A stretch of 64,000 bases of DNA from Aquila chrysaetos chrysaetos. Taxonomy: Eukaryota; Chordata; Aves; Accipitriformes; Accipitridae. Where the stretch lies: the NCBI RefSeq assembly GCF_900496995.4, contig NC_044009.1:35549505-35613504 (forward strand), given 5' to 3'. The notes beneath the pieces were generated by a model. That model saw only the letters and a program-made list of their open reading frames with translations. It did not search any database and was not told the origin of the DNA. Of this stretch, positions 1 to 64,000 are shown one piece after another. The first letter of the stretch is position 1, and every line of letters starts with the position of its first letter. Both the position numbers and the translations under genes were made by a program.

Positions 1-3000
1 CGGTGAGGGTGCCGAGCCGGGGACCCCCACCTGGAAGCCGGCTGTCCCCAGAGGCCAGCCAGGACGTCGCGCCACGGCACTGAGTCCGGCTGTGCTCCAG
101 CCCCGGCAGCTCGCCTGGAGAGGGGTCTGCAGGATGCACGGGTGCGGGATGGTGAGGACGCGCGGTTCTCCCTGGAGCTGTCGGCTGCGGTGCATGGCAC
201 CTGGATCTTCAACGGTGCCAGGCTGGGCGAGGAGGAGGAGGAGGCGGGCGGCCGGTGCAGCGTGCGGCGCCACGGGACGGAGCACTCGCTGCTGATCCGG
301 GGAGTGCGGCTGGCCGACAGCGGGGCCCAGGTCACCTTCGTGTCCGGTGGCGTGCGGGACTCGGCCACGCTGCACGTGCAAGGTGAGTGGGGCGCTCGCC
401 CAGAGGTCCTGCCAGAAGAGCAGCAGGGGCTCTCATGCTGGGGGATGCTTCTCACCCCTCCACGATGTCTCCCAGCTCCTCAGGTCTGCATTGCCCCGGT
501 GCCCGAGGCCGAGCGGCTCCGGGAGGTGCCAGAGGGGCTGCCCGTACTGCTGGAGTGCCAGGTGTCCCCCCCGGGTGCCTCCGTCTGCTGGCTGAAGGAT
601 GGCGAGGCCGTGCCCCCGGACGATGTTATTGCACTGCAGGCGGAGGGCTGCGTGCGGAGGCTGCTCCTCCGCTCGGCAGGTCCCTCGGACACCGGCGTGT
701 ACACCTGTGATGCTGGGGATGATGCTGTGAGCTTTGTGGTGACCGTGACCGGTGAGCTGGGGACTGTGTGCGGGAGCCTGGACCCCACCTCCTGACAGTG
801 CTCCTGACCCTCTTCTTGCCCCATTATGGGGCTGACAGCTGCTGTCAGTCGGGTGCCTGTGCTGAGCCCCGCGTTATCCCTGGCAGAGGCACCGGTGAGG
901 ATCGTCAGCTCGAACGAGGAAGCCCCCCATGCCTACGCGGCAGGGCAGCGCGTGGAGCTGTGGTGCCAGCTGTCCCGCCCGGCGGCCCCGGTGCGCTGGT
1001 ACAAGGACGGGGAGGAGGTGGAGGCGGGCGAGAGCCTGGTGCTGGAGCAGGAGGGGCCGTGGCGCCGGCTGGTGCTGCCCTGTGCCCGGCCGCAGGACGC
1101 GGGAGAGTTTGTCTGCGATGCCGGAGGGGACTCCGTCTTCTACACCGTCACTGTGGCAGGTGGGCGCGATGCAGGCGGGTTGGCGGGGTCAAATCTTGGG
1201 GGGCTTTCTTTGGTGGTGCAGGGTGCCACAGCATGTGTCGCTGTCACTTGCTGCTCTGGGGTTGGGGATGCTCCTCAGAGATGCTCTTGGCAGGTCCTCA
1301 TCACAGCAGGTCGGGCAGGTGGGGTCTTTGCAGCAGCTCTGGTGCGCAAAACCACGCAGACTGACTGGCAAAGGGGACAGCTCACTCTGCTGGTCTGAAA
1401 CGCTTGGGTGCCCAAGGGCTGGCACCCAGCACCCCCACACCGGGTGTTTGCTGGAGCTCTCCCACGATCAGTAAACAAGCCCTCCTCTGAGTTCCTAAAA
1501 ATAGTGGGTACGAGTGCCCAGCACCTGGCGTGGGGTGACTCACGGTTGGACATCACTCTGAGGGACGGTGTTAACTGCTGACCTGAAAATTAGCAGTTGC
1601 CTGGATACCGACGATTGGGTGGTGTTTGCTGGGTGCGAGCGGGGGACGGCATCCCATGGTGGCTGCCCCAGCCATGGAGCGGCTGCTGGCGTCTCCAGCC
1701 GGCAGAGGATAATGAAAGCTGAAAGCAAGTGAAAGACTTCCCCTTGCTGGCCCCGAAACCCACAATCCCGCAACCACAGGAAGGCGACCGGGGGCAGAGC
1801 TAAAGCCTGGTTAAAAGGCTCCGTGACCACAGCAGTAAAGCCTCTCCACGATGTTAATACGTGGCAAAGGGCCAGAGTCGATGGCAGAGGATGTAGGAAT
1901 GAAGATGGGATGAGTGCTAAGAGATGCTGGAAGTCAGTGAAGTGGTGACTGCTGGGAGGGTGAAGAAGGGAGGGGGTTTTGTGTGATAAAGGCAAAATTG
2001 CCAGTGAGAAGGACATGCAGCGTGGGCTTTGGGCAGAGGCAGGAGGCATCGTCCGCCCTGCAGGGGTGCGGGGCATGGAGAGCTTGGCTTCCCTAGGGTG
2101 GGAGGGGGGAACACCATCTGCTGAAGCTCAGCCTTTCGGCTGAGCAGCTTTGCATCACTTCGGCAGAAGGGTCTTAGAGAGGCTGGCTCAGTGCGATCAG
2201 GATTTGGCCATCGGTGTCACCGGCAGGGCTGGGGGTGGGTGCCGGGAGGCTCAGGCTGGCACCTCTCCGGCATGAGTGCCGGGCTGGCTGCTGCAGTCAG
2301 CGCTGGTGTGGCACGCCTGGGTTTCCCCGAGGCATCCCAGCTATCCCCCATGGACTGCTGCGGCACGGAGCCCTCCTGCCTGAAGCCCGGCCACCCCCGC
2401 GTGCCTCTGGGTTTTCCGGCAGCTGCCGAACGCCGGGGCTCCCTCGGAGCCGGCGGCGGGGCTGGGGCCAGAGCGGTGCTGCCCGCCGAGGGCTGGCACA
2501 TCGCCCCCTCCTCGCTTCAGTGCCGTTCAACATCTCCAGCTGTACTTCAGCGATGTGATTGCTTTTAGCAGGCCCAGGGAGACAGGCAGCCGCCGAGCGT
2601 TTGATCAGGGAGCCGGGCGGATGCAGGCTCAGCGTGGTGCAGGTTGAATGCTGCAAACTGGCTCCGTGCCGCTTTCGTGCGCTGCAGGGCTGCGGTGTGC
2701 TGCTGAGCCTGGGCATCGCGGCTGGAAACTGTCTGGGAAGTTTGCAGTCCGGATGCCCAGCACGGGGCAGCTGCGGGCCGTGAGAAGGGCAGGTCGCTGC
2801 TTGGCCTCCAGCGTGCTCTGGTGCCGGCTGTGCCCTGTGCCCGCCTGGAGCCGCGGGCTTGCTGAGCACCCATGGCAGAGTCCAGGCCAGCTACGGCCCG
2901 CTGCAATGTGCGTGGCCGGGCAGGCGGTGTTGGCTGCTGCAGGCAGGGGCCACATCCTGACCTTCTTCCAGGAGACAGGAGGGTTGGTCACCTATAGCTT

Positions 3001-6000
3001 GTACTGGGAGCCCCTCTGCCTTTAGAGATTCCATTCAAGTCAGGGGGGGAGATGTGAGCAGTGCCACACATTTCGTATGTAACCCATTAACGGTGGCATT
3101 TAGCGAGCACTGCAATCTGGCATGGGGTCCCGGGTCCCCGTGAGCTGGAGGGATGGGGCCGCTGGCTGCAAGCGAGCCACACGCCTGTGCCACAGTGTTG
3201 GTAAATGCCAAGGCTGAGCTGAGACAGAAGCACCAGCTGGAACCCGGTGGCCTCCGAAATGGGGAGACAGGCAGAGGGGTGGGCATCCTCTGGTAGGGCA
3301 GCCACAGGGGCTGGTGCTGGCACCACAGACGGCAATTGGCAGTGCTGGGGCTTGCTAACAAGGCACTTGCCTGCTCGCATCCCCCCTCCACATCGCTCAG
3401 CTCTGTCCTGGGGCAGAGCAGGGCAGGTACCGTGGGAGCGAGGGGACGGCACCAATTTACGGCCAGCTGGAAGCCGGATGGTCCTCCTGGGTGCGATGGG
3501 TGAGAAGAGGGAGCCCCAGCCAGGGCAGCCCAGCCGCTTGTGCTATGCGGGGTGTGGATGAGGTGGTGCCTTCCAACCTTAAAGCCAACGAGCCGGTGAA
3601 GCCATCGCTCTACGCAGGGCTGTGACTGCCACCATCACCTACTCTGGTCTTTACATCCCGGCTGAGTCCCGTGTCTCTCCCAGCAGAGGCACCGGTGAGG
3701 ATCGTCAGCTCGAACGAGGAAACCCCCCATGCCTACGCGGCCGGGCAGCGCGTGGAGCTGTGGTGCCAGCTGTCCCGCCCGGCGGCCCCGGTGCGCTGGT
3801 ACAAGGACGGGGAGGAGGTGGAGGCGGGCGAGAGCCTGGTGCTGGAGCAGGAGGGGCCGTGGCGCCGGCTGGTGCTGCCCTGTGCCCGGCCGCAGGACGC
3901 GGGAGAGTTTGTCTGCGATGCCGGAGGGGACTCCGTCTTCTACACCGTCACTGTGGCAGGTGGGTGCAAAGCACAGCGACGGCCCTCTGCCCCTTCTCCC
4001 TCTGTCCTGGCTCCCTGCTCACGCTGCCGTTCCACAGGCAGCTGCAGCACCTCAGCTGCCCCTCGCCTCCTCGTGAGCGGCTCCTTGCCCGTGCCCCTGG
4101 GCTGGAGGGGGATGCGGGCAGGGGCAGGTCAGCTGCTCTGTCTCCTCCTGGAGCCCTGTGCCACGCTGCCTGCCCATGGGTTATGCCACCTCACACCCCA
4201 GCCCTGGTGCTCCCTCGCCTTTCGGCTACCAGCGCTGCAGGGCTGGGACGATCCCGGCCGCAGCCCCAGGGCAGGTAGGATGGAGGCCAAGCGACACAGG
4301 GTCTTGGTCCTCTCAGCCCCGCAGGTCCGCATTGCCCCGGTGCCCAAAGCACAGCAGCTCCGGGAGGTGCTGGTGGGGCTGACTGTGCTGCTGGAGTGCC
4401 AGGTGTCCCCCCCAGACGCCCCTGTCCGCTGGCTGAAGGACGGCGAGGCCGTGGTCCCGACCGAGGTCCTGGCCATCCACTCAGAGGGATGCTCGCGGAG
4501 GCTGCGCATCCCCGCAGCCGCGGCATCCGACTCGGGGATGTACACCTGCGATGCCGGGGACCATGCCACCAGCTTCAGGGTGACCGTCAGCGGTGAGCTG
4601 CCCGGGGGTTGCCTGTCCTCATGTGGGGCTCACCTAGTACAGCAGCTGAGCCCCTGCCATGTGTCCCCCGGCAGAGGCACCGGTGAGGATCGTCAGCTCG
4701 AACGAGGAAGCCCCCCATGCCTACGTAGTGGCCGGGCAGCGCGTGGAGCTGTGGTGCCAGCTGTCCCACCCGGCGGCCCCGGTGCGCTGGTACAAGGACG
4801 GGGAGGAGGTGGAGGCGGGCGAGAGCCTGGTGCTGGAGCAGGAGGGGCCGTGGCGCCAGCTGGTGCTGCCCTGTGCCCGGCTGCAGGACGCGGGGGAGTT
4901 CATCTGTGATGCCAGGGATGCGTCTGTCTCTTACCACGTCGTGGTGGCAGGTTGGTGGCACAGCAGGGGTGCCCTTGGAAGGGCAGCGCTGCCCTGGCTC
5001 TGTGCCGTGGTGTCCCCAGCCCTGCTCCCTGCCCTCAGCATCGCAGAGGAGGGAGTGTGGCTGCATCACCCTGGGGCTGGTGGGTGCCCCCCTCCAGCCA
5101 TGCTGGGCTGGGACTGCGCGCCCGCCGCCCCTGCCCTCAAGCAGCTCCTGCCCCTTTGCACTGGGGTGAGAGGCTGTAGCATCTGTGCAGCCCCACGGGG
5201 ACAGGGACACAGGTGACTGTAAGCAGGGACAGCAGAGCCAGGAGCGGTGCAGAGAGCAGGTCTCACGCTCTTCCTCCACATCCCCGGCAGAGCCACCAGT
5301 GAGGATCCTGCACCCTCCGCAGCGCTCGCTGGAGCTGCCGGTGCAGGCACCAGGGCGCGTGGAGCTGCGGTGCGAGCTCTCTGTGCCAGAGGCTCCCGTG
5401 CGCTGGTTCAAGGACGGGCTGGAGGTGGACGAGACCGACAACCTGCTGCTGCTGGCGGAGGGGGCCTGGCGCTGCCTCCTCATCCCCCGGAGCAGCGCAG
5501 AGGACACAGGCGAGTACATCTGCGAGAGCAAGGATGAGGCCGTCTCCTTTGACGTCAAGGTGTCAGGTCAGTGGGGACTCAGGAGCGGGGACACACTGAC
5601 AGGGCTCCGGCCACGGGGTCTTTCCCAGCCTGGGCGAGGGGGACCGGCTCCTCTGTAGTGGCGGAGCCGGTGGGTTCCCACCCCCCAGGTGCCGGGCCAC
5701 CCAGCGCGGGTGCTCGCCTGAGGCTGGCAGCAGAGGCGTCCCCGGGGCCGTGTTGTCCCCGCGCTGCTTTGCGTCACGGCCACACCGTCCTCGCAGAGCC
5801 GCCGGTGCGGATCCTGCAGCCCCGCAGACCTCCTCCTGTCGTGACGGTGTCCCCGGGGGAGACGGTGACGCTGGGCTGCGAGCTGTCCCGCGCGGATGCG
5901 CCTGTGCGCTGGGCCAAGGAGGGTGTCAGGCTGGAGGCTGGGGGCAGCCTGGTCCTGGAGGAGGAGGGTGCCCACCGCCGCCTGCTCATCCCCGCGGCCC

Positions 6001-9000
6001 GAGCCGAGCACTCCGGAAAATACATCTGCGATGCCGCCGATGACACGGTGACCTTCACCGTCCAAGTGTTGGGTGAGCAAGAGGCTGGGGGAGAGCCTGG
6101 TGGGGGATACTGGATGCACGGACCCCAGAGACCCCAGCTCCTTTGGTGTTGGGTGCTGCAGACCCGCCGGTCAGGATCCTGGAGAGGGACGTCCTGCCGA
6201 CCCGCCGGCATTGCTGGGCCATGGAGGACCTGGTGCTGGAGGTGCACCTCTCGCACGCCCACGGGGAGGTGAAGTGGTACAAGGACGGGGAGAAGCTGCA
6301 GGACACGGGGCGCGTGCGCCTGGAGGAGGACGGGGCGCGCCGCTCCCTCGTCATCCTGGGCGCCACGGGCAGGGACGCAGGGGAGTATCTCTGCGACACC
6401 GGCGACGACAGCATCGTCTTCTTCGTCACCGTGGAAGGTGAGCGGGAGGTCCCGGGGGGGACAGCCAGCAGGGCGAGGGCCGAGGTGGGTCCCTGGCTGC
6501 TGCCAGGCTGGTGTGGCGCTGGGCTGGGTGGCAGTGGGCACGAGGAGGCTGGTGGGGGAGACGCGGGGAGCGGGCTGCACCCACGCAGGCGCTCTGTGGA
6601 AACCCCTGCGCTGCCTGGCCGCAGCCAGAGGAGGTCCAGGCAGATCTGGCCGTTGCAGCATCCAGCATAGGCTGCTGCTCTCGTGGTGACAGCCTGCCTC
6701 TCCAGTCCCAGAGCCACCGGTGACCATCGTGGGCAGCATGGGCGCCGCGGAGCATCAATACTTGGTGGCCGGGGAGGACCTGGTGCTGGCTTATGAGCTC
6801 TCCCGTCCCGACGCCACTGTGCGCTGGCTCCGGGACGGCCAGGAGGTGCAGCCGGGTGAGCGGGTGCAGGTCGAGGCCCGTGGCGTGCTGCGGCAGCTCA
6901 CCGTCCGTGGAGTGCAGCCCAGCGACTCGGGGTGCTACATCTGCGACGCCGCCAGCGACCGCGTGGTGATGAATGTGGAGGTGTCGGGTGAGCTAGCAGG
7001 AGCTCAGTGCCCCAGGGACCCCCCAGCACGGTGGGATCGTGCCACAGCCCTGGGCGGGGGGAGGGGACGTCTCTGTGACCCCGCTGATGGCCAAGGCCAG
7101 GGTGGCAGCGTGGCAGCGGAGGTCGGGACCCCTGTCCCCGACCCCGCAGGAGCCGTTGGTCGGAAAGGGACATGTCAGGGTCATGGTGAGATATGTCCCT
7201 CCCGCCTCCCCCAGCCAGGGGCTGGTTAAATTTAGCCTTGGCTGGCTCCCAGGCGCCGCTCCTCCTGCTTTGGCTGCCAAGGGCTGAGCTCAGCCTGGAC
7301 CCTTATCAGCTGAAGATGGAGGGCTGGGGCAGGGTGGGAGAGGGCCTGGCACAGGCAGGTGTTCCAGCTCCCCAGCAAGGTGCTCGGTATGGGGGACGCA
7401 CCAAAATTAAGGGCCCCAACCTGGCAGCTGAGCTGCCTGTGCAGGGAGGGATGCAGGAGCGACGGGCTCTGCCGCCATCCCTGACTTGGGCCCCTTTCCC
7501 GAGGGGACCCTGAGCTGCCAGATGCCGCCAGCCGGCACACCTGCCCCTCCGGGACCCCAGGCTGGTCCCACCGGGACCCCCAGCTGGTCCCACCGTGACC
7601 CCCAGCCAACCGCACAGCCCTCCTGCCCCGTGGTGACTCACCGTGGGCATTGCCACCTCTCCGCTCGCAGCGGTCCCGTCCCTGCGCTGCCCCGCACCAC
7701 GGGGACACCCCTGAGCCCTGCCTTGTGTCCCGCGCCCCCCAGCCCAGCCCGTGCGCATTGTCAACAAGGAGGAAGCGCAGAGCCCGCTGGAGGTGCTGGA
7801 GGGGGACAGCGTGACGCTGGTGGCCCGGCTGTCCCCGGAGACGGCAGCCGTGCAGTGGCAGAAGGACGGACAGACGCTGCGCTCGGGCGGGCGGCTGCTG
7901 GTGTGCAGCGAGGGCCCCGTGCGCAGCCTCACCATCAAGCAAGCGGAGCTGGGTGACGGCGGCATCTTCCTCTGCGATGCTGGTGACGATGAGGTGCATT
8001 TCACGCTGCACGTGAAAGGTGAGCCTGGAGGTGTCCCTCACCCATGCCGGGGGGGGGGACGGGAGCTGTCCCCTGCCCCGCGCTGGGATGCTTCACGCCC
8101 CCATCCCACGCTGGTGCCGCCGGAGGGGACACGGCTGAGCCCGGTTCTTCCCCGGCACAGAGGCGCCCGTGCTGTTCGTGAACAAACGGGAGGAGCGGGA
8201 GAAGCTGCTGGTGCTGGAGGGTGGCAGCGCCGTGCTGTCCGCCGTCGCCTCCACGGAGCGAGCCGACGTCACCTGGCTGGGCCCGCGGCAGGCGGCGGTG
8301 GCCGGCGAGCGCTGCGAGCTGCGGCGGGACGGCCGCGTGCACAGCCTCGTCCTCTGCAACGCGGCCAAGGAGGACGCCGGCGTCTACACCTGCCTCTCCC
8401 CCCACGACCAGATGCAGTTCGACGTGAGCGTCCGAGGTGGGTGGCGGGGGGGGCGGGGGGGGCAGTGGGGGTGCCTGGGACGTGTCCCCCCCCCCCGTGG
8501 CGGCGGTGGGTGCCGACACGGGGGGTTTGGCCGTGCAGAGCTGCGGGTGAAGTTCCTGCGCGGGCTGTCGGACGTGCGTGCGCGGCAGGGCGAGCGGGCG
8601 GTGCTGTGGTGCGAGCTCTGCAAGGCGCGGGGCGACGTGGTGTGGCGGAAGGACGGGCGGGTGCTGGTGCCCGGCCCCCGCCGGCAGATGATGGCGGAGG
8701 GGCGAGAGCGCTCGCTGGTGCTGAGCCGCGTGGAGCCCGAGGACGCCGGCGAGTACTGCTGCGAGTCCAACGACGACAAGACGCTGGCGATGCTGACGGT
8801 GCAGGGTGAGCTGTGCCCGAGGCTCGGCCGCCTCCCCGGGGAGCCCTGTGCCACAAGGGCGGTGGGGAAGTTGGGCATGGCGGTGGCGGGGGGGGGCGGC
8901 GCGGGGACGCTCAGCGGCTCTGCAGGACGGGAGGTCCCCAGCGCTGTGCCCTGATGCCCCGGTTGTAGTCCCCAGGGTGGTGGAGATCATCACGGAGCTG

Positions 9001-12000
9001 CAGAGCCTGACGGTGCTGGAGGGCGAGGACGCCACCTTCAAGTGCCTGGTGTCCCCCGAGGATGTGGCCGTGACCTGGCAGCTGAACGGCCAGCCCACGG
9101 TCCCTGGCAAGCGGCTGCTGGTGACGAGGAGCGGGCTGTGCCACAGCCTTACCCTCCAGCAGTGCCAGCTGGGCGACGCGGGCACCGTGACGGCCAACGC
9201 CGAGGGGCTGGTGAGCGCGGCCCGGCTGAGCGTGCAAGGTGAGGGGGAAGGAGCCGGCCGGGGCGCAGCCCAGGGCGCAGCCCTGGGGCCGGCCACTGAC
9301 CCGGCACACGGGCCGCGCAGAGGCGCAGGTGCTGTTTGTGCGGAAGCTGCGGGACGTGGTGGCGGAGGAGCAGGGGGACGTGTGCCTGGAGGTGGAGGTG
9401 AGCCACGAGGCCGCCGAGGTGCAGTGGCTGAAGCAGGGCGTCCTCCTCCAGCCGGGCAGCAAGTACCAGCTGCAGGAGTCAGGGTGCCGGCGCACCCTCA
9501 CCATCCACTGCCTCGGCCCCGGCGACCGCGGCACCTACCGCTGCGAGAGCCTGCACGACCGCACTCAGGCCAAACTCTGTGTGGAGCGTGAGTACCGTGC
9601 TGGGGACAGGAACGGGGATGGGAAGGGATGGGGATGGGGATGGGGACGGGGAGGGCACCTGCCTGCTGCAACCGTGCTGCAGGCTGGAGGAGGGAGCGTG
9701 GGCAGAGCTGGTACTTGGCTGGAAGGGGTGGTCGAGCAGAGGGGTGAGCGTGGGGGTCAGGGATGGGCAGGGGTGGGAGCCTGGTAAAAAGGGCTGGATT
9801 TAGGGGATCACTTCAGCAAGCACAGACTGGGGAGCCGGGGGCTGTGAGGTGGAGCAGGCACCCACTCGCGGACATGGGTCCCTTGCAGCCCGGAAGGTGT
9901 CGATCCGGACACCGCTGGCAGATGTGGAGACCTTTGAGAAGGAGACGGCCACCTTCCACCTGGAGCTGTCTCACCCTGGTGTGCCCGGGGTCTGGACACG
10001 GGATGGCATCCGGGTGAAGCCCAGCAGCACATGCCGGATCAGTGCCACGGGCTGCGGGCACAGCCTGACGCTGGAGGGGCTGGCACTGGAGGACTCAGGC
10101 ACCGTCACCTTCACCACTGACAACCTGCGCTGCAGTGCCCGCCTGCTTGTGCGGGGTACGGTCACCAGGCAGGCTCGGGGGGGGGTACATGGCACCAGTG
10201 CTGCCTCTTCTGCAGCCATTCAGTCCCAGGGGAGATGCCAGGGCTCAGCTGGGCCACTCCAGGCACGTGCTGGCAAGTGTCCCCCTGTCCCCTGGGAGGA
10301 GATGTGAGCTGAGCAGTGGGGAGCCCCCGGCCAGGGTCTGGGTGCAGAACCAGCTGGGACACCCGCGATGAGTGCTTGCCCATGGTGGTGCCCCGGGAAC
10401 TGCCACCCTTGCCCCATGCTGAGATGCCCTGGGCACAGCTCCCCATCGCCGCAGCCCCAAGCCCACGTCTTTCTCCTACCAAACCTTCCTGCCCTCTGTC
10501 CTCCCCCCGCAGAGCCTCCAGTCACTATGGTGAGGGTCCCGCGGGACCTGGGGGTTCCGGAGACGGGGGTCGCCAGCTTTGAGTGCGAGCTGTCTCGCCC
10601 CAGTGCGGAGGTGAAGTGGTTCAAGGTGAGGGTTCGCCCCAATTGCCTCCAGCAGTGCCCAGCCGCATCCTCCTCCCCGTTTCACCCCCCCCGGCTGCTG
10701 CCGTCCCTGCTGGGGCTGCAGGCAGCGGAACGGGGGGCAAAGCAGTGGCGTGCTGCCTGCTCGCACCCCTGAGCATGCTCTCCCCGGGCAGGACGGGCAG
10801 GAGCTGCGGCCGGGGCCCAACTGCCGCATCTACTCAGCGGGTCGGCGCCGCGTCCTGCAGCTGAGCCGCTGCGAGCTGGCCGACGCCGGCATCTACACCT
10901 GCGACGCGGGCGACTGCCGGGCCTCCGCCACGCTGCACGTCCAGGGTACAGCCACCCAGCTCCCGGGGGCACGCGCACCCCCCAAACCCTGCGCCACCCG
11001 CTCCCCCTCGCCCTTGGCCGCCCTGGCACCCTGCCCCTCGCCCACAGAGCGCCAGGTCCGCATCGTGCAGGACCTGCAGGACACCCAGGTGCGGGAGGGT
11101 GACAACGCCGTCTTCACCTGTGAGGCATCGCACGGGGACGTGAAGGGCGAGTGGTTCCGGGACGGGGAGAAAATCAAGGTCTCCGGCACTGTGAAGATAC
11201 GGCAAGAAGGTGGGGGTGCAGGCAGCCCCACACCTGGTTTGGGGCTGGGAGGGGGTGAATTCAAGCAAAGGGGAGTTTGTGTGGACAAAGGGGGGGGGTC
11301 TCTGCACCCCGCCTGCCATGGGCGCCCATCACCATCCCCTTGAGCCAGCCTCTCCCTCCCCAGGGACCCGGCATTTCTTGCTGCTCTGCGGCGTGCGCCC
11401 TGAGGATGCGGGACTCATCCGCTTCGCAGCTGGGATGGCCGTCTCGGAGGCCAGCCTGCGGGTGGAAGGTACTGGCACGGGGTGCGAGAGCTGGCTGGGC
11501 TCCAGCACCAGGGCTGGGGTGCACCAGGGTCAGCTCGTGGGGTCCCCACGGGAGCCCGCTCACCCCATGATGCTGACGGCTCCCCCCTGCCCGCCAGCGC
11601 TGCCCATCCGGATCGTGAAGCCGCTGCGGGACAAGACAGTGCTGGCGCGGCACAAGGCAACACTGGAGTGCACCGTGTCCCACGCCCGGGGCCGGGTGCG
11701 CTGGCTCCGCGGGGACACCGAGATCTTTGCCGGTGACAAGTACGAGATCTGCAATCTGGACTGCTACCGCACGCTCATCATCCACCGCGTGGGCCCCGAG
11801 GACGAGGACTCATACACCTGTGACGCCTTCGATGACCGCTCCACTGCCCGGCTCCTCGTGGAGGGTGAGGGGGCACCCTGAGGAGCACCACGGGGGGCTG
11901 GTGGTGGCACCATGCCTCGCAGCAGAGGGACACCAGGGTCCCTGTCCCCACGCCCCACTGCTTGCAAGGGTCTGAGCGCTGGGGTGGGGGGAGCAGGCTG

Positions 12001-12116
12001 GATATGGGACCAGGGGTTGGTGCCCACCTTGTCTGGGACACCTCTTTTGGGTGCCCCACGCAGGTCCGGGGATGCTGCAGCTCTCCCTGACTCCCATTGT
12101 CCCCACAGGGAGCTAG
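1..12116 (+). CDS. OBSL1: Obscurin-like 1, 3' part of the gene (partial CDS)
   Basis: OBSL1 is a cytoskeletal adaptor of the obscurin/titin Ig family that acts with CUL7 and CCDC8. The window holds its C-terminal part: exons at 101-382, 476-751, 887-1159, 3687-3959, 4317-4592, 4675-4950, 5291-5566, 5797-6072, 6162-6437, 6712-6987, 7743-8018, 8161-8436, 8539-8805, 8969-9238, 9321-9587, 9889-10155, 10513-10625, 10792-10945, 11048-11209, 11364-11468, 11598-11864 and 12109-12116. They encode about 1,729 residues, namely 19 Ig domains of 89-94 residues. Nearly all are one-domain exons with phase-1 borders; two domains are split by an extra intron. The first two bases are the tail of a preceding exon (donor GT at 3). 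The N-terminal region lies outside. Assignment rests on Ig-array character and on synteny with TMEM198, CHPF and ASIC4; obscurin itself is the alternative, but no kinase or RhoGEF exons follow. Confidence 0.92.
101..382 (+). CDS. OBSL1: OBSL1 Ig exon 1 of the window (degenerate Ig)
   Basis: Acceptor CTCCAG at 95-100, donor GTGAGT at 383. The 282-nt phase-1 exon has the core Trp (TWIFNG) and a run of five Glu, but both disulfide Cys positions are replaced (FSLELS, VTFVSG). The frame stays open before the GTG at 142, so the exon begins at the acceptor. Confidence 0.8.
476..751 (+). CDS. OBSL1: OBSL1 Ig exon 2 (type A repeat)
   Basis: 276-nt phase-1 exon with both Ig Cys (LLECQV, YTCDAG) and the core Trp (VCWLKDG). 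It is closely similar to the exon at 4317-4592; both open with PQV(C/R)IAPVP. Confidence 0.88.
887..1159 (+). CDS. OBSL1: OBSL1 Ig exon 3 (type B repeat, copy 1)
   Basis: 273-nt phase-1 exon opening APVRIVSSNEE, with core WCQLS, VRWYKDG and EFVCDAG. It is almost identical in DNA to 3687-3959. Confidence 0.9.
1160..3686 (+). other. OBSL1 intron of 2.5 kb
   Basis: By far the longest OBSL1 intron in the window; the others are about 80 to 750 bp. It separates the two nearly identical type B exons. I see no further Ig exon, RNA gene or recognisable transposon in it. Confidence 0.7.
3687..3959 (+). CDS. OBSL1: OBSL1 Ig exon 4 (type B repeat, copy 2)
   Basis: 273-nt phase-1 exon. By eye it differs from 887-1159 at only two bases: one Ala-to-Thr change near EEAPHAY and one silent change. 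Flanking introns are unrelated. Confidence 0.9.
4317..4592 (+). CDS. OBSL1: OBSL1 Ig exon 5 (type A repeat, copy 2)
   Basis: 276-nt phase-1 exon with LLECQVSPP, VRWLKDGE and MYTCDAGD. It is a diverged copy of 476-751. Confidence 0.9.
4675..4950 (+). CDS. OBSL1: OBSL1 Ig exon 6 (type B repeat, copy 3)
   Basis: 276-nt phase-1 exon. The first 230 nt or so are near-identical to the other type B exons, with one extra codon (AYVVAGQR). The last 45 nt have diverged (FICDARDASVSYHVVVA). Confidence 0.9.
5291..5566 (+). CDS. OBSL1: OBSL1 Ig exon 7
   Basis: 276-nt phase-1 exon opening EPPVRILHPP, with both Cys (LRCELS, YICESK) and the core Trp (VRWFKDG). Confidence 0.9.
5797..6072 (+). CDS. OBSL1: OBSL1 Ig exon 8
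   Basis: 276-nt phase-1 exon opening EPPVRILQP, with LGCELS, VRWAKEG and KYICDAADD. Confidence 0.9.
6162..6437 (+). CDS. OBSL1: OBSL1 Ig exon 9
   Basis: 276-nt phase-1 exon opening DPPVRILE. The first disulfide Cys is replaced (LEVHLS); VKWYKDG and YLCDTGDD are kept. Confidence 0.9.
6712..6987 (+). CDS. OBSL1: OBSL1 Ig exon 10
   Basis: 276-nt phase-1 exon opening EPPVTIVGS. The first Cys is Tyr (LAYELS); VRWLRDG and YICDAASD are kept. An upstream AG at 6704 is a less likely acceptor. Confidence 0.88.
7743..8018 (+). CDS. OBSL1: OBSL1 Ig exon 11
   Basis: 276-nt phase-1 exon after a 755-bp intron. It opens AQPVRIVNKEE; the first Cys is Ala (LVARLS), with VQWQKDG and FLCDAGDD kept. Confidence 0.9.
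8161..8436 (+). CDS. OBSL1: OBSL1 Ig exon 12
   Basis: 276-nt phase-1 exon opening EAPVLFVNKREE. The KDG after the core Trp is lost (VTWLGPRQ), the first Cys is Ala, and VYTCLSPHD is kept. Confidence 0.88.
8539..8805 (+). CDS. OBSL1: OBSL1 Ig exon 13
   Basis: 267-nt phase-1 exon opening ELRVKFLRGL, with LWCELC, VVWRKDG and EYCCESND. Confidence 0.9.
8969..9238 (+). CDS. OBSL1: OBSL1 Ig exon 14
   Basis: 270-nt phase-1 exon opening VPRVVEIITE. It keeps FKCLVS and VTWQLNG but lacks the second Cys (VTANAEG). Confidence 0.87.
9321..9587 (+). CDS. OBSL1: OBSL1 Ig exon 15
   Basis: 267-nt phase-1 exon opening EAQVLFVRKL, with VQWLKQG and TYRCESLHD. It ends on a Cys-containing strand (LCVE). Confidence 0.9.
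9889..10155 (+). CDS. OBSL1: OBSL1 Ig exon 16 (no disulfide)
   Basis: 267-nt phase-1 exon opening PRKVSIRTP. The core Trp is kept (GVWTRDG), but both disulfide Cys are absent (FHLELS, VTFTTD). Confidence 0.87.
10513..10625 (+). CDS. OBSL1: OBSL1 exon 17, first half of a split Ig
   Basis: 113 nt, EPPVTMVRVP to VKWFK. It ends in phase 0 right after the core Trp region and pairs with 10792-10945 to give a 267-nt Ig unit. Confidence 0.88.
10792..10945 (+). CDS. OBSL1: OBSL1 exon 18, second half of a split Ig
   Basis: 154 nt from DGQELRPGP through IYTCDAGDC. The acceptor is CCCCGGGCAG at 10782-10791; the domain is completed in frame. Confidence 0.88.
11048..11209 (+). CDS. OBSL1: OBSL1 exon 19, first part of a split Ig
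   Basis: 162 nt, ERQVRIVQDL to VKIRQE, with FTCEAS and GEWFRDG. The phase-1 intron falls about 16 codons further into the fold than in the preceding split domain, so the two split positions are not homologous. Confidence 0.87.
11364..11468 (+). CDS. OBSL1: OBSL1 exon 20, second part of a split Ig
   Basis: 105 nt, GTRHFLLLCGV to SLRVE. The second disulfide Cys is missing (LIRFAAG). Together with exon 19 it again sums to 267 nt. Confidence 0.86.
11598..11864 (+). CDS. OBSL1: OBSL1 Ig exon 21, last Ig domain
   Basis: 267-nt phase-1 exon opening ALPIRIVKPL, with LECTVS, VRWLRGD and YTCDAFDD. If the donor at 11865 is not used, the frame stops after five codons at 11879-11881, giving an alternative C-terminus. 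Confidence 0.9.
12109..12116 (+). CDS. OBSL1: OBSL1 terminal coding exon and stop
   Basis: After the acceptor TCCCCACAG, the split Gly codon is completed, followed by Ser and TAG at 12114-12116. The coding tip is short, but the 3' UTR and a poly(A) signal follow directly. Confidence 0.65.
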
Positions 12117-12249
12117 AAGCCAGGATGCGGCACTCAGGGGCTGCACACAGACAGACGGACACCACTGCTGGGAGATGGGGTCACGCTCCCCCCGGAATGT
12201 ACGGACACACAGACACCATCCCCAGCCTGCTCTGCCCTCAGGGCTCTGC

Positions 12250-12255
12250 ATTAAA
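12250..12255 (+). promoter_or_regulatory. OBSL1 poly(A) signal (ATTAAA)
   Basis: ATTAAA lies about 135 bp after the OBSL1 stop and is followed by a T-rich stretch. It ends the gene only about 180 bp from the converging TMEM198 3' end. Confidence 0.7.
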
Positions 12256-12414
12256 CATTTTTTTCTGACATGGCTTCTTCCACCCCAGCGAGCCAGGGTC
12301 CTGTTAGGAGAAGGGGCAGTGGCACCCCTCTGCATCCCGCCCAGCATCCCTGCGGAGCCCAGCCCTTGGGACCCCCTTTGCCCCTGCCCTCGGCGCAGCC
12401 CCCAGCCCCACACA

Positions 12415-13693
12415 CCAGGCTCCGAAAGGCTCTTTACTGTGCGGCCGTGGCCTCAGCAGCATTTGGCACATTTACAAAAGAGACTGAAAAGGGGGACGGC
12501 GGCGTGGCGCTGCGGGGACGGGGGTGCCTGGCAGAAACATGCAGTTCCTGGGGCAGCGGGGCCAGCCGGTCCGGGCTGGAGGGGGCTCCCAAAGCAGGGG
12601 GGGCACCCCGGTCCAGTCTCGCCACCACCTTGCCTGCCTGGCCGTGGGGAAGTCCTGGCTCACTCCGTAATAAATTAATACAAATCACAGCAAGAGAAAT
12701 ATATACAAGGCGGGAGCCTCTGCCCGCAGCGGCGCTCTGGGCAGGGGCTCCCGCCCTGCCATGCCCCAGCCGGAGGCTCAGCCCGACCCCAGGGCCACCC
12801 CCCGGCCACTATAAAATCCAGTCGCCAGCAAAACAGCGACGGCCTCTGCAGGGGTCCCCGCGTCCCTGAGGCAGCCCAGCCTCTGCCCAAAGGCTGGATC
12901 CAGTGTCCTGTCTCCCATCAAAACATTTTGGAGGGGGATGCACGCGGTGCATCCCACCAGCGCAGCTCCTGCTGGACAGGCACCACTTGCCAGCATCACC
13001 CCGGGGACCACGTGGCCCTGGCAACCTCTGCCCCAGGACCATCCCGGTCCAGCTCGGGAAAAGGGGGGGAGGCGAGCTGCTCTGGGGGGCAGGGAGGGTG
13101 GCTAGGGCAGGGGGACCTTCTGAGGAGGCAGGTTTTGGGAAGCGCTGCCTGGGAGCTGCTCTTGGGGCCAGGGTGGGATGGGGCGCACATGCTCGGGGGA
13201 GTCCCTGGGGGGCAAGGGTTGTGGGACCTGCTCTTTGAGGAAGGGACGTAGGGCACAGGCACTTGGGGAGTTGCTGGGGGGCGCAACGGGGTGGGGGCAG
13301 GCATGGGGAGCTGCTCTCGGGGAAGGGGGGCTCAAATATGGGGAGGGCAATGTTGGGATGCAGGATGAGCATGCCCGGGCCGTGGGGAAACACGCAGCAG
13401 CGGGGGCTCAGGGAACCCTCGCCCCAGCAGAGCCGCTCGCACCGCACATCCACGGGTGCTGGTGTCACCGGTCCTTGGGCTGAGTCCCTGCCGGAGGGCT
13501 CCCCCAGCACCTCCAGGCCCCGCGGGCAGCCAGGGCTTGCCCAGCCAAGTCCCATGCGTCCCCAGGAAGGGTCTCCATCTGCAGCCCCAAGCTGCACGTG
13601 GCCACCCGGGGCCGAGGGCACAGCCCCACCTGTCCCAGGGGGTCTGTCGGAGCAGGCTGGGGTGCTGGTGTCGCTCGAGGTCACTGGGTTGGC
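12415..13693 (-). other. TMEM198: TMEM198 3' UTR (presumed)
   Basis: About 1.3 kb downstream of the TMEM198 stop with no plausible further exon. It ends near the AGTAAA word, and OBSL1 converges from the other side. Confidence 0.5.
12433..12438 (-). promoter_or_regulatory. Probable TMEM198 poly(A) signal (AGTAAA)
   Basis: The minus strand reads AGTAAA here, a known weak variant. It sits at the end of a long presumed 3' UTR that includes an AT-rich stretch at 12668-12705. No canonical AATAAA is seen on this strand between here and the stop at 13694. Confidence 0.45.
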
Positions 13694-13840
13694 TTATACC
13701 CTCACGGCGGGGCCAGAGCCCGTGGTGAGGGGCACGGTGGAGCTGCAGTCATAGTCCAGGTCCACCACGGCGTGGGAGCTGGTGATGAGGCTGTTCAGGG
13801 ACGGCCCCGTCTGCCGCTCTCGGAAACTCTGGATGTAGCT
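13694..13840 (-). CDS. TMEM198: TMEM198 coding exon 4 and stop
   Basis: 147 nt from [12 protein letters not shown] to GPAVRV, then TAA at 13694-13696. The C-terminal VRV could be a PDZ-type ligand (inference). Confidence 0.95.
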
Positions 13841-15585
13841 CTGCTCGAGAGAGGGGGGCGGACGGAAAGTGAGGGGGGCTCTGATCCTGGCCCACTCCAT
13901 CCCACCCCACCCCACCCTAAGCTCTGCAGCAGCCCCCCAGACCCAGGCCTGTGCAATCCCACCCACCCCAGCAATTGGGCCCTCCAGGGGCTGGCCGCAG
14001 CAGGGTGCACAGCCCCGTCCCTTCCCTGGGCACACGCTTCACACCTTGCCCGACACCTGTTTCTACTGCGGCCGCAGCGCTTTTGGCCACCAGTTTACAT
14101 TTGCTTGCAAAGGCCGACGTGCTCCGTGGTGGGCACATCCCAGCCCCTCCTGAGCTGCCCCATCCCCGGGATGCCCCGGCCTCGTCCGTCGAGGAGCTCG
14201 GATGCTGGCTGGCCCCCGGGCACCTCTCCCCTCTCTGCCCCAAGCCCACCTACATGGAGAAGGAAGGGCCGCGGAGGCCGGGGGAGATCTCTACCCTGGG
14301 TGCGGGACTCACGGGGGAGAGCACGTCCCCATCGAAGCGGCGCACAGGGTTGGGCTTGCGGCGGTAGGCGGGCTCGGGCGGGTGGGCTTTGTGCTGGTGG
14401 GGCGGCGGGTGGTGGGGTCTCCGCTTCTTCTTCTTCTCCTTTCGGTCCTCCCGCTGCTTGATGCGCATCAGCTGCACGCGGCGCTGCTGCCGGCTGATGA
14501 TCACTGCGGGGCAGATGGGCCTGTGAGCGCTGGGGAGCACACCCAAACCAGCCCCGGACACAAACCAGCCCCAGCTTTGTGCACCCAGGCCTCCCCTTGA
14601 GTGCTGTGCCCCCGTAGAGTCCCAAACCCCTTATTTGTGCATGCAAACCAGGTGCCGGGAACCTCCACCCCGGTCCCCGGGCCCCCCAAGCTCCTGCACC
14701 CACCCTGGGCCACGTCCATCTCCCCCAGCCCCCACACACCTTCTGTGTGGGAGTAGCCCTCGGCCGTGACCTTCCACTGGACCAGGACGCCCAGCACGGT
14801 GAGGAGTGGCCAGACGCCCAGGATGACCCAGCTGTACCAGCACACGGGGCGAGCAGGGGCCACCTTGATGCGCTCGTAGATGTACTGCACCAGGAGGAAG
14901 AGCTCGATGAAGTAGTCGACGGTGACGGTCATGATGGCGCTGCCGAAGACGGCGGTGGAGAGGGTGGTGAAGAAGCGCTGCCACTGCAGCGTGAGGACGG
15001 CGAAGAGCATCCCCACACCCAGGAGGAGTGCAATGGGGATCCACACCGTTGGTGGGTGGTAGAACTGCTCCATCACCACCAGCGTGGCCACCGCCAGCAG
15101 CAGCCCCAGGAGCAGCCCCACCATGAAGAGGCCGACGCTGCGCACCAGCATGGTGACCAGGCCGCACAGGACCCCGATGCCCAGCCCGATGCCCACCGAG
15201 GCCTCCACGCTCAGCTGCGTGTCCAGCACCCGCTCCTTGTAGCACAGCATGAAAATGATGATGGAGCCGAACATCAGCCCCGTCAGGAACATGACGGCCT
15301 TGAAGCAGCGGTAGCCTGTGGAGAGACCACTGCAGTCAGGGGGTGGATGGCCAGCATCCCCCCAGCTCCCCCCTGCCCTTCTCCCCACTTGCCCCGCCAG
15401 CCGCCGGGCTGGCCTGGCTCACCGAAGAAGCAGTAGATGATGCCGAAGAGGCAGCACATGGCACACACCACCGAGGGCACCACCTGGTAGCGACGCTCGA
15501 TTTCCTGCTGGCAGCTGTGCCCCCACTCCTGGCCCGGCTCGTGCGGCAGCAGCTTGAACCGCAGCGTCTGCACAGTTGCAGTCAT
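13694..15585 (-). CDS. TMEM198: Transmembrane protein 198, complete
   Basis: Four coding exons on the minus strand (15423-15585, 14740-15315, 14313-14503, 13694-13840) give 358 residues, close to the roughly 360 of the mammalian protein. It starts [14 protein letters not shown] and ends GPAVRV, as in mammals. The protein is a multi-pass (about seven-TM) membrane protein; mammalian TMEM198 is reported to associate with LRP6 and promote its phosphorylation in Wnt signalling. Exons 1-2 carry the hydrophobic segments. Exons 3-4 form a cytosolic tail rich in Arg/Lys ([16 protein letters not shown]) and His/Pro. All junctions are GT-AG and in frame. A CAG lies 4 nt before the ATG, so the first coding exon may be preceded by a non-coding exon near the CpG island at 17.3-18.5 kb. 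Confidence 0.97.
14313..14503 (-). CDS. TMEM198: TMEM198 coding exon 3
   Basis: 191 nt from [10 protein letters not shown] to FDGDVLSP, the basic cytosolic tail. It has a polylysine run and a His/Pro-rich stretch. Confidence 0.96.
14740..15315 (-). CDS. TMEM198: TMEM198 coding exon 2
   Basis: 576 nt from [10 protein letters not shown] to GYSHTE. It holds the remaining hydrophobic helices, including the Gly/Leu-rich [16 protein letters not shown]. Confidence 0.97.
15423..15585 (-). CDS. TMEM198: TMEM198 coding exon 1
   Basis: 163 nt from the ATG at 15585 to the donor GTGAGCC. It encodes the N-terminal tail and the start of TM1 ([15 protein letters not shown]). Confidence 0.96.
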
Positions 15586-16034
15586 GGCTCTGGGGACTCC
15601 CGGGAGAGGCCTCAAAATCTCCGCTCCTGCCCCATGGCTTGCCGGCAAAACTGCGCCCTGGCACCCGCCCCAGCTGGTGAGAGAAAGAGAAGGGAGATGG
15701 AGGCACCGCCAGCACGTGTCCGACGGCGATGCCCACCACTCGGCACCCAGCCGCCAGAAAACCTGCTCCAGCCCCTCTCTGTCTGGGTGGGAAGGAAGGG
15801 AACGAGGGAACAGCTTCATCTGCGGGGGCTGCGGGGGCGCAGACCATCACCCAACGGGTGACTGCAAGGATGTGCCATCCCCAGGGAGGCTGCCCGCACC
15901 CCCGGGGAGCTTCACTGCCGGGACGCGGTGCTTTATAATTTGTCTGTGGCTTCAATTTCCTGCCCCTGGCTCTCTGGCACCCTTTTCCTGCTCGATTAAA
16001 GGGAGACTTCCACTACCTGGTATTTTCTGCCTGT

Positions 16035-16200
16035 GAAGTAATTATGCTCGGTAATTAAGTCACCCCTCAGTCTTCTATTTTTATAGGCTAAACAGATTGA
16101 GCTCTTAAAGCTTGTACTCCAAGGCATTTTCTCCAATCCTCTAATCATATTTCTGGCTATTTTTCATCCCTGCTCCAGCTCCTAGTGTCCTTGTAAAAAC
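16035..16200 (-). mobile_element. Old CR1-type LINE fragment
   Basis: The stretch holding GGCTAAACAGATTGAGCTC, a CTCCAAGGCATTTTCTCCAATC-like run and 'ctctaatcatatttctggct' reads like the complement of the 3' part of old reptile/bird CR1 elements. It is diverged and truncated, with no ORF left. Confidence 0.55.
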
Positions 16201-17044
16201 AAAGCGGGCCCCCACACTGGATCCAGCCTTCCCACGCTGACCCACGGGGCCAGAGGGGGACTGGCCCTGGCTGGTGCTGCCCCTTACCCGAGGGCTCACC
16301 CATAATGCCGTGGCCATGCCCGGACACCGAGCAGGCGGTCGCCGGGTCCCCCGCAGCGCCTACGCAGACGGAGGGGTCATAATCCCCTGCAAAGACTGAT
16401 CCAGCTCCAGCTTAAACCTAATTAGAGTGGCCGTCTGCCTGCTCCCACCTGGAGCCAGTTCCAGCATCCCTGTGCTCCCCTGGTCCCCTTCCAGGCTCGG
16501 TTGGTTTAGGATGGGTTTATTGTCACCAGTTGTCCCCGGGCCAGCGCCAGTCCTTCCAAGTGCCACGTTAAAGCAGCTGGCTCAGGGCGGCTCACAAAAC
16601 CAGCGCACCGAGAAGGGGCAGGGAAGGGGGCAGAGGCTGCAGTCATGGCTCCCCATTGCTCGGCACCTCGCCGCTGCCCAGGCCGGGCTCCACAGGCATC
16701 TCTTCCCCCGCCATGCCAGCGGCCTCCTCCCTCCCTCCGGCTGGGGAAGGAAACACCAGCCAGGGCAAATCCCCCTGGGGAAGCCGAGCAGGGTGCCTAA
16801 TCCTGGGGAAGCAGACGGGCAGGGAGCGGGCAGCCCAGCACTGGGCCCCTGCCCACCCTGCCTGAGCCCCCGGGAGGGATGCTAAGCAGGATTGGACTTT
16901 AACCGCAGAGCACAGGAGCGACGCGCCGGCCCTGGCTGCCCCGGCGGGGACGGGCGATGCCGCGTGGGGTGTGAAAGCAGGGCTCTGCTGGCCGGCGGTG
17001 CCCGGGGGGCTGGGGATGGGGCACGGCACGGCCGGCCGGCGCGG

Positions 17045-17152
17045 GCATGGCATGGCATGGCATGGCATGGCGTGGTACGGCAACGCATGGTGTGGTACGG
17101 TAAGGCACAGCGTGGCATGGCTCGGCACGGCGTGGCACGGCTCGGCCCGGCC
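17045..17152 (+). repeat. Degenerate CATGG/CACGG pentamer repeat
   Basis: It starts with five perfect CATGG units, then decays into CGTGG, TACGG, CACGG and CTCGG variants. It lies at the edge of the CpG island upstream of TMEM198. Confidence 0.85.
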
Positions 17153-17289
17153 GGCAAAGCAGAGGGAGGGCAGCGAGGTGCTGCTCTCTGCCCCGCAGCC
17201 CACGCCAGGCCGGGGCCAGGACAGCGGGGAAGGGTCGCCTGGGAAAACCCGTCTCCGGCAGGGTTGCGGGCAGCCTTGCAGGCAGCTCC

Positions 17290-18500
17290 CGGCGCCCATT
17301 GGCGCGGGCACTGTTGCTAGGGGAGCCCAGCGCCTGCTCATTGGCGCCGGGACTCACCCACCTGCTGCCGCCCTCCCCGCAGCCCCGGGCTCCCCGCCGC
17401 GGCCTGCCCCGGGCCCCCCGCCCTCCCCTCCCTGTCCCGGAGGGCACGGCGTGGCGGGGGCCCCGGAGCAGCGCTCGGGGGGGGGGGGGGAGCGGGGGGG
17501 GTGCACGGCCCCGCCGCGGTGCTTCCCGCCCCCCCCCCCCGCTCCCGCCGCCCCCCGGCCGGCCCCGCTGCCCCCCGCCGGGCTGCCGGGCCCCGGGCCG
17601 GCGGGGCGGGCGCGGCGTTGCTAAGCGACGGCCGCAAGGGCCGCCGGGGCGCGGGGCCGCTCCGCCCCTCTCTTTGTTCGGGGCGGGGGTCCCGGGGGCG
17701 CTCCGCCGGGCCCCGCGCGCGCCCATCCCGGGCCCCGCGCTCTCTCCCCGGGACGGGGGGGGCCGGGAGCCCCGGTGCCCGAGCCCTTCCCCCGAGGGGC
17801 CCGGCGCGCCCCCCCCCCCGCCCGCCGGACCCCCACGTGCTGCCCCCCACCCCCTGCGGCCCCGCCCCGCCCCGCCCGCTCCCACCTGCGCTCCCGGCCC
17901 CGCAGCGGCGGCGGCGGCCCCGCGGCGCCCGGCGCTCCGGCCCGGCCCCGGCCCCGCGCATGCTGGCGGCGCGGCCCGCCGCGCGGTGCTGAGCGGACAG
18001 CTCCGCCTGACGTCACCGCGCCGCGTCACGGCGCCGGCCCGGGAGGGGGCGGGGCCTCTCCGGGAGGCGGGGGCGGGGGGGGCGGGGGGGGAGGGGGAGG
18101 GAAGGGCGAAGGGCGGGCGGGAGAAGAGAGAGGGGGGGCGGCGAGGGAGGGGGAGAGAGAGCAGGGACGAGGGATGGTGAGGAGCATGGGGAGCGAGAAG
18201 GGGTGGGGGGAGAGGAGCTGGCCGAATGGGGCCAGCGTGGAGAGCAGCGAAGAGAGGAGGAGGGGGAACTGGGAGAGGCGGAAGGGGAGGAGACGGGTAG
18301 GGGTGCCGGGGCGGGACGGGCGTGCGGGACGGGCGTGGGTGTGAGGACCGCGGGAGAGCCTCGTGTCAGGCGCGGGCAGGGCCGTGCCGGGCGGGACCCG
18401 CCGCCGCTGCGGGCGGCGGAGCGCGCAGAGGGCCGTGCAGCCTGCGAGGGGTCTGCGCCAGGGCCACTGAGACTGCGGCGCCCGAGTTCGGAGGGGGCAA
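17290..18500. promoter_or_regulatory. CpG island, likely TMEM198 promoter
   Basis: About 1.2 kb of extremely CpG-dense DNA between the divergently transcribed TMEM198 (minus) and CHPF (plus). It contains ATTGG (inverted CCAAT) at about 17298 and 17340, GTTGCTA words resembling RFX half-sites, GC boxes and a perfect CRE at 18008. No transcription start can be fixed from sequence alone. Confidence 0.6.
18008..18015. promoter_or_regulatory. Perfect palindromic CRE (TGACGTCA)
   Basis: TGACGTCA inside the CpG island, followed by a second half-site (CGTCA) 10 bp on. This spacing is typical of CREB/ATF-bound CpG promoters. Confidence 0.6.
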
Positions 18501-18599
18501 AACACGCACGTAGGGGGGCACCGATAGAGGCTGCCCGCCCGTGCCCCTGCGAGCGGCCGGGAGGCGCAGGCGCGGCGGGGAGGTGTGAGGACATGGGAG

Positions 18600-20300
18600 C
18601 TCTGCAGCAGCAGAGCTCCCTGGAGCTGGCACCTCCCGGCCGCGGCGCCCAGAGACCCCCGGGAAATGCTGGCAGGGAGAAGTCTCTTGGCAGCAGCGGC
18701 CGTTCCCCTGGCAGCCCCTTCCCAGCCCCACGCCAACGCCGGGGGAGACAAAGGCAGGAGCTGCAGCTGGCGGGGGGCTGCGAAGGGGCTGCCGGAGGCA
18801 CGGCGCCGCTGCCCGCCGGCTGCTTCCCCCGCGGGATCTGGGGCCGGGCACGGGGGCCCTGGGCTCAGCCACTGCCCAGGCGAGCCCTGGGGAGGTGTTT
18901 GCTCTGCCCGCAGCTTCGTCTCCATGCAGTTTTCCTGAGCTCGGGGGGCTCACTTCTGAAAACTTCAGTGCTTTCTCCGATCTGCACCTGTATCTAAACA
19001 CAAGCTCAGATCAACAGGGCCGTTTCAGAATGAAACCTCTCTTACCACTCATGTAAATTTATCTGGGTTTGTATAAGGTGACCAATATTAAATATTCCAA
19101 CCTGTAAAGGAAATCAAATATACCTATTTCTAACATGTTTCTCTGTGTACAGAAAACAGGCGACTTCGGTTGTTTATGATCATGCCTGCTTTTTGGCCTT
19201 CGTCCATGGAAAATCTCTGCTCATTTCTTACTTCTGCATCTTTTCCCTTCTGGCATCTCCTCGTCCCATCGCATTCCCTTGGTTTCTAGTTTTTATATGT
19301 TCTTCATTAAACTGCCGTCCACGTGACCGCCTTTGCCTATTGCTTGTCTTGGCCTATTCAGGAGAAAAAGGCCTATGAAAATGAGCCAAGCTTGGATGAT
19401 GGTCCCGTATCTCTGGGGGGTGGGATGCTGCCAACCGCTTCCTGATGAAAACAGGCTGCTTTGTTCCAGAAAATGAAAGAGACCCTGGAGCTGAGCGGGC
19501 TCCCGCCTGCCCTCAGTGGCCTGCCATGCTCTGCGGCTGCCGGCGCTCCCCGGGGCAGGCGGGCTGTGTTTCATGGGGAGGGTGGGATGGGCTCCCCACC
19601 AGCCAGGGTAAATCCAGAGGCACTTGAGAGCCCCGACGTCTGCGAGGCTGCTGGAAGCAGAGCCACGGGCTGGGAATGGGCGGAAAGGCCGCGTCTTCCT
19701 CCTTGTCCTTATTCAGCAATGCCTGGCGCTGAGCGGCCGTGTAGGGCTGCTGGCCTTGCAGCTTCTGGTTTGGATCATTCCCGTGCCGGAGGCTCCGCAT
19801 GTGCGGCAAACTCTGCCCTGAGCCTGTTCCTCCAGCTCTGTCCGCCCGGCGGCTCTCTCCGGCGGCCGGCGGGACGATGGCTGTGTGCCACAGACAGCTC
19901 GTAGTGGGACCGTGACCTGGCCCCGGCTGGCGGATCCCACCTCCTTTGGTCCCGTTTTGACTCGCTGGGATCTCCTGCTGCTCTGCCCGCCCTCCTTCTG
20001 CCCCAGGACGGTTTGCTGCTCTGCATCCAAAGGTCTTCCAGCTGCCGCTTGTCCTCCTGCACGCCTGCTCCCCGGGCACCCACCATGCCCAGCTGTCTTC
20101 TGCAGCCCTTGGGCCGTGCTTTGCTGCTCCTGGCCTCAGACCCATCCACCCCCACCCACCCACCTACCCACCCACGACCACCGGTCACCTCCTGGGGACA
20201 CCCAGGAAGACTCCAGCGGCCGCTGCCCACGCTTTCTGGAAGACCCCCAGGCAGCGATCTGAGAAGGCGAACATCGTGCTTCAAGACCAGCACGAATTCG
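18600..20300. other. Non-coding stretch between the two CpG islands
   Basis: I see no gene here. A strikingly AT-richer block lies at about 18960-19400; the rest is GC-rich without recognisable repeats. Confidence 0.5.
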
Positions 20301-20329
20301 CCAGTAGCGTGGGTTGGGCTGTCCCGGGT

Positions 20330-20950
20330 GGGGGACGGGGACAGGGACAGGGACGCAGCGGCTGTGCCCGGCCGGGCCCCTCCGCGCTCCCAGCCCCGGG
20401 AACAAAGGGCCGGCTGTGCCCCAGCCCCGCGGCACCCGCCCGGGGAAATCCGCCCCTTAAGCCGGCTCAGGCGCCGTGTCCCGGCCCCCGCCACGCCGCG
20501 GCCCGGGCAAATGTGCTTTCTGAGCCGGAGGGCGCTTTCAGAGCGGGCGGCCAGGGCCGGGGGCGCTGCCCCGCCGCCCCACAGCGCCGGGGGCGAACCC
20601 CGTGGCCCGGGGAACCACCGGGCAGCCCCGCTGCGACGCCTGCCCCTGCCCGGCCCCACGGCCCGGCCCCACGGGGAAGGGGCGGCGGCGGCGGCGGCGG
20701 GGGGGGGGGGGGCCGGTCTCCTAGCAACCTCGCCCCGCCCCCAAGCCGCCCCCTGCTCCCCCTCCGCTTCTCCCCGCCCCGCCCCGTGACGCGGCGGTGG
20801 GAGCGCGGCCCATTGGCCGGGGCGGGCCGCCCGCGGTGACGTGCGGCGGGGCGGGGCCAGGGGGTGACACGTCGGACGGCGGCGCCGCCAGCGGGAGCGG
20901 CAGCGGCAGCGGCAGCCGGAGCCGCCCCCGCCCCCGGTCCCGTCCCGGCC
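20330..20950 (+). promoter_or_regulatory. CHPF: CHPF CpG-island promoter and 5' UTR
   Basis: GC-box-rich DNA ends at the CHPF ATG. It has an inverted CCAAT (CATTGGCC) near 20811, TGACG half-CREs near 20838 and 20865, and a G-run at about 20700. There is no TATA box. Confidence 0.65.
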
Positions 20951-21261
20951 ATGCGGCTGTCGCTGGTGCTGTCGGTGCTGCGGCCCGCCGGGCCGGTGGC
21001 CATCGGCGTCTCGCTGGGCTTCACCCTCAGCCTGCTCAGCGTCACCTGGGTGGAGGAGCCCTGCGGGCCGCCGCCGCGCCCCGCCGCCCGCCCGCGCCCC
21101 GACGGCGGCCCCGCGCCGCCCCCCGGCCCCGGCAACACCAACGGCAACGCGGCGCGCAGGCCCAACGCCGTGCCCGCCGGGCTGGGCGCCGACAGCTGGG
21201 AGCCCCGCGTCGTGCCCTACCGCCCGCCCAGCCCCGGCAGGGCCGCCAAGAAGGCCGTCAG
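20951..21261 (+). CDS. CHPF: CHPF exon 1
   Basis: 311 nt from the ATG (MRLSLVLSVLRPAGP) through the TM anchor (SLGFTLSLLSVTW) to AAKKAV plus a split Arg. The stem is longer in Pro and Arg than I recall for human. Confidence 0.97.
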
Positions 21262-24200
21262 GTGCGGGGGGCCGGGGCGGGCTGGGGGAGCGGGGCCCCG
21301 GCGGAGGGCGGCCGGCCGGCCGGCGCTAACCGGGCTTTAGAGGGGAGTAGCTGCGGCCGAGCCCGGGGTGCCCGGGTGTGGGCGTGTGTCTGCCGGCCCG
21401 GTGCTGGGGGGCTGCCTGCCCGCCCCTGCCTGCCGGGCCGGTGCCGGGGGGGGCTTTACAGGTGACCCGGCGCTGTGCTTCCCCCCGCTCCCTGCAGCCA
21501 CCCGGGGCCGCAGCCGGACCTTTCTCACTGCAGGTGCCTTTCCCTGCTGCTTCCCTTCCTTGCCTCTGCCCCCCCCCCCGCTTCTTCTTACCCCCCTGCC
21601 CGCCGCAGGAGCGCCCGAAGAGCCTCCTGCCCGCCCTGCTGCCCGCTGTGCAGAGGTCGCCTGTTGCAGCAGGTGCTGCCAGGCTCCCTGCCCTGCCCTA
21701 GCAGGGACCCCTCCCGCGGTGGCCCGTCCCCACCCAGCGCCGCAAACTCCAGCCTGCTCCGGGGCTGGCTGCGGCCTGTCCTGGCGTCCCCGGGATGACG
21801 GGGAGCAGGCAGTGAAAGGGCCTCCTTGTCCCGGCGAGGCGGTGGGCGGATGGAGGGGGCTGAATGGGGCCAGTGTGCGCCAGGAGGCGGCTGGGGGCCG
21901 GGGGGTTGGGGGGGGGGGTTGTCGCTTCCTGCCGCTGCGCCGGGCTGGGAGAATGAAACCTGAAAGTCTTTGTGAGTGGGGCAGCTGGGGGCCATGGTGG
22001 GGAGGGGGACGCAGCCAGCCCAGCGGGGCCTGGCTTCCCCGGGGAGGGCAGCGTGAGCTCGCCTGCCTGCCTGCCTGCCTGCTTGAGAGCGGCGCGTCTG
22101 GCAGGGGCGGCGGGAAGGTGCTTCCCAGCTCGGCTGTCCTGGCTGGGGCTGGCAGCGTGGTGGGGTGCCTGGTGGGTCGTGTCCCCACTAGAGCTGGGTG
22201 TGCAGCCCTGTTTCCCTCTTTTAGCTGTGCTCAGCCTTTTGCGAGCCTCTGGTTTGAGCCAGGCTGGCTGGCTCATGGGAGCGGAGGGTCTCAGGTTGGG
22301 GGGGACCTCAGCAGAGCGCTCTGCTGTGCCTCTGGCCCAAGCATAGCAGCAGCCAGTGCCGCCGGGGTGTCTTGCATGTGTGGTTGAAGCCTGGGAGCAG
22401 TTCCTGCAGAGGAACCGAAGTCGGCACTGTTGGGGAGGACAGGGAGGGTGCGGGTGGGGTGCAGTGCCCTGGGGCCAGATGTTCTCTTCCTCCTGCAGGA
22501 CCCGGTACATCAGCACAGAACTGGGGATGCGGCAGCGGCTCTTCGTGGGTGTGCTGACCTCCAAGAGCACGCTGAACACGCTGGGGGTGGCTGTCAACCG
22601 CACGCTGGCCCACCGCCTGGAGCGCCTGGTGTACTTCACAGGCACGCGGGGCCGCAAGGTGCCCCACGGCATGACGGTGGTGACGCACAGTGATGAGCGG
22701 CCCATCTGGAACATGTACCAGACCATCAGGTACCTTCTGGACCACTATGTGAACGACTTCGACTGGTTCTTCCTGGTGCAGGATGATACCTACACGGAGG
22801 CGCACCGCATCAACCGCCTGGTCGCCCACCTGAGCATCGACACCCACCTCTACCTGGGCCGTCCCGAGGAGTTCATTGGCGGGGACACTGAGGGACGCTA
22901 CTGCTACGGGGGGTTTGGCTACCTGCTGTCCCGCAGCCTCCTCCTGCTCCTGCAGCAGCACCTGGAGAGCTGCCGCAATGACATCCTCAGCGCCCGGCCT
23001 GACGAGTGGCTGGGCCGCTGCATCATCGACTACACAGCTGTCAACTGTGCCGAGGAGCACGAGGTAGGTTCTGCAGCGGAAATGGCCTCCGAGAGCCTGA
23101 TCCTGGCCTGGTGTGTTTGCCCGCCTCCCTGTGGGCTCCCAGGTCCTGGGGGGACCAGCCCTTGCGCCCTGTCGTCCTTTGAGCTTGCTGTGCTGGCAGC
23201 TGCTGGGGTGGGAGCACGGGTCGGGGCTGGCCGTGACCCATCTCTCCTGCCTGGCGCAGGGCTTGCGTTACCACTATTTTGAGCTGGGGAAGAATGCGGA
23301 CCCCGAGCGGGAGACCGACCTCCGTTTCCAGAGCGCCTTTACTGTCCACCCCGTGCTGGATCCCCTCCAGATGTACCGGCTGCACAAGTACTTCGCACAG
23401 GTGGAGCTCGAGAGGACCTACCAGGAGATCCAGCAGCTCCAGGTGAGATCTGGCTTGGCGGGGAGGGTCTGGGCTACTCTGGCCTCCCTGTGGGCTTTCT
23501 GGTTGCTCTGTGTCACCTCTCCACCTTAGTATGAGGGTTTCTTACCTGAACCTGCTGTGGGGATGGGATTAGCTGAGCCCGTGTGGCTGCAGGGGCAGCA
23601 GTGTTGGCTGGAGAGCAGCTTTGGACCTGGACAGGTCCTGCAGCTGCTGTGGTGGTTCAAGGTGATGGAGCCAGCAGGGTGCTGAGGTCCGCCAGCAAAG
23701 GCCAGGCAGGGTGGGAGAGGACGCGGGTCCTGCTGATGGAGGTGGTGTGCCACATTCGGGGTGCTGTTTTTAGAAAACCTGAGGTGCTGGACAGGAGTCA
23801 GGCTGAAGGCAGAGTTGTTCTGGCACTGCTCTTTGGGCCAGGAGTGGCTGATCTCTGAGTATCAGGAGTCAGCTTGCCTGCAGCCAGAGCTGGAAGACCT
23901 ACTTTCGCTCGCCTTGGCTCTCACTCCTCCATCTCTCCTCTTGCAGCTGGAGATCCAGAACGCCAGCAGCCTGTCTGCTGATGGGGACCACGGTGCCACG
24001 TGGCCTGTTGGCATCCCGCCCCCCTTCCAGCCCAAAACCCGCTTCGAGGTGCTGCGTTGGGACTACTTCACGGAGGAGCAGGTCTACGCCTGTGTGGATG
24101 GCTCCCCCAAGTGCGAGCTGCGTGGCGTGGATCTGGCGGACGTGGCCGACGTGGTGGCCATGGCCATGGAGGAGCTGAACCGCAAGTACCAGCCGGTGCT

Positions 24201-25209
24201 CCATGTCCGCAAGCAGCAGCTGGTGAACGGGTACCGGCGCTTCGACCCCACGCGTGGCATGGAGTACACGCTGGACCTCCAGGTGGAGGTGGTCACCCAG
24301 AAGGGGCACAGCCGCTCTGTCACCAAGCGCGTGCACCTGGTGCGGCCCCTCAGCGAGGTGGAGATCATCCCCATGCCCTATGTGACGGAGGCCAGCCGCA
24401 TCAATGTCATACTGCCGCTGACGGCCCACGACCGGGATCACGCTGCCCGCTTTTTGGAGGCTTATGCGGCGGCTGCCTTTGAGAGCAGCGAGAACGCGGT
24501 GCTCACCTTCCTCTTCATCTATGACCCTTTCGAGGCTCAGCAGGTCACCCAGAATGACATCTTTGCCCCTGTGAAGGCCCAGATCACCGAGTATGAGCGC
24601 AAGTATGCAGAGGTGAAGATCCCGTGGATCAGTGTTAAGACAGACGCACCCTCCCAAATCAAGGTCATGGACATCATCTCCAAGAAGCATCCTGTGGACA
24701 CGCTTTTCTTTGTGGCCGGCGTGGGGACAGAGGTCACCGTCGACTTCTTGAATCGGTGCCGAATGAACACCATCAACAACTGGCAGGTCTTCTTCCCCAT
24801 CCACTTCCAGGGCTACAACCCCGCCATTGCTTACCACAACCAGGTGCCGCCTGCCACGCTGGACCTGCTGCGGGATGCGGGGCGCTTCGACCGTGACGTC
24901 TTCCACGAAGCCTGCTTCTACAACGCTGACTACATGGCAGCACGCACCCGCATGGCGGGTGATGTGCAGGAGAATGAGGACATCCTGGAGACCCTGGACA
25001 TCTACGACATGTTCATCAAGTACTCCAACCTCCACGTCTTCCGGGCTGTGGAGCCTGCCCTGCTGCAGCGCTACCGACACCAGGCCTGCAACCCCCGGCT
25101 CAGCGAGGAGATCTACCACCGCTGCGTGCAGAGCAGCCTGGAGGGCGTAGGCTCTCGCTCCCAGCTGGCCATGGTGCTTTTCGAGCAGGAGCAGGGGAAC
25201 AGTACCTGA
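20951..25209 (+). CDS. CHPF: Chondroitin polymerizing factor, complete
   Basis: Four exons (20951-21261, 22499-23063, 23260-23442, 23947-25209) give 773 residues, close to the 775 of human CHPF. CHPF is a type II Golgi membrane protein that partners chondroitin synthases to extend the GlcA-GalNAc chain. A short cytosolic tip is followed by a TM anchor at about residues 12-34 and a Pro/Gly-rich stem. A beta-3-glycosyltransferase-like domain includes FDWFFLVQDDTYTEAH, with an Asp-Asp at residues 199-200. A beta-4-GalNAc-transferase-like domain follows, from about residue 355 (FEVLRWDYFTEE). The C-terminus is EQEQGNST, as in mammals. All junctions are GT-AG and in frame. Confidence 0.98.
21262..22498 (+). 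other. CHPF intron 1
   Basis: 1.24 kb, GC-rich, with a short CTGC repeat at about 22062-22082. No other feature is recognised. Confidence 0.6.
22499..23063 (+). CDS. CHPF: CHPF exon 2
   Basis: 565 nt from RTRYISTELGMRQRL to AEEHE. It holds the first glycosyltransferase-like fold with QDDTYTEAH and YLGRPEEFIGG. Confidence 0.97.
23260..23442 (+). CDS. CHPF: CHPF exon 3
   Basis: 183 nt, phase 0 at both ends, from GLRYHYFELGKN to YQEIQQLQ. Confidence 0.97.
23947..25209 (+). CDS. CHPF: CHPF exon 4 and stop
   Basis: 1,263 nt from LEIQNASSL to EQEQGNST and TGA. It holds the whole second glycosyltransferase-like domain (NGYRRFDPTRGMEY, FLNRCRMNTINNW, EACFYNADYMA). Confidence 0.98.
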   Translation: MEIQNASSLSADGDHGATWPVGIPPPFQPKTRFEVLRWDYFTEEQVYACVDGSPKCELRGVDLADVADVVAMAMEELNRKYQPVLHVRKQQLVNGYRRFDPTRGMEYTLDLQVEVVTQKGHSRSVTKRVHLVRPLSEVEIIPMPYVTEASRINVILPLTAHDRDHAARFLEAYAAAAFESSENAVLTFLFIYDPFEAQQVTQNDIFAPVKAQITEYERKYAEVKIPWISVKTDAPSQIKVMDIISKKHPVDTLFFVAGVGTEVTVDFLNRCRMNTINNWQVFFPIHFQGYNPAIAYHNQVPPATLDLLRDAGRFDRDVFHEACFYNADYMAARTRMAGDVQENEDILETLDIYDMFIKYSNLHVFRAVEPALLQRYRHQACNPRLSEEIYHRCVQSSLEGVGSRSQLAMVLFEQEQGNST

Positions 25210-26230
25210 ATCCCAGAGCACGGAGGGGCTGGCCCTGCCCTGCCGTGCCTGCCTGCCCACCCCACCTCTTCTGCTGCCCAAATCAGTCTTCCTCCTCCCA
25301 GTGGCCGCAGGGATCGCCGGTGCCTGAGCTTGTGACTTGGCCCCCTGGGGCTGCCTGGGCCGGGGTCTGCCAGCCTGGGGTGCCCGGGTCCTTCTGGAGC
25401 AGCTGCAGCTGTGCAGACCCCGGGGCAAGGTGGGGTTGGAGTCACCGAGCTGTGAGATGGAATGCCCAGCTCCTCACCCCAGAGCTGCTGGCCACTGGCC
25501 CCATCCCTCTGTCCTGGCCTCGCTGCCTAGTGGGGAGGCGATGGCCTGCCCTGTCCCTTGCTGTCCCCCCTTGACCGGGGGCACACAGAGACCCAGCCCA
25601 CCCCTGCTGCAGGGCTGTGACTGCCATGGGTCTGAGGGTGATCCCTCATGGTTCCCCCAGTACCCTGGGACAGGGCTGTGCCCCTCACTCCTTTGGAGCA
25701 TCAGCCCGGCCATGCAGGGAGGGCCATGTCCCTGTGCCTGCCACAGGCTTGGACAGCGGGATGGGGCACGTCCCACCCCAAAAGAGCAATAAGGAGGTTG
25801 GTTTCAGGGTTTTGCCACTTGGCAGCGAGCCGGAGTGCTCCCAGATGGTCGGGGTGGGGGGGACTTGGCCCCCAGGGCCAGTGGGCGCAGGGGGTGCCGG
25901 AGGGGATCCTGCTGTATTCACATACCATGAGCTGCTCCCCATGGGAACCGTGACCCAGGCCGCTTTGGCCTTCGCAGTATCGATAGGACGTCGGAGGTCG
26001 CAGCCCTCAGACGAGAGCCTCCAGACAGAGGTGAGAGCCCTCCCCACCACGGGGCCACCCTCGGGGTTGGGGGACACGGTGCCCAGCGCTGGTGGGCACA
26101 GCAAAGGGTTTGGCTGCGCATCTCCTAAGGAGAAAGCGACTGAGGAGCCGCTCTCTGCTCCTGGTTTGTATTTAATAGTGGGGGGGGTGGGGGTGCATTT
26201 ACACTAATAAAACAGAGAGATGAACCAGTG
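25210..26230 (+). other. CHPF: CHPF 3' UTR
   Basis: About 1 kb from the stop to the AATAAA at 26206. A possible earlier AATAAG lies at about 25787. Confidence 0.75.
26206..26211 (+). promoter_or_regulatory. CHPF poly(A) signal (AATAAA)
   Basis: Canonical AATAAA in ACACTAATAAAACAG. It is the first canonical signal downstream of the CHPF stop. Confidence 0.8.
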
Positions 26231-26239
26231 GGTCTAGCT

Positions 26240-29200
26240 AGTTCTTCCCTGGGGCACCTCTGGGTATCCCGCTGGGGGTCTCTGTGGTGGTAGCTGCTGG
26301 CTGCTTGTACAAAATCTGGCTGCAGCTGGCTGGACTGCTTTCTCGCAGAGATGCTGCAGCATCCTCTACCTGAGCTGGGAGACGACTGCCTCTCCTTAGT
26401 GAGGCCTGGGGGAGCCTATCGGCTTATGGACAGGCTGGCAGGCGCTAGGCCAAGCAGACGCTTGGAAATACCAGCTTGAACCCCTGGGGGCTTGCAGCAG
26501 GAGTCCTGGACCTCCTCTGATGCCTGCTGTCCCTGGGGCCATCCTGCTGTCACTACCTGTTACCAGTCACTGGTAGTGCAGCAGGATGCTGAGCCTCTTG
26601 CCATGGGAAGCCCCAGGTGCTCGTGTGCAGTGTGCTGAGCTCTGGGCAATGCCCTGTCTTTCCTGGTGCCATAAATTCATGCTCCCACTGACAAGGTTTC
26701 CAGCCCTCCTCAGGCCTGGCTGCAGGTGGAAAAGCAGTGCAGTGAGCAGCTGGTGCAGCCATGTCCACATGTGCTGTCCCTATAACAGCCTTCATGGGCC
26801 GTACGTGGGTAATGGGGAACTCCTGGCCCATGTCAGAGCAGAGGTTGGGTGCCCAAGTGGGGTGAGCTCTGCCTTCCAGCATCTGGGATCAGCTCTGAAG
26901 GAAACTCCGGGACCAGAAACCATATCTGAGCACTGTGTTGAATCATTAGGGCTGAACCTGCCCTCTCTGCATTGGTTTCACCCTTTTGGGGGCTGTTTTG
27001 CATCTCAGGGCTTCTCAGCATCTTGTGGTTTCCAGTTCTGGGTCAGGCGGAGCAGCATACTCCCGCCCCGGACTGTTTCACCACCTACAGCTCCTATTTG
27101 CAGTATGAGATAGCAGGGACTGTGTCCCCTGCCTGTGCTGTCTGCTCCAGGCATGATTTTCATGGCTCTGCATGCTCTTCCCACTAGCCCTTTGGTCATC
27201 ACGTTTTACTTGTTCACGAAACACATGTATCAAAGAGACATCCCCAAGAAAATTAGCTGAACCTACTTGCTGTAGTTATCAAGGCTGTTAGTGCTCAGCG
27301 AAACTCGTGGAAAGCCCCTGGGCTGTGGCATGCCTTCCCCAAAGATACCTCATTCATATATTCCTGCTCCAGTCTTCATATCCACGGCGTAGGAGTGTAT
27401 CTGTTTAAATATAGTTTTATTATATTACAGATGATAACTGTTAGCTTGCTCTGAGTATTTCTGTTTTTGATCTTCTCTCAGCACATCCTTAATTCCCTTT
27501 AAATGTGAATCTGGGACAGGGAGTGAGGTGGATGCAGGTCCATTACAGATACATTTCTCCTCTGAAATGCAGACCTAGGAGTTGGTTGTGATTAGGTGTT
27601 AAATGAGTATCCAAATGGTAATAAAGCAAACCGGCTTCAAATCAAGTTGGCTGTGAAAAGAAACCCAGAATTGTCATTTAATTGTCGCAAGATGGTCTAG
27701 ATAGAGTCGCTCTTGCCTCCTCATTGCTGTTTGCCCAGACTGAGTTAGAGCTATTTGCATACTTACTGCTCCGCACTATCAACACCGGTGAAGCCCCCCC
27801 TGCTCCGACGTACGTACAAGCAAATGACAGTGCTCATGGCTCTCCCAGCACAGTTATTGCTCCCTTTTAAAAGGAGCTGTCAGGGTTTGAAGCCGCTTTG
27901 GTGTTTGCCAGGTTATTTGCAGCGTCAAAGCATGCTGAAACCCTGGGGAGGGATGCGCAAAGCTTCGGGAAGGGGTTTGGTGCCAGGAGCAGGCTAGCCT
28001 GCTTCGCCGTGGCCCGGAACAACCTTCCTGTGCCTGGGTGAAGTAAATGGGCTCGCTGGGCAATGGCAAAGACCTGTGTGACGATGGGGACATGGGTGTA
28101 ACCGCGCTCTGCCCCCCTCCTGCCCACGCAGGGCTGGCAGGTGCAGGCAGGGCACTGGACTGGGACGGTGACACTCTTGAAAGAGGCAGGGAGGAGCAGC
28201 CTGGGTACTGAAGTGGGCGGCTGAGCAGACAGGGACTTTTCTGCAGTCCCTGTTCAGATTTGACTGGTACTTCCATACAATGTGTGGATTTTTGCACAGA
28301 TGCAATTGCAGAGGCAGAGCAGTGAAAGGGCAATTTTCCCAATGGGGCATGAGAAAACACGTGACTGCTGCCCATAGACTTATGCTTCCCTCGAGAAAAT
28401 TTTCTAAAAGCGTTACTGGCTCACCACGGCCTTCGAGAAGCATAACGCAAGTTCCTCTTGGGGAGTTGTTTGGAAGAGGGTGTGAAGGGCCAGTTCAGAG
28501 CAAAGCACTCTGAAACAGGAGAGGGGCCGGCTGGGTGCACCGGGGCTGGGTGGGCACCTGCCTCCCCTCTCCTTCCTGCACCATGGCAAGGAAAGGGACT
28601 TAAACTAGGGAAAACCCAAGCTGCTGCTCTGCTGTTCTGCCCCCCTGCAAATTTGTTCCCCCGCGCAGTCATGCAGGCACCTCTCTGCAAATGTAGCCGT
28701 GAGCTTGTGAGCAGGGAAGGCAAAACCTGCTTCTCTAGTCCTGCTTGTGTCACTTCTGGCTGCGCTAAATCCCATGGCGGTTACTTCAGCCCTGGCAACG
28801 TTAATCAGCTCGATGGCTGATGTTTGGGAGGATGTAGGAAGCGCGGCAGTGCCAGGAGAGGGCTGGAGGGCAAGGGGAAGCACAGTAGTGCCCTTTTGTC
28901 CCTGTGCTTTCGTTGGGAGGCGGCCAGCAGTGCCCCGCTGCCTGTCCCGCAGGAGCAGCTCTGCCAGCCGCAGGGTGGGACCCAACCCCGGCAAACATTT
29001 CCTCCCGGCTGCAAGCGAAGGCAGGAGAAACTGCTCTGCTTAAGGAGGAGCAGGCAGGGAGATGCCGGGCTTTGCCTGCACCCAATGCCCCGGGTCACAG
29101 CCCAATGCGCTGCCGAGCCCCTCTGGAGGGTGCTGGGGACTTTGGCCAGGGGTTTTTCTGGCCAAGCTCGGTGAAATCAGAGCCTTTCAATGAAGAGGGA

Positions 29201-30590
29201 AACTGCTGGTAGCTGTAAGTGCAGGCAGCGCTGCTGCCGGTGTGTGCCTGCCCACGGGGGTTTCCCTGCACTGGGGTGACAGCGCACCCAGCTATTCCCC
29301 GGGGACGTCCCCTCCGGGGACGCACAGCCCCAGCACAGGCAGACTGCAGGAGTCCCAGTCTCTGGGGCTGGGGGGAGAGGCAGGCAGCTCAGTTGGATTT
29401 TTATTTTAATTGCCTTGTTGGTTTTTCCAGCTTCCTTGCCTGCTGTCAGGAGCCGGAAAAGCGCTGGAAAGCAAGGGCTGTTTGTCCCCTGCCTGGCCCC
29501 ACTGATGGGCACCACCGGTCCATTTTCCCAGCAAGGAGGTTATGGGGAAACAGCCAGGAGCAAAGCAGCGAGCTTGGCACACTCAGGTCATCAGGAGATA
29601 CTGAGGTTCACTCCTTTCTCCAGGTATTGCCTGTCACCACCAGCATCTCTGGGCAGGAGGCACTTGGGGAGGAGGTGACAGCAGCGAGGCCACATGTCCC
29701 ATTGCACTCCGGGGCTCACTTCCAGCCCCTCTACTCCCAAGCTGGATGTTTGTTTTCTTTGAAACGCAGCTTTTCCCTGGGAACAGCTGTAATTGCAGTG
29801 TGTGGCAGCGGAGGCATGGCAGAAAGTGCCCAAGGAGATGCCCATCCCATGGGCAGAAGGGATCTTCGCCAGCTGCTCCATCCTGGCGCCCCTTCCCTGG
29901 CTCCGGCACCACATCCCGCAGGAGCTGAGTCTGCTGGGGTTGTCTACTCCACTGGTGACAGGAGCCATTGCCAGCACAGCCGGTCCTGCCACAGTCAGGT
30001 GCCTGGCGTTTGTCCAGAGGGCCGCACTCGTTAAAATTAAGGGTCCGCTTCACTATAGTGGATCCCCTTCTAATTATGCCCCAGCTATTATTTGATGTGG
30101 CTCATTACAGGCAATTCAAGCAGCGTTGGGCTGGGCTGACATCGCTTTTCAGCCCAGCGAGCCCTGGGTGGCAGTGGCCCCGTCCCTGGGGAGGAGCAGA
30201 CACCTGGTGGCCCTTGGATGGATGCAGCGTGGGAGGGGGCACGCAGGGGCCACCGCGCTGGGGTTTGGGTCTGGCCCTGGGGTGCTAAATCTGGGTCATC
30301 CCACTGGTCGTCCCCAGCCCAGCACCATCTGCACTGGGACATCAGGCATGGCACAGGCAGGGGGGGATGCTGGACTCACCTCACCTGCCCGTCCTGTTTG
30401 GAGGTGGTGGGAGACAGGTATCATCTCTAGCTGCCACCAGGAAGTTGCCAAATTAAAGAACAGAGGTGCTGAGAGCAACTGATAAAAATAACTTTACATC
30501 AAGTCTTCACTAGGTCACCACTACAGGGCTCCTGGGACCCATCCTGAGGCCACTCAGCCTTTCCTTCAGCCATGCTTCACTCCTGCTCCT
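26240..30590. other. Convergent intergenic interval
   Basis: No exon or RNA gene is recognised. AT content rises at about 27190-27860 compared with the GC-rich flanks. Open frames here lack splice sites, start contexts or similarity. Confidence 0.5.
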
Positions 30591-30601
30591 CCAAAATCAC
30601 C

Positions 30602-30607
30602 TTTATT
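30602..30607 (-). promoter_or_regulatory. Poly(A) signal (AATAAA) after the unidentified exon
   Basis: The minus strand reads GGAAAATAAAGG about 95 bp downstream of the TAG at 30703. It also lies inside the frame that stays open after that TAG. Confidence 0.45.
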
Positions 30608-30702
30608 TTCCTGTGGGCATAGGATCTGGCTTTGCAGTTTTTTTTCCAGAAAGCCGCTTGCCGGATCTGGGAGATGAGGCACCGGAGCAGCATCTCCGTG
30701 AG

Positions 30703-30943
30703 CTACACCCAGCCCTTGCCCTCCCCGGCCAGCACCACCACGACCTTTGGGTTTTGTATCAGGACCCGGTCCTTCCTCAGCATGTCCTCCAGCACCTCCA
30801 GCGCTGGGCGCTGGACTCGCTGCATGATCCTGCTCTCCTCCTCGCTCAGCTCCTCCAACATGTCTTCACTGCGGAGCAGGAGGCAGCACGAGTTCCCAGT
30901 CACGGCCTTGGTGTAGATGAAGGTGGCTTTGTGGCAGGGCATC
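30703..30943 (-). CDS. Putative 3'-terminal exon of an unidentified protein
   Basis: The minus strand has a good acceptor (CTGCCCCTCCAG) just before G-ATG, then 80 codons with a protein-like, non-repetitive composition. It opens MPCHKATFIYTKAVTGN, contains an acidic LEELSEEESRIMQRV stretch (possibly helical), and ends VVVVLAGEGKGWV with TAG at 30703-30705. AATAAA follows about 95 bp later. I do not recognise the family and found no convincing upstream exons. In frame after the TAG, coding-like sequence continues (LTEMLLRCLISQIRQ) to TGA near 30577, so the TAG could be a disabling change in a longer ORF or the true end. It could therefore be a real terminal exon, a recent pseudogene, or chance. 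Confidence 0.4.
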
Positions 30944-32250
30944 CTGGAGGGGCAGATGGGTCAGGGCCGATGGCGGGGACAGCCTTGTCCCAAAGGACCC
31001 CAAAAGGACCTGATCCTCTTACTGGCTGATGAAAAGATGTGGAGGATGTAGCTATTTCCCTGCTTTTCCCTTTAGGACCTGACCCCAGTGCTCCCCTCGC
31101 AGGGCATGGTGTGAGCTGTGGGATGGGATCCTGTGTCCCAGCTGCACGCAGCTAACCTGGGCATCTTCAGCCCTCACTGGTTTAGAGGGAAACCTGCGGT
31201 GCCCGGTGCTGGCAGCCTCCACCGTGAGGCCAACGCCTGTCTCCCACTTTGTCCCTTCTCTGTGCTGCAGGGTGGCCGGTGCAGATGGAGAAGGGTCTGG
31301 AGAAATCAGGAGCACCTCTGGCAGGGAAAGCCCCAGGGCCCTGCCCCAGCAGGGCCCCCCTTTGCCCCCACCCATCCTCCACCTGCCCCATTTTGGTTTC
31401 ACCCTGTACCCCTTGCCCATGGCACCCGGGGGGGGGGGGGGGGCAGGTCCTGCTGGAGGTCCCACCGTGGGACAGCTGATGGTACCCCTGCGATCTCGCT
31501 TGCGCCGTGTCCCCCTGCCAGGGGGACAGGGCTCATGGCCCACAGTGGGTGCTGGAGGAGCAGGCAGCTGCTGGCACCATGCTGGTAATCCTGTGCGAGG
31601 CCAGTGCCAGTATAAGCACCGGGCTTTAACTGGGCTGTGCGTGGTGCTGGTAACAGGCATGGGAGCAGAGGGGCCGTGGGTATGGCAGGGGGGCGTCCCA
31701 CAGGCAAGCGGGTCCTGCACGGGGTCCTGGGTGTTGGCAGGGGTGCGGGGTGCTGCTCCAGCATGGGGCATCTGTGGAGCACCCCCAAAGCACCCCCAGC
31801 CCATGTTTCTGCCCTCCCATCTGCCCCCCACCCTGCAGCAGCCCCCAGGGGGGCAGGAGCCTGTCCTTCCCACCTCAACACCTACTGGGGACCGATAGAG
31901 CCTGGTGGGCCACTGGTGGGTGCCTGCCCTCACCTGGGGAAAGATTCGAGGACTGGGGTATGGCTCTGGCAGTTCCCACTGCTGGTGCCCAGCTGGCAAC
32001 CACCGTACCTCTGCCACATGCTGGGGCTGAAAGAGCTGGGCAGCAGGCAAGGCTTTCTGCGGGCAGCGATGCAGAGATGCTCGCCTTTGGGCGAGCTAGC
32101 ATGCTGGCTCTTGCAGTGCCCAGCATGTGGGTGCAGGGCTGTGAAGTGCTCCCTGGGTCCCACCACCACCTCCCCCCGGGGTGGGACCAGCTTGCCCACC
32201 TCTCTGCACCCCCCCAGCCCTGCCTCCTGCCCCCAGCCCTCACAGGCAGC
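30944..32250. other. Intergenic, no gene recognised
   Basis: GC-rich DNA with a G16 run at 31428-31443. A weak exon-like stretch lies on the minus strand at about 31155-31270, but its phase does not fit the exon at 30943. Confidence 0.4.
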
Positions 32251-32270
32251 TCCGGACCTACTTGTGCCTC

Positions 32271-32276
32271 TTTATT
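32271..32276 (-). promoter_or_regulatory. ASIC4 poly(A) signal (AATAAA)
   Basis: The minus strand reads CCCTAATAAAGAGGC after an AT-rich UTR stretch (TTTTATAAATGTACAAATG). It is the first canonical signal after the ASIC4 stop. Confidence 0.65.
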
Positions 32277-34142
32277 AGGGAGCATTTGTACATTTATAAA
32301 ACAGTGACGCACATCTCTCACGTTCACCAGCACGAGGGCATTCGCGCCAGCCCTCCCGCCGTGGTGCCCGTGCCCACCCCACTCGGGGCTCGCTGCTCCC
32401 GCTGGCAGGGAGGGAGCCACATCCTGCACCCCCCTGCCCACTGCAGGAGACCTTGGTGTAGGGCTGACTTGCGTGGCCGTGGCACATCCCTGGGCTAATG
32501 CGTGGCACCCCTCCGGGGACACTCCTGCTTGCAGATGGGGGGGACCCCATGGGGAGCTGACACGGGGTGCCTTGGAGGGGGTCCCCGAGGAGCACCTCTG
32601 TGCCTGCCCTGCTGGGAGGCTTGCTGTGTGTCCCCCCATGCAGGGGGACATGGGACACCATGCGGCTGGGTGCTTGCACTGACAGGGAACATGTTTCCAC
32701 CTGGGTGCATATTTTGGGGGGCTGTTGGGCTGTGGTTAGCCAGAGCCAGGGCTGCCGGGCACATCATCAACCTGGTACTCCAGTCCCTGCCCTGCGTCAC
32801 CCACGTGTGGAGCCTTGGGTGCTGCAAAGATGATGGCCCCTCCTGCATCTATGGCTTTGGCCACAGCGTGGCATGGCCGTGTTCTGTCTGCGGGCACCGG
32901 GGATGGGGACCAAACCGGCAGGGCCAGGGGATGTCTGGCTAAACTCCAGCCTCCCCCAGAGGTCCCAAATTCCTGCCCCGGAGTCCCCCTCTCTGCCGCA
33001 TGTCTGTGTCGAGGGGGGCTTTGCCAGCCCGCCCCCCCCTCCTGAGATATTTTGGGGCAGTTTGCCCTGCGCTGGTGTCTGCTACAGTGGAGGGGGAGGA
33101 GGCACTGTCCGACAGGACAGGGAGAGCGATGTGGGTCCTGCTGTGGGTCCTGCCATCTCAGGGCAGGCAGGAGGGCTGTGGGTGCTGGTCCTGGCCAAGG
33201 CTCCGGCCGGCGGGTCAGGCTGTGGCTGTCTGGGCGGTGCTGGGCACGGGGGACCCTCCTAACCGTGTACAGTCTGGGGGAGGCACAGCGGGTGCTCAGC
33301 ACCCCGGGGGTGGGAGCGTGGCAAGGGGTACGTGCATGGTGCAAAAGAGTGGCGACAGGCAAGGGAGCGAGGGCAGGACCCCCAACCCGCGCCGCCTGGG
33401 CTGTGCCGGGCGGCTGCACCAAGGGACAAGCCGCTTTGGGCAATACCTGGGTAAGGAGAGGACGGGGAGGGCTGGGGGGGCACGGTGGGTTGGGGGCGGG
33501 AGATGGGGGAGGCAGTAGGTTTGCAGTGCCGCAATGACTGGGGGCTATCGGGGGTCAACACTGTAGGGGGGGGGTGTCACAGTGCAGGGGTCTGGCTGGA
33601 AACAGCAATGGGGAGGGGACTGCAGCCATGGCAGGCTGCGTGAGGTCGGGGAAGGGGGGGCAGATGTTTGTGGGGGGCTGTCACAGTGGTGGTGGTGCCA
33701 GGGGTCAGGGTGGTGCCATGCAGGTGTGGCTGCAGGTGGGGTGTCCCTGGGCTGGCCGGGGGGGCCGTGCTGCTCAGAGGGGTGCCCTGCACTGCTGCCC
33801 TGCCCCGCAGCAGGAAGGTGGGAGGGTGGTTGTCCCTGGGCCGGGGGGGGGGGGGGGGGGGAAGCTGTTCCAGGAACGCCTCTCCTGGGGCGGTGGGGAC
33901 CGTGCAGGGCAGAGACCCTCACCCAGGAGGGGTCAGCAGGGGAGGGCTTGGAGGGGCTCACGGGAACCCCAGCTTACCCCCCGCATGCTCTGCATTGCCA
34001 GGGCGGCTCTGCCCCGCACCCCGCTGCTCCCCCGAACCCCCCGGCGTGCCCGGACCCCTCCACGCCGTGTGCTTGAGACGGGGCTGAGCCCGCGTGCTGG
34101 GGGCAAGTGGAAAGGACGGGCAAAAGGGCTGGGGGGGCCGCT

Positions 34143-34172
34143 CCGGTGCCGGTGCCGGTGCCGGTGCCGGTG
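34143..34172 (+). repeat. (CCGGTG)5 hexamer repeat
   Basis: Five near-perfect CCGGTG units inside the presumed ASIC4 3' UTR. Confidence 0.85.
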
Positions 34173-34343
34173 CCGAGGCAGCTCCGGCGGCATCCCTGGG
34201 GGCAAACGGCCCGGCCGGTCCTGGCAGTGGGGTGGGGGAGGCGGGGGCCTGTGCCCACCGTGCCCGGTGCTGCGGTCCCTCTCCATGCGGACGGTGGGGA
34301 GGGGGGTGGCGGGGGGTTGCCCCCCCCCCAGTCCCGAGCTGTC

Positions 34344-34463
34344 CTAGCAGGCGAAGTCCTCGAAGACGCCCTGGTGAGGGTAGTGGTGGCGGTGGTGGTG
34401 GTTGGGCAGGATGCCCGCGTTGTAGGTGCCCTCCACGTGCCGGCCCAGCGTTTCACAGGGGCT
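34344..34463 (-). CDS. ASIC4: ASIC4 exon 10 and stop
   Basis: 120 nt, [12 protein letters not shown] to GVFEDFAC, then TAG at 34344-34346. It includes the His-rich [14 protein letters not shown], an ASIC4-type tail. Confidence 0.96.
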   Translation of the reverse strand, partial: SPCETLGRHVEGTYNAGILPNHHHRHHYPHQGVFEDFAC

Positions 34464-37400
34464 CTGTGGGGATGGCAGTCAGGGGGGTGGGTGCAGGCCC
34501 CACGCACCCTGTCCCCCCCGCCCCCATCCCCAGGAGCCCCCCCGGGGGCACCCAGCTCCCTGCCACCCAGCCTGAGGGCACCAAATGCAGAGCTGTGCTG
34601 TCCCTTGCTCTTGGGACGATGCCCCTTCCCCCAGGGGCAGGGGCGGACGCTGCCCAAGCCCTGTCCTCGCAGCCCCCTGGGCTGCCCACCCCCACGGGGG
34701 TACCTGGTCCTTGAGCTCCTCCAGTCCCAGCGTGGCGATGCTGCCCGAGGGCTTCTTCAGGGGTGGCTTGGAGCGGCGCAGGACCCGGCTCACCCTGTCC
34801 CGGATCACCTGGGTGCAGATGGGGGGTCAGCCCCGGACCCACACACAGGCAGCACTCCGTGTGTGGGCACCCCAGTCTGCACGGACCTGCTGCCCGCTCC
34901 CCTGCCTGCCGGCGGGGGACAGGGCTGACAGTGGGGACAGCACCTCTGCCCACCACCCTCGGGTCACCAAGGGATGCTGGGGGCACCTGTCCTCCCCCCA
35001 CTGCGTCCCGCTGGGTGTTCTCCGATTTGGGGGCTGTAATAGCCCTCTGGAGTGGCCATGCATGGCACTCCCTCCCCGGGGAGCCTGACTCCCCACTCTG
35101 CACCTCGCCTGCTCCCACAGCCGAGACACAGCCCTGAAGGCTCAGCGCACCTCGTAGACATAGTCCAGGATCTCCAGGATGGTGAGGATGCTGGCACCGA
35201 TAAACAGGCCCATCTGGCCCCCGATGTCCCCTGGGGAAGAAGAGGGGGAGATGGTCACCGGGAGATGCTGTGCAGCCCGCTGGGAGCCTTGGGTGGGCCA
35301 GCAGGACTGCAGGCAGTGCCAGGGCTGCCAGACAGAGGGGGACAGCGTGGTCACAGGGGCAGGGGTGGCAGGATGGAGGGAGCAGGGGACATGCGGGACA
35401 GGGGACGGCCAGCAGCATGCCACCCTTCAGCCAGCGTGTGGCCGGCTCTTGCCCTGTGTGGTCCCTCCCTGGGCAGCCCCATGTCCTCCTGGGGCTGGGA
35501 CCCAGAGCTCTGCGCCTCAGGATCCCATGGGAAGGTGGGGGGAGTCACCGAGAAGCCCAGCAATGTCGTAGGCTTTCTTCTGCTCAATGGCCTCGTAGTT
35601 GAGCGCCTCGAAGAAGATATCCAGCACTAGGAAGTTCTCCCTGTGGGGACACCATAGTGCTCAGCAAGGAGGGCTGGTCACGGACCCTTCCACCCCCACT
35701 GCCCCCCAAACCTCCCGTGTCCCCCAGCCCTCCAGCTCCCAAGTGCTCCCAGGGCCCTTGTGAGATATTCAGGCTGGTGCGGTGGGGACACAGAAGGGGC
35801 ATGTCCCAGGCCAGGAGGGACTGTGGGGTGGGGAGATGCCAACAGGAGAGCTGGGAGGACACGGATGGGTCAGGGAGGTGCTCTAGTGGCAGCCACCCCT
35901 AAGCAGAGGATGCTGCAGGGACCGTCCGTGCCAGGACCTGCTCCTGCCACGCTGCCAGGAGTGGGGTGGGGGTTCCCCAGGTCCCCAGCCCCCTGCTCAC
36001 CCCCCCGGCACACCCCAACACCAGCAACTCACCGGATGTAGGTCTCGTTCTTGTTGTACTTGCGGGCGAGGTAGCGTGCCGAGCCCTTGTTGGGGATGCG
36101 CACCATGGAGATCTCCTTGCCGTAGCGCGTCAGGTTGCATGGCGTGGGGCAGCTGCAGCGCTCCTGGCTGTCCTCCACCGCCGTGTCTGGGGGCACGCAC
36201 CCGTCCCGTCAGCGTGGCTGTACTCCCCCCCGGCCCCCTCCCCGGGGGCACCCGGCTGGCCCCCAGCCTCCTGCCCGCCACCGCACCTACCCAGCGTGTG
36301 GTCAGCACACTCAATGTACACGTTGGGGGAGCAGATGGACTCGTTGCCTGCGGAGAAGCATCTGGTCAGGGGGGGTGGGAGTCTGGCCCGCTTCTCCCCC
36401 CCCCCCCCCCTTGACTCACTCCCCTAAAGGCAATGGGGCAGGGGTGGCCCCTGGGTGCGGAGGGGATGGGGACGGGTGGCCCTCGGCTGCAGGCTGGCTG
36501 GGGCAGGGGTGGCCCCTGGGTACAAGGCGGACAGGGGAGAGGCTGGCCTGGGGTGTAAGGAGCGTAGGACAGGGACTGACCCAGCATGCGGAGAGGATGG
36601 GGAGGTCCCTGGGTGGAGCGGGATGGGGCAGGGGGGCCCCTTGGGCGCAGAGGGATGGGGTGGGGGTGGTCCTTGGGTGCAGGCTGGAGGGGGCCAGGGC
36701 ACCCCCGTGCAGGACCATCGGGGCAGCGGGGTGCCCCCATGCCATCACACGCACCCCTCACCTGGCATGTGGACCATGCGGCAGTGGCAGCTCCGCACCA
36801 CGGCCTCCTTCTCGCACTGCAGGCGGCAGGCAGCAATGCTGTAGGTGTCGTAGCCGGGCAGCATCTGCTCCCCCTGCACGCTGGCCCGGCAGTTCCCCCA
36901 CGGCTGCGGCAGGTAGGTGAGCTGCCAGGGCGAGAGGGGCATCGCTGCAGGGCCGTGCCGGGCTGGGTGCCCGCGGGCACCTCCCCAGGGGCTGTGGGGC
37001 ATCCTGCCTTACCCGCTGCTCCTGGCAGGACACAAAGGTCTGGAAGCCGGGCGAGACACCAAAGCCCAGCTGATGGATGTAGGGCGGCTCATCCTGGCTG
37101 TGGATCTGGACCCGGATGCCAGCTTCAAATGACGTCTCGTCTGCGCGAGAAGGACACGGGGGCTGCACGCCTGCCCATGGGGACAGCCCTCAGCCTTGCC
37201 CCGGTACCCAACCAGGACCTGCACCCTGGAGCCCAGCACCCCTCCAGTGCCCCGCTTACGCCATAGCCCACGCCAGGGTGCCCTGTTTGCCCAGCAACCC
37301 TCCCTCCCAGCACCCCTCGCCCGTAGCACGGCCCCACTCACTGGTCTCTCTCCAGATGGGCAGGTACTCTTCCTGCTGGATGTCCAGCATGATCTCCAGC

Positions 37401-38348
37401 CCGTTGCCCATGCCACCCTGGCGGGTCACCCGCGGGTTCCTCCGGTCCCCATTGAAGGTGTAGCACTTACCGTAGCGTGTGTAGACCTGGGGATGGAGAA
37501 AGCGGGGCGGTGAGGGAGCAGGCAGGGATCTGGCAGGGCATTCTGCAAGCAGGATGAGGTCCAGGGACCCCTCTCCAATCCCATGGAGGCACTGGGGGCG
37601 GAAACAGTCTCACATGGCCCTTGGAAGGGCTCATCTAAGCCTCCCACACACACACTGCCACCCCTCCACCCTTGCTGGGGGGGTGTGAGGCATCGCTCCC
37701 AGCACTCATAGGGCAGCCCAGCTGTCCGGCCCCTGCCAGGTGGGGTCTCACGGGGTCAAAGTGCTGGGGGCCACAGCGCTCTCCCTGAAAGCGGCACTCC
37801 ACCAGCATGTCCTCGATCTGGTGGCCCAGGCGGTGGAAGAAGCTCTGCATGGTGCGCTCAGAGCGGCGGGGCGGCAAGAAGCGCGAATAGTTGGCAAGAC
37901 GCGTCAGCCACGCGCGCCGGTCCTCCCCCAGCACGGCCAGCATCTCGGGCACCAGCGAGCGGTTCTCCTGGGCCAGCCCCAGCCACTGCCCCACCGAGTA
38001 GAGGTCGGGCCTGGTGAGGTGCAGGAAGCGTGCCCGGTTGGGGTTGCAGAGGGTGACGGCCGGGAAGCGGAGCTGGGAGGCCCAGGCGAGGCGTGCACGG
38101 GTGTGCACGGGGTGCGAGAGCAGGTGGTGCAGGCGGTCAGTGGCGCCGGTGGCCAGCAGCCCGGCGGAGGCCAGGAAGGCCAGGCTCCAGAGCAGGCGGC
38201 GCAGGCGGGACTGCGGCCGGGTGCACATGTAGTGCAGCCCGGGGATCCTGGTGGCCCGCAGGATGCCAACGGTGAGCTGGGCAGCGCCGCCGTCCCGAGC
38301 CACCGCCAGGGCTTCCCTGTCCTGGCAGCAGGCAAGGGGCAGCGGCAT
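34344..38348 (-). CDS. ASIC4: ASIC4 predicted short-gene isoform using exon 1b
   Basis: Joining 37752-38348 to the nine shared exons gives an uninterrupted 545-residue DEG/ENaC subunit with two TM segments, encoded within about 4 kb. It is predicted from splice phase and motif content only. Confidence 0.7.
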
Positions 38349-41300
38349 GGCTGCAGGCAGGGTGGCTCCTCTGGGAAGTGGGGTGCAGGCTGCCCCCGAG
38401 GCTGCCCGGGGTCCCCGGTCCCTTCCAGGGAGCTCTTCCTCCTGGGAGGCTTTTGCTCTGCGCCTTCCTGAAGGCGAACGTGGCAGGCGCCTTCCCGAGC
38501 TGCTCCGGTGACGGGCAAGGGGAGGGAGAGGAGGGGGCTGCTGCAAACACACGCCTTCCCCTAACCTCCATTCGGGAATGGAAAATTCCTCCCTGAGCCA
38601 GGCTGGGACGGGGCGGGGGGGTGTGTTGCGTTACCCCAGGCAGGGTGAACCGGCAGCCCCCAGTGCCCCAGCATGGTGGGCACCAGTGTCCAGAGGGTGA
38701 TGTCCTGTCCCAGCCACCCTGTGTGAGCCCCATGCCCAGGGATGCTGGACCCCAGCTCATCCCCTGCCCTGGCACTGCAGTCTCCGCTGGGTCCCTGCCT
38801 GGACCCGCTGGCTCCCCAACCACGGCTGCTCTGGGGCTGGGGGCCCTGCCCCACAGAGGCAGGACAGTGCCAGGCCTGGGGGGCAATTGCCTCCTGCCAG
38901 CGCTGCTCGGGACCATATGTGTACCTTGGTCCCCAATGCCACATCCTGGTATCCCCCACCCTGGAGCTGGGGACCCCAGTGGATCTGGACCCCGTGAGGT
39001 GGGAGAAGCAGGGCTGTGGGGCAGGAGGAATGGAGCCGTGGGGCAGGAGGCTGCGTGGGAGCCCACCTGAGCCCGGCGGGTGCTTTGAAGTGACGGGCGA
39101 GGCTGTGATCAGAGCGTGGCGGTGGCGGGGGGGGTGTCTCTGCACCAGCCTGTCAGCGCGGCTGGCGGGGCCCCGACAGCCTGTCAGGGTGCCTTCAAAG
39201 CTCGGCAACACGCTCCCCGGCAGCCTCTCATCTCCCGCTGCCGCCGCTCCCAGGCACCCGCCGTCGTCGGCACCAGCCCCGCCGAGGCGCGGGCTGGCCC
39301 CGGGGGTCCTGCAGCCCCAGGACGAGCCAGGGCCACCGTGCCCCCGGTGAAGGGCAGCATCCCTGCTGCTCCACGGCAGCTGGGGCAGGAGGAGGGCAGC
39401 GGTGAAAGGGGGGACCAGAAAGAGGGGAGCTGCCGCTCGCCTCGGCCGTGACTCCTAGCACCGTCCATGCTGCCGGCCCTGCCGCCTGGGCAAGGCATGA
39501 CTCCGTAGCCATCCCGGGGGCCCGGCCGGGATCCAAGCTGGCAGCTTGGCGACAGGCGCAGGAGGACGCCGGTCAGGTCAGGAACGGGGGTCTTGGCCTC
39601 AGGGAACGGGACGGGCGCCGAGGGAGGTGAGCGGAGGCAGCGGGCGGCATCTCCGGTGCCCAGGGGCGGCAGGGCGCTTCCCTCCCGCCCCACCTCCATC
39701 GCACTCCCTGCCCCGCAGCGGGGCGAAGCCCAGCCCAAAGGTCGCCCGCGGTGCCAGCTCTGGCCCTTACCGGCCCCGGCCGGGGCCAGCCCCCGGCTCC
39801 CGGCAGCCGCAGGCCGGGCGGCCCGCAGGGGCCGGGCTCCGGCAGGGGGCAGCAGGGCCCCGCGTTTGGGCGGCGGAGGGTGCGCGGCGCCAGCCCCGCC
39901 GGGCCCCCCCCGCCCTCCCCAGCGGCATCCGTTCGCCCGGCCCGGCCCGGCCCGGCCCGGCCCGGTCAGCCCTACGGCAGAACAGGGCCGGGCAGGATTG
40001 GGGCCCCCCCCAGCTCCGCGCCCTGGCTCCTATCCCCCCGGGGCGGGGGCTGGGGGGGCGGCGGGGGGGGGGGGGGGGGCAGCGTCCCAGCCCCGCCGAC
40101 GGCAGCGTTGGCCAGGCGGCCGTGGGGAGCAGCCGGCCCCACGGCACGGTGTGCCCCGGGGATGGACGGTCCCCATCCCACCCGCCACGGGATGCCAGCG
40201 CTGCTGCTTGCTTTGCTGGAGGAGCGAACGCTCTGGCGGGGCCGCAGCGCTTCCCCGGGACAGAGCCCAGCTCCCTGGGGACACAAAGCCAAGGCTGCGG
40301 GGCAGCCCTCGCCGCCCACGTGGCCCCACGCCCCAGAGCCGTCACCGGTGCTGGCACCATCCCCGCCACGGCACAATGCCGGCGTGAGCGGGCAGGAGCA
40401 CCGCCGCGGGCTCCCTGCTCTCTGCACCCTCGGGACCAGCGCAGTGGGTCACCCCACCCCACGCTGAGCTGTCCCCTTCCGGCCTGGGTGTCCCTGCACC
40501 GTCCCCGGGACACGGCTCAGCCCCCCCGCTCCGTGCCGGCGCGTCTGCGTGGGGCTGCTCGAGCTGGCTCGGCTCCTTGCTGAGATTTATTGTGGCTCCA
40601 AGAGCCGGAGGCTGCCAGCCTGATACTATCAGCCCCTCGCACACCAGGGCAGCTTTTATATTAGTTTTCTTTAAACGGAGGATGAGCTTCCCAGGCTGGA
40701 GGAAATGTCATTTCTCTGAACGCTTCCATCTCGTGTCGCTTCAGACATCTCCGGGCAGCATCGCAATCTCCCTGGAGCGGGGCGAGGGATGGGGATGGGA
40801 TGTAGAGGCTGGGGCATGTGGGGACAGGCAGCTTGGGGACAAGGACCAATGTTGGGCATGGCTGGAGGAGAAGGTCCGGCGGTGGCCTTGTCCCCCGTCC
40901 CCTGCTGCCCCAGGCAGGCAGGCATGGCTGCAGGGACACGTGGGGTGGGCAGGGGTGCCCGTGGCGCCCAGCTGAGTTACTCACTTGTCGGCTGCCCGGG
41001 TGCCGAGGCCAGCTGTGAAATCGCGCTGGCGAGAGAACAGCACAGTCCTGAAGGGCTTTGCCTTTCCAGCATGACAAACCCAATTAGGTAACAGGAGCGC
41101 GTGAGTAGGAGGAGGAGGAGGAAGGACAGAGGAGAGCCTGCCTGCACCAGGAAAATTATTTCCTCCCTGCAGCTGACCCAGAAAAGCACCTTGCAGGGCT
41201 GGAACACATGTCTCCAGCTGGGGACGGCGCCTGGGGCACAGGGCCCCGGGCACCCTGCTCCGCTCGCTGGGCACCCATGGGTGCCGTAGCCTTGGGGCTG

Positions 41301-44300
41301 GGGTGGCAGGATTCCCGCACCGCATGCCCGTCTCCCCACTCAGCTGCTGCATGCTGGCATCCCCGCGCCGCGCTCACGTGCAGGGGAGACCCCATTAGGG
41401 AGGTAATTTCTCGACACGATTCCTCATTTCCCTGCTCTCTGCCGTGGAGACACGCTGACCTTGACAGAAATAGCTGCTTGTGCCTCGGCAGGCGGATCCC
41501 AGCCAGAGATCACTGGGGGCCCTGGCATCCTCCTCCCAATCTCACAGAGCTCCGGGGCCCCCCCAAGTCCCCTCCACACCCCTCAGGCTTGCCGTCCTGC
41601 CCCCCTGCTGCGGGGAGCCCCGTGGGAGCAAAGTGCTGGCTGCCAGAATCCTCACCCTGGCTCATGCCAGCCCACCCGCAAGCACTGGGGGCACGAGGAC
41701 CAGCCCCACACACTCCCGGTCCCCCATCCCTGCTACTGCCAGCCCATTGTGCCAGCCTCCGGCTGATCCCAGCTCACGCAGGTATTTCTGCGGCTTACAC
41801 GGCTCCCCACGGTATTTAGCCTCTGGAAGACGACGTTAAACATTGCAAGCAGCGACAAATCCTGATTGCTCCGAGGAGACAAGAGGCCGCTCTAAGCTTC
41901 CAGCCAAACATTTTCATGTGAGGGAAACGAGCTGTGGCACGTGCGGCGCCGGCGGGTCCTGCTCCAGTACCCGCCCACCCGGGGCACCCAGCCCTGCTCC
42001 CATGTCCCCACTGGGACACGCAGCTGGCAGGCAGGCCCTGGGCATGGGCACACCATGCAGGAGCAAGCACCCCAGCATAGAGACACCCCTGAGAACAGTC
42101 ATCACTAGGGCATGAGGGGGATGGGAAGACACTGGAGTGGTGCCCACACTGGGCTTGGCGGGGATGCCAGTCCAGGGGTAACCTTGAGGGTGATGTCCAG
42201 GTACCCCAGCCCAGAGAGCAAATTAGCATGGGCAGGGCTGTGGTATAAAGGAAAGCAGCCTCCAAAATTGGAAACGCTGCTTCCTGAGTGAGCGCAGGCA
42301 GCTGGAGGCACAGGGATGCGCCTGGCCAGGAAACATGGCACAGGAGCTGGGGCCAAACTGGGACTACACTAGTAGAGCTGGGGCAACGGCACAACCACGT
42401 AAGCTGTCCCCTGCTCTGCTCCTGCCCCCCGCTGCAGCTATCCTGGCCCTGGATCCCAGCTCTGCCAGAGCCCCTCACCATGCCCCTGTCCCCCCCATGG
42501 CAGCCCCCCCCCACGTCCCCAGCAGCCTGCTCCCCCTGTGCGGCATGGTCAGGCCCTGCCTGGGTGCCCCCGGAGGGAAGCCGCAGCGCTGACGCCAGCA
42601 TTGCAACTGGCCAGGATATGAGATCCGCTTGGATTCAGCAATTTCAACTCATTTCAAGCCCGATTCTGCAGCAATTTTCTGAGCCAGTGGGATGTTTTCG
42701 CCTCTGCAAACATCCCCTCTCACGCACAGTCGCACCATTTCCCTTCCTTGCTCCCAGGAGGGGTTGGGGAATGGTGCCAATTTGGCTCGACCCCAGGTCC
42801 GGTGGTGGCACAACCATCACCCACACCAGCAGCCCCTTGGCACAGCCCCCTGGCGCAGCCCCCTGCGCCATGCAGAGCTGCCCGGATGGCTCCTGCGGGA
42901 TGCAGCCTTGCTTGTGGGGGCTGGGGCTCCTGCCTCCATGGAGCACCGGGCTCTGCAGCCTCAGTCCTGGCAGAGCAGGGCACCTTCATCCCCAAGCAGG
43001 CCATGCCAGCACTGGGCTGGGCTCCTTGCTTCCCCTGTCCATGAAGGGCCAAGCTCTGGAGCATCCTCTGTGGTGCCCTGACCTGCTTTCCTAGGAGGAG
43101 GGAGAGCAGCAGGGTGGCAGGGGGGGCGAGGGATGCTGCAGGCACATTCCAGAGAGGCCAGGACCCCTCCTGCCACCGCAGATGTGCCTCTCGCTGTGCC
43201 ACAGGGCAGTCTGTGCCAGCTGAGCCCCCTTGGCCAGGCCTGAGCCAGCAGCGGAGACGTGGGCACACGGGGCTGGCAGAACCCCTCTCATGCCAAGCAG
43301 GCTCGCTGCCGGAATACCAAGTGCTCAGCTGCGCTGCGGGCTGCGCCGCCAGCCGGGCAGAGCGGCGAGAGGCACCCGCGCCCCAGCGCTGGGCAGGGTG
43401 AGCAGGTCACCACCAGGATGCTGCACTGGTGCCAGTGTGCAGCCCAGTGACCCCCCAGGAGCGGGCGGGATCCGGACCAGGGCGCTCTGCTCCTGGTGGT
43501 CAGGAGCATGGGGATACAATGCATGGCAGAGGGATGCACCACGCGCATGGGCCAGGACACCTTCCCAGCGCATCTGCCCCAGCGCTGCCAGTGACATCAG
43601 TAAAGCAGGGGGACATTGGCACCATCCTGCTTTCAGGAGCAGCATCTGTGACAGCACACCCAAACTTGTGTGCCAGGGAAGGAGCTCTCCCTGCAAGCCA
43701 TTGCTTCAGGAGTCCTGCATTGGCCAAGCCAGGAGCCGGAGGAGGCTGTGCCGTGGGTGCCACATGGAGCCAGGGTAGCTGTGACACAGAGGCGAGGGGC
43801 TGGGGATCCCAGGTCCTGACCTCTTGACCCCACGGCGCAGGCACAGCAGCACACAGCTTCCTCTGGTAGCAGAGCAAGTTCCATTGCAAAGTTGTGCTTT
43901 CCCCTTCTGCTGCTCCTGGGGGGAATTCATCCCAGAATCTCACCCAGCTTCTCATTTCCAACCTAAATTTATTCACGGCCAGTTTGTACCATTTGTTCTC
44001 GTGCCAGCATTGTCCCTTAGCTTAAATAGCTCTCTTCCCTCCCTTGTGTTTACTCCCTTGATGTATTTATAAACAGCAATCCCATCCCCTCGCAGCCTCC
44101 AGCCTGCCAGCCCACACGTGCCAATCGCTTCTGGTTTCCTCTCCCGATTCAGGCTTTGCTCGCCTGCGCAGCCCGGCTGCCTGGCACGGCATCTGCTCCA
44201 GCTCCCCAGCAGCGTCCTCAGCCCCAGCTGCCCAGGGCTCGCACAATGCTCCGGCGAGATGCCCGGCCCACACAGACGTGTGACTCTGCCCTCTCCATCC

Positions 44301-47300
44301 CACAGCAGCCGCGGGGCAGCGTCCCACCCAGGTCAGGACCACTGCCCTGGCTGGGGCTAACCTGCTCCCTGCAGATCTCCTGGTGGCTTGTGCTTTCGTA
44401 CGGTTTGCTTGCACTAAGCACTTAAAAGCATCCACCAAAAGGGTCACCTGGGCAGGTGAAGGAGCCAACACCAAGGGAATTAATTTCAGAAGATGAAGTG
44501 CCAGGGCTGCTGGTAGAGGGGGGAGGCGTGCTGTAGTGCAGGGCAAGGCTGCAGAGAGGCAGGGGGGCAGGAGCTGGGGAAGCCCACTTCAGCCTGTCAG
44601 CAGCCACCAAACCTCTCTGAGATGTTAAGCGTGCTGCCTGCTTACCCTGGTCTCTTGCTGAGCACGTGGGTCGTGGGTCGGGTGCTGGGGCTGCGGAAGG
44701 CTTCTGCCCCATGTTTCCGCCTCCTGCTTCCCCTGGGAGGGAGATGAGGAAAGCTGTGGGGCAGAGCCAGGAGGCGCTCAGGGTCCTCATGGGAAAGGTG
44801 CACCAAAGCTGCACCCCCAAACATGCCAGCATGAACTTGCCAAGCTGCTAACATGCTCCGTGGCCTGGGTTTTGACTGTGCTGAGCAGCAATCCTGCCAT
44901 CACTCTGTGCACCCGCCGGCGCTCTCCAGCCGGCTTCCCATCCTCAGACACCCCCCACGCCGGGCACGCTGCCCCCGGGCACGCAGCACAGCACACTACG
45001 GATAAGCGTTGGGATGGGCTGCAGCTCAGCCTCGCTTCTGCAAATCCAACAAAACACATACATACACAGAGAGCAATAATTATGGTTTTGGGTAGCGGGC
45101 TCCTCTCGGCAGCCGAGGAGACCCAGCACCACGCGCGGTGGTGCGCAGACACAGCTGGTCAGCGGCACTTGGCCCCAGGACCAGGGAAGGATCCCCAGCC
45201 CTGTGGTTTCACGCAGAGATGTGGCGCTGAGCCCATCCGTCCTGCAGGCTGGAGGCAACAGGGAACGTCGAGGATACCCGAAAGCGGGGTACGCAGGGTC
45301 CCGGGGGCTCCTTTGTGGAGCTCGGGCGGCCTCCGCTCTCTGCCTGCCGTCACCCCGCAGGGACCCCAGCCCGGCACTACGTCCCCTGCCTCGCAGGTAC
45401 ACCGGTGCCCCCGCCCGGCGCTGGTTGGATGCCGGTGGGTTTTGGCCGAGGGGCGGCAGCGGAGCCCGGGTGCCCCCGGCCCTGCCTCGCTCCCCTTCGC
45501 GTGCGGGGGCACTGCGTGGGGGCAGCGCCCAGCACCGCAGTCCCCGCCGCTCTCCTGCCCGGCGCGGGCAGGGCTCCCCAGGCAGCGCCGTCCCCGGGGA
45601 CCGCTTCTCTTTGAAAGCAGGCAGCGCTGCGCCTCCCGTCCCCAAAGGGTTAACAAGCAATTTCCTTTGCTGACAGCTCGGAGACCGTTCACTATCGACT
45701 GCGGGAGAATAAGAGGGGAGAAGCAGCGAGATAAAAAGGCAGCAGAGCTGGCACCGCCTGCTTAATCCCAGCGTTTAATCTGCTGGGGCAGCGCAGGCAG
45801 CCTTATCTCGCCGTCCTTCTGCTGCTCCATCTCATTACTGCTCCCACGGCTGCGCGGGCCGCGCCGCCAGGAGATGTAAGAGCTGAGCCGGGGAGCGCAG
45901 GCCTGGGGCAGCGGCTGCTGCCAGCCCGTCTCGCTCGGCAGCCTCCGCCGGGCCCGCTGCGCCGGCGGGCACAGCCCGGCACCCCACGCCTGGCACACAC
46001 GCATCCCCCCCTCCTCCAGCGGGGCGGCTGCCCGGGGACACACGCGTGGAGGGATGCAGACCGCACCCACGGAGCGTGGCGTCTCACGCCTGGCGCTGTC
46101 GCGCGGCCTCGGGGACACGCTGCCAGGGTCACGCGTGCACACGCGCTTTTCCTGGTCTTTGCCCCCGCGGACGCGTGCTCTGGCGGTCCAGCCTGCGCAA
46201 TGCCCGCGTCCCCACGGGTGGATGGAGGATGCGGGGCTCTGTGGGATGGTGCCTGTACGACACGGCAGGGCCAGGACAGCAGGCAGGGCAATGCCGCCTC
46301 GTCCTGCGTGTCCCCCTCCCTCCATCCTCGCCTATCCGGGAGCTCCCCTGCCAGATGCCAAACCAGCTCCGCCCTGTCTCCTCATCCCACCAGGCACACC
46401 GTGGCCAATGTTGCTGGGCCACCCCCGGCCTGTCCCGGGCAGCTCCCGCAGCCGCAGGGCAGGGGTGGGCAGGAGGGGAGGGGGGGGCCGCCTCCCGGGA
46501 GCCAGCAGGTGCCGGCACAGACACGGTCCCTCCAGCCGTGGCATTTATCTGCAAATCCGCAGCACTGACACGGTGCAGATGAAGCCTCCGCGCTAGCCGG
46601 GTTGTCACGGGGGTTATCCTGCTGCCTACAGATGGGTTTACACCGATAAGATTTATTGTCACCCTGGCTGAGGTGCTGCCAGCGCCTCACTGCCTGTTCC
46701 TCTTGCAAGGCTGTGCTGCCTGCCTGGGGGTGCCGTGAGAGCCACGAGCGGCACCTCGCCAAGCGGCCACCGGCAGAGCACGTCCCCGGACAGAGGAGAG
46801 CCGGACATGACCCTCTGCTCCCCGCTGCCTGGGCTGGTGGGTCCCCTGCCCCCCTGTCCCTCACCCTCGCAGCGGGATGCAGGGGGATGCTGGTCCCCGA
46901 GCCAGACCAGGCCGACCGGAGCACACATCTGTGCTGCCAGAGATTTGCTGACGGTGCTGGCAACACGGCTCCTGTCACAGCTCGGCGGTTTCACGGCTCT
47001 CCTGTGTGGTGCAGGGTGGCAGGGACTCCAGGGGCTGCCGGGGCGGCGGTGCGTGGAGCCTCTGCAGGTGGGATGGCCTGGGCAGGGAGCAGGGGGAAGC
47101 CCCTCAACCTGCAGACTGACCCCCAGCGCCATGCGGGAGCTGGCACGGCAGCTATGGGAGCCGGGGCTTTGTGCACCCCCCACCCCAGGGTGACATGGGG
47201 TGGGCAGGAATACCCCCAAGAGGGGAATTTGGCTCCAAGGCACCCTGCTCTACCCTGGTCCCTCACCCACACCCTGCTGCCTGCCCCCCCCCCCACGCCG

Positions 47301-50300
47301 CGCTCCCCAGCACTGATTTCCCTGGGGCCAGCAGGGATTGCCCTGAGCCACCTGGTGCAGCCAGCCAGGGGCTGAACCAGGCTAAATCCCTGAGCAGTGG
47401 GAGGGGAGCCACCTGCCAGCATCCCCCCTTGTCCCCAAAGTCACCGCATAAGCCCTGCACAGCTCCACCACCACCCTGCTGACCCTGGCTCCCGCCTCTT
47501 CCCCTTCTCCTCCCCTCCAGCCGCTGACCCCCAGATGATGCTGGGGGCTCTGCTCTCTCTGCCAACACAAATTTGACCCCAGCATGTGAGAACTGAAGGA
47601 AACAACATGCAAACAGCCTGAACCCTGGCTGCACCCTCCTCCCCAGGGCCAGCTCAGGGGGCCACAGGCACTGGGGGGCTGGCCGGGGTGATGGTGTAAC
47701 CCGCCAGCACATTGGGAGCCCGAGTGAAGTGGGGTGATCACAGCCCAGCGGGAAAGGGCTCGTTAATAGCTGAGCCCTTTTAGTAGAGATTAGGGAGCTG
47801 CGCGGCTTTGATCTTTGATTGCCAATTTGCATCTTGAAGGCGCTGGGACCTCATCCAGCCTCAGCGCAACCCTTTGTGGTTATCTCGTGGCTAATGGATT
47901 TGTTCTTAATGCCGGAGCGTGCAGGCTAAAGGCTGATTAAACCCTCTCCGCGGCGCTAAATCAATGGAACAAACATGATAGGGGTTGGCTTTCCCCAGCC
48001 TGCGCGCTCCTGGGCGGAGGGGCTGATCGACAGAGCCCCCGTGCCCCAGCGTTGGCAGTGGCTCCCTCCTTGGGGCTGCCAGGTAGGGGAGGAGGCATGG
48101 GCATCGGCGGGCAGGGACAACCCCACGGCCCGTATCCCCATATCCCTGTATCCCCATATCCCTGTATCCCCATCCTCTGCTCGCCATGCAGGCGGCAATA
48201 GGCTGGGGGAGCTCAGGACTCCAGGGCTATCTGCCCCTCCTGGATGCTTGGGCCACATTGCCTTTGTGCTCGTCCTCAGCATCTGTAGGAGCTCCCCAGT
48301 CCCCCCTGGCTCCTTCCAGCTCCCAGGGCTTGCTATGGGAGCAGGGACATGTCCTGGCAGGGATGGGATGGGATGGGATGGGATGGGATGGGATGGGATG
48401 GGATGGGACAACCTGCCCCTGCAGCTGGAGGACTCCTTCCCCCTTTGCCTCCCACACACTGGGCAGCAGCACTGGTAGCTCCCAACTCCTCTGTCCTTCA
48501 GACCATCTCCCCTTCCCCCTGATCGGAGCCAGTGCCGCGTTCCCACGACCGTGTGCTGTCTGCAGCAGCCCATACGTCACATGCTGTGAGCAGCAGTATC
48601 TGTACACACTTTCCATAATGCCCGCGGTCTCCACTGCATGCCCAGCTTCAGGAAAATGCAATTCCCACTGCATCTGCAGGCAGCATTAGCAGAGGGGATG
48701 AACTGAACCCTGGCCACAGATGCCCCAGGAACAACTGGCCCTCCATCCTACCTGCTGCCTGGGCTGGGGGTCTGGGGATGGGAGCTGAGCACCTGAGACG
48801 GGCAGGACTAAGGTTTTGGGGACTAGGAGCTGTGGGGAGGAGGGTTATGTGGCTGCAAGCCAGGAGGAGACTGGCCGAGGGCATTTTGCACCCTTTGCTT
48901 TTTGCAGGGCTCATGGCATCGCCCCGGATGCTGCCAGGGCAGAGCTGCCTACAGGTTTGGTGGCATTTGAGTGACAGGACCCCCCAGCAGGGACGCTGCT
49001 CCAGGGCCCGAGCTGCCTGTGCTGAAGCATGAGACATAAGCTGCAGCACAGTGAAGCTCAGACCAGTGCCTTGCTGGGAACCAGTCCGTGGGGAGAAGGT
49101 GCTGGGAGCAGCCCTGCTGGCCCCGGGCTGTGCCCGTGCCAGGCTCGACCCCAGAGAGCGGCAGCTGCTGCAAAGGCAGCCGGGCTGCTGCACAGCACGG
49201 AGCCGGTGGGATCACACACCAAGATTCCCATCTGCAAACCTCGCTATTGAATCATCTCCCCTCTGCCAATATTTGCCGAGTGTGAGAGATAAAGTGGCTA
49301 CAAAAGTCATCGGTGCCGGCATTTCAATCTGCCCGGGCTAGAGGCAGAGGGGCGGCTGGGTGGGATGGCTCAGCCTCCCGAGCCCCCCACCCCAGCTCCC
49401 GGCTCCGGCCAGCTGAGCAGCCCCTGTGCCCTGCCTGCAGCAGCACGAGGAGAGCCAGGACCCCTCCACGCTGCTGCACAGCACCTCTGCCTGCCTGGGA
49501 CAGATGCTCCTGCCACGGGCACCGCTGCCAGCACCACCCTGCCCTGGGCATCGGCACAGCCCCCGCTCCTGCCCGCGCCCCCACCTCTGCACCAGGACAG
49601 CCATCTCCACCTGGTCAGCATCTCCCCTGCAACCCTCAACGCAGCACCAACCCACCCCCTCCAGTACTGCCCCATCCCCTCCATGTCACCCCAGTGTCCC
49701 CAGCTATCACTGCCCTGCCCTGCCTGCACCATGCAGTCCCCTCTCTCCCTTGCTCCAGACTGTCTGTGCAGTCTCTGCAGCGGTCCCTGAGCGGGTGAGG
49801 CAGGACACAACGCCGAGATACAGCTCCTGGAGGAGAAGCCCAGAGTGTTATCAGCCTGGGGAGTTAATTAAGGTCATGTCAGGCGATAAGGAAACAGGAT
49901 GTCAGAGCGGCAGCAGCGCAGGGGGGTCAGAGCCTGAAAAACTCCCTCTGAAAAGCAACTCCACCGAGATGGGATCAGCCAGGTGCTCAGGGACGGAGTG
50001 GCTGTCACAGCCACATGTGTGGTGTCTCTGAGGACGGCACCACACACCATGCCCAGCACGGGATGGGGTGGGATGGAGATTGAGATGCAATGGGATGGGA
50101 TGGACATCGAGATGGGAAGGGGATGGGATGGAATGGAATGGAGATTGAGACGGCGATAGGATGGGATGGAGATTGATATGGGATGGGATGGGGCTGGGCA
50201 GGGGGCCTGGTTGTCATATACCATGCCTGGGCAGGGAGAGCGGGCTGAGCAGCCCTGGTTATCCGCTCCTGTCCTCGCGCAGGAGCAACACAACCCGGTG

Positions 50301-53300
50301 AGACCAGCGCAGTGCCAGCAGGGCAGGAATCTCTGTGAACCTCTGCCTGTAATTAGCACATGTAATTGCAGACACTCTCTGATTAGCAGGACCTCAGAGC
50401 TGGGCACACCAGGCTGCTTGACAGCACTAACGCTGTTCCTGTCTCGGACCGTTCGCCTCCCAGTTCAGTGATGGCTTCGCCCCCCGGGCCAGGCAGTGCC
50501 ACGGGGCTGGGAGAGCAGGGCTGGCCTGGCATGGAACAGCACAGTGCGCAGCGGGATGATGGAGCAGGCTGGGGACCCAGGGGACACGTGTAGGGGACAC
50601 TGCCAGCGCAAACCCGGCTCTCCTGCATGAGCAGCCGTGGCACCCTGTGCCCTGCCTGGCTGGGTGGGAGCTGAGCCACTGGGACATAATTAATACTTGC
50701 ATCAATCTCAGCTGGATTTGCATAGTGCCCTCAGTCACACGCTGCCTGGGAAGGCAGGCTGCTCTGTGCCCTTCCCAGGGGCAGCAGCAGCAGATGCTGG
50801 GCTGGCCCTGCCTCTTCTGCGGGGGTCACAGCCCCAGTGAGGCTCCCAGCTTGCCCCCACACGCACCCCATCCCTGCTCGCCCCACCGCCCCCCGCAGCA
50901 GGGACACCCGCAGGCTCCCGCCCTGCCCCGCTCCAGCCGCTGGAGCATTGAAGACAGATGGAGACGCTTCCCTCTGCGGCTCGGTCCCTCCCTCCCTCCC
51001 GAGCCTGCAAGGAAATAGTAGGGACGGCAGCTTGGGATTGAAGGGCACGGCAGGGTTTGGAGGGCAATGGGGGGCAGCCGAGCTGCAAACACCCCCCTGC
51101 AGCCAGGAGGCACAGCGGTGCCCACCTCCGCATGCCCAGGATGGGGTATGAGGTTTATGGGCAGCATGCACGGCCGGTGCCTTGCTCTCTGGGGGCACCC
51201 AGCTCCCTCCTGCCCCTGCCCTGCTCCCCTGGCCCCGGTGAGCACCCCCAGCCCATCCCCGGAGGGGTCGCCCAGGCTGAGCCCCAGCCTGGGAGGAAGA
51301 AGAGCCGGGGCAGGAAAGATCCTGGGGTAGTAGCAGGGACACGAGGGTGCAGGCAGGGACACGAGGGTGCAGGCAGGGACATGGGTGCCACCTGCAGCCC
51401 TCGCCTTGCAGCCCTGTGGGTGCAGGTGCAGGTGGCGGAGGGATGAGACAGCACGGGGATGCGCGGGGTGCCAGGGCCGCTGCCCCTCGGCAATGACAGC
51501 CTGGCAAAATATCCCTGTGCAGCCGAGCGCAGTGCCTCGCCACGGCCGCCGACACCGCTGACAGCCGCTCCCAGCCCCGTGACACCACGGGGACCGCGAC
51601 GCTCCGGGCACATGCGGGGTACAGCTGGATACAGGAGGAGACAGGCATGTCTCCTGACCCCGGGGATGCCCGCTGGCCCTCCGCAGCCACTGTCACTGAT
51701 GTGCCTCACCCGTGCCTGACCGCAGCACCTGCAGCGACTGCAGTGCCTGCGGCACCTGCAGCACTCGCATCACCCAGAGTACCTGCAGCACCCACTGCCC
51801 AACCCACCCCGGGAGCACGGAGGACATGGCCACTAATTGTGCCTGTGCCCGGGGCCGGGGAGCCACGGTCTGATTGCAGTTGCCCAGACGAGTGCGGCCA
51901 CCTCAATCAGGGCCGCGTAGCCCTCCAGCACCCCGGGCACCGGGAATTAAACAGCTAATGAGCTGCTGGCTGGAGGGCCGGCAGCTAGTGATTAATCAGG
52001 GGCTCTGCTCTGACCAGGCTTGTGTCTCCTCTCCCTTCACGCCCTGCACATCCCAGGGGCTGGCACCCGGCAGCGGGCCAGTGGGTCCCCCCAGCCCCTG
52101 CTCCCTGCCTGCCCTGCCACCATGGGCAGGGGCCAGCCCGGCTCTCCAGCCCACCTCAGCTCCCCAACACAGAGAGGGGTCCCCGACCGACCCCTGTGCC
52201 ACCGGGACACAGCACCTGCAGGTCCTCCCAGCCTCTGGCTTTCCTGCCTCCCCACCTTCTCCTGCGCTCGCCTTCCCGGCGCTGCAATCAGGAGGAAACC
52301 TTTTGTTCTACTGGAAGAAAACCTGTTGACTCCAGCCGAGCTTAACAGCCGTTTAGGTGCAAAGCATGCTCCGGCTTGCATCTGCGCCCAGAGAGGGGCA
52401 CGGCAAGCCGGAGGTGCCTCCGCCGAGGGGCCCTCCCCACCTCTGTGAGGGTGGCTGGGCAGGCAGCGATGCCTCCTGGGCACAGGACAGGCACATGTGG
52501 GAGCCACAAGTCCCAGCAGGTCGGGGTGCAGGCCCAGGCCCCCCACCCGAGACCAGCAGCACGGTGCCACACGTCCCGGCTCAGCGGCAGGGCCGTCCTC
52601 GCCTTCTGTTTTCTGCCGGCACGGCGACGCAGCCGCGAACGGATGGGGCTGGCAGCACCCTGCCTGTAACCGCTGCTGGCGCAGCACGCCGGGGCATGGC
52701 TCAGAGCGCAGTGGGATGGTTTTGCAGCGTAAGCAGGGGGCAGCCACCCGCAGAAAGGCGCAGGGAGCTGCAGGGAAGCAGCTCAAGCACGAGCCAGACT
52801 CTGCTCCCCTGTTGTGAAGCCCTGGCTGGCTTTCTTCCCCTTCACGGCCCTTGCAGAGTTAGGATGTGGCGGAGGTGTCGGCACCCTCCCGCCCTCGCAC
52901 CCTTGCCGTGCACCCTGTCCCCACGGGATCAGCTCGCCGTCTCCTCCTGGGCTCGATGTCAGGGCAGCGCCTGGGAGAAAAGGCCGGCAACGAGCAGGTT
53001 AGAGAGATGCATGTTCTCCCCTATTGCACAATTAATCATGAGAAGTTTTTCCTCCTTTCGTGCATGAAACGAAATTTGGCAGGGCGCTCTGACCACAGGG
53101 ACTCGCTGCTTGCTCTCCAGTAAAAACCCAGCCACATCTGGCAAAGAAATAACCTCACAGCATCCCTGTGTGCGCAGGCGGGGAGAGGCGATGCCGGGCC
53201 AGGCAGGAAAACCCAGGGGGGCTTGGTCCGCGGCCCCCCGCGCAACGAGCACCTTCAGCTCCTGGTGTTTGCCCCTCTCCCCAGCCCCCAGCGCACACAT

Positions 53301-56300
53301 GGCCGTGCTGGTCTGCCATGCTGCTCTGCCAGCACCATCGTGCCTGCCCGCAGGCCCTGTTATTCCAGTCCTGGCCATATAAAAGCCCAGGCAGGGGCAT
53401 CCACCCCCTGCCATGTGCCTGGGTGCTGGCAGCAGCCCCTGCCTGCATCCCCTGCCTGGGCTCTCCTCCCACCCCTGGCTGCCTCCCGCCGCCTGCTCCA
53501 TCCCCCAGCCTGGCCAGAGCCTCCTTTCCCAGCCGTCCTTTCCCAGAACAAGCCCAAACCTCCCCAGCAGCGTTCCAGCTATTTGTTATTGGAAAAGGGG
53601 GGAAATACGGTTTTTGACAATTATTGTTTTTTCCACCTGACTGGCTGCAAACTTGTTAATTTTTTTCTTTAATGTGTGAACAGTGTCGACGGCAGCTGCA
53701 TGTGAAATGACTCGACGCCCTATCTGCGGGTCCCTGGCTGGCTTTCAGCGCTCGCACCGCAAACATTGCCTTCTATAAATAAAGGCCTATATCTCATCAA
53801 TGGCAGAACAGCAGAGCTTTATATAGTCGTCTTACATAAAACCGTCTCTCTTTATGGGCTTCAAACCATTTGCGTCACTTAGTGCAGCTCCGTAAACCTC
53901 CTGCTCCAGCCGCTCCCCTGCGAAGGGAGACCCGGTGCCCCACGCCGCCGGCGGGGAGCCCGGGGTCCCCGCTCCGCCCGGGGCTGCCCCCCCCCCGCAG
54001 GGCCAGGTGGCAGCTGCATCCTCGTCCCCCCGCTCCGCCGCCTTGGCACGCGCCTCCCTTCCAGCCCTCCCGGCCTTGGCACCGAGCGCCGGCATGGCAG
54101 CCGGCACCGCCAGGCACCCCGGCACCCGCGGGGGAAGGCCGGCCGTGGGCCAGCACCGCGCACCCTGCCCTCGTCACCCTCCCCATCCCTGCTGCGGTCC
54201 TGGGGCAGCGCAGGCAGGGGTGCTGGGAGGTGCCACTCCGTCCTCCGTCACTTGGAAATCGGGGACCGGAGGGCACAGGGTGACCGGGGACGTGGTGCCA
54301 GGCTGGGGGGACCGGCCGGTCTGATGTGTGCGGACACGAGCCCGGCCGGTGGCTTTCCGCCCCGCTGCCAAACGAGTGCCTGGTGCGGGCGATGCCAGGG
54401 GCTGCCCCAACGGCCACGGGGCACGGGTCCCAGCCCCAGACCCTGCACAGGCTCCCGCGGTCCCCAGGGCCCCCGGCTCCATATGGCAGAGCCTGCCCCT
54501 CCGGCTCGCCGCAGGCGCCCGCCTGCACGCACCGATGGGTCGCGGGGGGGGGGCCAAGGACTCCTGCTGGGGCTGCAGCAATGACTGCATGCGGGGAGGC
54601 AGCCGGCACCCTGGCTGGCAGCGCAGGAGCTGGGGGGGGGCAGAGCTGCAGAGACCATGGTGACAAGCCTTCGTTTATCCCCATGCCACCCCAGCCGGCT
54701 ACCCCAGGTGGGCAGGTGGCCGGAGCTGGAGGGACACGGGGAGCCAACGGCATCGTGGCACTGGGAGCCGTGGTGCACCCTGCCCTGTGGCTGCCCGCCA
54801 GTGCCGCCTGGCCGTGGGACCCCTGCCACGGCTGTCACAGCGATGCCCTGCCAGCCACAGGGCATCCAACCACGTCGCCGGCACAGGGCACCTGCACCCC
54901 AGCCAGCCCTGCCCCGTGCCCAGAGCCTCCGTGCCCAGCCAGCCGCACTGCACCCCATGAACCTCCCTGTCACCCAGCCAGTCACCCTACACTCTGTCAG
55001 CCCCACAGCCCTGTGTCCCCACCGCCCCATGGCCCCACAGCCCTGCAGCCCCATGCATCAGCAAGCACCCACTCCTGGGGCCAAGCCCCCATGGGTGCCC
55101 TGGCCCCATCCCTCCCACAGCTGCCCAAGGTGCCCACCCTACTCTGCAGCCAGGAATGCTGCGGGGGCACCGCCCCACAGACACCCCACGGGTGCCCTGG
55201 CCCTGAGGGACGGTGGTGCCCCCGATCCGCCCAGCCTGGCACGTGGCACCAGCCTCGTGGCACGTCCCGTGTCCCTGGGGAGCCACACCAGGCGCGGGCG
55301 TCCTGGCCGCTGGCTCCCCCCCGTATCAGAGACAGGCTTATTAAGTGTGTGATATTAAATTACCCAGATAAGAGCATAAGAGCTTTTAAAGTCAATTCAT
55401 TAAATATAATTATGAAGAGAGCTTTTTTATGCTCACGGTGATCTGATCTCAATCAGGGAGACGGTGGGAAAGCCGCCGGCTCCTCCAGCATCTCCGCTCC
55501 CCCGCCGCGTCGCCTCCGCACCCCCCTGTTCCCCCGCCTCGGCCCCCTCTGGCAGGGAGCCAGCACCCAGGGCCACGGCCCTCGCCACCCACCCTGCTGC
55601 CCCGGCACCCCCTCCCCGGTGTTGCTGCTGGTGCCGGTGCCACCCCACTTGGATGGGGGTGGCATGGGGGTCTGCCTAGCAAAGGGGTGGGAGACGGGAT
55701 GTGACGGGGGCGAGGTGCAAGGGCCGGCAGGGTTGGGAAGGAGGGTAGTGGGGTATAGAGATGCCTGGGGGCAAGAGCCAGGGGTCTGGGGAGCTGAGCA
55801 CAGGCTCTTCCCGGACACGGGTCCCCATCCGTGCAGGATCCGACCTGCTTCCTGTCCCCTGCAGAGCAGCCTCCTTACGGCCTAATGATGCATCCCCACT
55901 CCCCAGGCAGGAGGGGTGCGCACTTCCCTCCCCTCCCATACTCATTAATGGCACTTTGTGACCAATTAATACCTGCCAGCCAGGCAGAGGCTGCCCTGAC
56001 CCACGGCTGGACCCCTCGTGCAGGCCAGGTGGCCCCACGCCAGCTCTTTGCACCGGGACCCCCCTCTCGTCCCGTGCACCCCAGCTGCAGCCTAGGGTGC
56101 AGCTGCACACAGGGCTGAGCCTGTCTTTCTGGGGGAAGCCATGGGGGACCGGGGGTCCCAAAGACACCTTGGGAGCCCCGTGCCCCTCACACCTCCCCAG
56201 CCATCTGAAAGACAGCCAGATTGCCGAGACACCCAGTGTCTCCTTGCCACGGTGCCCTGAGACCCACCGTGATGAGGGGCTTTGCAGTGACACCCCTAGG

Positions 56301-59300
56301 TGCAGCCAACCCCTCGCTGTCCCACCATGGTACCCCAAATCCTCATTACCCCCACATCCACCTACACGCTGCTGCAGCCTGGGCACCATGGGGCGAGGAG
56401 CAGCAGCCTGGCTGGCCAGGAGCAGGGTGGGCTCTGGGCTGGGGTCCCCGCACAAGGCTCCGGTGGGGGCTGGTGGGAGCAACTACCCGCTGCTGGGAGC
56501 TGCTGGACTGACATTTATTTTTAGACGTGAATTGTATAAATTAGCATTTCTCAGTGGATTAAGCAGCAGGAATTGTGTAAAATTAAATGGCAACGAATTG
56601 CATTAAAGTCCCCCGTTTTCTGGCACAAGCAGTGCCTCGAGCTGTGCCCGGGTGGCTCATGTGTAACAGCACTGGAGCTGCTGCCGCCGCCGCTCTGGAC
56701 AGGAGCGCAACCAACCTGCGGCGTGTCTGCACCACCTGGGACACAGACCTGGGGATGCGCAAGCACGGTGGCCAGGCTGTGAGGATGGGGAACTTGGGAT
56801 GGGCTGCGAGCCCCCGGGGAGATGGCTCAGGTGCTGGGCTGGGGCTGCAGGACATGGATCCAGTGAGCGGAGTGCAGTGACCCAGATGGGCACGGCTGGG
56901 CTCGGCCGAGCAGCTCACAGGCATAGGATCGGCGAGGGATGCTCCAGGCTCTCCTAGGCACCGACACCACCAGCCCCAGCCCATCCAGTCCCTCCAGGAC
57001 ACCTACCACAGCCGCAGCCGTGCCACCCTCCAGTGGGGATGACACTGTGTTGGGACCCGTATGGCACTGCCTGGCCCCAGAGCCCCTCTGTGCCCCAGCC
57101 AGGGCAGGTCCTGCAGTGCCTGGAGCCCAGTGAGCTGCTGAGGGGTCCCCGGCAAGCCCCCCACGCCCCGGGTCACACTCAGCCCTGCAGAGGGGGAGAG
57201 GCGAAATGGGGTGGGCGAATGCCAGGGGCTGAGCAGGCATCAGGTGGGGCAGGGCAGGTGAGGAGCAACGAGTCCAGCTCTGATAGAGCCTAAAAATAGG
57301 CTGAAAATGTGACATTTATTAAGTACAGTTCTGGCGGAAAGGTCAGAGAGAGTCCCTGCGTCGGGAGCGGTGCAGGTTGCAGGGGCAACGGCGGCCGAGC
57401 CTTGCTGGGAGGAGGCAGGGGCGACAGCCTGCTGCCCCCTGCCCACCCCCCCAGCCAGGACCTCTCGGAGTGCATGTGGGATGTAGCCGAGGATGCTTCC
57501 CCTGTCTCAGCACAGGGGCTTCCCCCTCCAGGGTCTGCATGGGGTGCTGGGGAGACGCCCCGCACCACCCACGTCCCGGGTAGGCGGGAGGCCCTGCCTG
57601 GAGAGCCGGGGCCGGTGCCATCTCCGAGAGGCGCTGCCAGCTGTCAGCAACCTCCCCACTCCCCCCCAACCTCCAGCCCTGGCAGGACTGGCTTCGGCAG
57701 CCACACATCACAAACAAAAGGCTTTTGACAGGGGACGCGGTTTTGAGAAAGGCACCGGGCTCTCGCCCGGCCACGAACGGAGCCTCCTGCCACAGCCGCT
57801 GCCAGCGAGCAGGCGGGATACTGCTGCCAGCCGGGGGGGGGTTCACTGCCACGCACCGCCTGCCGTACCCCCCAGACCCCTGCGCACCCCAGCTGCCCGT
57901 CCCCCCGGTCCCTAAAGCACCGCTGGGAGGGCTCTCCTTTCCCACAGTGCCCCGTGACGTGGCCAGCACCGGCCTCGGGCTGTGGCCATACCGGGGTGCC
58001 AGGCGCGGGGGCAAGGGCCGGCACGAGCCACCTGCCACAGCTGAGCCCCAGCCCCGCGGGGTCGCTTCCCAACCTCCCGCTCAACGGCACGTAAAAACCA
58101 CTATTGATTTCCCGTGCCGGCACCGCGGGCTTCGCACCCTTGGCACCGCAGCTGTGCTCGCCCAGCCGGCAGGGCTCCGCACCCGCCGCCCTCGCCGAGG
58201 CATGGGGCAGCGTGCCGGCGGGCACCGGGCAGCAGCAGGGGCTGCCCAGCCCCTCGCCCCCACGCAGAGCGAGGACTGGGGGGCTGTGGAGCACGGCACG
58301 AATCGGGGGGGTCGCAAGACGCTTTGCCGGGGCTCTGGCACGGTCCTCCGGCAGCCGACGCAGGGGGCACATTTGTCAGCCGGGCTGCAGGGGAGCCTTG
58401 CTGCGGCTCAGGGCTGTCCCCGCCGCCTGGGGAGATTTACAGCCCAGCCGGGCTTTATTACACGGAAGATGCTTACGCTGGGGATTTTTTTTTTTTTCCC
58501 CACAGTTTCTTAATTTGCTATCCCATAAAGAATGTGGATTTGTGACGTTAAATAGGGGAAGATCATTTACCACTCATGGCTCTTACTTAAAGGATCCGCA
58601 CGGGTTATTTATCGTGTGAGCACAGGCTACAAGCGGCAGCGCGAGGGGACACGCTCCAGTCTCGGCACTGCTCCTGCTCCCGAACAGGCAGCCAGCCACC
58701 GGTGACCCCACAGCTTGGCCACCCTCGTGCTGTAAAACTTCCAGCATCTGGAGGAAATCCACCTCGTGCTCAGAGGGAAGGAAGGACTCCAGCACTCCTG
58801 CAAGCACGGCTGCAGGAAAAACTCCTTCCCTTCTATGGCATCCCTGGGGATGCGACCTCTGCTCCAGGGGCTGCTCGCCATGGGCTGGGAGCCCTGGGAC
58901 CCCAGGCCATTTGACCCACGGGGATGTGCAGCAGTCTGGGAGCCCTCCATCAGTGCTGGGACATACTGTGATTCACGTATCCGCCCACTGCAGCTTGGGT
59001 ACCAGAGCTTTCTGAACATAAAGGCACACATGGGGACCCAGGACTGGGACCGATGAAGCCTGGAGGTCCCCGCTGCATGATGGCTGGGTGCAGGGCAGCC
59101 CGGGTGCTCCTGCATCGGGCCCACAGCTGGAAGGCATGGGAGCGCCCAGGCCCACACATCACAGCTGGGACTCACCCTGCCTGCCAAGCAGCTCACTCTG
59201 TGTTTCAGTCATTCCCAGGAGGCACGAGGGACCGATTCGGCTCCTGGAACGGGAGTAGGAGGCTCCAGCTGCAAACAGTGTGATGCCTCGACAAGTCCCA

Positions 59301-61850
59301 CTGCTGCCTGGCAAGGCTTTGGGACATGGTATGTGACAGAGAGAGGTCACATCTTCCCCCATCCCTCCCCACACCCACATCCTGCAGCCTTTCCTGCCCC
59401 AGGTTCACCCCTTTGCTCCATGCAAGTGAGAGGTGACAGGGATGCCCCTTTCTGCTGACAGCCCCTGATGCCTCAAAGGCCAGGCTGGAGGGCTGAGCTG
59501 TGGACGGGGCGGGGGCAGGCTGCAGGAGTCTTGGGCTCCCCTTCTTTGGGCCGTGAGCCGGGGGTCAGCTGGCACTAACCATCCTCACGCCTGAAGACTG
59601 CTCCAGTGCAGGGTGCCGGCACACCGGAGCCCAGCTGCCTGAGCATCCCCAGGGCAGACCCGTAAGCAGCTGAGGCAGGCAGGTCAGCTAGTCCTGCACG
59701 GCCACCCGCTGAGAAACCGGGTCCCGGTGACTGTCCTGGCAGTCACCCTCTGCTGCCACGCAGCACGGCGCACACCACACACCATGTCCACGCTGCGGGA
59801 AGCTTGTACCCAGCTCCATTCGCCTGAGCTCTACCCTGCCAGCCTCGCAGCGCAGCTCAGCACACGTCAAATCCCATTGCCATGCCGTGCCACTGCCCGG
59901 CACAAGGCTGGGCTCGCTGCCTCCCCCACAAGCCAAAGCTGTGCAGGCTCCCCCAGGAGGACCCCGGGGCTGGACCCAGCGTGGCTGAGCCACGTGCAGG
60001 ACTGTCCAGCACCAAAGCTCCCTGCTCCCAGCCCTGCTGAACCGCACTTCTCCCCGGCAAACTCAGGCAGCTGGCGTAAAGCAGGCACAAAGCCCAGCAA
60101 AACCCCAGGAGGAGTGGGGTTGCCCCCCCACTGCCCCCTGCTCCTTCCCACTCCGTTGCAGTGCCCCATGCTAGCCCCCCGCCCAGGGCAGCCCCCCCTC
60201 CGAAACGATGCTTTCCCAGGGACAGCATCACCCTGCGCGGCGAGCAGGCATTGTATCGATGGGCACAAAGTGAAACAGGACATGCTGCATCAGCCATTTC
60301 TAGCCCCACGGAGCCTTCTCTACTCCCCCCCCAGCATCCCGCACAGCCCATGGCATCGCATCCCCCTCCCCAGCGCAGAGCAGGCTCCGGCTGGCAGCAC
60401 TGCTCCTGGGAGCGCATCAAGCCAGCCGAGCAGTAGCCCCTGGCAGCCGTAGGAGAGAGGCGGCTCATTTCCAGAGTCATTACGGTCTGAAAAGGGTCCC
60501 ATCAGGTATTCCGCCCGTTCAGCACATTTATTTTCCCAAACCACAGCGAGGATTTGTGATTCCAGGCTCAATATTAGTAAGAGCTGCACGCTGGAGGCAC
60601 CCGGCCGGGAGCTCGCTGCCTGGGCAGGCAGGGAGCTGCTGGCGAGGAGGCCCTGACGGCAAGCCCCGGGCAGCGAGCGGGCAGCCCCCGGCAGCCCCCC
60701 GCTCGCCCAGCTGTGGCCGTGCCTCCAGAGTGGAGCCGCTCGGCATGTGTGCGTGCACACATGTGCGTGTGCAATGCTGGCAGCCTCCGGATTCACACAC
60801 ATCCCAGCGCCAACCCCCCCAAACGCAGGAAGGCTCCCCTGCGTGCAGAGGGGTCTCTGCCCGTTCCTCCGGCCACTCTTGCTGTGCAAAGCACCCTGTG
60901 ACAGAGCACTTCAACCCAGGGGGAAGCCCAGGCTGGAGCAGGGCTCTACACCACGGCTTTCCCCCTGCCCACTGCACACCCACCCTGGGGACCGCCGAAC
61001 CCCGCTCCCCCCCAGCTCTGGCTCCTGCCTGCGAGCCTCTCCGGCACGGACCTGCTGGCAGCCCGGTTCTGCGGTGCAGAGCCCTACCAAGAGCTCCCAT
61101 GCAGGATCCTCTCTCTCTCTCCGTGTGAAACTTGGAGGGAAACTCAAACAGAGAGAGATGCAAACTTCAGCAGCCGGAGCGAGCCAGGAGCCCTGCTCTG
61201 GCAAGGCACGGCCAGGTGGGTGCCCCCCATGCCAGCTGGGGCCCCCAGGGAAGCTGAGCCAGGCGTGCACTCACCACAGTGAAATCGCGGGATGAGCAGT
61301 TCTCGCCGCTGAAGTTGCAGCTCTTGAGCATGTCGTCAAGCTGGTGGCCGGTGCGGTTGACGATGTCAGCCATGTCGGGGTCGGGGTAGAGGAGGTCTGT
61401 GGCCTTGTGGCCGTCCCGGTCCTTGGGGGGCAGCCCGGTCATGTTGGCCAAGTGGAAGATGTCAGCGTCGGTGAGCGCCGAATGGCGGTAGCGGTTGATG
61501 TTGCAGATGGTGATGGCGGGGAAGACCATCTCGCGGATGGCCTCCTCGTCCAGGGCCATGACGTGGGGGTGCTCCAGGTAGAGCAGCGCCGACTTGGCCG
61601 CCTGGTAGAGGAAGAAGGCGAGCGAGGCCAGGAAGGCGAACGCCCAGAGGGTCTGGCGAACGCCCAGCCGCCCCGACCGGCAGATGTGTCCCAGGCCGTG
61701 CAGCGTGCTGGCGCTGGCGAAGGCGGCCAGGTCCCGGGAGCGGGGCCGGGCGGGCTCCTCGATCAGGCTCTCCTTATCCCCTTCTTCTTTCTCCTTCTGC
61801 TTCTCATCCTCCTCGGCAAATTTGATTTTACACACGATCTCAATCGGCAT
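34344..61850 (-). CDS. ASIC4: Acid-sensing ion channel subunit 4, canonical form, complete
   Basis: ASIC4 belongs to the DEG/ENaC family; mammalian ASIC4 forms no proton-gated current alone and modulates other ASICs. Ten coding exons on the minus strand (61275-61850, 37342-37486, 37013-37140, 36762-36921, 36291-36347, 36033-36186, 35549-35640, 35151-35230, 34704-34808, 34344-34463) give 538 residues (human 539). Exon 1 carries [15 protein letters not shown], the His-Gly motif (STLHGLGHI), TM1 and the post-TM1 [10 protein letters not shown]. Later exons encode the Cys-rich extracellular domain, TM2 with the GAS filter ([15 protein letters not shown]) and a tail ending GVFEDFAC. Sequons include NMT, NRT and NFS. 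Intron 1 is 23.8 kb. [17 protein letters not shown] and [16 protein letters not shown] identify ASIC4 rather than ASIC1-3. Confidence 0.96.
34704..34808 (-). CDS. ASIC4: ASIC4 exon 9
   Basis: 105 nt, [16 protein letters not shown] to GLEELKDQ, the basic cytosolic segment after TM2. Confidence 0.95.
35151..35230 (-). CDS. ASIC4: ASIC4 exon 8 (TM2 and filter)
   Basis: 80 nt, [16 protein letters not shown] to LDYVYE. It holds the Gly-Ala-Ser selectivity-filter motif of ASICs. Confidence 0.97.
35549..35640 (-). CDS. ASIC4: ASIC4 exon 7
   Basis: 92 nt, [18 protein letters not shown] to AYDIAGLLG, leading into TM2. Confidence 0.96.
36033..36186 (-). CDS. ASIC4: ASIC4 exon 6
   Basis: 154 nt, [13 protein letters not shown] to KYNKNETYI, with [20 protein letters not shown]. 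Confidence 0.96.
36291..36347 (-). CDS. ASIC4: ASIC4 exon 5
   Basis: 57 nt, [18 protein letters not shown], with one sequon (NES). Confidence 0.95.
36762..36921 (-). CDS. ASIC4: ASIC4 exon 4
   Basis: 160 nt, [13 protein letters not shown] to [10 protein letters not shown], part of the Cys-rich thumb and palm. Confidence 0.96.
37013..37140 (-). CDS. ASIC4: ASIC4 exon 3
   Basis: 128 nt, [16 protein letters not shown] to FVSCQEQR, including [16 protein letters not shown]. Confidence 0.96.
37342..37486 (-). CDS. ASIC4: ASIC4 exon 2
   Basis: 145 nt, [12 protein letters not shown] to [10 protein letters not shown], accepting from either first exon in phase 0. The conserved YGKCYTFN marks the start of the shared extracellular part. 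Confidence 0.96.
37752..38348 (-). CDS. ASIC4: ASIC4 alternative first exon (exon 1b)
   Basis: 597 nt, 199 codons, from [12 protein letters not shown] to CGPQHFDP, ending in phase 0 at GTGAGAC only 265 bp before exon 2 ([12 protein letters not shown]). It has TM1 ([17 protein letters not shown]), [21 protein letters not shown] and [18 protein letters not shown], all typical of ASIC first exons and closer to ASIC1a/2a/3 than to the canonical ASIC4 exon. Sequons are NRS and NYS. The ATG has G at -3. Spliced to the shared exons it would give 545 residues. The N-terminal His-Gly motif reads Pro-Gly (RIPGLHYMC). A leftover of a lost tandem ASIC gene is the alternative, but no second exon set is present. 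Confidence 0.85.
39600..40520 (-). promoter_or_regulatory. CpG-rich block upstream of ASIC4 exon 1b
   Basis: A dense CpG/GC-box region about 1.3-2.2 kb upstream of exon 1b on the minus strand, including (CCCGG)6 and a G17 run. It is the best candidate for a second ASIC4 promoter; no TATA box is seen. Confidence 0.45.
39936..39965 (+). repeat. (CCCGG)6 pentamer repeat
   Basis: Six perfect CCCGG units in the CpG-rich block. Confidence 0.9.
43935..44105 (-). mobile_element. Old CR1-type LINE fragment
   Basis: The segment from 'tctcatttccaacctaaat' through 'agcattgtcccttagc' to 'atgtatttataaacagcaat' matches the layout of the reverse complement of CR1 3' regions (TTCCAACCTAAA, TTGTCC, then a CAATC-type tract before CCTC). 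It is heavily diverged and without coding potential. Confidence 0.6.
47755..47985. promoter_or_regulatory. Candidate enhancer island in ASIC4 intron
   Basis: An AT-richer island in GC-rich DNA. It contains two TCF/LEF-like words in tandem (CTTTGATCTTTGAT, 47806-47819), a perfect POU octamer ATTTGCAT (47825-47832), a RUNX word TGTGGTTA (47875-47882) and TAAT-core homeodomain words. Function is inferred only. Confidence 0.35.
48132..48173 (+). repeat. 16-bp tandem repeat, 2.6 copies
   Basis: GTATCCCCATATCCCT repeated perfectly, with a partial third copy. Confidence 0.9.
48361..48408 (+). repeat. (GGGAT)n microsatellite
   Basis: About 9.6 perfect GGGAT units. A degenerate relative lies at 50063-50195. 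Confidence 0.95.
50063..50195 (+). repeat. Degenerate GGGATGGA/GGAATGGA repeat
   Basis: Irregular GGGAT, GAGAT and GGAAT units over about 130 bp, an older version of the 48361 repeat. Confidence 0.8.
50675..50745. promoter_or_regulatory. AT-rich island with POU octamer
   Basis: ATAATTAATACTTGC is followed by a perfect ATTTGCAT (50716-50723) within GC-rich intron DNA. A cluster of TAATT/ATTAG words lies 300 bp upstream (50345-50395). Confidence 0.3.
53575..53890. promoter_or_regulatory. Candidate enhancer with SOX-dimer and MEF2-like words
   Basis: A 300-bp AT-rich island. ACAATTATTGT (53617-53627) is an inverted pair of SOX half-sites, and CTATAAATAA (53773-53782) fits a MEF2 or TATA-like word. 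There is no ORF or repeat homology. Confidence 0.35.
55320..55465. promoter_or_regulatory. AT-rich homeodomain-word island
   Basis: About 145 bp with repeated TTAAAT, TTCATTAAAT and AATTATGA words, flanked by more than 70 percent GC DNA by eye. No repeat family is recognised. Confidence 0.3.
56505..56615. promoter_or_regulatory. AT-rich island
   Basis: About 110 bp with ATAAATTAGCATTTC, TGGATTAAGC and GCATTAAAG words in GC-rich intron DNA. Confidence 0.3.
58480..58620. promoter_or_regulatory. AT-rich island with T13 run
   Basis: A T13 run is followed by TTCTTAATTTGC, TGTGACGTTAAAT and TTATTTATCGTG words. No coding potential is seen. Confidence 0.25.
61275..61850 (-). CDS. ASIC4: ASIC4 exon 1 (canonical first exon)
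   Basis: 576 nt, 192 codons, from [11 protein letters not shown] to SSRDFTV, ending in phase 0 at GTGAGTG. It contains the charged N-tail, LHG motif, TM1 ([15 protein letters not shown]) and three sequons. The ATG context is weak (C at -3), but no upstream in-frame ATG exists. Confidence 0.96.
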
Positions 61851-62089
61851 CTGCCCCGCGCGGCCGGCGTGCCCAGCCAGCGAGCTGCCCCCCGGCACGG
61901 GCACCGGCCGAGAGCCCGGCCAGGCGCTGGGAGGGGGCTCGGGTCCCCCCCAAGCCCCAGCACGGCGCCGGGAGGGCCGAGCCGTCTCGGGAGGGAAGCG
62001 CAGCCCCTCTCAGCAGCTCCGAGCCGCCGCTTCCCTCTTGTCTCACTAGTCGATCGTCTCCTTGTGCCTTCGCTTATCAGCACAAATAC

Positions 62090-62165
62090 AGCTGTCAAAA
62101 ACCCCTCTCTCTCCTCTCCCTCGCTCTGTCTCTCTGCCTCTCTCCTTCGCTCCTCTCTGGTTAAG
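62090..62165 (-). repeat. CT/GA-rich low-complexity tract upstream of ASIC4 ATG
   Basis: A run of CTCTCTC-type sequence on plus, hence GAGAG on the ASIC4 sense strand, about 240-315 bp upstream of the canonical ATG. It probably lies in the 5' UTR or core promoter. Confidence 0.7.
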
Positions 62166-62408
62166 ACCCCAGCAGATACAGGCAGCATTTAGGCATCATG
62201 TGCTAATAAAATCCAGGGAATACTTAATAATTCAAGACATGTCAACATTATTTCATCGTCAAATAAAGAGCGAGCGCCAGAGAAAAGAGGCAGCGTGAAG
62301 GGCCCCGGCGCCTCCGGGGCAGGGAGCCGCGCTGTGCCCTCTCCCCAGCCCCGGCTCCCAAGTGCTGCCGGAGCCACTTGTTTGAATGGCTCGGGAGCTG
62401 CCGGGGCC

Positions 62409-62573
62409 GTACCGAGCCGTGCCGTGCCGTGCCGAGCGGAACGGAGCCGCGCCGAGCCGCGCCGTGCGATGCCGAGCCGCGCCGCTCTGCTCCGCGCCCC
62501 GCCGTGCGATGCTGAGCCGAGCCGAGCCGAGCCGAGCCGAGCCGTGCCGTGCCGTGCCGTGCCGAAGCGGGCG
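62409..62573 (+). repeat. Degenerate GCCGT/GAGCC pentamer repeat
   Basis: Interleaved GCCGT, GCCGA and GCGCC units over about 165 bp. They include perfect GCCGA runs and four consecutive GCCGT units at the end. Confidence 0.88.
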
Positions 62574-62590
62574 GGGCACGGAGCCTGCCC

Positions 62591-62591
62591 C

Positions 62592-62646
<55 letters not shown>
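62591..62646 (+). repeat. (CCG)n trinucleotide repeat, about 18 units
   Basis: An uninterrupted CCG run inside the presumed ASIC4 promoter CpG island. It is CGG in the ASIC4 transcript sense. Confidence 0.95.
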
Positions 62647-63009
62647 GCTGGCCGCCTCGCCCCGCCGTGCCCCGCCGGCCCGTGCGCCCCGGGGCAGAGC
62701 GCGGCTCGGCTCGGCGCGGCGCGGCGCGGCTCGGCGGGGGCGGGCAGCCTGCGGGCAGCTCGCCCGGCGGCCCCCTCCTGCTCGCCCGCCTGCGGACTCC
62801 TCCTGCCTCGGCGGCTCCCTGGCCGTTAACCGCCTCCCTGCCACGGCCCGCCGCGCCCTAAGTCGGCGGGCGCCGAGCCCCGTCGGTCGCGGTCGCGGTC
62901 CCGGTGCCGGTCCCGGCCCCGGCCCCGCCGAGACCCGGCCGACAAGCCGCCGCCGGAGCGGGGCTGAAGACGGGGCGCCGGGGGTGCATGGGGGGCCCCG
63001 TGCTCCCTC

Positions 63010-64000
63010 GGTGCCCCGGAGCCGGGAGGGCGGCAGCACCGCCAGCCACCCCTCCGTGTCCGCCGCCCCCTTCCCCGCTGCGCTTGCTGTGCGCCCGGGC
63101 TGGGCTCCCCCAGCTTCTTCATTTCTGCCCCCCACCCCGCTTTGTGCTGCGCGCTGGGCTCCGCGTTTCCCCACGGCAGCGCGCGAGAAGTGGGGGTCAC
63201 CGCAGGCAGTGACCGGCTCTGATAGAAAGGCTGAGCCGGGGTCACCCTCACCCTCTCCTGCCCTGCTGAGCCCCTGCCCCTCCTCGGGTCTGGCTCTGCT
63301 CCCTCCACGGCACGCTCGCACCCACCCCTGTGCACAGCCCCACGCCGGACTCGGCTCCCGTGGCAGCACTGGGGGAAGCAGGGTGTCCTCCTGCCCCATC
63401 CTGCCCACAGCAGCGGGGCTCTGCCTTCATTGCTCAGCGGGATCAGAGCTGTGATGAGGTTATGGGTTCACCCTGCGGCACCGACCACAGAGCCACTCGC
63501 CGCCTGGATCTGGCCGCTCCCCACGCACAGCACCTTCTGCCAGCAAGTCATGATCTCTCCCAGCTCCCTGCCTCAGTTTCCCCAGCTGGTGACAGAGGGT
63601 TAGCGATGCTAGAAAGGCCGAGCCCGACCCCTCACCCACAAGTCAAGCAACCCTCTGCGACCCTGCCCAGTGGCACAGTGGTGGGGGAAACACCAGCTCC
63701 CTGCCTCCAGAACAAGCCCAGCACCAGGCACCCCCCCTACCTCCCCCCGGAGATGTGGCTCTGCTGGGGAGGTGCGTGCCTGGCTGGGAAGCCGGGGTCC
63801 CTGGAGGACAAGTGATGAGACAGCCGCCCATGAGCTCGACAAGAGGCCTCGCCTCTCCCCGGGGACTGCGCCGCAGGTCAGCGTGACCTTCACTGTGCTG
63901 CCGATGCCAACGGCAAAGCTTTCCCCAGTCGTCCGGCAAGCGCACACACATCTTCAATCTTCCCATCGATCTGTGCATGGCACACATGTTCCTGCCTCTG
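63010..64000. other. Upstream flank, no gene recognised
   Basis: GC-rich DNA beyond the ASIC4 CpG island. No exon of the expected neighbour (GMPPA in mammals) can be seen before the window ends. Confidence 0.5.

Follow-up and report, generated by a model that had tools for sequence, protein, structure and literature searches.

An avian ASIC4 gene with three alternative first exons, one of them a candidate counterpart of the ASIC2b exon

The closest described systems are the a/b isoform pairs of ASIC1 and ASIC2. In excerpts of PMC6790391 and PMC5405051, 1a/1b and 2a/2b are named as separate ASIC splice pairs and ASIC4 has one form. Excerpts of PMC4967927 describe ASIC2a and ASIC2b as differing in just the part encoded by the first exon, and propose H72, D77, E78, H109 and H180 of ASIC2a, which are absent in ASIC2b, as proton sites. 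The same excerpts report that ASIC2b is held in the ER unless assembled with ASIC2a. Its proton insensitivity has been tied to the loss of H72/D77/E78 (excerpts of PMC4967927 and PMC10507113), and the histidine numbered H73 in ASIC1 is described as near-universal in acid-gated ASICs and missing in ASIC2b, with zASIC1.1 as the exception (excerpt of PMC10507113). None of the matches listed in a search of the open-licence literature (titles, abstract starts and passages) concerned an alternative first exon of ASIC4; gene models may include such exons.

Here we analyze a window of 64,000 nucleotides, the whole stretch of Aquila chrysaetos chrysaetos DNA under study, in which ASIC4 lies on the minus strand. 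With a probability of roughly 0.8, we read this locus as one ASIC4 gene with three alternative first exons (4A, 4B1 and 4B2), of which 4B2 would correspond to the ASIC2b exon, descend from a first exon older than the ASIC1–4 split and encode a modulatory subunit. A preliminary description had proposed an alternative first exon that shares exons 2–10 with the canonical one. The sequence supports this sharing well, and the first exons number three rather than two.

The alternative exon 4B2 occupies 37752..38348 (-). Re-reading the minus strand bore out the open exon of 199 codons described there: its ATG lies at 38348 in the context CTGCAGCCATGC, the frame is stop-free to 37752, and the protein ends in ...QHFDP at a phase-0 GTGAGA donor. 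The canonical first exon, 4B1, spans 61275..61850 (-) and encodes 192 codons (MPIEIVCK...RDFTV) up to a phase-0 GTGAGT donor. As had been suggested, 4B2 stops where the canonical exon stops, at a homologous position and in the same phase 0, and both join exon 2, which starts at 37486, in frame.

Frames of 100 or more amino acids from stop to stop number 432 in this GC-rich window, so the openness of 4B2 is by itself weak evidence. Homology and codon structure count for more. Taken alone, 4B2 matches the Pfam ASC family (PF00858) with E 2.2e-19, scoring 70.3 bits where 23.6 would suffice. A PDB search with it matched 24 sequences, of which 13 are ASIC1 or ASIC2 (E 4e-26 to 1.1e-24) and two are ASIC5 (E about 1e-7); the other nine are designed armadillo-repeat proteins (E 3e-7 to 4.5e-4), with no single stretch passing alone, and we take these as compositional. 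In a DNA-level search of the genome, the single further match to 4B2 was the ASIC2b exon (65%, E 2.8e-6). Cysteine is present in 4B2 at all three of the aligned sites examined in the first ectodomain segment. Codon structure is evident as well. GC content at codon positions 1/2/3 is 71/51/91%. Compared with a shuffled pairing, 4B2 and the ASIC2b-type exon 2B2 have a scaled excess of identity of 0.48, 0.50 and 0.20 at positions 1, 2 and 3; the pair 4A and 2A gives similar values (0.44, 0.54 and 0.18), and 4B1 and 1B1 give 0.45, 0.58 and 0.33. This excess identity shows protein-level constraint on 4B2. We reject the idea that 4B2 is a chance open frame in GC-rich DNA, as its homology and codon structure are strong evidence.

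The third first exon, 4A, lies outside the window at C6:35647005-35647658 (-) (L037:8006-8659), 36 kb 5' of the canonical exon and about 34 kb past the window end. It encodes 218 codons, is ASIC1a/2a-like, keeps both the HG motif and the histidine at the H72 site, and reaches ASIC4 exon 2 in frame from a phase-0 ACA|GTGAGT donor. On the same contig, 4A thus stands at 35647658-35647005, 4B1 at 35611354-35610779 and 4B2 at 35587852-35587256, with exon 2 starting from 35586990. When the stop-free frames of the interval between 4A and 4B1 were ranked by periodicity, which is not a full gene search, none scored above 0.41 apart from these two exons and their antisense shadows; the exons 4A and 4B1 themselves score 0.64 and 0.74. 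Upstream of 4A, on the opposite strand, lie frames that by eye are RACGAP1-like, with a coiled coil and a C1-type CxxC stretch (L038:6717-9848 (+)).

All three first exons end in phase 0 and lead in frame to one exon 2, the common acceptor, at 37342..37486 (-). It is preceded by a pyrimidine-rich CAG acceptor (...CCATCCCCAG) and ends in ...IWRET. The cores of the following exons, located by tblastn, lie on the same strand at 37013..37141 (-) (exon 3), 36760..36921 (-) (exon 4), 36289..36345 (-) (exon 5), 36032..36172 (-) (exon 6), 35544..35639 (-) (exon 7) and 35151..35228 (-) (exon 8, with TM2). Exon 9, at 34704..34808 (-), and exon 10, at 34344..34463 (-) with the stop and the ending ...GVFEDFAC, were placed by eye. 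Were 4B2 part of a separate overlapping gene, that gene should bring downstream exons of its own. When the whole genome (1.23 Gb in 144 contigs) was scanned with Pfam ASC, at least 43 matches came up; those on C6 near the window are the three first exons plus a single match to each of ASIC4 exons 2, 3, 4, 6 and 8. Peptides of exons 2–8 match the window once each (E <= 0.01) and find no match at that threshold in the five flanking 10-kb loci (L034–L038). These single matches, the in-frame join and the reading of exons 9–10 by eye agree with the earlier statement that only one set of exons 2–10 follows. Nothing that we saw favors the separate-gene reading; we reject it, leaving it a very slim chance.

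Coding-like frames also flank ASIC4 within the window at 1-12000 (+), 13700-15850 (-) and 20800-25200 (+). By eye they resemble OBSL1 (with Ig repeats), TMEM198 and CHPF, presumably the order to be expected beside ASIC4. Between the CHPF-like frames and the 3' end of ASIC4 lies a strongly coding-like frame, DMLEELSEEESRIMQRVQRPALEVLEDMLRKDRVLIQNPKVVV..., at 30706-30960 (-).

To which classes do these exons belong? Nine ASIC1–4 first exons from this one genome were compared, namely 1A, 2A, 3A and 4A; 1B1, 3B1 and 4B1; and 2B2 and 4B2. All nine sequences are short, and 2B2 is partly N. The first exon of ASIC1a is identical to PDB 6ave, a chain named ASIC1 that we take to be chicken, at 120/122 positions counted on the alignment; ASIC1a apart, the gene names given to the ASIC loci rest on likeness to mammalian sequences. 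Identity between 4B2 and 2B2 reaches 46% (65/141), whereas with the other seven 4B2 shows 31–36%, including 4B1 (46/143, 32%) and 1B1 (45/147, 31%). The canonical exon 4B1 is 48% identical to 1B1 (70/145). Exon 4A comes closest to class A, with identities of 42–46% to its members and 34–40% to the others.

The first tree had 14 rows, including ASIC5 and ENaC-type rows, and three further data sets used the nine rows, left out the broken exon 3B1, or kept only columns with 2B2 letters. Support for 4B2 with 2B2 is 98/97 in the 14-row tree and 100/99 in the three further data sets. Uniting the three ASIC4 first exons in one clade is rejected in all four (p-AU 3.0e-7, 5.6e-5, 1.1e-6 and 3.2e-4), as are the pairings of 4B1 with 4B2 (p-AU 4e-4 to 4e-3) and of 4A with 4B2 (p 3e-7 to 7e-4). 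The pairing of 4B1 with 1B1 has support of 73/81 to 89/89, and a B1 clade with 3B1 has bootstrap values of 54–61 in each of the three sets that contain 3B1. A class A that includes 4A is found in the best tree of two of the four data sets, with bootstrap values of 45–49; in the other two it is not rejected (p-AU 0.34 and 0.46). On these identities and trees, 4B2 can firmly be assigned to the ASIC2b (B2) class, 4B1 can with moderate confidence be grouped with ASIC1b in the B1 class, and 4A probably belongs to class A. The likening of this locus to an ASIC1a/1b pair does not survive: 4A exists as a third first exon, 4B2 pairs with the ASIC2b exon, and it is the canonical exon that is of ASIC1b type.

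These results bear on two other origins for 4B2. It shares gene and strand with 4B1 and ends at the homologous position, as would be expected of a recent duplicate of canonical exon 1 that arose as a lineage-specific novelty. But the two exons are only 32% identical, the trees that join them are rejected in every data set and 4B2 groups with 2B2 instead; duplication of the canonical exon within the gene is rejected by the tree, and we give it next to no weight. An exon copied from ASIC2 into ASIC4, rather than inherited from an ASIC ancestor, would be equally expected to pair with 2B2. However, the identity of 46% would make any such transfer ancient, 4B2 adjoins exon 2 just as its counterpart does in ASIC2, and common ancestry covers the parallel cross-gene pairings without extra events. 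We leave exon transfer a small chance.

The favored reading, inheritance of 4B2 from a first exon that would predate the ASIC1–4 split, agrees with the arrangement of first exons across the family. The order A, B1, B2, exon 2 is consistent in all four ASIC genes, three of which hold only two classes: ASIC1 has A, B1 and exon 2; ASIC2 has A, B2 and exon 2; ASIC3 has A, B1 and exon 2; and ASIC4 has 4A, 4B1, 4B2 and exon 2. A search of the window and 13 fetched loci with a profile for each class brought up the nine known first exons and no others at >=5 bits; in the two ASIC1 stretches and the ASIC3 loci examined, these profiles revealed neither a B2 exon nor a remnant of one. The ASIC2 intron of ~400 kb between A and B2 was covered by the whole-genome ASC scan alone, whose counts are lower bounds, and may hold a decayed B1 exon. 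The simplest reading of these sequences is that a three-way array of first exons is older than the ASIC1–4 split and was kept whole only in ASIC4. A fuller version, which we regard as evenly poised, supposes that the single ASIC of the vertebrate ancestor had an A/B1/B2 switch. ASIC1 would have kept A and B1, ASIC2 A and B2, ASIC3 A and B1, and ASIC4 alone all three. By this switch the one ASIC4 gene would toggle between subunits that are acid-gated (A, B1) and subunits that are silent and modulatory (B2); in mammals, part of the switch may have been lost or have gone unnoticed.

The ASIC3-like gene of this genome lies on C3 near 78.92-78.93 Mb (L039:5941-6495 (+), L040:321-926 (+)) and has an intact A-type first exon. 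At 2.8 kb downstream of this exon is a first exon, 3B1, which we call mammal-type after human ASIC3 and which carries one in-frame TAG, at codon 118. The broken mammal-type exon beside the intact A-type exon directly shows a first-exon exchange in this ASIC3.

First exons do die in the ASIC family, as the TAG in ASIC3 attests, and 4B2 might likewise be a fossil or dying exon of 2b-type ancestry, untranscribed in this lineage, that has not yet gained a stop. Two of its features speak for this. Its donor, CCC|GTGAGA, scores 3.6 bits on the donor matrix used, the lowest of the nine first exons; the same matrix gives 4.2 for the broken ASIC3 exon and 6.5–9.05 for the remaining seven. Among the GTs from 38350 to 37500 this donor ranks third, below one at 37994 inside the exon (4.4) and one at 37613, 138 bases 3' of it (7.2). 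Second, the histidine of the HG motif before TM1 is replaced by proline in 4B2, with the glycine kept, and the other eight of the nine first exons have HG, a conserved motif that does not by itself define ASICs or the DEG-ENaC family. Two positions before the H72 site, the residue is histidine rather than aromatic in both 4B2 and 4B1. The weak donor and the proline at HG would suit early decay as well as an exon that is tissue-specific and used at a low level.

Against decay, 4B2 has no stop or frameshift in its 199 codons, its codon structure is retained with constraint at positions 1/2, and its donor GT is present though weak. We simulated the decay of an unconstrained frame of the 4B2 type at assumed rates of 1.2e-9 and 2e-9 per site and year, with indels at 8% of substitutions and CpG sites evolving faster. 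The frame broke at a median of 11 My and 6.5 My, respectively. Of the simulated frames, 20% and 7% were still intact at 25 My, and 4% and 0.5% at 50 My. Thus, at these assumed rates neutral survival argues against a fossil. So do the end-branch lengths: that of 4B2 (0.71–0.79) resembles that of 4B1 (0.58–0.66) and not that of the broken ASIC3 exon, which at 1.14–1.55 is the longest of the nine; 4A has 0.83–0.87. We consider a fossil exon unlikely, though with a real if minor chance, and prefer the reading of 4B2 as a functional first exon.

What would such an exon contribute? The part encoded by the first exon runs from the N-tail through TM1 and takes in roughly the first third of the ectodomain. 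At the H72/D77/E78 sites (ASIC2a numbering), 4B2 has V/R/L and 2B2 has S/R/T; 4A has H/E/E and 4B1 has H/D/E. Since 4B2 lacks H72/D77/E78, it is predicted to be a silent, modulatory, 2b-like subunit, whose homomers would not be proton-gated and which would modulate heterotrimers as ASIC2b does. The prediction differs for the other two forms. The H109 site holds W in 4A and H in 4B1, and the H180 site holds G in 4A, S in 4B1 and P in 1A. Exon 2, shared by all ASIC4 forms, by eye encodes Q preceded by R where ASIC1 has MK, so that K211 is missing. K211 is reported to be important, and mouse ASIC4 to lack it (excerpt of PMC10507113). Proton responses are reported for chicken, frog and coelacanth ASIC4 and not for rat ASIC4 (excerpt of PMC6790391, citing Lynagh et al.). 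Weighing these sites and responses, the 4A and 4B1 forms are predicted to be acid-gated despite the lost sites, less certainly for 4A. The missing K211 and H109/H180 sites weigh against the acid-gated 4A and 4B1 that the ancestral switch supposes.

Each ASIC4 first exon would presumably have its own promoter, and the choice of start site would then decide which N-tail, TM1 and initial third of the ectodomain a subunit receives. Within ASIC4 intron 1, 0.8–2.4 kb 5' of 4B2, a GC- and CpG-rich stretch at 39100..40700 could serve the short transcript as a promoter. In 200-base steps, its GC content is 0.56–0.85 and its CpG observed/expected ratio 0.5–0.78; in 500-base steps, the ratio in the window has a median of 0.48 and a 90th percentile of 0.76 and rises to 1.14 in the 4B1 region. 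At the ATG of 4B2 the ratio is 0.41–0.72, compared with 0.79–1.14 at 4B1, and 4B2 has no matching peak. A bacterial promoter scan, a method unsuited to this genome, found no promoter.

If the three classes are common to ASIC1–4, then the a/b isoforms would be remnants of one old device. Birds would have a greater diversity of ASIC subunits than is usually listed, and choice of start site could let ASIC4 yield both acid-gated and silent subunits. The finding also matters where a gene has been declared lost on the basis of a single first exon. Toothed-whale ASIC4 was called a pseudogene from first-exon stops, although its dN/dS of 0.200 is not fully relaxed (excerpt of PMC9774174). It is a matter of speculation that a second first exon, keeping exons 2–10 under selection, explains this value.

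It is useful to set this locus beside the systems that it most resembles. With canonical vertebrate ASIC4 it shares exons 2–10 and the ending FEDFAC, a match to mammalian ASIC4 that we assume. It differs from that gene in its number of first exons, as excerpts of PMC6790391 and PMC5405051 give ASIC4 as a single form. With ASIC1 it shares the principle of switching first exons, and canonical ASIC4 exon 1 is ASIC1b-like (48%); 4B2, however, is not 1b-like (31%), and the first coding part of ASIC1a in this genome is split into two exons. The finger motif SKG-xxx-Y, described for ASIC2b (excerpt of PMC10507113) and not taken here to define its class, is present in 2B2, whereas 4B2 has TRP-xxx-S and a proline in place of the HG histidine. 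In other respects 4B2 follows the ASIC2 a/b pattern, with B2 class membership, a phase-0 join, a place beside exon 2 and the loss of H72/D77/E78. Unlike ASIC2, ASIC4 has in addition retained an exon of B1 type, which lies between A and B2.
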